Source of the DNA: Candidatus Ruminococcus intestinipullorum | GTDB taxonomy: Bacteria; Bacillota; Clostridia; Lachnospirales; Lachnospiraceae | NCBI GenBank assembly: GCA_018883985.1 | Contig: JAHLFA010000066.1 | Coordinates: 1-43,002, forward strand | Length of the DNA: 43,002 bases | Direction: 5' to 3' | Shown here: positions 1 through 43,002 of the stretch, one piece after another | How positions within the stretch are numbered: position 1 is the first letter of the stretch | How the letters are laid out: the number at the start of each line of letters is the position of its first letter | Program-made: the position numbers and the translations under genes | Notes under the pieces: generated by a model | What the model was told of the DNA's origin: nothing | The model's database searches: none | The model's input: the letters and a program-made list of their open reading frames with translations, nothing else

Positions 1-1
1 G

Positions 2-820
2 AGACAGGATATTTCCAACCCATTTTATTCTTCTTTGGTCAATGAAATAGAGCAGTACCTTAGAATGCAAGGTTACAAGACACTTTTGTGTAATACCGTA
101 GGGGAAAAAACGAATGAAGCCCTATATTTAAATATGCTTGAGCGAAATATGGTGGATGGAGTTTTAACAGCAACTCACTCTTTGGATGGCAAAAAATATG
201 AGCGTATATCTGGACCAGTTGTGTCGTTTGATACACCGATTTTATGTGAGAAAATTCCAGTAATTACAGTAAACCATCAAGAGGGAGGGAAAATGGCAGC
301 ACAAGAGCTATTAAAAGCTGGATGTAAACATGTACTGCAGTTTAGAGATGATGTTTCTAAGAAGTTCTCATATTTTTCTAGACATGGGGAGTTTGAACAA
401 GTAATCAATCAATCTGGAGGAATTTGTGAGAATTATATAACGAAGTGGGATTGTTTCGAGGATGATTATTATGAACGATTGGTACGTGAATGTGTAGAAC
501 AATATCCAGAGATAGATGGCATTTTTGCCACGGATATGTTAGCTGCTATATATATGAAGGTAGTACAAGAGAAGGGGAAACGGATTCCAGAAGATATAAA
601 AGTGATTGCATATGATGGAACTTGGTTAAAAAACGCTGTGTATCCAACACTAACATACGTAAAACAGCCAATTTCTGATATTGCAAAAGTAGGTGTAGAT
701 GTACTAATGAAGATGATTCAAGGTGAAAGCATACAAGAGAAGGAGATACAGTTGCCAGTATCACTGAAAACAGGAATGACGACAGGACATAGAAGAGAGA
801 AAGGCAAAGAAAATGAATAA
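2..820 (+). CDS. LacI-family sugar-responsive repressor, 5' end cut by window edge (sucrose operon regulator)
   Basis: The reading frame is open from base 2, so the N-terminal HTH lies outside the window. The visible part begins DISNPFYSSLVNEIEQYL, the classic first strand and helix of the LacI/periplasmic-binding-like sugar-binding domain. It continues through effector-domain segments such as DGIFATDMLAAIYMKVV and KVIAYDGTW and ends with the usual dimerisation stretch (ISDIAKVGVDVLMKMIQGE). A TTG at 35 is only an internal codon. The gene overlaps the GH32 gene by 8 bp, implying co-transcription and translational coupling. Together with the fructokinase downstream, this suggests a ScrR/SacR-type repressor of sucrose use, although the actual ligand is inferred from context. 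Confidence 0.9.
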   Translation, partial: RQDISNPFYSSLVNEIEQYLRMQGYKTLLCNTVGEKTNEALYLNMLERNMVDGVLTATHSLDGKKYERISGPVVSFDTPILCEKIPVITVNHQEGGKMAAQELLKAGCKHVLQFRDDVSKKFSYFSRHGEFEQVINQSGGICENYITKWDCFEDDYYERLVRECVEQYPEIDGIFATDMLAAIYMKVVQEKGKRIPEDIKVIAYDGTWLKNAVYPTLTYVKQPISDIAKVGVDVLMKMIQGESIQEKEIQLPVSLKTGMTTGHRREKGKENE

Positions 821-2285
821 ATTAGAAAAAGCAAGAGATTATGAAAGTAAAAACGTTAAAAAAATAACGAGTGATGAACGACCATTATATCATATGACAC
901 CAGCCATTGGATGGATGAATGATCCAAATGGATTTTCTGTATATCAAGGAGAATATCATTTATTCTATCAATATTATCCTTATGACACAAAATGGGGCGA
1001 AATGCACTGGGGACATTATAAAACAAAAGATTTTCTTAAATGGGAAATACTTCCAGCGGCATTAGCACCAGATGAAGCCTACGAATCAGGATGCTTTTCA
1101 GGAAGTGCCTTGGAGAGAGAAGATGGGAAACATCTTTTGATGTATACAGCACATCTAGAAGAGGGGGAAGAAGAAAAGACTATAATAGAAACACAATGTA
1201 TAGCAATTGGAGATGGTATTGATTACGTAAAGTATGAAGAAAATCCCGTGATTCAGGAAGAAGATTTACCAGAAGATTTTTGTGTTTGTGATTTTAGAGA
1301 TCCTAAAATATGGAAAACAGAAGATAAATATTATGCAATCTGTGCAAATAGAGCAGAAGATGGTGCGGGGCAGCTACTACTTTTTTCCTCAGAAGATGCT
1401 ATGAAGTGGAAGTATGAAAAGACATTAGAGCGTTGTTTCTATGAATATGGAGATATGTGGGAGTGTCCAGACTATTTTGAACTAGAGAATAAAGATATTT
1501 TTGTGATTTCTCCTATGAATATGAAAGCAAAAGATTTAGAGTTTCATAACGGGCATAGTGTCATTGGTATGATAGGTACTCTTGATAAAGAATCTTGGTC
1601 TTACAAAAGAGAGCAGGTTCAGAATTTAGAGTATGGACTAGATTTTTATGCACCACAAACAGTACTCACACCTGATGGAAGAAGAGTGATGATAGGATGG
1701 ATGCAGTCGTGGGCATCTTCCACATTTCCACCAGAGAAAAATCAATGGTTTGGCATGATGACTGTACCACGAGAATTGACGCTGAAAGATGGAAGAATCT
1801 ATCAAAACCCTGTGAGGGAGTTGTTATCTTATAGGCAAGATCCTGTTATTTATGAAAATATTGATTTGCAAGAAACATTGGAATTAGATGGGGTGTCTGG
1901 AAGAACAATTGATTTTACTACAGAAGTAGATTTTTCATGTTCAGAAAGCAAATATTTTACAATGAAGATAGCAGCAGATGATAGATATTATTCTCTTATT
2001 TCATTTGATGTAGAAAAAGAAAGTCTAACTGTGGATCGAACTTACTCAGGTGTTCATCACGATATTGTGAATATGCGAACTTTTCCAGCATATTTGAAAA
2101 ATGGAAAATTAAAGTTAAGAGTTCTTTTAGATAGGTTTTCCGTAGAAGTTTTTGTAAATGATGGAGAGCAGGCATTTTCAATGACGTTATATCACACACC
2201 TATGTCAGCAGATAAAATTGTGTTTGGTTCTGAGAAAAAAGTTAAAATGAATGTGGAAAAATATGCTATAATTACGAATGAATAG
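813..2285 (+). CDS. scrB: GH32 sucrose-6-phosphate hydrolase / beta-fructofuranosidase
   Basis: This 490-residue cytoplasmic protein has no signal peptide. Family GH32 hallmarks are present: WMNDPNG at residues 34-40 with nucleophile Asp37, the FRDP transition-state-stabilising motif near residue 160, and WECPDYF carrying the acid/base Glu. The C-terminal part from about residue 350 is the beta-sandwich module. It should hydrolyse sucrose-6-phosphate (or sucrose) to glucose(-6-P) and fructose, the latter being the substrate of the PfkB kinase at 4317. The start at 813 overlaps the end of the regulator gene. A fructan-active GH32 enzyme is possible, but the cytoplasmic form and the operon favour sucrose. 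Confidence 0.93.
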   Translation: MNKLEKARDYESKNVKKITSDERPLYHMTPAIGWMNDPNGFSVYQGEYHLFYQYYPYDTKWGEMHWGHYKTKDFLKWEILPAALAPDEAYESGCFSGSALEREDGKHLLMYTAHLEEGEEEKTIIETQCIAIGDGIDYVKYEENPVIQEEDLPEDFCVCDFRDPKIWKTEDKYYAICANRAEDGAGQLLLFSSEDAMKWKYEKTLERCFYEYGDMWECPDYFELENKDIFVISPMNMKAKDLEFHNGHSVIGMIGTLDKESWSYKREQVQNLEYGLDFYAPQTVLTPDGRRVMIGWMQSWASSTFPPEKNQWFGMMTVPRELTLKDGRIYQNPVRELLSYRQDPVIYENIDLQETLELDGVSGRTIDFTTEVDFSCSESKYFTMKIAADDRYYSLISFDVEKESLTVDRTYSGVHHDIVNMRTFPAYLKNGKLKLRVLLDRFSVEVFVNDGEQAFSMTLYHTPMSADKIVFGSEKKVKMNVEKYAIITNE

Positions 2286-2310
2286 TAAAAAATAGCAGGA
2301 GGTTTACCAC

Positions 2311-3327
2311 ATGACAAAAATAGATATCGTTTCAGGTTTTCTTGGAGCAGGAAAAACAACGTTCATTAAGAAAATGTTGAAAGAGGCATTTGCAGGAGAA
2401 CAAGTTGTTTTAATAGAAAATGAATTTGGAGAAATTGGGATAGACGGTGGCTTTCTAAAAGAAGCTGGAATTGAAATTCGAGAAATGAATTCAGGATGTA
2501 TTTGTTGTTCTTTAGTAGGTGACTTTGGACAATCTTTAAAAGAAGTAGTAGATACGTACCATCCAGATAGAATTTTAATAGAACCATCAGGAGTTGGGAA
2601 ACTTTCAGATGTTATGAAAGCAGTACAGGATGTAGAAGAAAAACTGGAGATTCAATTAAATAGCTGCACTACAGTTGTAGACGTTACAAAATGTAAACTT
2701 TATAAAAAGAATTTTGGTGAGTTTTTTAGTAACCAAATTCAATATGCAGAAACAATTATTTTGAGCCGTACAGACAGAGCAAATACAGAAAAAATAGAAG
2801 AAGCAGTGGCACTTTTACGAGAATTGAATGAACATGCAGCCATTATAACAACTCCCATTACAGAATTAAGTGGAAATAAAATTTTGGAAACAATGGAGAG
2901 TAGACAAACCCTGGCTGAAGAGTTGTGGGAAAAACATCATCATGAATCCCATCATCATGAAGAGCATGAAAGCTGTGGATGCGGATGTGACTGCGGATGT
3001 GAAGGGCATCATGAACATCACCATCATCACCACCACCATCATGCAGAAGAAGTATTTACAAGTTGGGGTAAAGAAACAATTCATCGTTATGAGAAAGAGG
3101 AAATTGCCGATATTTTAAAATCATTGGAGAATGAAGAAAAATATGGAACAATATTACGTGCAAAAGGTATGGTTGCAGGAGAAGATGATACATGGATTTA
3201 TTTTGATATGGTTCCAGGCGAATATGATATACGTATAGGTGCAGCTGAATATACAGGAAGAATCTGTGTCATAGGTTCTAAGCTACAGGAAGAAAATTTA
3301 GATATATTATTTGATAAGAAAAATTAG
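2311..3327 (+). CDS. CobW/P47K-type G3E GTPase with His/Cys-rich metal-binding segment
   Basis: A 338-residue COG0523-type GTPase. Walker A is GFLGAGKTT (residues 9-17) and the family signature CxCC is CICC at 63-66. Residues 209-244 form an exceptional metal-binding run with many histidines, including nine in a row, interleaved with CGCGCDCGC. A C-terminal CobW_C-like domain follows (about 246-338). COG0523 proteins act as metal chaperones or insertases, often for zinc, at the cost of GTP. The gene starts 25 bp after the GH32 stop behind an AGGAGG-type site and reads into a second CobW-like gene. Metal identity and client are unknown; placement inside a sucrose operon is unexpected. Confidence 0.9.
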   Translation: MTKIDIVSGFLGAGKTTFIKKMLKEAFAGEQVVLIENEFGEIGIDGGFLKEAGIEIREMNSGCICCSLVGDFGQSLKEVVDTYHPDRILIEPSGVGKLSDVMKAVQDVEEKLEIQLNSCTTVVDVTKCKLYKKNFGEFFSNQIQYAETIILSRTDRANTEKIEEAVALLRELNEHAAIITTPITELSGNKILETMESRQTLAEELWEKHHHESHHHEEHESCGCGCDCGCEGHHEHHHHHHHHHAEEVFTSWGKETIHRYEKEEIADILKSLENEEKYGTILRAKGMVAGEDDTWIYFDMVPGEYDIRIGAAEYTGRICVIGSKLQEENLDILFDKKN

Positions 3328-3350
3328 CGATGTCTGTAAGGAGAAAAAGC

Positions 3351-4298
3351 ATGAATCAACCAGAAGTAATGGTCTATTTGATGACAGGTTTTTTAGATAG
3401 TGGAAAATCCCAATTTCTAAAGTTCACATTGACTCAGGATTATTTTCAAATTAATGGAACAACATTATTACTTCTTTGTGAAGATGGAGAAGAGGAATTT
3501 GATCCTGATGAAATGAAAAAATATAAAGTTGAAATTGTAAAAATAGAAAATCAATCAGACCTAACAGAGGAGTATTTAGAGGAATTAAATCGTATGTACT
3601 CACCAGAGAGAGTTGTTGTGGAATACAACGGAATGTGGAAGGTGAGTGAATTTGAATCTATGACACTTCCAAAAGGATGGGGAATTGAGCAAAAGTTGAC
3701 GACTGTGGATGCTAGTACGTTTCAAATGTATTTGAACAACTTAAAACCACTTTTTGTAGAAATGGTGAAAGGGGCAGAATTAGTCGTATTTAATCGTTGT
3801 GAGGATAGGGAACCATTAGCGGGATATCGCCGCAGCGTAAAAGTAGTGAATCCCCAAGCAGAGGTTATTTTTGAGGATGAGCAAGGGGAAATTGAGGATA
3901 TATTTTCCAATCACGTACCATATGATTTGGACGCACCAGTCATAGAAATTCAAAGGGAAGATTACGGTATTTGGTACGTAGATGTGATGGAACATCCAGA
4001 AAGGTATAAAGGAAAGATAGTAGAGTTTACAGCAAAGGCTTTAAAACCGAAAGGCTTTCCATCGAAAGTGTTTCTTCCAGGGCGTATGGCTATGACATGT
4101 TGTGCAGATGATACTACATTTTTGGGATATATCTGTAAAAGTCCTTATGCACCAAAATTGGAAGTAGGGCAGTGGGTGAAAGTCCGTGCAAAAATTAACT
4201 TTGCTCATGTGTCAATTTATAGAGGAGTAGGTCCAGTGTTAGAGGCTGAATATATTGAAAGTGCAGATCCAATCAACGAACTGGTATACTTTAATTGA
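3351..4298 (+). CDS. Second CobW-like GTPase fused to a YcgQ/TIGR03943-like C-terminal domain
   Basis: The preferred start is 3351 because TAAGGAG lies 7 nt upstream; an earlier in-frame ATG at 3330 has no such site. The product is 315 residues. The N-terminus carries a P-loop, MTGFLDSGKSQFL, a divergent G3E Walker A, but no clear CxCC motif. The C-terminal third (RMAMTCCADDTTFLGYICK followed by GQWVKVRAKI) resembles the soluble domain of the DUF1980/TIGR03943 (YcgQ) proteins that accompany metal-related permeases. The gene is spaced 23 bp after the first GTPase and 18 bp before fructokinase, so it belongs to the operon. The function is probably metal handling; the domain match was made by eye. 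Confidence 0.72.
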   Translation: MNQPEVMVYLMTGFLDSGKSQFLKFTLTQDYFQINGTTLLLLCEDGEEEFDPDEMKKYKVEIVKIENQSDLTEEYLEELNRMYSPERVVVEYNGMWKVSEFESMTLPKGWGIEQKLTTVDASTFQMYLNNLKPLFVEMVKGAELVVFNRCEDREPLAGYRRSVKVVNPQAEVIFEDEQGEIEDIFSNHVPYDLDAPVIEIQREDYGIWYVDVMEHPERYKGKIVEFTAKALKPKGFPSKVFLPGRMAMTCCADDTTFLGYICKSPYAPKLEVGQWVKVRAKINFAHVSIYRGVGPVLEAEYIESADPINELVYFN

Positions 4299-4316
4299 TT
4301 TAAGGAGGAACACACG

Positions 4317-5270
4317 ATGGGGAAACAGTTTGATGTAATTGCAATGGGAGAATTGTTGATAGATTTTACAACGTATGGAGAGAGTAATCAAGGAAATACT
4401 TTGTTTGAAGCGTGTCCAGGAGGAGCTCCTTGCAATGTTCTATCTTTATTAGCAAAATTAGGTAAGAAAACTGCATTTTTGGGTAAGGTAGGAGAAGATC
4501 AGTTTGGAAAATTATTAAGAACAACGCTTCAAAGTGTGGGAATTGATGACTCCTATCTTCTTGCAGACAAGGAAGTGAATACAACACTGGCATTTGTGCA
4601 TACATTGGAAGACGGTGATAGGGAGTTTTCTTTTTATCGCAACCCTGGTGCTGATATGATGTTAACAGAGGATGAAGTTGAAGAAGAGTTTATAAAGCAA
4701 GCGAAGATTTTTCATTTTGGTACACTTTCTATGACACATGAAGGGGTTAGAAAGGCGACAAAAAAAGCGATAAAAATAGCAAAAGAAGCAGGAATTTTCA
4801 TTTCTTTTGATCCAAATTTAAGAGAACCATTGTGGACCTCCTTAGATTTGGCGAAAGAACAGATGGAATACGGATTTTCATATTGTGATATGTTGAAAAT
4901 TTCAGATAACGAGATACAATTTGTAACTGGAGTAGAGGATTACGAGGAAGGAATTCAATATTTACAAGAAAAATATCACATTCCGATTATCCTTTTGACC
5001 ATGGGAAAAGCTGGAAGTAGAGTATATTACAATGGCATTTGTGTAGAGCGAGAAGGGAAAAAGGTTCAAGCGGTTGATACAACAGGAGCAGGAGATACCT
5101 TTTGTGGTAGTATACTTTATTATTTATTAGAGAATGATTTTGCACATTTGACAGAGGGGCAATTAGGTGAAATGTTAGAGTTTGCAAATGCAGCAGCAGC
5201 TCTCGTTACTACAAAAAAAGGTGCAATACGTTCAATGCCTAGTAAAGAAGAGATTCTAGAAATTATTTAG
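4317..5270 (+). CDS. scrK: PfkB-family fructokinase
   Basis: A 317-residue ribokinase/PfkB-family sugar kinase. The N-terminal substrate region is GELLIDFTTYG and CPGGAPCNVLSLLAKLG. The C-terminal PfkB signature DTTGAGDTFCG (about residues 250-260) contains the anion hole and the catalytic Asp. It would phosphorylate fructose released by the GH32 enzyme to fructose-6-phosphate, completing sucrose assimilation. A strong TAAGGAGG site precedes the ATG by about 8 nt. It is the last gene of the tight run that starts with the LacI-type regulator. Specificity for fructose rather than another sugar is inferred from the operon. Confidence 0.9.
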   Translation: MGKQFDVIAMGELLIDFTTYGESNQGNTLFEACPGGAPCNVLSLLAKLGKKTAFLGKVGEDQFGKLLRTTLQSVGIDDSYLLADKEVNTTLAFVHTLEDGDREFSFYRNPGADMMLTEDEVEEEFIKQAKIFHFGTLSMTHEGVRKATKKAIKIAKEAGIFISFDPNLREPLWTSLDLAKEQMEYGFSYCDMLKISDNEIQFVTGVEDYEEGIQYLQEKYHIPIILLTMGKAGSRVYYNGICVEREGKKVQAVDTTGAGDTFCGSILYYLLENDFAHLTEGQLGEMLEFANAAAALVTTKKGAIRSMPSKEEILEII

Positions 5271-5380
5271 AAGTATAGACAATGTAAAGAATATGTAAAA
5301 ACACTTTTCTTCCTATTAAAAATGTTGTATAGTATGAAACGAAAAAAACATAATATATAAATAGCAGGGGGAAGAGAGTA

Positions 5381-5623
5381 TTGTTAACATCAGAAGACAA
5401 CGTGTTATGTATCAAGTTTGATAATATAGAGGATGTACAGGAATTTTCAAGAATTGCCAATGAATTTACAGGTGATGTGGATTTATATCAAGGACGAGTT
5501 ATTATTGATGGGAAATCTCTTTTAGGAATTTACAGTATGGATATTGAAAAAGAGATAAAAATTAAAATATATAATGGAAGTCTTGAAGAATTTTCTCTTA
5601 AAATCAAACGTTTCTTAGTATAG
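5381..5623 (+). CDS. HPr/Crh-like small protein lacking the catalytic histidine
   Basis: An 80-residue protein starting at TTG, with an AGGGGGAAG site about 9 nt upstream. It aligns over its length with HPr phosphocarriers. EFSRIANEFTGDVDLYQ matches the first HPr helix and strand, and IIDGKSLLGIYSMDIEKEIKI matches the HPr segment around the regulatory serine (KSxMG). Counting from the TTG, that serine is residue 46, as in HPr, whereas residue 15 (His in HPr) is Asn. This resembles Crh, the Bacillus HPr paralogue that keeps Ser46 but lacks His15. It lies between the sucrose operon and dapF. A role in carbon signalling is inferred; it could also be a degenerate HPr fold with another role. Confidence 0.6.
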   Translation: MLTSEDNVLCIKFDNIEDVQEFSRIANEFTGDVDLYQGRVIIDGKSLLGIYSMDIEKEIKIKIYNGSLEEFSLKIKRFLV

Positions 5624-5665
5624 AATTGACAACTTTTGCCATTGAAAACATAAGGAGGACCAGAG

Positions 5666-6502
5666 ATGAAGTTTACAAAAATGCAGGGGCTAGGAAATGA
5701 TTATGTGTATGTAAATGGGTTAAAAGAGGAGATTAAAAATCCATCACAGTTAGCTGTACAAGTCAGTGATAGACATTTTGGGATTGGTTCGGATGGATTG
5801 ATTATTATTCGTCCATCTAAGGTAGCTGATTTTGAAATGGAAATGTACAATGCGGATGGTTCTAGAGGAGAGATGTGTGGAAATGGAATCCGCTGCGTAG
5901 CAAAATATGTATACGACTATGGATTAACAGATAAAACATCAATTTCTGTGGAAACATTAGGTGGAATTAAGTATTTGGATTTAACAGTACAAGATGGAAA
6001 AGTTACGCTTGTAAAAGTAGATATGGGAAGTCCTGTTTTTGAACCAGCAAAGGTACCTGTTGTTGCAGATGGAGATAAAGCAATTGATGAACCTATTGTT
6101 GTAGATGGACAAACCTATCATATGACTTGTGTATCTATGGGAAATCCACATGCAGTAGTTTTTATGGATGAAATAGAGCATTTAAATCTCGAGGAAATTG
6201 GTCCTAAATTTGAACAGCATGAACGCTTTCCAAATCGTGTAAATACAGAGTTTGTAAAAGTATTGGATCGGCATACAGCAGAAATGAGAGTATGGGAGAG
6301 AGGATCTGGTGAAACATTAGCATGTGGAACTGGAGCATGTGCTGTTGCGATTGCTTGTATTCTAGGAGGCTATACAGAGGAGAGGGTTACCGTAAAGCTT
6401 TTAGGCGGTGATTTAGAAATCTATTGGGACAAAGAATCCGATAAGGTATATATGACTGGACCAGCAGAAGTGGTATTTGACGGAGAGTGGAAAGATTTAT
6501 AA
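5666..6502 (+). CDS. dapF: Diaminopimelate epimerase
   Basis: A 278-residue protein with both catalytic-cysteine half-sites of DapF: MYNADGSRGEMCGNGIRC in the N-terminal half and LACGTGACA in the C-terminal half. It begins MKFTKMQGLGNDYVYV, the family's invariant N-terminus. The enzyme converts LL-diaminopimelate to meso-diaminopimelate in lysine and peptidoglycan synthesis. AAGGAGG sits 8 nt before the ATG. The stop lies 13 bp before dapL, whose product is the DapF substrate, so the two enzymes are encoded consecutively and almost certainly co-transcribed. Confidence 0.97.
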   Translation: MKFTKMQGLGNDYVYVNGLKEEIKNPSQLAVQVSDRHFGIGSDGLIIIRPSKVADFEMEMYNADGSRGEMCGNGIRCVAKYVYDYGLTDKTSISVETLGGIKYLDLTVQDGKVTLVKVDMGSPVFEPAKVPVVADGDKAIDEPIVVDGQTYHMTCVSMGNPHAVVFMDEIEHLNLEEIGPKFEQHERFPNRVNTEFVKVLDRHTAEMRVWERGSGETLACGTGACAVAIACILGGYTEERVTVKLLGGDLEIYWDKESDKVYMTGPAEVVFDGEWKDL

Positions 6503-6515
6503 AGGAGATTGGGGA

Positions 6516-7730
6516 ATGTTTAAAATTAACGAAAATTATTTGAAGTTACCAGGAAGCTACTTATTTTCAACAATTGGTAAGAAGATTGCTGCATATACAC
6601 AGGAACATCCAGAGAAAAAAATTATTCGATTAGGAATAGGGGATGTTACACAGCCTTTGGCACCAGCCATTATTGATAGTCTTCATCACGCAGTGGATGA
6701 GATGGCAAATGCGGAAACTTTTCATGGATATGCACCAGATTTGGGTTATGAGTTTTTAAGAAATGCAATTGCAGAGAATGACTATCGTGCAAGAGGTTGT
6801 GATATTTCATCAGATGAAGTATTTATTTCAGATGGAGCGAAATGCGATTCAGGAAATATTCAGGAAATATTTAGTATAGACAATAAAATTGCAGTATGTG
6901 ATCCAGTATATCCAGTATATGTGGACACGAATGTAATGGCAGGAAGAACAGGAGTATATGACGCAAACCGTGGTGTATGGAGTGATGTGATTTATATGCC
7001 TTGTACAGCAGAGAATCAATTTGTGCCAGAGATTCCAAAAGAGGTTCCAGATATTATTTACCTTTGTTTTCCAAATAATCCAACGGGTTCCACTTTAACA
7101 AAAGAGCAGTTGCAGGAATGGGTGGATTATGCGAATAAAGTAGGTGCAGTGATTATCTACGATGCAGCGTATGAAGCATATATATCAGAAGAAAATGTAC
7201 CACATACCATATATGAATGTGATGGGGCTAGAACTTGTGCTATTGAGTTACGAAGTTTCTCAAAAAATGCAGGATTTACAGGTGTAAGGCTTGGTGCGAC
7301 GATTATACCAAAAGAAATCAAGTGTGGGGATGTAACATTACATTCTCTTTGGGCAAGAAGGCATGGTACAAAGTATAATGGGGCACCTTATATTGTTCAA
7401 AGAGCAGGAGAGGCTGTATATTCTGAAGAAGGAAAGGTACAGTTGAAAAAGCAAGTAGATTACTATATGAAAAATGCAAGAGTAATTTATGAGGGCTTAA
7501 AAGAAGCGGGATATTGCGTATCAGGTGGTATCAATGCTCCATATATTTGGCTAAAGACACCAAAAGAGATGTCTTCATGGCAATTCTTTGATTATCTATT
7601 AGAACATGCAAATGTAGTAGGAACGCCAGGTTCAGGATTTGGACCAAGTGGAGAAGGTTATTTTCGTCTGACAGCTTTTGGAAGCTATGAAAATACAGTA
7701 AAAGCAATAGAAAGAATAAAAAAATTATAA
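6516..7730 (+). CDS. dapL: LL-diaminopimelate aminotransferase
   Basis: A 404-residue class I/II PLP aminotransferase starting at ATG 6516 behind AAAGGAG; the frame is open upstream, but that part overlaps dapF and has no start of equal quality. MFKINENYLKLPGSYLF is the DapL-type N-terminus, and SFSKNAGFTGVRLG holds the PLP-binding lysine. DapL converts tetrahydrodipicolinate directly to LL-DAP, bypassing the succinylase/acetylase branches, and is typical of Clostridia and other anaerobes. The direct neighbour dapF takes the product to meso-DAP. Note that ddh at 40544 offers a second one-step route. Confidence 0.96.
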   Translation: MFKINENYLKLPGSYLFSTIGKKIAAYTQEHPEKKIIRLGIGDVTQPLAPAIIDSLHHAVDEMANAETFHGYAPDLGYEFLRNAIAENDYRARGCDISSDEVFISDGAKCDSGNIQEIFSIDNKIAVCDPVYPVYVDTNVMAGRTGVYDANRGVWSDVIYMPCTAENQFVPEIPKEVPDIIYLCFPNNPTGSTLTKEQLQEWVDYANKVGAVIIYDAAYEAYISEENVPHTIYECDGARTCAIELRSFSKNAGFTGVRLGATIIPKEIKCGDVTLHSLWARRHGTKYNGAPYIVQRAGEAVYSEEGKVQLKKQVDYYMKNARVIYEGLKEAGYCVSGGINAPYIWLKTPKEMSSWQFFDYLLEHANVVGTPGSGFGPSGEGYFRLTAFGSYENTVKAIERIKKL

Positions 7731-7739
7731 GATGTAAAG

Positions 7740-7783
7740 ACTTGTCATATTCGTGCTTCAAAATAAACAAGGATATGACAAGT
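7740..7783. repeat. 11-bp inverted repeat after dapL
   Basis: ACTTGTCATAT (7740-7750) and ATATGACAAGT (7773-7783) are perfect inverted repeats around a 22-nt spacer, just after the dapL stop. No clear T-tract follows in the plus direction, so it is a poor intrinsic terminator. It could be an mRNA 3' stabilising hairpin or a protein-binding site ahead of the tRNA promoter. Confidence 0.6.
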
Positions 7784-7798
7784 TATTCAAAAAAACTA

Positions 7799-7826
7799 TT
7801 GACTTTATCAGGAATCTGTGTATAAT
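7799..7826 (+). promoter_or_regulatory. Sigma-A-type promoter of tRNA-Gln (copy 1)
   Basis: TTGACT (7799-7804), a 16-bp spacer and TATAAT (7821-7826), placed about 30 bp before the tRNA. This is a near-consensus housekeeping promoter. Confidence 0.85.
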
Positions 7827-7856
7827 GGACATGTCGAGTCAAGAAATAGTGGATAA

Positions 7857-7927
7857 TGCGGATTGGTGTAATGGCAGCACAGCAGACTCTGACTCTGTTA
7901 GTAGAGGTTCGAGTCCTCTATCCGTAG
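7857..7927 (+). tRNA. tRNA-Gln (anticodon CUG), copy 1
   Basis: A full cloverleaf can be drawn by eye. The acceptor arms TGCGGAT and ATCCGTA pair with one G-U; the D arm has GTG/CAC; the anticodon stem GCAGA/TCTGT encloses loop CTCTGAC, giving anticodon CTG; the T arm AGAGG/CCTCT has loop TTCGAGT. A U1-A72 pair is characteristic of tRNA-Gln. CCA is not encoded. A strong promoter precedes it and an intrinsic terminator follows. A second identical copy is at 16468. Confidence 0.95.
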
Positions 7928-7931
7928 CTGA

Positions 7932-7960
7932 AAGAGATAATCGTGGATTATCTCTTTTTT
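7932..7960 (+). terminator. Intrinsic terminator of tRNA-Gln copy 1
   Basis: An 11-bp stem AAGAGATAATC / GATTATCTCTT with a 3-nt loop (GTG) runs straight into a T-tract, five bases after the tRNA. Confidence 0.9.
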
Positions 7961-7961
7961 G

Positions 7962-8010
7962 TTTAATTGGGGACGTAGTAAAATTGAATTTTACTACGTC
8001 CCCAATTAAA
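7962..8010. repeat. Perfect 49-nt palindrome (24-bp arms, 1-nt loop), REP-like
   Basis: Bases 7962-7985 are the exact reverse complement of 7987-8010, with a single G at 7986 between them. The core of each arm is GGGGACGTAGTAAAATT. Such GGGGAC-ended palindromes resemble REP/BIME-type extragenic elements mobilised by single-strand (Y1/RAYT) transposases in Firmicutes. No transposase gene is nearby. A doubled terminator or cruciform-forming site is the alternative. The rest of 8011-8136 is the upstream region of the GH3 gene. Confidence 0.85.
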
Positions 8011-8092
8011 CTACCAGTTATGCAAAATTATTGTCAGGTTGTGCAGAAATCTCCCTAATTATAAAAAATATGTTACAATTTACATTACAAAA

Positions 8093-8105
8093 AGCTAGTC
8101 TAGCT
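8093..8105. promoter_or_regulatory. Palindromic operator candidate upstream of the GH3 cluster
   Basis: AGCTAG-T-CTAGCT is a 13-bp palindrome with a single central base, 32 bp before the GH3 start codon. TACAAT at 8074-8079 could be a -10 box just upstream, although no good -35 was found. A repressor site is inferred. Confidence 0.35.
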
Positions 8106-8136
8106 AAACTATGGAAGAAAAGGGAGGAGAAACAAG

Positions 8137-11043
8137 ATGTTAGCAATTAATATAGCCGACGTAATCAATGTCTTGAATACATGTAAACCGTATTTGATTG
8201 GTTTCGGAGTAGTGTTAGCACTTGCACTAATTGCAATTATTACTGTACATAAGGTAAAGAAAGAGAACAGAAAGCTTATTCGTTCTCAGGCAGGAATTGC
8301 AATTTTATTAGCACTTGTAGTAGTAGTAAACATGATTTGCTGGGGTCCAATGTCAAGTTTGATCTCACTAGCAACAGGGAATGGAACAATTTCAGAGGAA
8401 ACTTCTAATGAGGCAACAGAATTAGCACGCCAAATTGCAGAAGAAGGAATTGTACTATTAAAAAATGAAGAGAATGTGCTTCCAATGTCAGATAGCAAAA
8501 ATCTGAACGTTTTTGGATGGGCATCTACAAACCCATGTTATGGTGGAACAGGATCAGGTTCTTTATCTGATGCATATGAAACTGTTTCTTTACTTCAAGG
8601 ATTGGAAAATGCAGGATTTACATTGAACACAGAACTTTCTGATTTTTATACAGAGTTCCGTTCAGATCGTCCAGTAGTAGGAATGTGGGAACAAGATTGG
8701 ACATTGCCAGAGCCAACAGTTGATTCTTACAGCGATGAAATGATTGAAAATGCAAAAGAATTTTCAGATACAGCACTTGTTGTTATTACACGTGTTGGTG
8801 GAGAAGGGGCTGACCTTCCAACTGATTTAAGTAAAGTAACATTTACTCACAACTCTGACGAGTACAAAGATTTTGAAGATGGAGAACACTTCCTTCAATT
8901 AAGTCAAACAGAGAAAAACATGTTAGAGCTTGTATGTGACAACTTTGATGACGTTGTTGTTGTATATAATGGAGCAAATGCTATGGAGCTTGGTTTCGTA
9001 AATGAATATGAACAAATCAAAGCTGCATTGTGGTGTCCAGGAACAGGTCAGTCTGGATTTGATGGACTTGGAGAAATCTTAAGTGGAGAGATTAATCCAT
9101 CAGGAAAAACAAGTGATACATTTGTATATGACTTAACAACAACACCAACAGCAAATAACTTTGGAAGCTTCTTATATGAAAATATGGATGAGTTTAAAGT
9201 AACACAAGTTGGTTTTACAGGACAGGAAGAAGTAACAATTCCATCTTTTGTAAACTATGTAGAAGGTATCTATGTTGGATATAAATTCTATGAAACAGCA
9301 GCAAAAGAAGGTTTAATCAACTATGATGATGTAGTACTATACCCATTTGGATATGGTCTATCTTATACAACATTTGAACAGGAAATGGGTAAAATTTCCG
9401 AGGAAAATGGAACAATTAGCTTTGATGTAACAGTTACAAACACTGGTGATGTAGCAGGAAAAGATGTAGTAGAAGTATATTATAATCCTCCTTATACAAA
9501 CGGTGGAATTGAAAAAGCAACTGCAAACTTAATTGCATATGATAAGACAGATGTACTTGAGCCAGGTGAATCTCAAACATTGACAATTACTTTTGCAGAA
9601 GAAGACATGGCTTCTTATGATTATCAAAATGTAAAAGGATATGTATTAGAAGCAGGAAATTACGAGATTAGCATCAATGCTGATTCTCATACAGTACTTG
9701 ACTCTGAAGTATATGAAGTAGATAAAACAATCGAATATACAAATGAGAATACACGTTCAACAGATGAAATTATTGTAACTAATCAGTTTGATTATGCACA
9801 AGGTGATGTAACATATCTATCTCGTAAAGATGGATTTGCAAACTATGCACAAGCAACAGCAGCACCAACAAGCTTTGAGCTTTCAGAAGAACAAAAAGCA
9901 CAGTTCATCAACAATAGTAACTATAATCCAGAAGATTATAATGACGAAGCAGATGAAATGCCTACAACAGGTGCAAAGAATAGCATCGAACTTGCAGACC
10001 TAAGAGGTGCAGATTACGATGATGAAAGATGGGAAACTTTATTAGACAACATGACAATCGCAGATATGGACACAGTAATTGCTCTTGGTGGGTACCAAAC
10101 AGCAGCAGCTTCTAGCGTAGGAAAGATCCAGACAATCGATTGTGATGGACCAGCATCAATCAATAACAACTTTACAGGAACAGGATCTATTGGATTCCCA
10201 TCAGCTGTAATGATTGCATGTACATGGAATGATGATATTGCAGAAGCATTTGGAGAAAGTATCGGAAAAATGGCTGATGAAATGGGTGTATCTGGATGGT
10301 ATGCTCCAGCGATGAACATTCACCGTTCCGCTTTTGCAGGACGTAACTTTGAGTATTACTCAGAAGATCCATTGCTTTCAGGAAAGATTGCTACAAAAGC
10401 AGTAATCGGAGCAGAAAAATATGGAGTATATGCATATTTGAAACACTTTGCATTAAATGACCAAGAAGCAAACCGTACAAGTATGCTTTGTACATGGTCA
10501 AATGAACAGGCAATCCGTGAAATTTATTTGAAACCATTTGAAATTTGCGTAAAAGAAGGAAATGCAAAAGCAGTCATGTCTTCTTTCAACTACATTGGAA
10601 CAAGATGGGCTGGTGGTTCTGAGGAACTTTGCAACACAGTATTACGTGATGAATGGGGATTCCGTGGATTTGTATTAACAGACTACTTTGGTGTATATGG
10701 ATATATGAACTCTGATCAAGCCATCAGAAATGGTACAGATGCAATGTTAGTTGCATATGATACAGAAACAAACCATGTAAAAGATCAGACAAGTGCAACT
10801 GGAGTTGCAGCAATGCGTCAAGCATGTAAAAATATTATGTACACAGTAGTAAACAGCCGTGCATACGATGCAGAAAACCTACAATCAGGTTTGATGACTT
10901 GGCAGATTGCAGCAATCGTAATTGATGTAATCTTTGGAGCAATTATCATTACATTAGAAGTAATTGCTGTAAAGAGATTTTTACAAAGAAGAAAAGAAGT
11001 TGCTTTGATTCAAGTAGAAAACGCACAGAAAGATTCAGAATAA
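8137..11043 (+). CDS. Membrane-anchored GH3 glycoside hydrolase with permuted domain order
   Basis: A 968-residue protein. Two hydrophobic segments at about residues 18-38 and 50-75 and one near 924-948 flank the enzymatic part, with basic residues at both ends. Unlike usual GH3 enzymes, the C-terminal alpha/beta-sandwich domain comes first (EIAEEGIVLLKNE-type start LARQIAEEGIVLLKNEENVLP; acid/base region RVGGEGADLP). The FnIII-like domain follows (YPFGYGLSYTTFE, then DVTVTNTGDVAGKDVVEVYY), and the TIM-barrel domain comes last (APAMNIHRSAFAGRNFEYYS, with nucleophile Asp in VLTDYFG). The same reversed order is known from some rumen beta-glucosidases. It starts a three-gene run with a GtrA-like protein and a normal GH3. 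Substrate unknown, probably beta-glucosides at the membrane. Confidence 0.9.
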   Translation: MLAINIADVINVLNTCKPYLIGFGVVLALALIAIITVHKVKKENRKLIRSQAGIAILLALVVVVNMICWGPMSSLISLATGNGTISEETSNEATELARQIAEEGIVLLKNEENVLPMSDSKNLNVFGWASTNPCYGGTGSGSLSDAYETVSLLQGLENAGFTLNTELSDFYTEFRSDRPVVGMWEQDWTLPEPTVDSYSDEMIENAKEFSDTALVVITRVGGEGADLPTDLSKVTFTHNSDEYKDFEDGEHFLQLSQTEKNMLELVCDNFDDVVVVYNGANAMELGFVNEYEQIKAALWCPGTGQSGFDGLGEILSGEINPSGKTSDTFVYDLTTTPTANNFGSFLYENMDEFKVTQVGFTGQEEVTIPSFVNYVEGIYVGYKFYETAAKEGLINYDDVVLYPFGYGLSYTTFEQEMGKISEENGTISFDVTVTNTGDVAGKDVVEVYYNPPYTNGGIEKATANLIAYDKTDVLEPGESQTLTITFAEEDMASYDYQNVKGYVLEAGNYEISINADSHTVLDSEVYEVDKTIEYTNENTRSTDEIIVTNQFDYAQGDVTYLSRKDGFANYAQATAAPTSFELSEEQKAQFINNSNYNPEDYNDEADEMPTTGAKNSIELADLRGADYDDERWETLLDNMTIADMDTVIALGGYQTAAASSVGKIQTIDCDGPASINNNFTGTGSIGFPSAVMIACTWNDDIAEAFGESIGKMADEMGVSGWYAPAMNIHRSAFAGRNFEYYSEDPLLSGKIATKAVIGAEKYGVYAYLKHFALNDQEANRTSMLCTWSNEQAIREIYLKPFEICVKEGNAKAVMSSFNYIGTRWAGGSEELCNTVLRDEWGFRGFVLTDYFGVYGYMNSDQAIRNGTDAMLVAYDTETNHVKDQTSATGVAAMRQACKNIMYTVVNSRAYDAENLQSGLMTWQIAAIVIDVIFGAIIITLEVIAVKRFLQRRKEVALIQVENAQKDSE

Positions 11044-11057
11044 TTAAGTAATAATTA

Positions 11058-11093
11058 TGCCGCAGAACTTACAATTTTGTAGGGACTGCGGCA
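11058..11093. repeat. Intergenic hairpin TGCCGCAG/CTGCGGCA
   Basis: An 8-bp GC-rich stem with a 20-nt loop between the permuted GH3 gene and the GtrA-like gene, without a T-tract. It may be an mRNA processing or stability element that lets the downstream genes differ in dosage. Confidence 0.5.
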
Positions 11094-11116
11094 GTATATG
11101 TAAAAGGTGAGAAACT

Positions 11117-11725
11117 ATGAAAAATGCAAAGAGTTTATGGTTAGAAAAATGGACAGAATTTGAAAAAAAATATCCAAAGCTATCCAAATGGATATACCAG
11201 ATTTTTTATTTTTTTGTATTTAGCATGGGAGTGACAGTTTTTCAATATTTAGTATTTACTTTTCTGCCAGGGATTCTTGGAATTGGGTTGGCAGGAACAG
11301 AGTTTATGTGGCCTCAGATACCAATGAATTTATTTGGTGTAGAGTTTACATGGAGTCTTTTAGGATATAATGTATTGAGAGATGCCTCTGGAGCTGTTAT
11401 AATCGGTGGTGGTCTTGGATATTTTATTAGTTATGAAGTGGGATCTTTTCTTGCACAATGTATCAATTTCCCACTACAAAGAAATATTACATTTAAAAGT
11501 CATGGTAATCCAGTGTATCAGGCAGCATGGTACTTTATTGCTTGGATTGTAATATCACTAATTTGTAATGGATTTAATAATTTATGGATGCCAATTGCAG
11601 CAGCATATGTTGCACCAGCAATTTACAATATTTTGGTAACATTCATTACAGGTGGTGTATCCATGATTATTTTCTTTTTTGTATTTAAGATTATTTTCCC
11701 AGAGGGAGAGGCGCAGGAAAAGTAA
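11117..11725 (+). CDS. GtrA-like small membrane protein
   Basis: A 202-residue integral membrane protein with four likely membrane spans: about residues 27-55, 86-112, 132-152 and 160-195. Between spans two and three it has NFPLQRNITFKSHGNP, reminiscent of the NFxLNRxWVFK signature of the GtrA/DPMS-TM family, which translocates or assists transfer of lipid-linked sugars. The gene is preceded by AGGTGAG and sits between two GH3 genes, only 30 bp before the start of the second. The family assignment is by pattern only; a dedicated partner for glycan or glycolipid handling is an inference. Confidence 0.5.
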   Translation: MKNAKSLWLEKWTEFEKKYPKLSKWIYQIFYFFVFSMGVTVFQYLVFTFLPGILGIGLAGTEFMWPQIPMNLFGVEFTWSLLGYNVLRDASGAVIIGGGLGYFISYEVGSFLAQCINFPLQRNITFKSHGNPVYQAAWYFIAWIVISLICNGFNNLWMPIAAAYVAPAIYNILVTFITGGVSMIIFFFVFKIIFPEGEAQEK

Positions 11726-11755
11726 ATAAAAATTGTGGATGAAAGGTTAGATAAA

Positions 11756-14206
11756 ATGAAGCACAAAAATCTGATTGATAAAATGACAACAGAAGAAAAA
11801 GCCGCATTTTTGAGCGGTGTATCAGAATGGGAATCCAGAGAAATCAAGCGTCTTGGAATTGAATCTGCATTCTTTTCAGATGGACCGCACGGAATTAGAA
11901 AGCAAGAAGGAGCTGGAGATCATTTAGGATTAAATGCCTCCGTTCCTGCAACTTGTTTTCCAACAGCAGCAACTGTTGCAAATAGTTGGGATGAGAAGCT
12001 TGGTGAAGAAGTTGGTAAGGCATTGGGAGAAGAAGCAAGAGCTTTGGGAGTAGATGTATTACTAGGACCTGGATTAAACATTAAGAGAAGCCCATTATGT
12101 GGAAGAAACTTTGAATATTTTTCAGAGGATCCTTATTTATCTGGTAAAATGGCAGCATCTTATATTAGAGGAATTCAAAGTCAGGGAGTATATGCTTGTC
12201 CAAAGCATTTTGCTGTAAATAGTCAAGAACTTCGTCGTATGGCAATGAATTCTATTGTAGATGAAAGAACTTTACGTGAGATTTATTTAGAGGGCTTTGA
12301 AATTGCTGTAAAAGAAGGAAATGCCAAAGCAATCATGACCAGCTACAATGAGGTGAATGGAGTTTATGCAAACGAAAATCGTCATCTATTGCTAGATATT
12401 CTAAGAGAAGAATGGGGATTTGATGGAATTGTTGTAACAGATTGGGGTGCGTCAAACGATCATGCAAAGGGTGTTGCGTGTCGTTCTAATCTAGAAATGC
12501 CTTCCCCAGGATTAGATTCTGCAAGAGAAATTTTAGATGCTCTAGAGAAAGGTAGTCTAACAATGGAAGAGTTAGACCTTTGTGTAGATGACCTTTTGGA
12601 TGCAGTATTAACATTTTCAGAGAATCGTAAAAAATACGCTAAGGAAAATAATACACGTTCTTGGGATAAAGATGCACATCATGAATTGGCAAAGAAAGCT
12701 GCACAGGAAAGTATTGTTCTGTTAAAGAATGATAAAGAGCATTTCCCAATTCTACCTTTGAAAAAGAATAGTCGTGTTGCATTGATTGGGGATTTTGCAA
12801 AAGTTCCTCGTTATCAAGGTGCAGGTTCTTCTATGGTAAATCCAACAAAAGTGGAAACAATGGAAGAAATGATTTCTCAGTATCCTTTGAATTATTTAGG
12901 ATTTGAACCAGGGTATTTAAGAAATGGGGAGGTAGATGAAGTGAAAAAGAAAGCTGCCTTAGATCTAGCTGCAATGGCTGATGTTGTAATCTATTGCTTT
13001 GGTTTGGATGAGTTAAGTGAGTCTGAAGGATTAGACCGTACACATATGAGAATTCCACAAAACCAAATCGAGTTATTGGAAGATTTGGCAAAGGTAAACC
13101 CTAATATCGTGGGTGTTCTAAGTGCAGGTGCATCCATTGAAATGCCATGGCACTATTGCTGTAAGGCAATCTTACATGGTTATTTAGGTGGGCAGGCTTC
13201 TGCAGGAGCAATGCTTGATGTATTGACAGGAAAAGTAAATCCTTCAGGTCGTTTAAGTGAAACATATCCAATCCGTTATGAAGATACTCCTGCTTTCCGT
13301 AATTTCCCAAGTACAGCAAGAAGTTCTGAGTACAGAGAGAGTATTTTTGTAGGATATAGATATTATGATACAAGTAAAGTAAGAGTACAGTATCCATTTG
13401 GTTATGGTCTATCCTATACAGAGTTTGAATATTCAAATCTTCAGGTAACAGAGCAGGGTGTGAAATTTACACTAACAAATACTGGAGATATGGATGGTGC
13501 AGAAGTTACACAGATGTACATTTCAGCTCCAAAGGATTATATCTTTTCTCCAGATAAAGCTTTAAAAGGATTTTCTAAGGTATTCTTGAAAGCAGGAGAA
13601 TCTAAAGAAGTAGAGATTCCATTTGATGAAAGAGCTTTCAGATATTGGAATACAAAAACTTCAAAATGGGAAGTTGAAGGTGGAGAATATATTATAGGAA
13701 TTGGTACAAACGTATTAGATATTCGTTTGTCTGCGTCTATAACAAAAGAGGCTACAACACAAGAGCGTCCATATGATAAGGAAAAAATGTCATCTTATTA
13801 TTCTGGTTTAGTTCAAGAAGTTCCAAATCCAGAGTTTGAATTACTTTTGGGTCACCCAATTCCAAGTGGAAATTGGCAAGGTGAGTTAGGAAGAAATGAT
13901 GCAATTTGTCAAATGTACTATGCAAAGAGTAGATTGGCAAGAAGAGTTTATAAGATTTTAACTCATATGAAGAAGAAAAGTGAAGCAAAAGGAAAGCCAG
14001 ATTTGAACATCTTATTTATTTACAACATGCCATTTAGAGGTATTGCTAAGATGACACATGGTGCAGTTAGTATGTACATGGTAGATGGTATGGTTGAGAT
14101 GGTAAATGGACATTTCCTAAAAGGAATGCGTAAAGTAGTACGTGGATTCTTTAAGAATAAAAAAGAAAATAAAGCGTATGAGAAGAAATTGAATCAGAAT
14201 ACATAA
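11756..14206 (+). CDS. GH3 beta-glucosidase-type hydrolase, conventional domain order
   Basis: From ATG 11756 (GAAAGG about 9 nt upstream) the product is 816 residues; a GTG at 11735 is a weaker start. The TIM barrel comes first (DGPHGIRKQEG; GPGLNIKRSPLCGRNFEYFS; KHF), with nucleophile Asp in VVTDWGAS. The alpha/beta sandwich follows, with acid/base Glu in SESEGLDRT, then an FnIII-like domain after YPFGYGLSYTEFEY. About 110 extra C-terminal residues are basic and hydrophobic. There is no signal peptide, so the enzyme is probably cytoplasmic and cleaves beta-glucosides or related oligosaccharides imported elsewhere. It is a paralogue of the permuted GH3 three kilobases upstream. Confidence 0.92.
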   Translation: MKHKNLIDKMTTEEKAAFLSGVSEWESREIKRLGIESAFFSDGPHGIRKQEGAGDHLGLNASVPATCFPTAATVANSWDEKLGEEVGKALGEEARALGVDVLLGPGLNIKRSPLCGRNFEYFSEDPYLSGKMAASYIRGIQSQGVYACPKHFAVNSQELRRMAMNSIVDERTLREIYLEGFEIAVKEGNAKAIMTSYNEVNGVYANENRHLLLDILREEWGFDGIVVTDWGASNDHAKGVACRSNLEMPSPGLDSAREILDALEKGSLTMEELDLCVDDLLDAVLTFSENRKKYAKENNTRSWDKDAHHELAKKAAQESIVLLKNDKEHFPILPLKKNSRVALIGDFAKVPRYQGAGSSMVNPTKVETMEEMISQYPLNYLGFEPGYLRNGEVDEVKKKAALDLAAMADVVIYCFGLDELSESEGLDRTHMRIPQNQIELLEDLAKVNPNIVGVLSAGASIEMPWHYCCKAILHGYLGGQASAGAMLDVLTGKVNPSGRLSETYPIRYEDTPAFRNFPSTARSSEYRESIFVGYRYYDTSKVRVQYPFGYGLSYTEFEYSNLQVTEQGVKFTLTNTGDMDGAEVTQMYISAPKDYIFSPDKALKGFSKVFLKAGESKEVEIPFDERAFRYWNTKTSKWEVEGGEYIIGIGTNVLDIRLSASITKEATTQERPYDKEKMSSYYSGLVQEVPNPEFELLLGHPIPSGNWQGELGRNDAICQMYYAKSRLARRVYKILTHMKKKSEAKGKPDLNILFIYNMPFRGIAKMTHGAVSMYMVDGMVEMVNGHFLKGMRKVVRGFFKNKKENKAYEKKLNQNT

Positions 14207-14243
14207 AAAAGAAGAAATCGGTTCGTGCCGATTTCTTCTTTTT
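14206..14243. terminator. Bidirectional terminator between convergent GH3 and histidine kinase genes
   Basis: A 16-bp perfect stem AAAAAGAAGAAATCGG / CCGATTTCTTCTTTTT with a 6-nt loop TTCGTG. A-rich and T-rich ends make it functional in both directions. Confidence 0.9.
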
Positions 14244-14247
14244 CTAT

Positions 14248-15564
14248 CTAAACATGTTCCAATGGAATTAGTATCTGAAGTGTAAACCAATGATTTTCAG
14301 AATGTAGAGCCATAGAACCACCATATTTACTTACGGCATATTGAATACTCTTTAGCCCATATCCATGATTTTCTTTGTCCTTTTTCGTTGTAGACGGAAG
14401 TCCATTTTTATTGAAAGAAATATTTTTTTCCATGTAATTTTCACATTGAATCATTAAGAATTGATTTTTTTTGCTTAAGGAGAGAGAAATCAATCTCTTG
14501 TCCAAATCAGGATATTGAGATACGCATTCGATAGCATTATCCAATGCATTTCCAAATATAGAACAAATATCTTTCACATGCATAAATGAGATAAGCTTTC
14601 CATCAGCCATACAAGTGAAGCGAATATTATTTTGGACACAGTAAGTACTTTTTGTCGTAAGGACAACATCTAGAACACTATTTCCAGTATGATAAAATGC
14701 TTCTTGGGTAAGAATCGCTTGTTCCATCTCAGATAGATATTGTTCTTTTTTTTCTGGGTCAGATTCGGAACGTATTGCAATCATATAATGCTTTAGGTCA
14801 TGAAATTCTCTTCGAAGCATCTCAATATTATCAATAGATAGGCGATACTGGTCATATTGTCTTTGAAGTACAATGTTCATAGACTGATTTTCGCTGCGCA
14901 TACGAAGTTCTTCACGTTTGTCCTGTTGAGCAAATAGCATAACAATTCCACCAAAATCAACAAGTGTACGTACATATAAAATAGAAGTAGAAACGCCTGA
15001 AAAAGGAGTATCAGGCATAATAAAGCTTAAATTACTAATTGTAAAAGCACTAAATGCGATAAGGACAGCACCAGATAGCTCTTTCGTATTTACGTTGATT
15101 CGTTCTTCTTTTGGAATGTGTTCTCTTTCTAATAGAAAATAAAGTAAAAATACACTCACATAAATAAAAGCCAAAGAAGCAATTTTTATCCATATATTAG
15201 GTGATTCTATTTTTAATATAATCCAAACGTACAATTGCCAATGGAGTGATGCAGCAAATTCGGCTAAAACGAAAGCACGAATACAGCAAAATGATGCATC
15301 CTTCCAATTCGTATCCGTTGAAAGATAAATAAACAAATACATTAGCACAATAGCACCCAACATACCAGGTATCCAAAGATATAGAGGGAGTATGCCAGCA
15401 ATGTATTGATAAGCTCCAAAAAAGAAGCAAGTACTAATTAAGACACACCAAAATCGAAAACCAGAGTATTTTTTAGGTAAAATAAAAATATAAATGATAC
15501 AGGCAATCCATTCAGCAAGAGCAGTATAAATTCTAGGTATTTCCATTAAGGATTCTAAAGTCAT
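14248..15564 (-). CDS. GHKL-type sensor histidine kinase (AgrC/ComD-like)
   Basis: A 438-residue protein whose first about 225 residues form six or seven membrane spans. The cytoplasmic kinase follows, with phospho-acceptor box FHDLKHYMIAI, the GHKL N box CSIFGNALDNAIECV, and ATP-lid G box HGYGLKSIQYAVSKYGG. This is the HPK10 architecture used for peptide sensing. The start codon overlaps the stop of the LytTR response-regulator gene by four bases (regulator upstream), so they form one two-component operon. No AgrD-like peptide or AgrB-like protease gene is visible nearby, so the signal is unknown. Confidence 0.9.
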   Translation of the reverse strand: MTLESLMEIPRIYTALAEWIACIIYIFILPKKYSGFRFWCVLISTCFFFGAYQYIAGILPLYLWIPGMLGAIVLMYLFIYLSTDTNWKDASFCCIRAFVLAEFAASLHWQLYVWIILKIESPNIWIKIASLAFIYVSVFLLYFLLEREHIPKEERINVNTKELSGAVLIAFSAFTISNLSFIMPDTPFSGVSTSILYVRTLVDFGGIVMLFAQQDKREELRMRSENQSMNIVLQRQYDQYRLSIDNIEMLRREFHDLKHYMIAIRSESDPEKKEQYLSEMEQAILTQEAFYHTGNSVLDVVLTTKSTYCVQNNIRFTCMADGKLISFMHVKDICSIFGNALDNAIECVSQYPDLDKRLISLSLSKKNQFLMIQCENYMEKNISFNKNGLPSTTKKDKENHGYGLKSIQYAVSKYGGSMALHSENHWFTLQILIPLEHV

Positions 15565-16277
15565 TTTTGAGTGCCTCCCATAAATTTTGTTAAATCAGAC
15601 ATAAAAGCTTTTTTTCTAGCACGACTAATGGGGAGGTTCGAAGAATCAGACAGGAGAGCATTGTTTTGTAAAACACCAGTTACATGCTGCAGATTTACTA
15701 AGTAAGCATTATGACATTTTGAAAAGCCTAATGGGGAAAGTTCAGCCTCTATTCTTTTCATAGGCCCTGCAGTTAGAAAATCTCCCTGCTCTGAATGAAT
15801 TAGAACATGGTGTTTTTGGCTTTCAATGTAGTAAATTTGAGAGGTAGATAAACGCATTCGTCCACCATCTACATCAATATGCATGTAATACTGTGTTTGT
15901 TTTTGTTTCACTTGTTTGATTGCTTTATTTAAAATCTGTGAAAATGCAAAGTAGGATACAGGTTTTACAATATATCCTAGTGCATCTACCAAATATCCTT
16001 GTACTGCAAAGGAGACGGTAGAAGTAATAAATATAATGGCAACATCCTCATCCAAGCTTCTAATTTTTTCAGCAGTTTTCATTCCATCTAAATGTGTCAT
16101 TTGAATATCCATAAAAATAATATCATATTCAGAAGAATAATCAGATATAATATCTAAGCCATCAGAAAATGTGTGTATTTGAAAGTTGACAGAATGCTCC
16201 TCCTCATATTGCTTAAGATATTTCTGTAGAGTCGAAACATAAACTTTTTCATCTTCCACAATTGCTATTTGTATCAT
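15561..16277 (-). CDS. LytTR-family response regulator
   Basis: A 238-residue protein starting at the ATG ending at 16277, chosen because GGAG lies 8 nt upstream; the longer frame to 16304 has no such site. The receiver domain (residues 1-125) begins MIQIAIVEDEK and has the phospho-acceptor Asp in DIIFMDIQM. The LytTR DNA-binding domain (about 140-235) includes YYIESQKHHVLIHS and FSKCHNAYLVNL. It pairs with the GHKL kinase encoded directly downstream. Regulators of this type bind paired imperfect repeats upstream of exported-peptide, fratricide or cell-envelope genes; the target here is unknown. Confidence 0.93.
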   Translation of the reverse strand: MIQIAIVEDEKVYVSTLQKYLKQYEEEHSVNFQIHTFSDGLDIISDYSSEYDIIFMDIQMTHLDGMKTAEKIRSLDEDVAIIFITSTVSFAVQGYLVDALGYIVKPVSYFAFSQILNKAIKQVKQKQTQYYMHIDVDGGRMRLSTSQIYYIESQKHHVLIHSEQGDFLTAGPMKRIEAELSPLGFSKCHNAYLVNLQHVTGVLQNNALLSDSSNLPISRARKKAFMSDLTKFMGGTQK

Positions 16278-16400
16278 ATATTTTCTCCGTTCTATACAAT
16301 CCATATAGTATCATTCTCATATTTTAACCGAGCTATTCAGAAAAAGCAATCATATATAGCATATTTAAAACGAAAAAATGTAAAAACATATAAATTTATG

Positions 16401-16429
16401 TTGACATTATGGAACTATGCGTATATAAT
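16401..16429 (+). promoter_or_regulatory. Consensus promoter of tRNA-Gln copy 2
   Basis: TTGACA (16401-16406), 17-bp spacer and TATAAT (16424-16429). This is a perfect housekeeping promoter, about 39 bp before the tRNA. The rest of the 16278-16467 gap is the AT-rich upstream region of the divergent two-component operon. Confidence 0.88.
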
Positions 16430-16467
16430 ATATTTTGTTGAGTCTGAGAGAAAGTAATAATGAATAA

Positions 16468-16538
16468 TGCGGATTGGTGTAATGGCAGCACAGCAGACTC
16501 TGACTCTGTTAGTAGAGGTTCGAGTCCTCTATCCGTAG
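16468..16538 (+). tRNA. tRNA-Gln (anticodon CUG), copy 2
   Basis: Identical in all 71 bases to the copy at 7857-7927 and folds identically (anticodon CTG in loop CTCTGAC). It has its own consensus promoter and terminator, so it is an independent transcription unit and not part of an array. Confidence 0.95.
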
Positions 16539-16547
16539 TTGTATGAT

Positions 16548-16582
16548 GGCAAGATTGATATATATCGGTCTTGTCTTTTTTT
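16548..16582 (+). terminator. Terminator of tRNA-Gln copy 2
   Basis: GGCAAGATTGA pairs imperfectly with TCGGTCTTGTC (two G-U pairs) around a short AT loop, followed by seven Ts. Confidence 0.8.
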
Positions 16583-16604
16583 ATAATTGCAATGCTTCTA
16601 TTAT

Positions 16605-16638
16605 AAAAGCCAAGTGGCGTAAATGCTACTTGGCTTTT
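16605..16638. terminator. Terminator of the YhgE-like gene (minus), possibly bidirectional
   Basis: A 14-bp stem AAAAGCCAAGTGGC / GCTACTTGGCTTTT (one G-U pair) around a 6-nt loop, 27 bp beyond the stop of the minus-strand gene. The AAAA/TTTT ends permit termination in both directions. Confidence 0.85.
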
Positions 16639-16664
16639 CTTATGTATACATTTTAATGTTGTTG

Positions 16665-19061
16665 TTATGCTAGCCCGTGTTCTTCTAGCCATACTACCCA
16701 GGTATTCTTTCCTTCTTGTACTTTTCTAGCTCGTACAGTGAATTCCAAAATCGTAAGTCCTGTAAATATAAGGAATAGGACTAGAAGGAAGATGAGGCAG
16801 CCTTGTATACTTTCTCCACCACTTATAGTACTTCGGAACGCTTCTACAGTATAGGTAAATGGTACCCAGTCATGAAGATAAGGTACAAATGAACCAGAAA
16901 GTTCATAAGGATATGTTCCTACAGAACCAGCTAGCTGCATTACCATAAAGATTAACATTAGGAAGCTTCCTACACGACCAAGTAGACTGGTGAAGAAATA
17001 CATTACTGACATGAAGGCAAGCGATGCTACACATGCTACCAAAATCGTCTTTCCAATTTCTACTGGCGTAAAGCCATCAAATATATGTAGTGCAGTAATC
17101 ATGACCACAGCCTGAAGAATTGAGGTCAGGTAGAGAACAGATGCTTTGCTTAGCCACCAGCGAAAACCAGATTTCATCTCTCCAGCATAACTGGTTAGAG
17201 GGTACATTAAACAAAATGCAATACAGCCAACCCAAAGTCCTACGGACATCATGTATGGAGCCATAGCATGACCGTTGTTTGGTACTTCTGTAATTTGTGT
17301 TTCTTCTGTATCTACTGGTGCGGCAAACATATCCACAGCTAAATCAGATGTATTCGTTTCTTGAATTTGATCGGCACCGTTGCCCAATTCTTTGGATAAT
17401 GTATCGGCACCTTCTGAAACTTGATTGATTCCGTCACCTAGTTCACGGCTTCCATTTGAAAGCTGTTTAGCACCATCACTAATCTGTCCAGCTCCATCTG
17501 TTAGCTTTGTTACACCCTCTGTCAATGCATTGTTGTTTGAAGTAAGTTGCAAAGCTCCAGAGACGAGTGCATCTGTTCCAGCTTTTATTTGTTGACTTCC
17601 TTGTGCTAGCTCTCCCAGACCATTGTTTAAATCTGAGGCTCCCTTTCTAAGTATGGATGTTCCTTGTTTTTGCAGTTGGTCAGCTCCCGAAGCAGCAGTA
17701 GAAATGCTTTCTACCAGTACAGGTGTTTGTTCTGCCAGTGAAGATGTTCCAGCCTGAAGCTGTCCAAGACCGTTTTGAAGAGAATCTACTCCGTTTTGTA
17801 CAGCAAAAATACCATTCTGAAGCTCTGGGATTTTTGATGCCAGTTGTGTACTTCCAGCTGCTGCCTCATCGACGCCGTAAGTATAGGCAGCTACTCCAGC
17901 AGAAAATAAATCTGCCTGTTGTCCAATTGCTACCAGTTGATTTTTTATTTCTTCAGGTATTCCTTCTGTGCTTGCAAGAGCAGATAGTGCCTGATTAAGT
18001 GCAGAAGCGCCGTCACGCAATGACTGAGAATTAGAAGCAGCAGACTGAAGACCAGAGCTAAGTGCGTCTGCACCGTTTTTTAGTCCAGCAGCTCCATCAG
18101 ATAGGGAGGCAATTCCACCTGAAAGCTGTTTAGCACCGTCACTTAATGAAACGGCACCGTCATTGAGTGCATTGGCTGCATCTGGAAGAGTAGATACTGC
18201 AGCATTTAGTTGGGACAGTCCTGTATTGAGTGCTGTCATATTATCGTCCACACTCGCTGCACCGTTTGCCAAATCAGAACTACCTTTCTGTGCATCGTTT
18301 ACACCGTTGTCCAATGCACTTACACCATTTTGCAGTTCCTTTGTTCCTGCGGCCATAGTGTTGACACCATCGGTATATTGATTAAGTCCCATTTTCAGTT
18401 CTGTGCTCCCATCAGCGAATACAAGAGCACTATCTGAAAGTACTTGCAGATTTTCGGTGATTGTTTGATTTCCGCTGGAAAGCTTATTTGCACCATTTTT
18501 TAGTTCGCCCGAACCGTCAGCTGCTTTGTGCATTCCATCGCCTACCTCTGAGATTTTTTCAAAAAGTACTTCTGCATATGTTTTTGTGACTTCTTCTCGT
18601 ACAGAGCTTTCCAGTTCTTTCATGGCACTTTCGCCCATTTTGGAAGCAATGTAATTCGTACCAGGGTTTGTTTCATAGGTCAGTGTCATCTTCTTGGGGT
18701 TCACATCTGTTAGTGATGCGGCATTAGCCGAAAAATCCTCTGGTATTGTGATGACCATATAGTATGTACCGTCTTTAAGTCCCTGCTGTGCTGCAGTTTC
18801 CGATGGGAACTGAAAATCTAGAGAGTCGTTGTCCTTTAGTTCGTCCATCAGGCTTTCTCCAATATTTAGCTCTTGATCTACATAGGTAACTGGCATATCA
18901 TGATTAATGACTGCCACGGGAAGCTTATCAATATTTCCATATGGATCCCATATAGACCCAAGAAATAATGTAGTGTAGATTGTTGGAATCACAATAACTG
19001 CAACGATAACAATTAGAAGCATTTTATTTTTGAATAGCTTCTTCCATTCTTGTTTCAGCAT
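16665..19061 (-). CDS. YhgE/Pip-type large membrane protein with long repetitive extracytoplasmic segment
   Basis: A 798-residue protein. An N-terminal transmembrane segment (residues 14-34) is preceded by basic residues. Then comes the YhgE/Pip conserved region (SIWDPYGNIDKLPVAVIN) and about 400 residues of repeats of the form xLxxGxxxLxxGAxxL (e.g. LSDGAKQLSGGIASL) predicted to be helical. Finally there are five or six membrane spans from about residue 600 with an ABC-2-permease-like look. Relatives include the Lactococcus phage infection protein Pip and ESX/type VII-linked YhgE proteins. AAGGAG precedes the start. It is divergent from a TetR gene, which probably represses it, consistent with an export or stress-efflux role. 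Confidence 0.88.
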   Translation of the reverse strand: MLKQEWKKLFKNKMLLIVIVAVIVIPTIYTTLFLGSIWDPYGNIDKLPVAVINHDMPVTYVDQELNIGESLMDELKDNDSLDFQFPSETAAQQGLKDGTYYMVITIPEDFSANAASLTDVNPKKMTLTYETNPGTNYIASKMGESAMKELESSVREEVTKTYAEVLFEKISEVGDGMHKAADGSGELKNGANKLSSGNQTITENLQVLSDSALVFADGSTELKMGLNQYTDGVNTMAAGTKELQNGVSALDNGVNDAQKGSSDLANGAASVDDNMTALNTGLSQLNAAVSTLPDAANALNDGAVSLSDGAKQLSGGIASLSDGAAGLKNGADALSSGLQSAASNSQSLRDGASALNQALSALASTEGIPEEIKNQLVAIGQQADLFSAGVAAYTYGVDEAAAGSTQLASKIPELQNGIFAVQNGVDSLQNGLGQLQAGTSSLAEQTPVLVESISTAASGADQLQKQGTSILRKGASDLNNGLGELAQGSQQIKAGTDALVSGALQLTSNNNALTEGVTKLTDGAGQISDGAKQLSNGSRELGDGINQVSEGADTLSKELGNGADQIQETNTSDLAVDMFAAPVDTEETQITEVPNNGHAMAPYMMSVGLWVGCIAFCLMYPLTSYAGEMKSGFRWWLSKASVLYLTSILQAVVMITALHIFDGFTPVEIGKTILVACVASLAFMSVMYFFTSLLGRVGSFLMLIFMVMQLAGSVGTYPYELSGSFVPYLHDWVPFTYTVEAFRSTISGGESIQGCLIFLLVLFLIFTGLTILEFTVRARKVQEGKNTWVVWLEEHGLA

Positions 19062-19096
19062 TTGCTTTATCTCCTTTCCATTTTACAACATTTATT

Positions 19097-19197
19097 CCAT
19101 TAATAGATACCGTGTTGATTTTCTTAACGTGATGAATTATAGTGAAATTAGAGAAAAGATACAACCATTAATGTAATGCTATTTTGTCTGTTAATGG
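19097..19197. promoter_or_regulatory. Putative TetR operators in the yhgE/tetR intergenic region
   Basis: The heptamer CCATTAA occurs at 19097-19103 and 19165-19171 and as its complement TTAATGG at 19191-19197. The last two form an inverted pair with a 19-bp spacer. Three copies in 195 bp between divergent genes suggest binding sites for the adjacent TetR protein. Inference only. Confidence 0.4.
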
Positions 19198-19256
19198 ATA
19201 AATAAGCAACATGGTGTCTATTATTTATTTTTATTTTAGAAAAGGAGAAATGTACT

Positions 19257-19847
19257 ATGGCAAAAAATATGGATCGTCGGGTTCGCAAGACAAGGAGTCA
19301 ACTCCGTCACGGACTGGCAGAACTTTTGAAAGAAAAAAGCATAAAGGAAATTACGGTCAAAGAGTTGGTTGAAAAGGTGGATATCAATCGCTCCACTTTC
19401 TACCTGCACTATACAGATATCTACGATATGATGGAAAAGATTGAGAATGAATTGATTGGAGAGATTGAGGAATTGGTTCATACCTATCCAGTAAGCCCAT
19501 TCAATGAAGACAGCTTTCCATTCATCGAGGATATTTTCTCTATACTGGCAGAGAATCGAGATATCTGTACCGCTTTGCTTGGACCAAACGGCGATATATC
19601 CTTTCTGCATCGGATAGAGTATCTTCTTGCCGAACACAGCCTGAACGCATTGAAGGAAACATTTCCAGAGAAGATGGATGATTTGAAGTACTACTATGCA
19701 TTCTGTCTTTCTGGCTGCATCGGTTTGGTCAAGACATGGCTGTCAAAAGGCTCCTCTGTCAGTCCTCAGCATATGGCAGAGCTTACATTTAAACTCATTA
19801 TGAATGCACTGCAGGGCTTTTATCCAGATTTAGAATTATTAACATAG
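19257..19847 (+). CDS. TetR/AcrR-family transcriptional regulator
   Basis: A 196-residue protein. The N-terminal HTH (residues 8-60) reads RVRKTRSQLRHGLAELLKEK, then ITVKELVEKVDINRSTFYLHY, an unmistakable TetR recognition helix. The C-terminal ligand domain resembles the TetR_C group seen with DhaS-like regulators. AAAGGAGAAA precedes the ATG. It is divergent from the YhgE-like gene, the common arrangement for a local repressor of a membrane export protein. The inducer is unknown. Confidence 0.92.
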   Translation: MAKNMDRRVRKTRSQLRHGLAELLKEKSIKEITVKELVEKVDINRSTFYLHYTDIYDMMEKIENELIGEIEELVHTYPVSPFNEDSFPFIEDIFSILAENRDICTALLGPNGDISFLHRIEYLLAEHSLNALKETFPEKMDDLKYYYAFCLSGCIGLVKTWLSKGSSVSPQHMAELTFKLIMNALQGFYPDLELLT

Positions 19848-19879
19848 ATAGATTCTCACTATTCCTAAAATGTATTTTA

Positions 19880-19909
19880 TTGTCAGTTCCAGCCAGCTTG
19901 TAGTATACT
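19880..19909 (+). promoter_or_regulatory. Candidate promoter of the 19956 / kinase-STAND pair
   Basis: TTGTCA (19880-19885), 18-bp spacer, TATACT (19904-19909), 46 bp before the GTG start. Reasonable but not consensus. Confidence 0.5.
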
Positions 19910-19955
19910 GAAATCATTGAGAGAACTACATAAGTGAAAGTATAGGGTATTACAT

Positions 19956-21170
19956 GTGATTTATTATACAGAGGCTTTAGACTTCCAAGCTGAAACATTA
20001 TCACCTGACGAGGAAGGGTATGAAGAGAGGTTATTAGAAATTGCGTCGCTCTTTCGAGATTTTGGAGAGGCTTTTACAGCGTTTTTAGTAGAACATGGTT
20101 ATAAAGGGGATGTATCTGATGTAGAAGCAAAGGCAGAGTTTCTTCGGGAAAGATATAAGATGGCAGGGATTAAGACTCCTAGAGATTTTAAGGAGTGGTT
20201 TCGTCCAAATAAACAGCTAAAAAGAGAAACGATGATTCCTATTTGTTTTGTATTTCAGCTTGGATTGGAGGAAACAAATGAATTTCTTCGGTGTGTTTGC
20301 TTAGAGAGGGGATTAGACTGTCACACGTTAAATGAAGCGATATATTACTTTTGTATTAAAAATAAATATTCTTACCATGATGCCAAGGAGCTTATCGATA
20401 GAATACCAAAGCTGAAAAAAATAAAAGCAATTCCAAAACAAGAAATACTGTATACAGGAACCGTACGAGAGTATGTTGACAGTATAAAAGAGAAGGAACA
20501 ACTTGTAGAATATCTTACAGAAAATAGGGAGAATTTCCAATATAATAATGTAACGGCAATTCAATATATCAAAGAGTTATGGGGTGAAATTTCTATAGAA
20601 ACATCAGAGTTTGATGGTTGGGCAGTGAAAGAAAGTCATTTTATAGATGAGGCTTATAATAGATTTGAAATGAAAGCAGACGATTACGCTCTTGTAAATA
20701 AGGAGTCCTCCACATGGAGTATTTTTTCCCAGATTGTTGGGTTAAGAAATTATCAAAAAAATGAATATGGGATGAAATATAATCGTTCGCTAGCAACAGT
20801 ATTAAGCAGTAATGCGTTGATGCCGTTAAATGCCAGCTATTGTTTTCCTAGTCAACACAGTATTGATAAGGTACTTCGTGGGGAGCAAGGGGAAAATGAG
20901 CTTGTAAGAAAAATTTTGATTCTTCTTATTTTCTATAAGTATTGGGTTGAGAAAATAGTGGAGAATGGAGATATTTTCTATGAAGCAAAGCGTAGAGATG
21001 CCGCTGAGTGTTTGGAAACAATAGATCAATACTTATTGGATGCAGGCTATCCAGTATTATATGCAGGCAATCCATATGATTGGATTTTTAAATGGTCATT
21101 AAATAGTGAACATCCTTTGGAGGCTTTTAGAACTTATATGGGGGAGGTTTTTGCTGTTAAGGAAGAATAG
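19956..21170 (+). CDS. Uncharacterised protein with HTH-like helical N-terminal region, partner of the kinase-STAND gene
   Basis: 404 residues, starting at GTG (an overlapping ATG two bases earlier is followed at once by a stop). No transmembrane segment is seen. Residues about 58-135 look like a Cro/XRE-like all-helical bundle. The run RETMIPICFVFQLGLEETNEFLR followed by LNEAIYYFCIKN mimics the last helices of regulators in which 'G-L-S-L-E-E-T' marks the HTH scaffold. The remaining 270 residues are charged and helical without a motif I can name. It is 72 bp upstream of the kinase-STAND gene on the same strand, suggesting a two-gene unit. It may be a DNA-binding or adaptor protein controlled by the kinase; function unknown. 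Confidence 0.6.
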   Translation: MIYYTEALDFQAETLSPDEEGYEERLLEIASLFRDFGEAFTAFLVEHGYKGDVSDVEAKAEFLRERYKMAGIKTPRDFKEWFRPNKQLKRETMIPICFVFQLGLEETNEFLRCVCLERGLDCHTLNEAIYYFCIKNKYSYHDAKELIDRIPKLKKIKAIPKQEILYTGTVREYVDSIKEKEQLVEYLTENRENFQYNNVTAIQYIKELWGEISIETSEFDGWAVKESHFIDEAYNRFEMKADDYALVNKESSTWSIFSQIVGLRNYQKNEYGMKYNRSLATVLSSNALMPLNASYCFPSQHSIDKVLRGEQGENELVRKILILLIFYKYWVEKIVENGDIFYEAKRRDAAECLETIDQYLLDAGYPVLYAGNPYDWIFKWSLNSEHPLEAFRTYMGEVFAVKEE

Positions 21171-21242
21171 ATAGCAAAGGTAAAACCTAAATAAAAGATG
21201 TCTATGGTACGATAGCTATATCAGAAAAAGAGGTGAGAAACT

Positions 21243-23735
21243 ATGGATCATAGAAATGCTTTACAGCCCCAGACACTACTTTCTTTTACAAGTAAAAAAG
21301 GAGAGGTAATTCAATATAAAATAGAAGGTGAAATTGGGCGAGGGGGATCTTGTATCGTATATGAAGTGTCAAGAAGGACACAAACAGGGGATAAAACATT
21401 CTATCGGATGAAAGAATATTATCCATACAAACAAAATATTCATCGAGAGAGTGATGGAACATTAAAACCATTGCAGCAGGAGGAAGAAGAGTTTCAGATA
21501 GGAAAAGAGAAATTCCAAAGGGATTTTTCACGGACAAATCAATTGTTTTATTCCAATTCCAACTACGCTTCTATGGTAAATCAATTGGATATTTTTGAGA
21601 AAAATGGAACGTCCTATATTGTATCTACCTACTCCTCAAAGAAAACATTAGCCGTATATAAACCAGATAGTCTCAAAGAGTGTATAACATTAGTGAAACA
21701 TGTAGCCTATGTTTTATGTAATATACATAAGGCAGGCTATCTGTATTTGGATACAAAACCAGAGAATATTTTAGTGGTAGAAGGAGCCACGAAGCAAGTA
21801 CAGTTATTTGATTTTGATTCACTTCTTTCCATTTCAGAGCTTACGAGCTTTATAAAATTACAACGTAGTGATATTAGAGTTTCCTACTCAAGGGGATTTG
21901 CACCAATAGAGCTGCAGAAAGCAAATATAAAAAGAATCGGGCCATATACAGATGTATTTGGCGTTGGAGCCTTGTTATTTTATCTTTTATTTGGTTATAC
22001 CCCAACGGCACCTCAGTGTAGAACAACGGCAGTCTATGATTTCTCTAGTATTTCTTATAATACAAAGCAATGTGATAATAAAATCTTTAGAGCCTTGGAG
22101 AAGTTTTTTCATTGTACGATTGCCGTTTATTATGCTGACCGTTACCAAACAATGGAGGAGGCATTTCGAGCATTAGAAAAGCTGGAAAGATATGCAGATA
22201 CGCTTGTTCCAAGAATTTATTCTACACATATAGAGAAAGAGAGAATCTTGTTTGGGCGTGAGGAAGAGCTTGCTCAAATGGATAGAGTTTTAGAAAATCC
22301 AGAACATTCCCTGGTATTTGTCACAGGAATGGGAGGGATTGGAAAAAGTTCATTTCTTAGGGAGTATTTATTTACCCGTCGTGATAAATTTGATGTAATT
22401 CTATATGTTCCATATATGGGAAGTATAGAAGCTACAATAATTAATGATAATACAATTACAATTAACACCTTGCGACAGGAAGAAGAGCGAGAGTCAGATA
22501 CAAGATATTTTGAAAAGAAATTGCAGAGGATGAAGGAACTTTTACATGGAACCTCTTCTATTTTGGTAATTGATAATTTTATAGGAAAACTTGATGATAA
22601 GTTGTGGGCTGTTCTACAAACGGGCATTCAGGTAATATTAGTTAGCCGTCAACACTATTCATATAAAAACAGTTTTGAATTACAACTTCATAGAATTTCC
22701 AAGTTAGAGGCATTACGGCAGCTTTTTGAATATCATTTGGGACGAAAAATTTCTCGTGAGGAGGAAAGAGCTTTTGAGAAACTTGTTCATAGTGTAGGTG
22801 GACATACACTGGTGTTAGAATTGATTGCAAAGCAAATTGTAAATAGTTATCTTACAGTAGATAAGGCTTTATATTTAGCTGAGAAAGATGGATTTACGGC
22901 GATTGGTTCGGAAAAGATAGACTATGAGAAAGATGAGAAATCTTTTAATGATACCATAGGAAATTTGATTGATTTTCTATTCAAGGAAAATGAACTTTCA
23001 GAGTCTAAAAGGATATTATTGAAACTATTATCTCTTTTGGGAAGTCATGGAATAGAAATAAATCAATTTCAAGAAAGTTTAGACCTGATATCAAAGGATG
23101 AGATTCATGAATTAATCAAAGAGGGATGGGTTTTACAATCAGGTGAAGTAATTTTTCTACACCAGGTTATTTGGGAGGCAATACATCGTTGGGAATGGAT
23201 CTCTCGTTTTCTTGTGGAGGCAGATAAGTTTTTATTGTATTTTTACACAGAAATTCAGCTCCAACCTATAAAGCATCAATTTGTAAGACAAGCAAGGGAA
23301 ATTCTCCTCCGATGTAAGAGAGAGAAAGCAATTTGCAATTTATCCAGTTACAAGAAATTACATCCTATTACTGTTTTAAATACACCACTTTATAAAGAAG
23401 AGTATATATTAGAGCAATCTAGGATAATCTTTAAGAACTATACACAGTATGATTCTAAGATGATAATGAAACTGTTTCATATCGTAGTTGAAATTCATAT
23501 GAAGAATGGACAAAGAAAAGAGGCAGTACATGTGCTAAAGCAAGCAAAGCATCTTGCAAAGCAAGCAAAACAACACTCCATGTATGCTCTATATTATAAT
23601 ATGGTATCGGAATATTATGATATTCTTTTAAATGGTGCGTATGATGCAGAAACGATGGAAGAGAAAAGATTATTGAAAAAGTTGCTTAGGTCAGTTTACA
23701 AGGAACTACACGCAGACCGTGAAACGGGCTGCTGA
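21243..23735 (+). pseudogene. Protein kinase-STAND NTPase-TPR gene, 5' part, interrupted by mobile element
   Basis: 830 codons; the first 816 are native and the last 14 come from the inserted element. Kinase domain (about 22-315): Gly-rich loop GRGGS 32-36, Lys57 in MKEYYP, catalytic loop YLDTKPEN (Asp170, Lys172, Asn175), metal-binding Asp190 in DFD (DFG variant), APIE 220-223. STAND/NB-ARC-like NTPase (about 330-620): Walker A TGMGGIGKSS 361-370, Walker B ILVIDNF 440-446, LVSRQ 466-470, GGHTLVLEL 519-527. After about 700, helices resembling TPRs begin. The remainder of the TPR region is at 31306-31812. All catalytic residues are intact, so this half may still make an active, truncated protein. 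Role unknown: signalling or STAND-type defence. Confidence 0.85.
23692..23711 (+). repeat. Left terminal inverted repeat of the element
   Basis: CAGTTTACAAGGAACTACAC; it matches the complement of the right end with one mismatch. It is the element-side half of attL. Confidence 0.93.
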
Positions 23736-23824
23736 CAACAAACGGCGCTATGCTCCCGGCTGGGTGCATAGCACCTGTTTGTTGCGGGGGTTTCCAAAGG
23801 GGGCAGCGCCCCATTTGGCACACG

Positions 23825-23855
23825 ACTTTGCGGAGCAAAGTGTAGTGTGTTATAC
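23825..23855 (+). other. oriT of MobV/pMV158 type
   Basis: A 7-bp hairpin ACTTTGC-GGA-GCAAAGT (23825-23841) runs into TAGTGTGTTATAC (23843-23855). The sequence TAGTGTG/TTA is the nick site of the MobM relaxase of pMV158, and the flanking AAGT-TAGTGTGTTATAC context also agrees. The predicted nick is between 23849 and 23850 on the plus strand. The cognate MobV gene is at 28506. About 120 bp of non-coding DNA separates this site from the left end. Confidence 0.82.
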
Positions 23856-24434
23856 GCTCTGTCGGCGTTGCCCTGAAAATACCGTTGCCGCCGGGGAGGG
23901 CAAGGGCATTTGACGCGGCAGGAAAGCAGGGCTTTGTTTGGGGCTGGTAAGCCGGAAACAAAGGGCTGATTTCAGCAGCAGACAGGGCGTATTATGAAAG
24001 CCCCCGTCCCTCGTCCTCCGCCCCCGGCCTATGGGACAAAAAGTCCCAAAGCTCTGGACACCGTGACCAGATGTGTGGCCACACTCCGGGAAAAGTAGCA
24101 GGACGGCAGGAAACCGTCAAGGCTGAAATGAATGGGCTGACGCCCGGCCTTGACCGTTCCCCGCCGCCCCGCTGGATGGGTGGACAAGGTGGCCAATCCC
24201 TAAAAGTGTTTGGCCGCACTCGTTCATTTTGGGGCCTTTCTTCTCCCAAAATTGAAATGGGCGGGAAAGCCCTAAAATGGCTTTCCCGCCTTGATTACCC
24301 ATTAGCAAAGACGGGCGAGACTGTCAACGGCGGCGCTGAAAGCGCCGTTCATCTTGACCGTTGACTGGCTCGCCTGGCTTTGCTACTGCCCGTAAGAGAT
24401 GGAAAAACAAGATGGAAAACAAGGTTAAAAATGG
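23856..24434 (+). other. Gene-free, hairpin-dense left region of the element
   Basis: No credible gene is seen here. Several strong inverted repeats are present: GGCCAA/TTGGCC (24191-24215), TTTTGGG/CCCAAAA (24227-24251), a perfect 12-bp stem GGCGGGAAAGCC/GGCTTTCCCGCC (24260-24290), and a nested structure at 24303-24385 (separate entry). The density suggests a single-strand origin, a relaxosome or replication region, or a structured RNA upstream of the efflux gene. Short open frames in it are high-GC chance frames. Confidence 0.6.
24303..24385. repeat. Nested 83-nt stem structure
   Basis: Concentric complementary blocks in the right order: TAGCAAAG/CTTTGCTA (24303, 24378), GGCGAG/CTCGCC (24314, 24369), GTCAACGG/CCGTTGAC (24323, 24358) and an inner GGCGC/GCGCC hairpin. 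Together they form one long, slightly bulged stem covering the whole segment. Confidence 0.8.
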
Positions 24435-24464
24435 TTGACAAGTCTATCGGATGTGTGTTATACT
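24435..24464 (+). promoter_or_regulatory. Promoter of the Mef-like gene
   Basis: TTGACA (24435-24440), 18-bp spacer, TATACT (24459-24464). The transcript would start about 24471, leaving a 270-nt leader before the efflux gene. Confidence 0.82.
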
Positions 24465-24498
24465 GTGCGACAGTTTGAGATTGGAAGGAGGCTTACGT

Positions 24499-24519
24499 AT
24501 GTTAATTTGTGTACGCTAA
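24499..24519 (+). CDS. Six-residue leader peptide (MLICVR)
   Basis: ATG at 24499 follows AAGGAGG by 7 nt and the frame stops after six codons: Met-Leu-Ile-Cys-Val-Arg. It lies at the front of a long leader with tandem terminator-like hairpins, as in ribosome-mediated attenuation of macrolide and other antibiotic resistance genes. Drug-stalled ribosomes on this peptide could change the fold downstream. The mechanism is inferred. Confidence 0.7.
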   Translation: MLICVR

Positions 24520-24546
24520 TAAGCAATAAAAAGTAGAAGTACCTTT

Positions 24547-24693
24547 CCACATGATGGTGGGCTTTTTTTGCGTGCGTATGCAAAGGAACACGTAGGTTTG
24601 ACACGAGCAGTCTTTGAACTGTATCGTGGTGTTTTTTCGTGCTTTGTTGTTATGCAGGCGTCTGCCCTCTCTGTGGGACAACGCCTGCTTTTT
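24547..24693 (+). promoter_or_regulatory. Attenuator region with three tandem terminator-like hairpins
   Basis: First: CCAC/GTGG stem (24547-24560) followed by seven Ts. Second: CACGA..AGT / ACT..TCGTG (about 24602-24629) followed by six Ts at 24632. Third and strongest: GCAGGCGT / ACGCCTGC (24654-24661, 24681-24688) with an inner CCC/GGG pairing, followed by five Ts. All lie between the leader peptide and the efflux gene, so default transcription should stop before it. Confidence 0.72.
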
Positions 24694-24739
24694 ATTGCAG
24701 AAACAAAGGAACAATGCAATAAAAAAGGAGGTTCGCATT

Positions 24740-25960
24740 ATGACCCAAAACAACAATTCATGGAGAAAAACTTATTTTACACTTCTTGCCGGACAAGCAA
24801 TATCCTTTATTAGCAGCGGTATTTTGCAAATGGCCATTATCTTTTATTTGGTTGCGAAAACTAATTCTGCAATCATATTGACGGCGGCAACACTGATTGG
24901 ATTTTTGCCGCAAGCCTGTTTAGGCCCGTTTGCAGGTGCTTTTGTTGACCGGCACAGCCGTAAAAGCGTAATGATTGGTGCGGATTTGATAATTGCCGCC
25001 GCTGGCGGTATTCTGGCGCTGGTGGCGTTTTACATGGAATTGCCCGTATGGTCTATTATGGTTGTCCTGTTAATCCGAAGTGCGGGAACTGCTTTTCATT
25101 CTCCAGCATTCAGCGCAGCAACACCTATGATTGTGCCAAAAGAGGAACTTACAAAATGCGCTGGTTACACGCAGACCATGCAAGCAGTAAGTGCGATTAT
25201 CAGTCCAGCTGCCGCAGCGTTTTTATATGCTGTTTGGCCTCTTAATGCAATTATATTGTTAGATATTGTGGGTGCAATCCTTGCCTGTGTGACTGTTGCG
25301 ATTTCGTCCATACCAACGCCTGAACTATGTCCAGAAACGAAAAGACAACAGTTTTTACAGGATATGAAAGAGGGGTATGTGGTATTAAAGCAAAACAGGG
25401 GCCTCTTTGCTCTGCTCTGGATTGGTGTAATTTATATGTTCTTTTATATGCCAATCAGTACGCTTTTTCCTCTCATCTGTATGTCATACTTCAAAGGAAC
25501 ACCGGCCCATGCCTCTGCCGCTGAAATTGCTTTTGCGGTTGGTATGCTGCTTGGCGGAGTCATTCTGAGCATTTGGGGCGGTTTTAAGAAACGGCGGTAC
25601 ACCATCGGTCTTTCCGTTCTCCTGATGGGCGTTAGCAATATGCTCTCCGGGCTTTTGCCGCCAGACGCATTTCTTGTCTTTGTTGTGTGCTGTACTGTTA
25701 TGGGAATTTCCGCTCCATTTTACGGTGTGCAAAATGCGATTTTTCAAGAAACGGTCAAACCAGAATATCTGGGGAGAGTTTTTTCTCTACTGACAAGCGC
25801 CGCTTCCCTCGCCATGCCGTTTGGCCTTGTCATTTCCGGGCCTCTGGCGGAGCGGCTGGGAGTTGAGAAATGGTTTGTCATTTGCGGAATTGGCATTATC
25901 ATCGTTGCGCTTGCCGTATTTTTACTACCCGGTTTGAGAGAGATTGACAATACGCAATAA
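24740..25960 (+). CDS. Mef(A)/Mef(E)-like major facilitator efflux transporter
   Basis: 406 residues from ATG 24740 (AGGAGG 8 nt upstream), close to the 405 of Mef(A). Earlier in-frame codons run through the attenuator and are not used. Twelve membrane spans are expected. Segments recalling Mef proteins include WxxxFxxLxAGQAISFISS, GILQMAIIFYLV, FVDRHSRKSVMIGADLIIAAAG, LTKCAGYTQTMQAVS, FVVCCTVMGIS and KPEYLGRVFSLL. Mef pumps expel 14- and 15-membered macrolides. The usual ABC-F partner msr(D) is absent. It is the only cargo-like gene of the element and is controlled by the leader region. Actual substrate untested. Confidence 0.85.
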   Translation: MTQNNNSWRKTYFTLLAGQAISFISSGILQMAIIFYLVAKTNSAIILTAATLIGFLPQACLGPFAGAFVDRHSRKSVMIGADLIIAAAGGILALVAFYMELPVWSIMVVLLIRSAGTAFHSPAFSAATPMIVPKEELTKCAGYTQTMQAVSAIISPAAAAFLYAVWPLNAIILLDIVGAILACVTVAISSIPTPELCPETKRQQFLQDMKEGYVVLKQNRGLFALLWIGVIYMFFYMPISTLFPLICMSYFKGTPAHASAAEIAFAVGMLLGGVILSIWGGFKKRRYTIGLSVLLMGVSNMLSGLLPPDAFLVFVVCCTVMGISAPFYGVQNAIFQETVKPEYLGRVFSLLTSAASLAMPFGLVISGPLAERLGVEKWFVICGIGIIIVALAVFLLPGLREIDNTQ

Positions 25961-25988
25961 TCAACTGCACCTTTTTCTATTACTAAAC

Positions 25989-26040
25989 AAAATGCCTGGA
26001 TGGTGGTTCTGAAAAACCAGAACCGCCGTTCAGGCATTTT
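25989..26040. terminator. Bidirectional terminator between efflux and XRE genes
   Basis: Outer stem AAAATGCCTG/CAGGCATTTT and inner stem GGTTCTG/CAGAACC, with A/T runs at both sides, placed exactly between the convergent genes. Confidence 0.9.
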
Positions 26041-26841
26041 TTATCTTCGTCCTCTCTGCGGTTTTGGATTCTTCAGCAAGTCGGATTTTTCCGCAATCTT
26101 TTTCAGCCACTTCCGTTCTTCTACTGACAGCTTCCTAAAATTCAGCTTGAGCCGTTTGCAGATAAACGCCAAGTACGCTTGTTCCGTGTCGCTGTCCTGG
26201 CTGACGATTTCACCAGCAGTTTCCAGCATTTCTTTTAGCGGGTTATCCTCTGGGACGCTGAAAAAATCGTCCTTGTGTGTTTCCCGCAGAGCAAGGGCAA
26301 TCCCGTTTATGTCCCGTTGTATCACATAGCGGCAAAACTCGTCCTCATCAATATGGGCGGTGATAAGCTGTCTTAACTGCGTATCACTCATGCCAGGATT
26401 ATGCTTTTTTATAACAGTTGCGCTCATCGTGTCCACTATGGCGTTTGCACCCTGCGCCTGTTTCAGTGCCGTTCCGTTCACATAGATTTCAAGGTCAGCC
26501 ATCAGCCGGGGGAAATCCGGGTGCGCCGCCAGCTCACACAGCAGGGTATTGTCTATCCTCCCGCTTTTCAGCAGGTCAATCATTTCATCACTCAAACGCA
26601 GGTCTGCAAGATCGGCGTTTGGGTGATTTTTCATTTCAGACAGCCCCAGCAGATAATCAGCGGTCACACCGTAAAACTTCGCCAGCCGGATAAGGGCATA
26701 GTGGCTGATGTCCTTGAAGTCTTCCGTTTCGTAACTGCCCAGCGCAGACTTGGAAAGCCCGGTCTGCTCCGCAAGCTGCCCCAGCGTCAAGCCACGCTCC
26801 ACACGTAGGTCTTTTAATCGCTCTTGTATGGATAAAGACAT
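26041..26841 (-). CDS. XRE-family helix-turn-helix regulator of the element
   Basis: 266 residues starting at the ATG ending at 26841 (GGAGGG directly upstream); a GTG two codons earlier is less likely. Residues 5-65 form a standard Cro/C1 HTH: LKDLRVERGLTLGQLAEQTGLSKSALGSYE, then LIRLAKFYGVTADYLLG. The rest is helical with no recognised domain; residues about 75-266 may be an effector or dimerisation region. An immediately upstream 12-bp inverted repeat is a likely autoregulatory operator. Probably controls recombinase, mob or rep expression of the element. Confidence 0.88.
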   Translation of the reverse strand: MSLSIQERLKDLRVERGLTLGQLAEQTGLSKSALGSYETEDFKDISHYALIRLAKFYGVTADYLLGLSEMKNHPNADLADLRLSDEMIDLLKSGRIDNTLLCELAAHPDFPRLMADLEIYVNGTALKQAQGANAIVDTMSATVIKKHNPGMSDTQLRQLITAHIDEDEFCRYVIQRDINGIALALRETHKDDFFSVPEDNPLKEMLETAGEIVSQDSDTEQAYLAFICKRLKLNFRKLSVEERKWLKKIAEKSDLLKNPKPQRGRR

Positions 26842-26874
26842 ATTCACCCTCCTTGCTAGCTCAACGAAAGAGAA

Positions 26875-26911
26875 GCCGTTATGCTATGTACTATGCTCAT
26901 AGCATAACGGC
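26875..26911. repeat. Perfect 12-bp inverted repeat, operator candidate
   Basis: GCCGTTATGCTA and TAGCATAACGGC flank a 13-nt spacer that itself holds a related ATGCTCATAGCAT half-dyad. It lies between the small minus-strand gene and the XRE gene, 34 bp before the XRE start, without a T-tract. Likely binding site of the XRE protein. Confidence 0.65.
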
Positions 26912-26919
26912 ATAGGCAT

Positions 26920-27183
26920 TTACAGTTTTATTTTACCATTTGCTACATCTTCACGAAATTTATCAACAAGCTTCGCTGTCAGCTTGGATTTACCGTAGTG
27001 TTCAAGTACAAAAGTACGATAACTTTTTCCATCTACAAGCACATCACTTTTTCTGGTCAACAACCAATTTCCGTTACCTCCTCCCTGTTCTCTAATATTC
27101 CAGTCTTTCCCATATCTTTTATAGATTTCATCTTTTTTACCTTGAACAGACATTGATTCGCTTGGAATATAAACAATTTGCAT
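26920..27183 (-). CDS. Small uncharacterised element protein (87 aa)
   Basis: 87 residues with AAAGGAGGAGC before the ATG. Basic, soluble, no membrane segment; the middle has REQGGGNGNWLLTRKSDVLVDG, which suggests a small beta-rich domain, and a helical C-terminus (KLTAKLVDKFREDVANG). Its DNA is noticeably more AT-rich than the surrounding element, so it may have been acquired separately. It lies directly upstream of the XRE regulator on the same strand. Function not recognised. Confidence 0.7.
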   Translation of the reverse strand: MQIVYIPSESMSVQGKKDEIYKRYGKDWNIREQGGGNGNWLLTRKSDVLVDGKSYRTFVLEHYGKSKLTAKLVDKFREDVANGKIKL

Positions 27184-27411
27184 AATAGCTCCTCCTTTAT
27201 TTTGTGCAAGAAGACCAGAAACCTGAATTTGTCTTTTATCTTTTTTTGATTATATCACAAATCCGAGAGCGTGGAAATAGGGAGTTTTTCAGGCTGATTT
27301 CCTACCTCTTGGATATACGGCACAGGCGGTCAAAAAGGTGTAGACTTGGGATAGTTCATCGATGGACAAGCACCTTGGAAACAGAACACGCCAAAGAAAA
27401 CGGAGGGACGC

Positions 27412-27825
27412 ATGAGCAAAAGACCCTATCAACACCTGCCGCCGCTGGAACACAGGCCGGACGGCTCCCCCTACCGCATAACCCCGCCCCAGAAGAGACG
27501 AGCCAGCGGCCTGATACGCCGGGAGTGCTGCAACTGCGAGGACGGAAACTGCCTTGCGCTGGACGATGGCGACACCTGCGCCTGTCCGCAGATGATTTCG
27601 TTCTCCGTCTGCTGCAAGTGGTTCCGCTGGGCGGTCTTGCCGCTGGACAGGACGCTGGAAGCGGAGATTTACCGGGACAGGGACTTGAAACGCTGTGCGG
27701 AGTGCGGCGGTGTGTTCGTCCCGAAGTCCAACCGGGGCAAATACTGCCCGGACTGCGCCGCCAGAGTTCACAGGCGGCAGAAAACAGAAAGTGAACGGAA
27801 AAGGAGGTCTGCTGTGGACAGTTAA
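27412..27825 (+). CDS. Cysteine-rich VLP-type zinc-binding protein
   Basis: 137 residues. Two cysteine clusters: RRECCNCEDGNCLALDDGDTC followed by CPQMISFSVCCKWFRWAVLPLD, and a C-terminal zinc ribbon CAECGGVFVPKSNRGKYC followed by CPDCA. This matches the Cys-rich VLP proteins commonly found beside rep and mob genes in Clostridia mobilizable elements. A GGAGGG site precedes the ATG. Likely a DNA-binding accessory protein; exact role unknown. Confidence 0.82.
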   Translation: MSKRPYQHLPPLEHRPDGSPYRITPPQKRRASGLIRRECCNCEDGNCLALDDGDTCACPQMISFSVCCKWFRWAVLPLDRTLEAEIYRDRDLKRCAECGGVFVPKSNRGKYCPDCAARVHRRQKTESERKRRSAVDS

Positions 27826-27936
27826 GAGCGGGAAAAGCCTTGATTTGCAAGGCTCCGCAAGCCCTCAACCGGGGCGGCTGGTATCATTTATCATTCGCCC
27901 CGGAAAACGGGCCTCTAACCGTCCACAAAACACGCT

Positions 27937-28332
27937 ATGACAAACACGATTTATATTCACCAGCCGGAAAAGGCGTTCAGTTTCACCCGGCTCCCCAATT
28001 TCCTTTTTGAAGCACCCACATTCCAGCCCTTGAGCAACGAAGCGAAGGTGCTGTATGCCTTTGTCCTGCGCCGGGCGGAGTTGTCCCGGAAGAACGGCTG
28101 GGCGGACGAGTACGGGCGGGTCTACCTGTACTACCCCATCTGCGAGGTGGTCGCTTTGCTCCGCTGCGGGCGGCAGAAAGCGGTCAACACCCTGCGGGAG
28201 TTGCAGTATGCGGGGCTGGTGGAAATCCAGAAACAGGGCTGTGGAAAACCCAACCGCATTTACCCGAAATCCTATGAAGCGGTTCCAAACACCGACTTCA
28301 AGAAATCCGGTTATGGTACGCCGGAGGGCTGA
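27937..28332 (+). CDS. RepA_N-type replication initiator, short form
   Basis: 131 residues corresponding to the N-terminal winged-helix domain of replication initiator protein A: FTRLPNFLFEAPTFQPLSNEAKVLYAFVLRRAELS, then RVYLYYPICEVVALLRCGRQKAVNTLRELQYAGLVE. The usual C-terminal domain is missing, so the protein may act as a regulator or a minimal initiator. No good ribosome binding site is seen before ATG 27937. Clustered GTACG repeats lie just downstream. A circular intermediate of the element could replicate if this is functional. Confidence 0.8.
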   Translation: MTNTIYIHQPEKAFSFTRLPNFLFEAPTFQPLSNEAKVLYAFVLRRAELSRKNGWADEYGRVYLYYPICEVVALLRCGRQKAVNTLRELQYAGLVEIQKQGCGKPNRIYPKSYEAVPNTDFKKSGYGTPEG

Positions 28333-28378
28333 AAACCGTACTTGGCGAGTACGAAAATCAATCCTCTTGAAGTACGGA
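28315..28378. repeat. Clustered GTACG repeats after the RepA gene
   Basis: GGTACG, CCGTACTT, GAGTACG and AAGTACGG occur within 64 bp at the 3' end of the rep gene; CCGTACTT and AAGTACGG are inverted copies. These could be initiator-binding sites or an origin. The pattern is short and may be coincidental. Confidence 0.4.
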
Positions 28379-28427
28379 AATCTGACGGTATATAGAAATA
28401 CAGAGATTAAAACCATCTATTTACATT

Positions 28428-28491
28428 CATTCCATTCCAATCCTATCAGAGATATTTTCGGCGGGAAAACCCGCCGGAAAGGAATGGAATG
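28428..28491. repeat. Two-level hairpin in the mob leader
   Basis: Outer 11-bp arms CATTCCATTCC/GGAATGGAATG and a separate inner 7-bp hairpin CGGCGGG-AAAA-CCCGCCG. The outer 3' arm ends about 5 nt before the GGAAAGGAG ribosome binding site of the relaxase gene. It could modulate mob translation or be a protein-binding site. Confidence 0.7.
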
Positions 28492-28505
28492 GGGAAAGGA
28501 GTTCA

Positions 28506-29450
28506 ATGGCACAACACGCAATTTTGCGATTTGAGAAGCACAAGGGCCACCCGGCGGGGCCGCTGGAAGCCCACCATGAACGGAAAAAGGAGCAGTACGC
28601 CAGCAACCCGGACATTGACACCAGCCGGAGCAAGTACAATTTCCACATCGTCAAGCCGGATGGCCGCTACTACCATTTCATTCAGAGCCGCATCGAGCAG
28701 GCCAGATGCCGCACCCGCAAGGACAGCACTCGGTTTGTGGACACGCTGATTACCGCCAGCCCGGAGTTTTTCAAGGGCAAGTCCCCAAAGGAGATAGCGG
28801 CCTACTTCCAGAGGGCGGCGGACTTCCTCATTGACCGGGTGGGCCGGGAGAACATCGTTTCGGCTATGGTACACATGGATGAAAAAACGCCCCATCTGCA
28901 CTTGGTCTTTGTGCCGCTGACAAAGGACAACCGCCTGTGCGCCAAAGAAATTATCGGCAACCGGGCCAATCTGACGAAGTGGCAGGACGATTTTCACGCC
29001 TGTATGGTGGAGCAGTACCCCGACCTGGAGCGTGGGGAAAGCGCCAGCAAGACGGGCCGGAAGCATATCCCCACCCGGCTGTTCAAACAGGCGGTCAACC
29101 TCTCCAAACAGGCGAGGGCCATTGAAGCGGTTCTCTCCGGCATTACCCCGCTGAACGCCGGAAAGAAGAAAGAGGAAGCCCTCTCCATGCTGAAAAAGTG
29201 GTTTCCGCAGATGGAGAACTTCTCCGGGCAACTGAAAAAATACAAGGTCACAATCAATGACTTGTTAGCGGAAAATGAAAAGCTGGAAGTCAGGGCAAAG
29301 GCCAGCGAAAAAGGCAAGATGAATGACACGATGGAACGGGCGAAGTTAAAAAGCGAACTGGACGATATGCGGCGGCTGGTTGACCGTATCCCGCCGGAGA
29401 TTTTAGCGGAACTGAAACGGCAACAGCGGCAGCATGGAAAGGAAAGGTGA
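28506..29450 (+). CDS. MobV-family relaxase (Mob/Pre plasmid recombination enzyme)
   Basis: 314 residues. N-terminal MAQHAILRFEKHKG and RSKYNFHIVKPDG fit MobV motifs I-II; motif III, MVHMDEKTPHLHLVFVPLT, holds the metal-binding His residues and acid (HxDExxPHxH). The C-terminal part (about 190-310) is lysine-rich and probably coiled coil. The enzyme nicks oriT and leads single-stranded DNA to a conjugative pore supplied by another element. A matching TAGTGTG/TTA oriT lies at 23843, unusually far away at the other end of the element. Shorter than pMV158 MobM (494 aa), as in Tn4451-like elements. Confidence 0.93.
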   Translation: MAQHAILRFEKHKGHPAGPLEAHHERKKEQYASNPDIDTSRSKYNFHIVKPDGRYYHFIQSRIEQARCRTRKDSTRFVDTLITASPEFFKGKSPKEIAAYFQRAADFLIDRVGRENIVSAMVHMDEKTPHLHLVFVPLTKDNRLCAKEIIGNRANLTKWQDDFHACMVEQYPDLERGESASKTGRKHIPTRLFKQAVNLSKQARAIEAVLSGITPLNAGKKKEEALSMLKKWFPQMENFSGQLKKYKVTINDLLAENEKLEVRAKASEKGKMNDTMERAKLKSELDDMRRLVDRIPPEILAELKRQQRQHGKER

Positions 29451-29646
29451 TCTTATAAGTAATATCAGATACAAAAAGGAAATCGAAATCGTGACTTTTC
29501 AGGGAAAGGAAATCACACTGGAAAATCTCTCCCCGGTGTTCACGCCGGAACAGGAAGCAGCCAAACGCCGGGAACTGGAACAGCAGCTTTATGAGGTGTT
29601 CCGCAAGTACGCCGACAAGCGGGAGAGTGAGGAAGCCGGGACATAA
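29434..29646 (+). CDS. Small protein overlapping the relaxase gene (70 aa)
   Basis: 70 residues, starting 17 bp inside the end of the relaxase gene, which suggests translational coupling. The C-terminal half is a charged helix (PEQEAAKRRELEQQLYEVFRKYADKRE). No motif of known function. Such short frames commonly sit between mob and recombinase genes in this element class; a small DNA-binding or accessory role is conjecture. Confidence 0.65.
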   Translation: MERKGDLISNIRYKKEIEIVTFQGKEITLENLSPVFTPEQEAAKRRELEQQLYEVFRKYADKRESEEAGT

Positions 29647-29664
29647 GGTTTTCCAAACCCATCA

Positions 29665-29693
29665 TTGATTTGCGGGGCTGCTGGCGGTATAAT
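29665..29693 (+). promoter_or_regulatory. Promoter of the serine recombinase
   Basis: TTGATT (29665-29670), 17-bp spacer, TATAAT (29688-29693). The -10 box sits in the loop of a CTGCTG/CAGCAG dyad (29678-29706 area), so a repressor or structure could cover it. Confidence 0.7.
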
Positions 29694-29740
29694 AGAACTG
29701 TCAGCAGCTCCGTTTCTTTTTTAAGAAAAGGAGCGACAAT

Positions 29741-31252
29741 ATGAACAATCGGATAGACGCAATCTATGCAAGACAATCGGTAGACAAAAAGGACAGCATT
29801 TCCATTGAAAGCCAGATTGAATTTTGCAAATACGAGTTGAAAGGCGGTAACTGCAAGGAATACACAGACAAAGGGTACAGCGGCAAGAACACAGACCGTC
29901 CGAAGTTTCAAGAACTGGTGCGGGACATCAAGCGGGGCTTGATTGCAAAGGTCGTGGTTTACAAGCTCGACCGTATCAGCCGTTCCATTCTGGACTTTGC
30001 CAACATGATGGAGCTGTTCCAGCAGTACAATGTGGAGTTTGTGTCCTCTACGGAAAAGTTTGATACCTCCACGCCGATGGGACGGGCCATGCTGAATATC
30101 TGTATCGTGTTCGCCCAGCTTGAACGGGAAACGATACAGAAGCGGGTAACGGACGCTTACTACTCCCGCAGTCAGCGGGGCTTTAAGATGGGCGGGAAAG
30201 CCCCTTACGGCTTCCATACGGAGCCTATCAAGATGGACGGTATCAACACAAAGAAGCTGGTGGTAAACCCGGAGGAAGCGGCCAATATCCGGCTGATGTT
30301 TGAGATGTACGCCCAGCCCACAACTTCCTACGGGGACATTACCCGGTACTTTGCCGAACAGGGGATTTTGTTCCATGGCAAAGAGCTGATACGCCCCACG
30401 CTGGCGCAGATGTTACGCAATCCTGTCTATGTGCAGGCAGACCTTGATGTGTACGAATTTTTCAAAAGTCAAGGTACAGTCATTGTCAATGACGTTGCCG
30501 ATTTTACGGGCATGAACGGCTGCTATCTGTATCAAGGGCGAGATGTAAAGGCCAGCAAGAAAAACGACTTAAAAGACCAAATGCTGGTACTGGCTCCCCA
30601 TGAGGGTATCGTCCCCTCCGACACCTGGCTGACCTGCCGCAAGAAGCTGATGAACAACATGAAAATCCAGTCTGCCCGGAAAGCCACCCACACATGGCTG
30701 GCAGGAAAAATCAAGTGCGGGAATTGCGGGTATGCTCTTATGAGTATCTACAATCCCTCCGGCAAACAGTATCTCCGCTGCACGAAACGGCTGGACAATA
30801 AAAGCTGTCCTGGCTGTGGGAAAATCATCACTTCGGAACTGGAAGCGGTTGTTTATCAGCAGATGGTAAAGAAGCTGGCAAGCTACAAGACGCTGACAGG
30901 AAAAAAGAAAGCGGCAAAGGCAAACCCGAAAATCACCGCCCTGCAAGTGGAACTTGCCCATGTAGACAGCGAGATTGAAAAGCTGGTGGACAGTCTGACG
31001 GGGGCAAACAATGTCCTGTTCTCCTATGTGAATGTGAAGATAGCGGAACTGGACGGGCGCAAGCAGGAACTTCTGGCAAGGATAGCGGAGTTGACTGTGG
31101 AGGCCATCAGCCCGGAACAGGTCAGCCAGATTTCCGGCTACCTCGATACCTGGGAGAATGTATCTTTTGATGACAAGCGGCGTGTGGTGGATTTGATGAT
31201 CACCACCATAGCCGCCACAAGCGACAGCTTGAACATCACATGGAAAATCTGA
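29741..31252 (+). CDS. Large serine recombinase (TnpX/TndX-like), element integrase
   Basis: 503 residues. The N-terminal resolvase domain (1-150) has IYARQSVDKKDSISIESQ with the nucleophilic Ser11 in the ARQS motif, and YKLDRISRSILDFANM with the catalytic Arg residues. The recombinase domain (about 170-300) follows, then a zinc ribbon (CGNCGYALM then CTKRLDNKSCPGC) and a coiled coil (about 385-450). It recombines att sites with a 2-bp core to excise and integrate the element. It is the last gene, ending 52 bp before the right end, with its own promoter. The length is at the short end of the TnpX group (TnpX 707 aa). Confidence 0.95.
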   Translation: MNNRIDAIYARQSVDKKDSISIESQIEFCKYELKGGNCKEYTDKGYSGKNTDRPKFQELVRDIKRGLIAKVVVYKLDRISRSILDFANMMELFQQYNVEFVSSTEKFDTSTPMGRAMLNICIVFAQLERETIQKRVTDAYYSRSQRGFKMGGKAPYGFHTEPIKMDGINTKKLVVNPEEAANIRLMFEMYAQPTTSYGDITRYFAEQGILFHGKELIRPTLAQMLRNPVYVQADLDVYEFFKSQGTVIVNDVADFTGMNGCYLYQGRDVKASKKNDLKDQMLVLAPHEGIVPSDTWLTCRKKLMNNMKIQSARKATHTWLAGKIKCGNCGYALMSIYNPSGKQYLRCTKRLDNKSCPGCGKIITSELEAVVYQQMVKKLASYKTLTGKKKAAKANPKITALQVELAHVDSEIEKLVDSLTGANNVLFSYVNVKIAELDGRKQELLARIAELTVEAISPEQVSQISGYLDTWENVSFDDKRRVVDLMITTIAATSDSLNITWKI

Positions 31253-31812
31253 CTGGCGGCACCCCTCCCGTCAGATACCTACCCTGTGTAGTCCCTTGTA
31301 AACTGTACTTTGCTTCTGTAGAAAAAACATTGCAATATTCCAGAAAAAATGTAGCAGAAGATAAAGACTATTTATATATAAAAAATATTTTATCAAAGGC
31401 TACCATATTGATGCGAAGTGGTTTCGGTTCTGATAAGACGATAAAATCGTTGCTTAGTACAGCACAAAAGCTCATTTATGAAAATACAACGCCGTTTGCA
31501 GATGTACGAATGGAATTGTGCCTAGTTTCTAGTTGGTATTTTACTTTAATTTCTGAAAATAAAGAAATGGTAGAACAATTGATGCATAAAGTATGTCTGC
31601 TTTCAAAACAAATCATACATACAGATTTGGAGAGAATAGAGATATTTATTATTCCTTATGCAAATATGTTTTTAGAATTGGGTTGTTATCAAAAATCTTT
31701 AGAATTGTTGAATCAAGGGATAGAGCTTTGTGAAAAATACAGGGACATGGATGCTTATAATCGAATAAAGGTAAATTTACAGGAATATGCGATGCAAGTT
31801 CGATTGCATTGA
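31240..31812 (+). pseudogene. Kinase-STAND-TPR gene, 3' part (TPR-like C-terminus)
   Basis: The open frame is 190 codons: 22 from the element, then 168 native codons from about 31306. The native part is helical, with TPR-like pairs (IKNILSKATILMRSGF; MLELGCYQKSLELLNQG-type MFLELGCYQKSLELLNQG; CEKYRDMDAYNRIKVN). Joined at the GT core, it continues the 21243 frame to a 984-residue protein. Its ATG at 31240 overlaps the recombinase stop (31250-31252), so re-initiation by coupled translation is possible, giving a separate C-terminal fragment. The stop is followed 62 bp later by the next gene. Confidence 0.85.
31286..31305 (-). repeat. Right terminal inverted repeat of the element
   Basis: GTGTAGTCCCTTGTAAACTG on the plus strand; its complement matches the left repeat at 19 of 20 positions. 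It is the element-side half of attR. Confidence 0.93.
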
Positions 31813-31874
31813 GAAAATCAGATTATAAAAATGTCGAGTTATACTCTGTGTATTACAAATAGGAGGTAACAGAC

Positions 31875-32906
31875 ATGAAGAAAAGAATAAATTGTGATGT
31901 AGGGGCAGGGAAAAAAGCAAACGATAAAATTTCTATTTCTTATGATTCCTTATTACTCTATGGAATTACCGAGATTGCAGATATGGAAATAGGATTTATG
32001 ATTCAAGATGACGATTATAATGAGATTAAAACAGGTCCACGTCAGATACAGACAAATATTGTGGATCAATATGATTACCAAAAGCTAAGTTACAGAGAGG
32101 CAATTGTAAGTGATGCAATACAAAATGAATATCAGTACAATGTTGCGTATTTTTCTGATAAAGTTTTGTATGAGCAAAACGGAATTTCTATTTTATCTAG
32201 TATATTTATGGAAAATAAAGATGAAGAAATGGCAGTTGCCTTGGAAGTGAAAAATACATCAGAGCAAGCAATTCATGTAATCGCCAAAAGAGTGTCCATA
32301 AACGGCCTTATCGTGTATGATGGTACATGGACATCAAGTACAATTAACGCCGATAAGACGGGAATTTTAGATATTAATTTGAATGATATTTTAGAAACAA
32401 ATTTGTGGGATATATACGGAATTGAAGAGGTAGGAAGTGTAGAAATAACGTTAGATTTTAAAGATGAAAATTGGAATGAAGTAATGGAGGAAACAACTGT
32501 TACAATAGAAAATCCAGAAGTTTCATCAAAGTTTAATTCTGAAGGTGTAGAAGTATATAACGTGGATGGTGTGCGAATTCTTATGAAAGACATTATTAAA
32601 GAGGATGAGGATTATAGCGAGGATTTATATATTTTACTTCTTGTAGAGAATGAAACAGATAGTAGCATTACATTAGATGATTCTTATGATTCCTTTTCAA
32701 TTAATGGGTATATGACAGATGCGATGATGTCATCTATTACATTAGAAAGTGGTTCTAGTGCAATTTTAGAGATTGAAGTATTTGAATCAGATTTGGAAGA
32801 AAATTCGATTTCAGATGTCTCAGATATTTCTGAAATAGAAGTAGGAATGGAGTTAGAAAAGAACAATGGAAACGAAGAAGAGATTGTTTTGACATTGACT
32901 CCTTAA
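31875..32906 (+). CDS. Protein of repeated beta-rich domains, apparently without its export signal
   Basis: 343 residues with AGGAGG 8 nt before the ATG. Two full and one partial copy of a beta-sandwich-like repeat of roughly 110-120 residues can be seen: partial 13-60 (ending MEIGFMIQDDDYNEI), full about 95-210 and full about 215-340. Each has an AxxxNxTxxxI-type strand (VALEVKNTSEQAIHVIAK; LLLVENETDSSITL) and a closing strand VGSVEITLDF or EIEVGMEL. Related Lachnospiraceae proteins are usually lipoproteins with MKKRI plus a lipobox; here MKKRINCDVGAGKKAN jumps straight into mid-repeat, suggesting an in-frame deletion of signal peptide and half a domain. It lies just after the kinase-STAND gene. 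Function unknown. Confidence 0.65.
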   Translation: MKKRINCDVGAGKKANDKISISYDSLLLYGITEIADMEIGFMIQDDDYNEIKTGPRQIQTNIVDQYDYQKLSYREAIVSDAIQNEYQYNVAYFSDKVLYEQNGISILSSIFMENKDEEMAVALEVKNTSEQAIHVIAKRVSINGLIVYDGTWTSSTINADKTGILDINLNDILETNLWDIYGIEEVGSVEITLDFKDENWNEVMEETTVTIENPEVSSKFNSEGVEVYNVDGVRILMKDIIKEDEDYSEDLYILLLVENETDSSITLDDSYDSFSINGYMTDAMMSSITLESGSSAILEIEVFESDLEENSISDVSDISEIEVGMELEKNNGNEEEIVLTLTP

Positions 32907-32929
32907 ACAAATAGTATGAAAATATTACT

Positions 32930-32960
32930 TTGCATTTTCTGAGATTTATTGTACAATAAA
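32930..32960 (+). promoter_or_regulatory. Promoter overlapped by 16-bp perfect palindrome, MocR-type gene
   Basis: TTGCAT (32930-32935), 16-bp spacer, TACAAT (32952-32957). The -10 lies inside TTTATTGTACAATAAA (32945-32960), a perfect palindrome. Likely an autoregulatory site for the regulator at 33024 or another dimeric repressor. Confidence 0.6.
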
Positions 32961-33023
32961 ATTGGTTATATAAAAATGAGCAAAAATAATATAAAATAAA
33001 TGTCAGATAGGGGAAGTAGAAAG

Positions 33024-34451
33024 TTGTTAACATATAGCTTTGAAAATGTAGAAGGTACTTTATATGAATATCTCTATGAATGTATCAAAAATGATATTTT
33101 GCAAGGAAAGATACAATCTGGAGAACGTCTTCCCTCAAAAAGGATGTTTGCACAAAATCATGGTATTAGTACAATAACGATTCAAAATGCATACGACCAG
33201 TTAATTAGTGAGGGGTATATTTATACAATTCCAAAGAAAGGATATTATGTCGCAGAGATTAAAGGTGGAACAAATTCATTTCAGATATCAAAAAATACGA
33301 GAAATGTTGTAGTTCCACCTAAAAAAGAGAAGTACAAGATAGATTTATCCAGCAATCAGATGAACCCAGAAAAATTTCCGTTTTCTGTATGGGCAAAAAT
33401 GGGGCGTCAGATTATTTCAAATGAAAGTAAAGCACTTATGGAGGTATCTCCTACAGGTGGTATTTTGGAATTAAGAGAGGCAATTGCAGAGCATTTATCC
33501 TCCTTTAGAAATATGATAGTAGACCCAAATCAAATTATTATTGGAGCAGGAACTGAGTATTTATACAGCTTATTAATACAATTATTTGGAGCAAATCAAA
33601 TATATTGTGTGGAGAATCCAGGATATAAAAAGTTAGTTCAGATTTATCAGCAGTACAATATTTTTTGTAAATATGCAGATATGGATGATTCAGGAATTTC
33701 AATACAAGGGCTAAATGATGCAAATGCAAATATTGCACATATTAGCCCAAATCATCATTTTCCTACTGGAATTACGATGCCAATCCACCGAAGATATGAA
33801 GTTTTGGCATGGGCGAATGAAAAAGAGGACAGATATATTATCGAAGATGATTATGATAGTGAGTTCCGTATAAATGGAAAACCAATTCCAACATTATTTA
33901 GTATTGATGCGTGTGAAAAGGTGATTTATATGAATACATTTTCAAAGTCATTAACACCTACAATACGAATCAGCTATATGGTGCTTCCAATACATTTGGC
34001 AAATCGTTTTTACGAAAAGTTATCTTTTTACTCATGTACAGTTTCTAATTTTGAACAATATACATTGGCAGCCTTTATAAAACAAGGGTATTTTGAGAAA
34101 CATATTAATCGTATGCGTTTGCACTACAGTCGAGTGAGAAATAAAATTGTAGAATATTTGGAAGAAAGTAAATTAAAAAGAGTATGTCAAATTGTTGAAA
34201 ATGATTCAGGACTTCACTTTTTACTTCGAGTAGATACCACCATGTCAGATCAACAGGTATCAGAACTTTTAAAGGAACAAGGCATTCATATTCAGGCACT
34301 TTCGGAATATTTTTTATTTGGAGAAAATGAAAGTGAACATTTATTTTTATTTAATTATTCAAACCTTGAGCTAGAAGATGTAGAAGTAGCATTTGAAGCA
34401 TTGTATTATATTTTGTTTCAGGAAAAAGAAAAGCCCGACTGCTTATATTAG
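33024..34451 (+). CDS. MocR/PdxR-type transcriptional regulator (GntR HTH fused to aminotransferase domain)
   Basis: 475 residues from TTG 33024, chosen because AGGGG lies 9 nt upstream and the protein then begins MLTYSFENVEGTLYEYLYE, a usual start for the group; an ATG at 33000 has no site. The GntR winged helix is at about 20-80 (LPSKRMFAQNHGISTITIQNAYDQL). The class I aminotransferase-like domain follows, with the PLP-binding Lys in NTFSKSLTPTIRISYMV. Such regulators sense PLP or amino-containing ligands and control PLP synthesis, GABA or other amine metabolism. The neighbour on the other strand is a dehydrogenase, so the target is unclear. Confidence 0.92.
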   Translation: MLTYSFENVEGTLYEYLYECIKNDILQGKIQSGERLPSKRMFAQNHGISTITIQNAYDQLISEGYIYTIPKKGYYVAEIKGGTNSFQISKNTRNVVVPPKKEKYKIDLSSNQMNPEKFPFSVWAKMGRQIISNESKALMEVSPTGGILELREAIAEHLSSFRNMIVDPNQIIIGAGTEYLYSLLIQLFGANQIYCVENPGYKKLVQIYQQYNIFCKYADMDDSGISIQGLNDANANIAHISPNHHFPTGITMPIHRRYEVLAWANEKEDRYIIEDDYDSEFRINGKPIPTLFSIDACEKVIYMNTFSKSLTPTIRISYMVLPIHLANRFYEKLSFYSCTVSNFEQYTLAAFIKQGYFEKHINRMRLHYSRVRNKIVEYLEESKLKRVCQIVENDSGLHFLLRVDTTMSDQQVSELLKEQGIHIQALSEYFLFGENESEHLFLFNYSNLELEDVEVAFEALYYILFQEKEKPDCLY

Positions 34452-34467
34452 CAGTTAGGCTTTTTTT
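34430..34467. terminator. Bidirectional terminator between MocR-type and SDR genes
   Basis: AAGCC..ACTGCT pairs with AGCAGT..GGCTT (two-base bulge on each side), with A-rich and T-rich flanks. It overlaps the end of the regulator gene and serves both convergent genes. Confidence 0.85.
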
Positions 34468-34481
34468 GTAAGAGGAATGCA

Positions 34482-35273
34482 TTAGTTTTGGTAGAAAGAA
34501 CCCATGTAACGAATGTATTCATCAGCAGTATGATTTGCTTTCCAATCTTGTACGCTGGCTTTGTTTCGTTCTCCAGCAATAACAGAAAGTTCTTTTCCAA
34601 GTTTTTCAAAAGCTTCTTCAACTACTTCTTCTGGAGTTTGTGCAATCTTCATAACAGCCTCACCCTGTGGTCCTCCAGGAAGATTGCTTAAAAGACTAGG
34701 AGTGATTGTTGTTCCTAAAGTAATAACTTCAACATCTACGTTTGTTTTTTCTACTTCACATGCAACAGCTTCTGTCATTTTTAAAATAAATGCTTTTCCA
34801 GCACCATATTGTCCATTCCATGGAGAACTAGAAATACCAGTCATAGAAGATACATTGATAACGGCACCACGATCTTGTGCAGCAAAAATCTTCATATAAT
34901 GGTAGAAGCATTTCATAAATGTAATTACATTTACATGAATCATAGCATCATGCATTTCCCAAGAAGTATCTTGAATTTTTCCAAAAGAGTGTAAACATGC
35001 AACATAAGACATAAATCCCATATCTAAACCTTCTGTGGCAGCAAAAATTGCATCAGTTGCATCTGGTTTAGAAAAGTCTGCACGTACAACTTTGTAGTCA
35101 ATGCCATATGTATTTTTTAGTTCCTCTCCTAGTTGTTGAAGCTTTTCTTCACGGCGTCCAACCATAACAACGTTCATACCTTCTTTTGCTAGTTTTTCAC
35201 AAAAAGCTTTTCCAACACCTTCTGTAGCACCTAAAATAATACCCCATTCTCCATATTTTTCTTTCAATGTCAT
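34482..35273 (-). CDS. Short-chain dehydrogenase/reductase
   Basis: 263 residues starting at the ATG ending at 35273, supported by AGGAGG 8 nt upstream; a longer frame to 35390 adds an implausible hydrophobic leader. Rossmann motif LGATEGVGKAF (TGxxxGxG variant) is near residue 14; the catalytic region is NVSSMTGISSSPWNGQYGAGKAF with Ser, Tyr and Lys (YxxxK). It should be an NAD(P)-dependent oxidoreductase; sterol or ketone substrates are typical but cannot be assigned. It is convergent with the MocR-type gene and divergent from the iron-transport operon. Confidence 0.9.
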   Translation of the reverse strand: MTLKEKYGEWGIILGATEGVGKAFCEKLAKEGMNVVMVGRREEKLQQLGEELKNTYGIDYKVVRADFSKPDATDAIFAATEGLDMGFMSYVACLHSFGKIQDTSWEMHDAMIHVNVITFMKCFYHYMKIFAAQDRGAVINVSSMTGISSSPWNGQYGAGKAFILKMTEAVACEVEKTNVDVEVITLGTTITPSLLSNLPGGPQGEAVMKIAQTPEEVVEEAFEKLGKELSVIAGERNKASVQDWKANHTADEYIRYMGSFYQN

Positions 35274-35376
35274 GTCTTTATTCCTCCTAAAAAGTAAATC
35301 AATTGTTAATATTATAACACACATAAATAGAAAGGGAAGAGGTAAATGATAAAAATAATGAAATAAAATAAGAGTA

Positions 35377-35405
35377 TTGCAAATATTCATTAAGTTTGTT
35401 ATAAT
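35377..35405 (+). promoter_or_regulatory. Promoter of the iron-siderophore ABC operon
   Basis: TTGCAA (35377-35382), 17-bp spacer, TATAAT (35400-35405), 60 bp before the binding-protein start. Confidence 0.75.
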
Positions 35406-35416
35406 GCGAACGCAAG

Positions 35417-35430
35417 TTAGTTAGAACTAA
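35417..35430. promoter_or_regulatory. DtxR/Fur-like iron box candidate
   Basis: TTAGTTAGAACTAA, a dyad with 6-bp arms, sits at the presumed transcription start, right after the -10 box. It resembles DtxR/IdeR-type boxes (TTAGGTTAG half sites). Iron-dependent repression of the transporter is the natural inference. Confidence 0.55.
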
Positions 35431-35465
35431 TAAAATATGATTATAGATAAAGGAGTTTTTAAACT

Positions 35466-36413
35466 ATGAAGAGAAAGATTTTTTCAATTCTTATGACAGC
35501 AGCACTTACTGTAGGAATTTTAGCTGGATGTCAAAATACAGACAACCAAACGGAAGGTGAGAAAAGTACAGTAGAAATGATAACTGTTACAGACGCAAAG
35601 GGAGAGGTTGAAATTCCGGCAGACCCACAGCGTATTGTAGATTTAAGTGGAAATAGTGACATGTTAAGTGTGCTGGGATATTCTGTAGTAGGAACAGCGA
35701 ATTCGGACGCATATGACTATACCAAATTCCCATCTTATTTAGAGGAAACATTAGAAGGAGCAAAAATTCTTGGATATAGTATGCAAGATACTATGGATAT
35801 TGAAGGGATTTTAGAATTAAATCCAGACTTGATTATTATATCGAGTGTACAGGAAAAGATGTATGAGCAATTAAAGGAAATTGCACCAACAATTATGGTG
35901 GAATTAGCACAAATCAATTGGAAAGAGGATATCGAAACATTTGCATCACTAATGAATCAAGAGGAAAAAGCAAATACATGGTTGCAGGAGTATGAAGAAA
36001 AGGCGAAACAAGTAGGGGCTGAAGTTAAAGAATTGTATGGAGAGGACACAACCTATTTGGCACTTTTAGCAAGTGGAGGTCAGCTTTACGTATTTGATGC
36101 GGCAGGAATTGGTAGTGTGATGTATGAAGATATGGGATTGAAAAAACCAGAGAATATGCCAGAACAGGAAAATATTAGTCTACCAGTTATTACGTATGAA
36201 GGATTGGCTGAAATTGATGCAGACTATCTGTTAGTAGTAGGTACAGATTCTGATATGGAGAGTTTAAAACAAAACAGCATTTACAATAATATGCGTGCTG
36301 TAAAAGAGGGACATGTAGTAGAACTTCCTTCTAGTCCATATTTTAATATTGGTTATAGTTGTATTGGAAGAGATATTTTCTTAGATGAATTTGTTTCATT
36401 GATGGAGAAATAA
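35466..36413 (+). CDS. Iron-siderophore ABC transporter, substrate-binding lipoprotein
   Basis: 315 residues with a lipoprotein signal: MKRKIFSILMTAALTVGILAGC, lipidated Cys22. The rest is a class III (FepB/BtuF-like) binding protein: VTVTDAKGEVEIPADPQRIVDL-like start TVTDAKGEVEIPADPQ, the typical NPDLIIISS segment after a helix, and a C-terminal VVELPSSPYFNIGYSCIGRDIFLDEF. It captures ferric siderophore, haem or cobalamin outside the membrane. First gene of a four-gene operon with two permeases and an ATPase, preceded by an iron-box-like dyad, hence iron uptake. Confidence 0.92.
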   Translation: MKRKIFSILMTAALTVGILAGCQNTDNQTEGEKSTVEMITVTDAKGEVEIPADPQRIVDLSGNSDMLSVLGYSVVGTANSDAYDYTKFPSYLEETLEGAKILGYSMQDTMDIEGILELNPDLIIISSVQEKMYEQLKEIAPTIMVELAQINWKEDIETFASLMNQEEKANTWLQEYEEKAKQVGAEVKELYGEDTTYLALLASGGQLYVFDAAGIGSVMYEDMGLKKPENMPEQENISLPVITYEGLAEIDADYLLVVGTDSDMESLKQNSIYNNMRAVKEGHVVELPSSPYFNIGYSCIGRDIFLDEFVSLMEK

Positions 36414-37409
36414 GTGAGGGAAATGATGAAGTATAAAGTTTGGAGTTTAACAGCAGCAGGTATGCTGCTGTTATTCGTAGGAGTGTTTGCATCTATTCAT
36501 GTTGGGGCAAAATCAATTCCTATGCAGGATATTTATCAAGCAATATTTTCATATGATGGTTCGTTGCATGCACAGCTTGTACGAGATGTAAGACTCCCAA
36601 GAATGCTTTGTTCAGTTTTAATAGGAGGCATGTTAGCACTTACAGGAACAATGATGCAAGGGGTGTTACGAAATCCAATTGCTGAACCATCTGTTATGGG
36701 TGTAACCCAAGGAGCTACACTTGCAGTGGCAATATCTAGTGTATCTCCAATGATTGGTGGAATTTATGGGAACTTTATTATGGGACTTATAGGAGCCTTA
36801 TTAAGTGGAGTCTTTCTGTTTCTTTTTACAATACAAAGTGCTTCTAACCAAAGTATGTCTAGGATTTTATTGGCAGGCACAGCTATGAGTACATTTTTTC
36901 TTTCTTTAGCATCTGTCATTGCGTTGCTTGGAAATCGTTCTCAGGAGTTGGCCTTTTGGCTTGCAGGAGGAATGCGTCAGGCTGGGTGGATGCAGGTATG
37001 GATGCTGTCATTTGTAGGAGGTATTTTTAGTATTCTTGCCTTGCTGATGGCTGGGAAAATCAACCTAATCAGTATGGGAGATGAGGTGGCAATTGGACTT
37101 GGTATTTCGCCAGAGAAAATCAAGTTATACACTATAATCTGTTTAATTCCTATTTGTGGAGTTTGTGTTGCATCAGCAGGAAATATTGGCTTTGTGGGAT
37201 TATTTATTCCACATATAATACGCAAGATAATAGGCAATGATTATCGAAAGTTGATGCCACTTTCTTTTTTATATGGCAGTGTTATTCTAGTATTTTCAGA
37301 TATAGCAGCACGTATGCTGATAGAACCATATGAACTTCCTATTGGATTATTTACAGCAGGGATAGGAGTTCCTGTCTTTTTATTGCTTGTAAGAAAGGAG
37401 AAGAATTAA
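36414..37409 (+). CDS. FecCD-family iron-siderophore permease, subunit 1
   Basis: 331 residues from GTG 36414, directly after the stop of the binding-protein gene; ATGs at 36423 and 36426 are equally possible starts. About nine or ten membrane spans. Family marks: RDVRLPRMLCSVLIGGMLALTGTMMQGVLRNPIAEPSVMGV near the N-terminus and NIGFVGLFIPHIIRKIIGND in the C-terminal half (coupling helix region). It forms the membrane channel as a heterodimer with the next protein. No gap separates the two permease genes. Confidence 0.94.
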   Translation: MREMMKYKVWSLTAAGMLLLFVGVFASIHVGAKSIPMQDIYQAIFSYDGSLHAQLVRDVRLPRMLCSVLIGGMLALTGTMMQGVLRNPIAEPSVMGVTQGATLAVAISSVSPMIGGIYGNFIMGLIGALLSGVFLFLFTIQSASNQSMSRILLAGTAMSTFFLSLASVIALLGNRSQELAFWLAGGMRQAGWMQVWMLSFVGGIFSILALLMAGKINLISMGDEVAIGLGISPEKIKLYTIICLIPICGVCVASAGNIGFVGLFIPHIIRKIIGNDYRKLMPLSFLYGSVILVFSDIAARMLIEPYELPIGLFTAGIGVPVFLLLVRKEKN

Positions 37410-38417
37410 GTGAAACAATATAAAAATAGTATCGCAGCAATTTCTTGTGTAATTCTCCTTTTGTTATCCGTTATTATATCTTTAATGGTAGGGAGTTACC
37501 ATATGAGTCCAACAGAGGTGTTGGGGACATTTCTAGGTAGAGGCAGCAAAATTCAAGAGTTTACTATTTATGATCTTCGTCTTCCTAGAATCATATTGGC
37601 AATTATAGTTGCATCCGCATTGGCATTTTCAGGAGGAATTTTGCAGGCCATTACAAGAAATCCATTGGCAGAATCTGGAATGATAGGAATTAATGCTGGA
37701 GCAGCTTTCTTTGTTGTACTTTGGATTTCTTTTGGAACAAGTGCGTATTATTCGGCAATGAAACTTTCAACAGTACTTTTGATGCCTTTAATCGCAATAT
37801 TTGGTGCAATTGTAGCCGTTGTATTTATCTATCTCTTTGCATATAAAGGAGGAATTCGTCCTGTACGATTTATTTTAACAGGGGTGGGAGTAAATGCTGG
37901 AATTTCGGCTGTAATTACCTTTTATCAATTGAACATGTCAAAGGGAGATTATAATCAAGTATTGACATGGACAAATGGTAGTTTATGGGGAAGTAGCTGG
38001 AATTATATTTTTATAACTGCACCTTTTGTTTTGCTTCTTATTATTGTTGTTTTAGTACGTAGTCGTACGTTGGATGCATTAGGTTTGGGAGATGAACTGG
38101 CACAGGGGATAGGAGTACATGTACAAAAGGAAATGATATTCTTCTTAGGAGCAGCAGCATTTCTTGCGGCACTTGCAACAGCCGTAGCAGGAAATATTGC
38201 ATTTTTAGGACTATTGGGGCCACAAATTGCAAAAAGGTTCACTGGACCGATTCATCGAAGAATGCTGCCATTAGCAGCTGGAATTAGTTCCGTAATTCTG
38301 GTAGTCGCAGACACAGCAGCAAGAAATTTGTTTGCACCGATAGAGATTCCAGTTGGAATTGTTGTATCTATTTTGGGTGTACCATATTTTATGTATTTAA
38401 TGATGAAAAGCAAATAG
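37410..38417 (+). CDS. FecCD-family iron-siderophore permease, subunit 2
   Basis: 335 residues, GTG start with AAGGAG 9 nt upstream and no gap to the preceding gene. Contains YDLRLPRIILAIIVASALAFSGGILQAITRNPLAESGMIGI and NIAFLGLLGPQIAKRFTG, the same paired signatures as subunit 1, with about ten membrane spans. It should pair with subunit 1 and the ATPase downstream to import the ferric complex. Confidence 0.94.
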   Translation: MKQYKNSIAAISCVILLLLSVIISLMVGSYHMSPTEVLGTFLGRGSKIQEFTIYDLRLPRIILAIIVASALAFSGGILQAITRNPLAESGMIGINAGAAFFVVLWISFGTSAYYSAMKLSTVLLMPLIAIFGAIVAVVFIYLFAYKGGIRPVRFILTGVGVNAGISAVITFYQLNMSKGDYNQVLTWTNGSLWGSSWNYIFITAPFVLLLIIVVLVRSRTLDALGLGDELAQGIGVHVQKEMIFFLGAAAFLAALATAVAGNIAFLGLLGPQIAKRFTGPIHRRMLPLAAGISSVILVVADTAARNLFAPIEIPVGIVVSILGVPYFMYLMMKSK

Positions 38418-38429
38418 GAGGAGAATGAT

Positions 38430-39227
38430 ATGGGGATAGAAATTAAAGATTTAAAAGTATCCTATGATGATAGAGTGATTATTCCAAATGCCAATCTCAA
38501 AATACCTTCAAACAAGATTACAATGTTAATCGGTCCAAATGGATGTGGAAAATCTACTATGTTGAAATCAATTGCCAGAATTATTCCAGTTCAAAATGGT
38601 CAAATTCTTTTGCATGGAAAAGATATGAAAAAGATTCCACAAAGAGAATTGGCAAAACAGATGGCTGTACTTCCACAAAGTCCTATTGTACCAGAAGGAA
38701 TTTTAGTAAAGGATTTGGTTGCCTATGGTCGTTTTCCATATCAAAAACCATTGTCTGGCTTGAAAAAGGAAGACCATGAAATCATTCAGTGGGCAATGGA
38801 GAGGACGGGAGTTTCTGATATAAAAGATAGAAAAGTGGAGGAACTTTCGGGAGGGCAAAGACAGCGTGTGTGGATTTCCCTTGCACTTGCTCAAAAAACA
38901 AACGTACTAATTTTAGATGAGCCTACCACATATTTGGATATGGCACATCAACTAGAAATTTTAGAGTTGCTTAAGAAATTAAATGAAGAAGAAAAAACAA
39001 CGATTATATTAGTTATTCATGAATTGAATCATGCAGCAAAATTTGCAGACCATATCATAGGAATGAAACAGGGACAGATTTTATTTGAAGGTGCACCAAG
39101 TGATGTGATACAGGTGGAAAATTTAAGACGCCTATATGAAATAGAAGCTGTATTAATGAAAAGTGAAGAAAGGGGATATCCAATTTGTACCGATTATTCC
39201 TTAATTCGTGAGAAAGAAAGGTCTTGA
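38430..39227 (+). CDS. Iron-siderophore ABC transporter ATPase
   Basis: 265 residues. Walker A GPNGCGKST (about 35-43), Q loop LPQSPIVPEG, signature LSGGQRQRVW, Walker B VLILDEPTTYLD and switch His in VIHELNH. This is a FecE/FhuC-type ATPase. AGGAGG 9 nt before the ATG; 12 bp after the permease. It energises the transporter; last gene of the operon. Confidence 0.96.
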   Translation: MGIEIKDLKVSYDDRVIIPNANLKIPSNKITMLIGPNGCGKSTMLKSIARIIPVQNGQILLHGKDMKKIPQRELAKQMAVLPQSPIVPEGILVKDLVAYGRFPYQKPLSGLKKEDHEIIQWAMERTGVSDIKDRKVEELSGGQRQRVWISLALAQKTNVLILDEPTTYLDMAHQLEILELLKKLNEEEKTTIILVIHELNHAAKFADHIIGMKQGQILFEGAPSDVIQVENLRRLYEIEAVLMKSEERGYPICTDYSLIREKERS

Positions 39228-39252
39228 GTTTTTTTCGTGTTATCCGTATAAT
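39224..39252 (+). promoter_or_regulatory. Promoter of the rhodanese-TtcA gene
   Basis: TTGAGT (39224-39229, overlapping the ATPase stop codon), 17-bp spacer, TATAAT (39247-39252). Indicates separate transcription from the iron operon. Confidence 0.65.
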
Positions 39253-39308
39253 GTATTCGTTATAAATAGGCATAAAACGGCAGATAAGAAAGGAATTGTG
39301 TTGTTTCT

Positions 39309-40448
39309 ATGGCAGAGAATAAATGGAATATTACGTACAAAGAGATTTGTGAGCTTAAAGAGGAGCAATATCAGATTATAGATATTAGAAATGAAGCATC
39401 TGCAGCATACGGAATGATTCCAGGTGCAATTTTAATTCCTCAAGAAGAACTGGAAACTAGGTTGCAGGAAGTTTCAAAAGAGAAGAAGATTATTTTCTAT
39501 TGTATGAGAGGGATTTTCAGTGAAGAATGTGCAGAGACATTTCGAGAGATGGGGTACGATGCATATAGCTTAGAGGGCGGATATACCAGTTGGCTTGTGG
39601 AATTGATGAAGAAAGAAGAAGTTTCTAAGGCGGAAGAAGTAGAGGAAAGTATTCGAAAGAAATTTCATAAAAGACTATTTTCCCGTTTTGCAAAAGCTGT
39701 ACGAGAGTATGAGTTGATTCAGGAAAATGACAAAATTGCCGTTTGTATTTCAGGTGGCAAGGATTCCATGTTAATGGCAAAATTATTTCAGGAATTGAAA
39801 AAGCACAACAAATTTCCATTTGAAATAGTATACTTAGTTATGGATCCAGGATATAGTGAAGTAAATCGAAAATTGATTGAAAGTAATGCGAAGCTTTTAG
39901 ATATACCAATTCAGATATTTGAATCGGATATTTTTGACGCAGTATTTGAAGTAGAAAAGTCGCCTTGCTACTTATGTGCAAGAATGCGAAGAGGGCATTT
40001 ATATAGTAAGGCAAAAGAATTGGGGTGCAATAAAATAGCACTGGGACATCATTATGATGATGTGATTGAAACTATTTTGATGGGAATGTTATATGGTGCA
40101 CAGGTACAAACTATGATGCCAAAACTTCACAGTACTAATTTTGAAGGAATGGAATTGATTCGTCCAATGTATCTTATAAGAGAGGATGATATTAAGCATT
40201 GGAGAGATTATCATGGACTACGATTTTTACAATGTGCATGCCGTTTTACAGATACTTGCAGTGTGGATGGAAGTGGAGCTTCTAAAAGACAAGAGGTGAA
40301 GCATCTAATCGCAAGTCTTAAGGAAACAAACCCTTATGTGGAAGGAAATATTTTTAAAAGTGTGGAAAATGTAAATTTAAGCACAATTATTGCATATAAA
40401 GAACATGGGGTAAAGCACCATTTTCTTGATGATTATGATAAAATATAG
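39309..40448 (+). CDS. Rhodanese domain fused to TtcA-family tRNA thiolation ATPase
   Basis: 379 residues. Residues 1-100 form a rhodanese domain: YQIIDIRNEASAAYGMIPGA, then active-site loop IFYCMRGIFS with Cys65, then GYDAYSLEGGYTSW. Residues about 120-379 are a TtcA-like PP-loop enzyme: CISGGKDSML (146-155), CYLC (Cys220, Cys223) and CAC (Cys309, Cys311), candidate ligands for an iron-sulfur cluster; HHYDDVIETILM is the family's conserved helix. TtcA 2-thiolates cytidine 32 of tRNAs. The fused rhodanese could carry the persulfide sulfur. Fusion is unusual to my knowledge. Promoter of its own. A different thiolation target is possible. Confidence 0.85.
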   Translation: MAENKWNITYKEICELKEEQYQIIDIRNEASAAYGMIPGAILIPQEELETRLQEVSKEKKIIFYCMRGIFSEECAETFREMGYDAYSLEGGYTSWLVELMKKEEVSKAEEVEESIRKKFHKRLFSRFAKAVREYELIQENDKIAVCISGGKDSMLMAKLFQELKKHNKFPFEIVYLVMDPGYSEVNRKLIESNAKLLDIPIQIFESDIFDAVFEVEKSPCYLCARMRRGHLYSKAKELGCNKIALGHHYDDVIETILMGMLYGAQVQTMMPKLHSTNFEGMELIRPMYLIREDDIKHWRDYHGLRFLQCACRFTDTCSVDGSGASKRQEVKHLIASLKETNPYVEGNIFKSVENVNLSTIIAYKEHGVKHHFLDDYDKI

Positions 40449-40478
40449 AAAATTATTCACTTTTTGTGCATAAAATCT

Positions 40479-40506
40479 TGAAAAAAGAGAATAGAAAGTT
40501 ATAATA
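40479..40506 (+). promoter_or_regulatory. Promoter of ddh
   Basis: TTGAAA (40479-40484), 16-bp spacer, TATAAT (40501-40506), 38 bp before the start codon. Confidence 0.7.
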
Positions 40507-40543
40507 TTTTAATAGAAGCTTGTAATAACAGGAGGAAGAAAAG

Positions 40544-41530
40544 ATGAGTATTAAAATTGGTATCTTAGGATATGGAAATCTTGGACGTGGAGTAGAATGT
40601 GCAATCAAACAGAACCCAGACATGGAGTTGGTAGCCGTATTTACACGTAGAAATCCAGAAAGTTTAAGTATCTTAACAAAAGAAGCATCTGTATGTAGCA
40701 TTTCTGAGGCAGCAGATTGGAAGGATAAGATTGATGTTATGATTTTATGTGGTGGAAGTGCGACAGATTTACCAAGCCAGACACCAGAATTTGCGAGCAT
40801 GTTCAATGTTGTAGATAGTTTTGATACTCATGCAAGAATTCCAGAACATTTTGAAAATGTAGAAAATGCAGCTAAGGCAGCAGGAAAGCTTGGTATTATA
40901 TCTGTGGGCTGGGATCCTGGAATGTTTTCTCTAAATAGAATGTATGCCAATGCGATTCTTCCACAAGGAGAAGATTATACATTTTGGGGAAAAGGCGTAA
41001 GTCAGGGACACTCAGACGCTATACGTCGTATTGAAGGCGTAAAAGACGCAAAACAATATACAATTCCTGTGGAAGCAGCACTTCAGGCAGTAAGAAATGG
41101 GGAAAATCCACAGCTTAGCACAAGAGAAAAACATACAAGAGAGTGTTTTGTTGTTTTAGAAGAAGGTGCAGATGCAAAAAAAGTAGAAGAAGCAATCAAA
41201 ACAATGCCAAATTACTTTGCAGATTATGACACAACTGTTCACTTTATTAGTGAAGAAGAATTGAAGAAAAACCACAGTGGAATTCCTCACGGAGGATTTG
41301 TACTTAGAAGTGGAGTAACAGGTTGGGATGGAGAGCATAAGCATCTCATTGAGTATAGTTTAAAATTGGATTCAAATCCAGAATTTACAGCTTCTGTTAT
41401 TGTAGCTTATGCAAGAGCTGCTTATAGACTACATAAAGAAGGTCAGACAGGATGTAAGACTGTATTTGATATAGCACCTGCGTATTTAAGTGCAAAAAGT
41501 GGTGAAGAGTTGAGAGCACATATGCTATAA
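40544..41530 (+). CDS. ddh: meso-Diaminopimelate D-dehydrogenase
   Basis: 328 residues. N-terminal NADPH Rossmann motif GILGYGNLGRGVE; VVDSFDTHARIPEHF, GWDPGMFSLNRMYANAILP and FWGKGVSQGHSDAIRRIEGV are highly characteristic of Ddh. It reductively aminates tetrahydrodipicolinate to meso-DAP in one NADPH-dependent step. AGGAGG precedes the ATG; own promoter and terminator, so monocistronic. Coexists with the DapL-DapF route at 5666-7730. Confidence 0.96.
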   Translation: MSIKIGILGYGNLGRGVECAIKQNPDMELVAVFTRRNPESLSILTKEASVCSISEAADWKDKIDVMILCGGSATDLPSQTPEFASMFNVVDSFDTHARIPEHFENVENAAKAAGKLGIISVGWDPGMFSLNRMYANAILPQGEDYTFWGKGVSQGHSDAIRRIEGVKDAKQYTIPVEAALQAVRNGENPQLSTREKHTRECFVVLEEGADAKKVEEAIKTMPNYFADYDTTVHFISEEELKKNHSGIPHGGFVLRSGVTGWDGEHKHLIEYSLKLDSNPEFTASVIVAYARAAYRLHKEGQTGCKTVFDIAPAYLSAKSGEELRAHML

Positions 41531-41551
41531 TTGAGAATATTCGATATAAAT

Positions 41552-41585
41552 AAAGGAGAGGCGATGAAAATGTCTCTCCTTTTTG
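41552..41585 (+). terminator. Terminator of ddh
   Basis: AAAGGAGAG / CTCTCCTTT (9-bp stem, 13-nt loop) followed by Ts, 21 bp after the ddh stop. Confidence 0.82.
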
Positions 41586-41610
41586 GAAAATTATAAAGAA
41601 GGAGATGAGT

Positions 41611-43002
41611 ATGGGAATCGGAAAAAAGAACTTAATTTTTTCCAGAGGTATCATGTTTACACTGATATCGTTTATTTTAGTTTTTCTATTAAGTTTTGAA
41701 AGTGTAATGGTAGTCTCTGCGGAATCAGATAACAAGAAGACAATTCGGGTAGCATACGTTTTGTGGGAGAACTTTCAAGAAGGTGCCGAAGGAGAGCCAA
41801 AGTCAGGCTACAGCTATGATTATTTGAAAAAGATTTCCTATTATACAGGCTGGAAGTATGAATATGTGTATGGTTCTTTTGCTGAGCTTTATGAAAAGTT
41901 AGTCTCAGGTGAAATAGATTTGATGGCGAACATTTCTTATACTGAAGAAAGAGCGAAGCAGATTTATTTTTCTAATTATGCTCAGGGAGATGAGTATTTC
42001 TATATATATGGGCAGGGAGGACAGACTAAGATAAATGGTAATGATCCTACTACATTTGAAGGTGCAAAGGTAGGGGTGAATGCTGGAAGTTATCAAATAG
42101 AACTGTTTGAAAAATGGTGTGAAGAAAATTCTGTACAGTGTGAAATTATAGAATATACGGATTTTCAGGAGAGAGTAGATGATTTAGCATCGGGAGCTTT
42201 AGATGCAACAGTAGGAACAGATGCATATTTAAGTTTAAACTGGGATCCACTCGTACAAATTGGAAAAGAGCCTTATTACTACGGGGTTTCTAGGGAGCGA
42301 AAAGATGTGCTCGTAGAACTGAATTCAGCGATGCAAGCCATCAAGACTGCAAATCCATTTTATAATGATGAGCTTAGAACAAAATATTTTAATCGAAATT
42401 CTAGTGTTATGGGGATGTTAACAGAGGATGAGAAGCAGTGGCTAAATCATTCTTCTGAGATTAGAGTGGGCTATTTGAGTAACTATATTCCATATAGTGA
42501 TACAAATACGAATACAGGTAAGATGGATGGAGTTGGAAAGGATTTATTAGACTCTATCAAAGAAGAGTACGGTATGGAGTATGATTCACAAGGATTTTCT
42601 TCCTATCCAGAGATGCTACAAGCACTACATAATAATGAAATAGATGTGATTTTTCCAGCATATGGAGATCCAGGTGCTGCAGAGTTATATGAATTAGTAG
42701 TAACAGATCCAGTCACAACAACCACCCTTACATTATATTATCGTGAGAATAAAATAGAAGATATAAAAACTGTGGTAATCAATCGGATGGATCCTTTTCA
42801 GGAGCAATATGCACTCTTACATTATCCTGAGGTAGAACAAATAAAGTATGATGATTTTTTGACATGTGCAAAAGCTGTAATCAATGAAGAAGTAGATTGC
42901 ACAATCCGAGAAACAGCCAGAATTGATAAAAACCACAAAGGGGTTAAAAAGGCGTTGCAAACGACGGCATTAAGAGATTTTGTGAATATCAGTTTTGGAG
43001 TT
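41611..43002 (+). CDS. Membrane-anchored sensor with tandem solute-binding domains, 3' end outside window
   Basis: 464 codons, open to the window end; AAGGAG 9 nt before ATG 41611. Residues about 15-38 are a hydrophobic signal/anchor (MFTLISFILVFLLSF then AESD). Then two SBP_bac_3-like extracytoplasmic domains: first about 45-255 (IRVAYVLWENF, GYSYDYLKKISYYTGWKYEYV, GEIDLMANISYTEERAKQIYFS), second from about 285 (EIRVGYLSNYIPYSD, GVGKDLLDSIKEEYGM, NEIDVIFPAYG). Such tandem modules usually precede PAS, GGDEF or histidine kinase domains in Lachnospiraceae sensors, but the output part is not visible. Ligand probably an amino acid or small molecule. Confidence 0.82.
   Translation, partial: MGIGKKNLIFSRGIMFTLISFILVFLLSFESVMVVSAESDNKKTIRVAYVLWENFQEGAEGEPKSGYSYDYLKKISYYTGWKYEYVYGSFAELYEKLVSGEIDLMANISYTEERAKQIYFSNYAQGDEYFYIYGQGGQTKINGNDPTTFEGAKVGVNAGSYQIELFEKWCEENSVQCEIIEYTDFQERVDDLASGALDATVGTDAYLSLNWDPLVQIGKEPYYYGVSRERKDVLVELNSAMQAIKTANPFYNDELRTKYFNRNSSVMGMLTEDEKQWLNHSSEIRVGYLSNYIPYSDTNTNTGKMDGVGKDLLDSIKEEYGMEYDSQGFSSYPEMLQALHNNEIDVIFPAYGDPGAAELYELVVTDPVTTTTLTLYYRENKIEDIKTVVINRMDPFQEQYALLHYPEVEQIKYDDFLTCAKAVINEEVDCTIRETARIDKNHKGVKKALQTTALRDFVNISFGV

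Follow-up and report, generated by a model that had tools for sequence, protein, structure and literature searches.

The window analysed here, a stretch of 43,002 nucleotides from Candidatus Ruminococcus intestinipullorum, carries a two-gene cassette in which a partner protein (A) precedes a fusion (B) of a Hanks-type Ser/Thr kinase, an NB-ARC/STAND NTPase and a TPR-like C-terminal end. We read the pair as a STAND receptor-kinase that acts through A and probably switches linked surface genes, a reading offered tentatively and given slightly less than an even chance. It is founded on the architecture of B, the linkage and co-variation of the two genes, the occurrence of A with several kinds of kinase and the linkage of a lipoprotein gene. 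B would be a cytosolic receptor kinase with a variable, TPR-like end for ligand binding; the NB-ARC/STAND domain would then change its nucleotide state, probably oligomerising, and this switching would activate the Ser/Thr kinase at the N-terminus. That kinase would work on or through A, most likely by phosphorylating it, with Thr167 as the best site, and A would probably alter the transcription of linked genes by way of an XRE-like helix-turn-helix region, the output in many loci presumably being a surface lipoprotein gene.

Gene A (19956..21170, plus strand) is an intact ORF of 404 codons. It is followed on the same strand by the 5' part of B (21243..23735; 830 aa), which encodes the kinase, the NB-ARC/STAND domain and the start of the C-terminal region, its last codons being insert sequence. 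An integrative mobilizable element of approximately 7.6 kb (23698..31296, edges placed within about 20 bp, no strand assigned) splits the gene and carries a MobV relaxase, a large serine recombinase and a Mef(A)-like MFS gene, with an imperfect 18-bp inverted repeat at its edges (near 23694 and near 31286). The end of the sensor region resumes on the plus strand at 31297..31812 (blastp against the intact homologue of locus L075, residues 901-1064, 52% identity). Searched separately, the 5' piece aligns to this homologue as far as residue 909 of its 1110, while the 3' piece (31240-31812) covers residues 901 to 1064; the break in B is thus an insertion, and the length of about 984 residues that a preliminary description had given for B once the insert is removed fits these alignments. 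Downstream, gene D of a lipoprotein family (31875..32906, plus strand) lacks its N-terminal ~130 residues and with them the signal peptide and lipobox. Because B is interrupted and D truncated, the copy of the pair in this genome is probably nonfunctional.

The 5' part of B matches Pkinase (1.2e-12), AAA_16 (6.9e-8) and NB-ARC (2.4e-7), each above its Pfam cut-off; for NB-ARC the score is 30.7 bits against a curated cut-off of 23.5, and 40 of 43 B rows match this family at E<=0.01. The kinase domain spans residues ~24-315 (21312..22187, plus strand) and the NB-ARC/STAND domain residues ~336-660 (22248..23222, plus strand), with Walker A at 362-369 and Walker B at 440-446. Conservation was assessed over 71 B proteins, selected for matching both domain profiles except for six added by hand. 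The catalytic Lys, HxD Asp, Asn and DFG Asp of Hanks-type kinases are all present and nearly invariant (K57 in 70, D170 in 71, K172 in 70, N175 in 71 and D190 in 71 proteins), as are Walker A Lys368 and Walker B Asp444 (70/71 each). The preliminary description had named Asp170, Lys172, Asn175, Asp190 and a Walker A at 361-370, all of which are found where it placed them, and it had remarked on DFD in place of DFG. This substitution is a trait of the family, which lacks the DFG Gly: the position holds Asp (D192) in 68 proteins, Asn in two and Gly in one. An MHD-like His follows the winged helix in STAND/NB-ARC NTPases, and His640, kept in 67 of the 71 proteins, may be read as its equivalent. 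TPR models match several of the 43 B rows (TPR_MalT most often, in 10). Together, the Pfam domains, TPR matches and conserved residues lend sequence-level support to the proposed kinase-STAND-TPR receptor logic. In 97 of 141 pairs the least conserved region of B was the TPR part, a faster evolution of the sensor that is suggestive only and was not taken as proof of an arms race. Both A and B are predicted to be mostly soluble.

A kinase ORF lies near A in 81 of the 83 loci that encode an A homologue, with STAND in the same ORF in 76 of these and a gap between A and the kinase of <300 nt in 69, so that homologues of the two genes clearly do adjoin and the proposal of a two-gene system is strongly supported. 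Co-occurrence across genomes of the same family, which the preliminary description had recommended examining, gave the same picture (window included in each count): A was found at E<=1e-10 in 7 of 250 genomes, with B adjoining in 6, and a kinase-STAND match in 9 of 250, with A adjoining in 8. Across 60 loci the identity matrices of A and B correlate with r 0.93, a value reached in 0 of 999 permutations. Two loci could speak for a chance pairing or annotation artefact without joint function, L029 (G192), in which A has no kinase match nearby, and L133, in which A is short and no kinase is present; against the pairing seen in 81 of 83 loci, in more than one gene order and with joint variation across several families, this explanation already fails on gene linkage and is extremely improbable.

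Partial correlations attach A chiefly to the kinase (A-kinase 0.63, A-STAND 0.00, A-TPR 0.39). Between loci L104 and L113, A is 74% and the kinase 79% identical, while STAND and TPR stand at 45% and 44%; the STAND-TPR half of B looks swappable, as if sensor halves had been exchanged between loci. In a set of 14 more distant A loci, a Ser/Thr kinase lies close to A in 13, of which 12 give no match to the STAND profile, and A is therefore best seen as a kinase-partner family, wider than the kinase-STAND pair.

That the upstream partner has no known domain, as first described, was borne out: no family of Pfam, NCBIfam or PADLOC matches A over cut-off, and a comparison with PDB sequences gave no match (best E 0.059). 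Structure prediction, which had been recommended for both proteins, was run for A and gave an all-alpha AF2 model with pLDDT 92.1. The conserved C-terminal part carries the motif GNPYDW. A variable linker ends at Thr167 (codon 20454..20456, plus strand), a position occupied by Thr in 74 of 76 homologues and by Ser in the other two; on this conservation and the AF2 model it is the best candidate for a phosphorylation site. The helix-turn-helix-like block proposed earlier fared less evenly. In hhalign comparisons a candidate XRE/Cro-C1-like region (residues 34-118; 20055..20309, plus strand), strongest at 77-108, reached 58-67% against XRE in the three windows holding residues 77-108 and <=7% in the remaining 36 windows drawn from A and B, and part of A weakly resembles XRE helix-turn-helix domains; a fold search with the isolated candidate domain found nothing. 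Another fold search listed PrgX, lambda repressor and AimR at low Z. PrgX and AimR are RRNPP-type regulators, from which A differs in having no TPR family among the Pfam matches listed, and the isolated domain leaves the likeness unconfirmed.

A might instead be a regulatory or scaffold subunit of the kinase (an inhibitor, adaptor or oligomerisation partner) rather than a transcription factor, its helix-turn-helix likeness being chance or a relic. This is quite possible, if well short of an even chance: A tracks the kinase domain and accompanies several kinds of kinase, many of its most conserved residues are C-terminal (e.g., R318, P373, D375), and the Pfam search, like that with the isolated domain, finds no helix-turn-helix, the sole such match of the window A being HTH_56 at 15.1 bits (cut-off 26.2) and no such model occurring in more than two of 76 A members at E<=0.5 (25 of 53 families listed, ordered by members). 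A role in DNA binding is favoured by the XRE signal, which stands above shuffled and window controls in two hhalign tests, by a mean charge of +2.7 at residues 72-95, the rest of the protein being neutral to acidic, and by gene order relative to the partner, which takes more than one form and is divergent in most of one clade, as in autoregulators.

For the reading of B as a receptor-kinase acting through A, the candidate output is the lipoprotein gene. Tandem A-B loci are enriched for such a gene just downstream (11 of 34 loci, compared with 7 of 262 control genes). DUF6591 is the commonest Pfam family among the nearest neighbours of the pair (7 of 130) and occurs in 14 of 40 pair genomes, in 8 inside the pair locus by coordinates, against 17 of 250 family genomes. 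Presence of D was discarded as a marker for the pair, since 25 of 250 family genomes have D-family matches at E<=1e-10, mostly weak ones; presence alone therefore tells little, positional linkage being the informative measure. The comparison for a shared operator upstream of A and the lipoprotein gene was taken as negative: in 11 of 14 loci the score did not exceed the highest among 20 mononucleotide shuffles, and L075, L081 and L085, which did exceed it, were ahead by 0.5 to 1 point in stretches rich in A/T. The coordinates of the preliminary description covered A and B and left out D; the linked lipoprotein gene, its local truncation and the wider A-plus-kinase family are additions to that account.

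The pair has apparently spread horizontally among gut clostridia, with transfer across families and classes. Such transfer and a patchy distribution (at E<=1e-10 in 3 of 291 genomes of the class, counting the one that holds the window) would also suit an anti-phage or conflict system of the antiviral STAND type, in which the TPR end senses a phage protein, the kinase shuts the cell down and A restrains or relays. Phage defence stays a serious rival to receptor-kinase signalling, although we consider it somewhat improbable. The tripartite STAND layout with its variable end is consistent with it, as are recombinases in 7 of 83 loci (limited homology search) and two individual neighbourhoods: a prophage integrase beside the pair in L155, together with an HTH repressor-like gene and RusA, and a DNA methylase with two MvaI/BcnI endonucleases in L156. 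Apart from these two loci, the check for proximity to defence islands that had been suggested brought out no recurring defence family: among 130 nearest neighbours from 80 loci scanned with PADLOC and Pfam (three repeat records left out), no PADLOC family occurred in more than three members (raw counts, no control set), and no enrichment is claimed; the genes scanned in the surroundings of the window pair serve metabolism, regulation or transport. A search of 50,697 phage records and 72,556 plasmids at E<=1e-3 gave no match to A, which was accordingly not taken for a phage or plasmid gene; three relatives lie in viral contigs, that of L155 among them. PP2C phosphatases in some related loci, together with the downstream lipoprotein genes, suggest reversible signalling. 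Both the signalling and the defence reading are directly testable with intact homologues.

Among known systems, the PD-T4-6 kinase of PADLOC matches B (best E 5.8e-18), a match confined to the kinase part and ending near residue 340; the STAND and sensor regions of B, and the partner A, come in addition. In AfsK-AfsR of Streptomyces, a Ser/Thr kinase is separate from a SARP-NB-ARC-TPR regulator. The likeness lies in a Ser/Thr kinase, an NB-ARC-TPR module and a DNA-binding regulator (here a candidate) in one pathway, whereas here a single polypeptide holds kinase and NB-ARC-TPR, and the candidate for DNA binding is a distinct, unrelated protein; no SARP-type match was found in A or the 5' part of B. 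As a candidate dedicated partner for clostridial Ser/Thr kinases, A stands beside many kinases and keeps a Thr or Ser at one position in all homologues compared, and a simple assay can therefore test the partnership.

The pair had been called undescribed, and a literature search (most subscription journals outside its coverage) found no paper on the pair, A or DUF6591, although the use of kinase effectors by STAND systems is a known general theme. Two papers describe S/T/Y kinase effectors coupled to STAND NTPases (PMC8195603, PMC7159879), the kinase-effector STAND and MoxR-vWA conflict systems belonging chiefly to multicellular bacteria and being linked through EADs or vWA/MoxR (Kaur et al., 2020, 2021); most kinase domains of the vWA systems are given there as disrupted (Kaur et al., 2020; PMC7159879). 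B likewise couples a protein kinase, as effector module, to a STAND NTPase, but its catalytic residues are conserved and its hosts are, by record titles, mostly gut clostridia. No vWA or MoxR gene was found among the window proteins scanned (part of the window ORFs); a MoxR-like ORF was noted by eye in one related locus, L029.

Avs and bacterial NLR-related proteins, according to PMC10907252, have an N-terminal effector, a central STAND NTPase and variable C-terminal repeats. B shares the position of the effector, the central NTPase and the variable C-terminal end; it differs in having a kinase in the effector position, a near-constant partner A and, frequently, a lipoprotein gene, and no Avs model for the window proteins is among the 25 of 27 PADLOC matches listed. 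Should the defence reading be true, the kinase would join the effectors of STAND proteins, with a conserved partner; were B to signal through A, it would show that STAND receptors can serve an ordinary regulatory pathway whose output lies at the cell surface. In its most specific form, which we regard as rather unlikely, the pair would be a signalling rather than a killing NLR, with a kinase effector, one dedicated DNA-binding substrate modified at Thr167, and a cassette of swappable sensors, passed between gut clostridia, with its own surface lipoprotein output, A founding a partner family for clostridial Ser/Thr kinases.

Gene A, which encodes the partner protein, and gene B, encoding the kinase-STAND-TPR-like protein, are closely linked well beyond the window. 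A profile built from seven A proteins detected 110 relatives in genome contigs (80 kept) and three in viral contigs, giving 83 loci (L-numbers), among which L120, L129 and L137 apparently duplicate L025, L026 and L027. A kinase ORF lies near A in 81 of the 83, and in 76 that same ORF contains the STAND NTPase. The exceptions are L133, where A is short and the kinase absent, and L134, which has no A ORF; STAND is missing from the kinase ORF of L078, L080, L093, L106 and L122, in some cases owing to contig ends or broken ORFs. The A-B gap is below 300 nt in 69/81 loci. Sixty loci are tandem, B following A at a median gap of 61.5 nt, 18 are divergent and three are labelled convergent, two of these having overlapping called ORFs that are in effect divergent. 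Among 250 genomes of the same family, A was found at E ≤ 1e-10 in seven, window included, with B adjoining in six; B matched at E ≤ 1e-20 in 19, nine matches spanning kinase and STAND and the other 10 STAND only. A adjoins B in eight of the nine kinase-STAND genomes, being seen only by profile in genome G175, and genome G125 has a kinase-STAND match without A beside B. Genomes with a match at E ≤ 1e-10 are rare in the class (3/291, including the window's own).

In a comparison of 71 B proteins, the kinase and NTPase residues proved conserved. The preliminary description had drawn attention to a DFD in place of DFG, and this recurs in 68 of the 71. Among solved kinases, the best profile match of the B kinase is the PpkA N-terminal domain; in its C-terminal region, B has a match to the TPR sensor PH0952. 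A simple hydropathy threshold identified a membrane-like segment in three of the 64 B proteins and in none of the 79 A proteins. We consider B quite probably a STAND receptor-kinase that acts together with A.

In the window, A (19956-21170, 404 aa) precedes B by 72 nt. The 5' part of B (21243-23735), which has Pkinase, AAA_16 and NB-ARC matches above Pfam cut-offs, is separated from its 3' part, resuming near 31297, by an integrative mobilizable element of ~7.6 kb (23698-31296) that carries genes for a MobV relaxase and a large serine recombinase, along with a Mef(A)-like MFS transporter gene scoring under the curated Mef(A) cut-off. Parts of the element resemble plasmid DNA of Campylobacter jejuni, Subdoligranulum and Pusillibacter (84-88% identity in the four widest matches), no single plasmid match spanning 80% of it; some plasmids with similar stretches carry an aadE annotation. 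Aligned separately to the intact homologue L075 (1110 residues), the 5' piece of B covers residues 1-694 and 753-909 and the 3' piece residues 901-1064, positions indicating an insertion without loss of a large piece. Gene D comes next (31875-32906); it is missing the signal peptide and lipobox, its alignment with the L075 lipoprotein (470 aa) being confined to residues 131-468 of that protein. With B interrupted and D shortened in this way, the window copy of the locus is probably non-functional; A is intact. The stretch 16665-19847 holds a YhgE/Pip-family membrane protein gene divergent from a TetR-type regulator just upstream of A, and two tRNA-Gln genes sharing the anticodon ctg (7857-7928 and 16468-16538) are found ~8.6 kb apart. 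In L084 (2314-6121), a second B gene stops early at the start of a serine recombinase gene (4010-5443, minus strand), beyond which a fragment of D is found; this is perhaps an independent insertion into B.

D is one of two gene clusters recurring by B (D in 10 loci, 9 distinct; E in 10, several members containing DUF6591). When the 60 tandem loci were considered, with L092, L096 and L120 dropped as repeats or near repeats, 34 had a gene on the same strand as B, 100 aa or longer, no more than 1300 nt downstream of it. This gene encodes a predicted lipoprotein in 11/34 versus 7/262 other flanking genes (Fisher p 1.7e-7), and any exported protein in 16/34 versus 39/262 (p 4.5e-5), figures obtained with a predictor made for this analysis on loci that are not independent. 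Among 40 genomes of the 83 loci, picked mainly from tandem loci, D matched at E ≤ 1e-6 in 11, nine of them at E < 1e-30; seven of the nine fall in the pair locus by coordinates, and in the other two, G250 and G278, the pair contig is short. DUF6591 was present in 14 of the 40, within the fetched pair locus in eight, against 17/250 genomes of the window's family, to which not all of the 40 belong. D itself matched at E ≤ 1e-10, mostly weakly, in 25 of the 250, and strong matches in G077 and G130 occur without the pair; thus, D is not exclusive to it.

Fourteen remoter A loci (L031, L033 to L044 and L067) extend the association, since a Ser/Thr kinase lies close to A in 13 of them, the exception being L044, where A is short and no kinase is present. 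The L067 kinase bears the same STAND type as B and the L036 kinase chain also matches NB-ARC above cut-off, while nothing in the other 11 matched the STAND profile built in the analysis. A PP2C-like gene was detected in L031, L035, L038, L041 and L067 by means of a profile that drew in part on these same loci, Pfam supporting PP2C in L038, L041 and L067; in L031 it adjoins a different kinase. In L068 (5959-11750), where A has no match, a kinase-STAND gene and a PP2C-like gene lie close together, separated by two unmatched ORFs of 285 and 227 aa. In L029 (10118-11428), A lies near an ORF that is MoxR-like by eye, with no kinase match within the 15 kb read, part of which was masked. L070 (1519-3996) and L071 (6823-9294) have N-termini that appear by eye to be TIR-like and an NTPase part matching B's STAND, and may therefore combine the same STAND with a different effector. 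Two genes separate A and B in L127 (5392-7550) and likewise in L145; the same genes, present also in L148, resemble by eye an anaerobic ribonucleotide reductase activase and its neighbour.

A and B identities are strongly correlated across the 60 loci in which both proteins were of sufficient length (r 0.93; 0/999 permutations as high). With B split into kinase, STAND and TPR (59 loci), the partial correlation with A was 0.63 for the kinase (0/499 permutations), 0.39 for TPR and 0.00 for STAND, a pattern that could also arise because A is encoded nearer to the kinase end of B. Between L104 and L113, identity is high for A (74%) and kinase (79%) and low for STAND (45%) and TPR (44%), suggesting that the sensor half of B was likely exchanged. 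A tree of 81 A proteins, made by a quick method with host family names taken from record titles, mostly those of MAGs, largely separates tandem from divergent loci. The window's A falls in a clade of 11 (support 100) mixing Lachnospiraceae, Oscillospiraceae and Erysipelotrichaceae, and two Selenomonadaceae sequences are nested in a clade mostly of Lachnospiraceae; such mixing of families makes horizontal transfer of the pair likely.

This transfer between hosts, together with the patchy distribution and the STAND plan, would suit an anti-phage defence system, as would two particular copies. In L155 (715-7932), the pair and one extra 242-aa gene lie beside a prophage integrase and an HTH repressor-like gene, which by its neighbours would be a prophage cargo position, and in L156 (328-8825) the pair adjoins an N6/N4 DNA methylase and two MvaI/BcnI endonucleases. 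We regard defence as a less likely but serious alternative and lean, tentatively, toward signalling with a surface output, given the lipoprotein, the phosphatases in some related loci, the reversible chemistry of kinases and the metabolic neighbourhood in the window. Kinases have already been described as STAND-system effectors (PMC8195603 and PMC7159879). In our literature search, no description turned up of the A-B pair, of family A or of their link to the lipoprotein.
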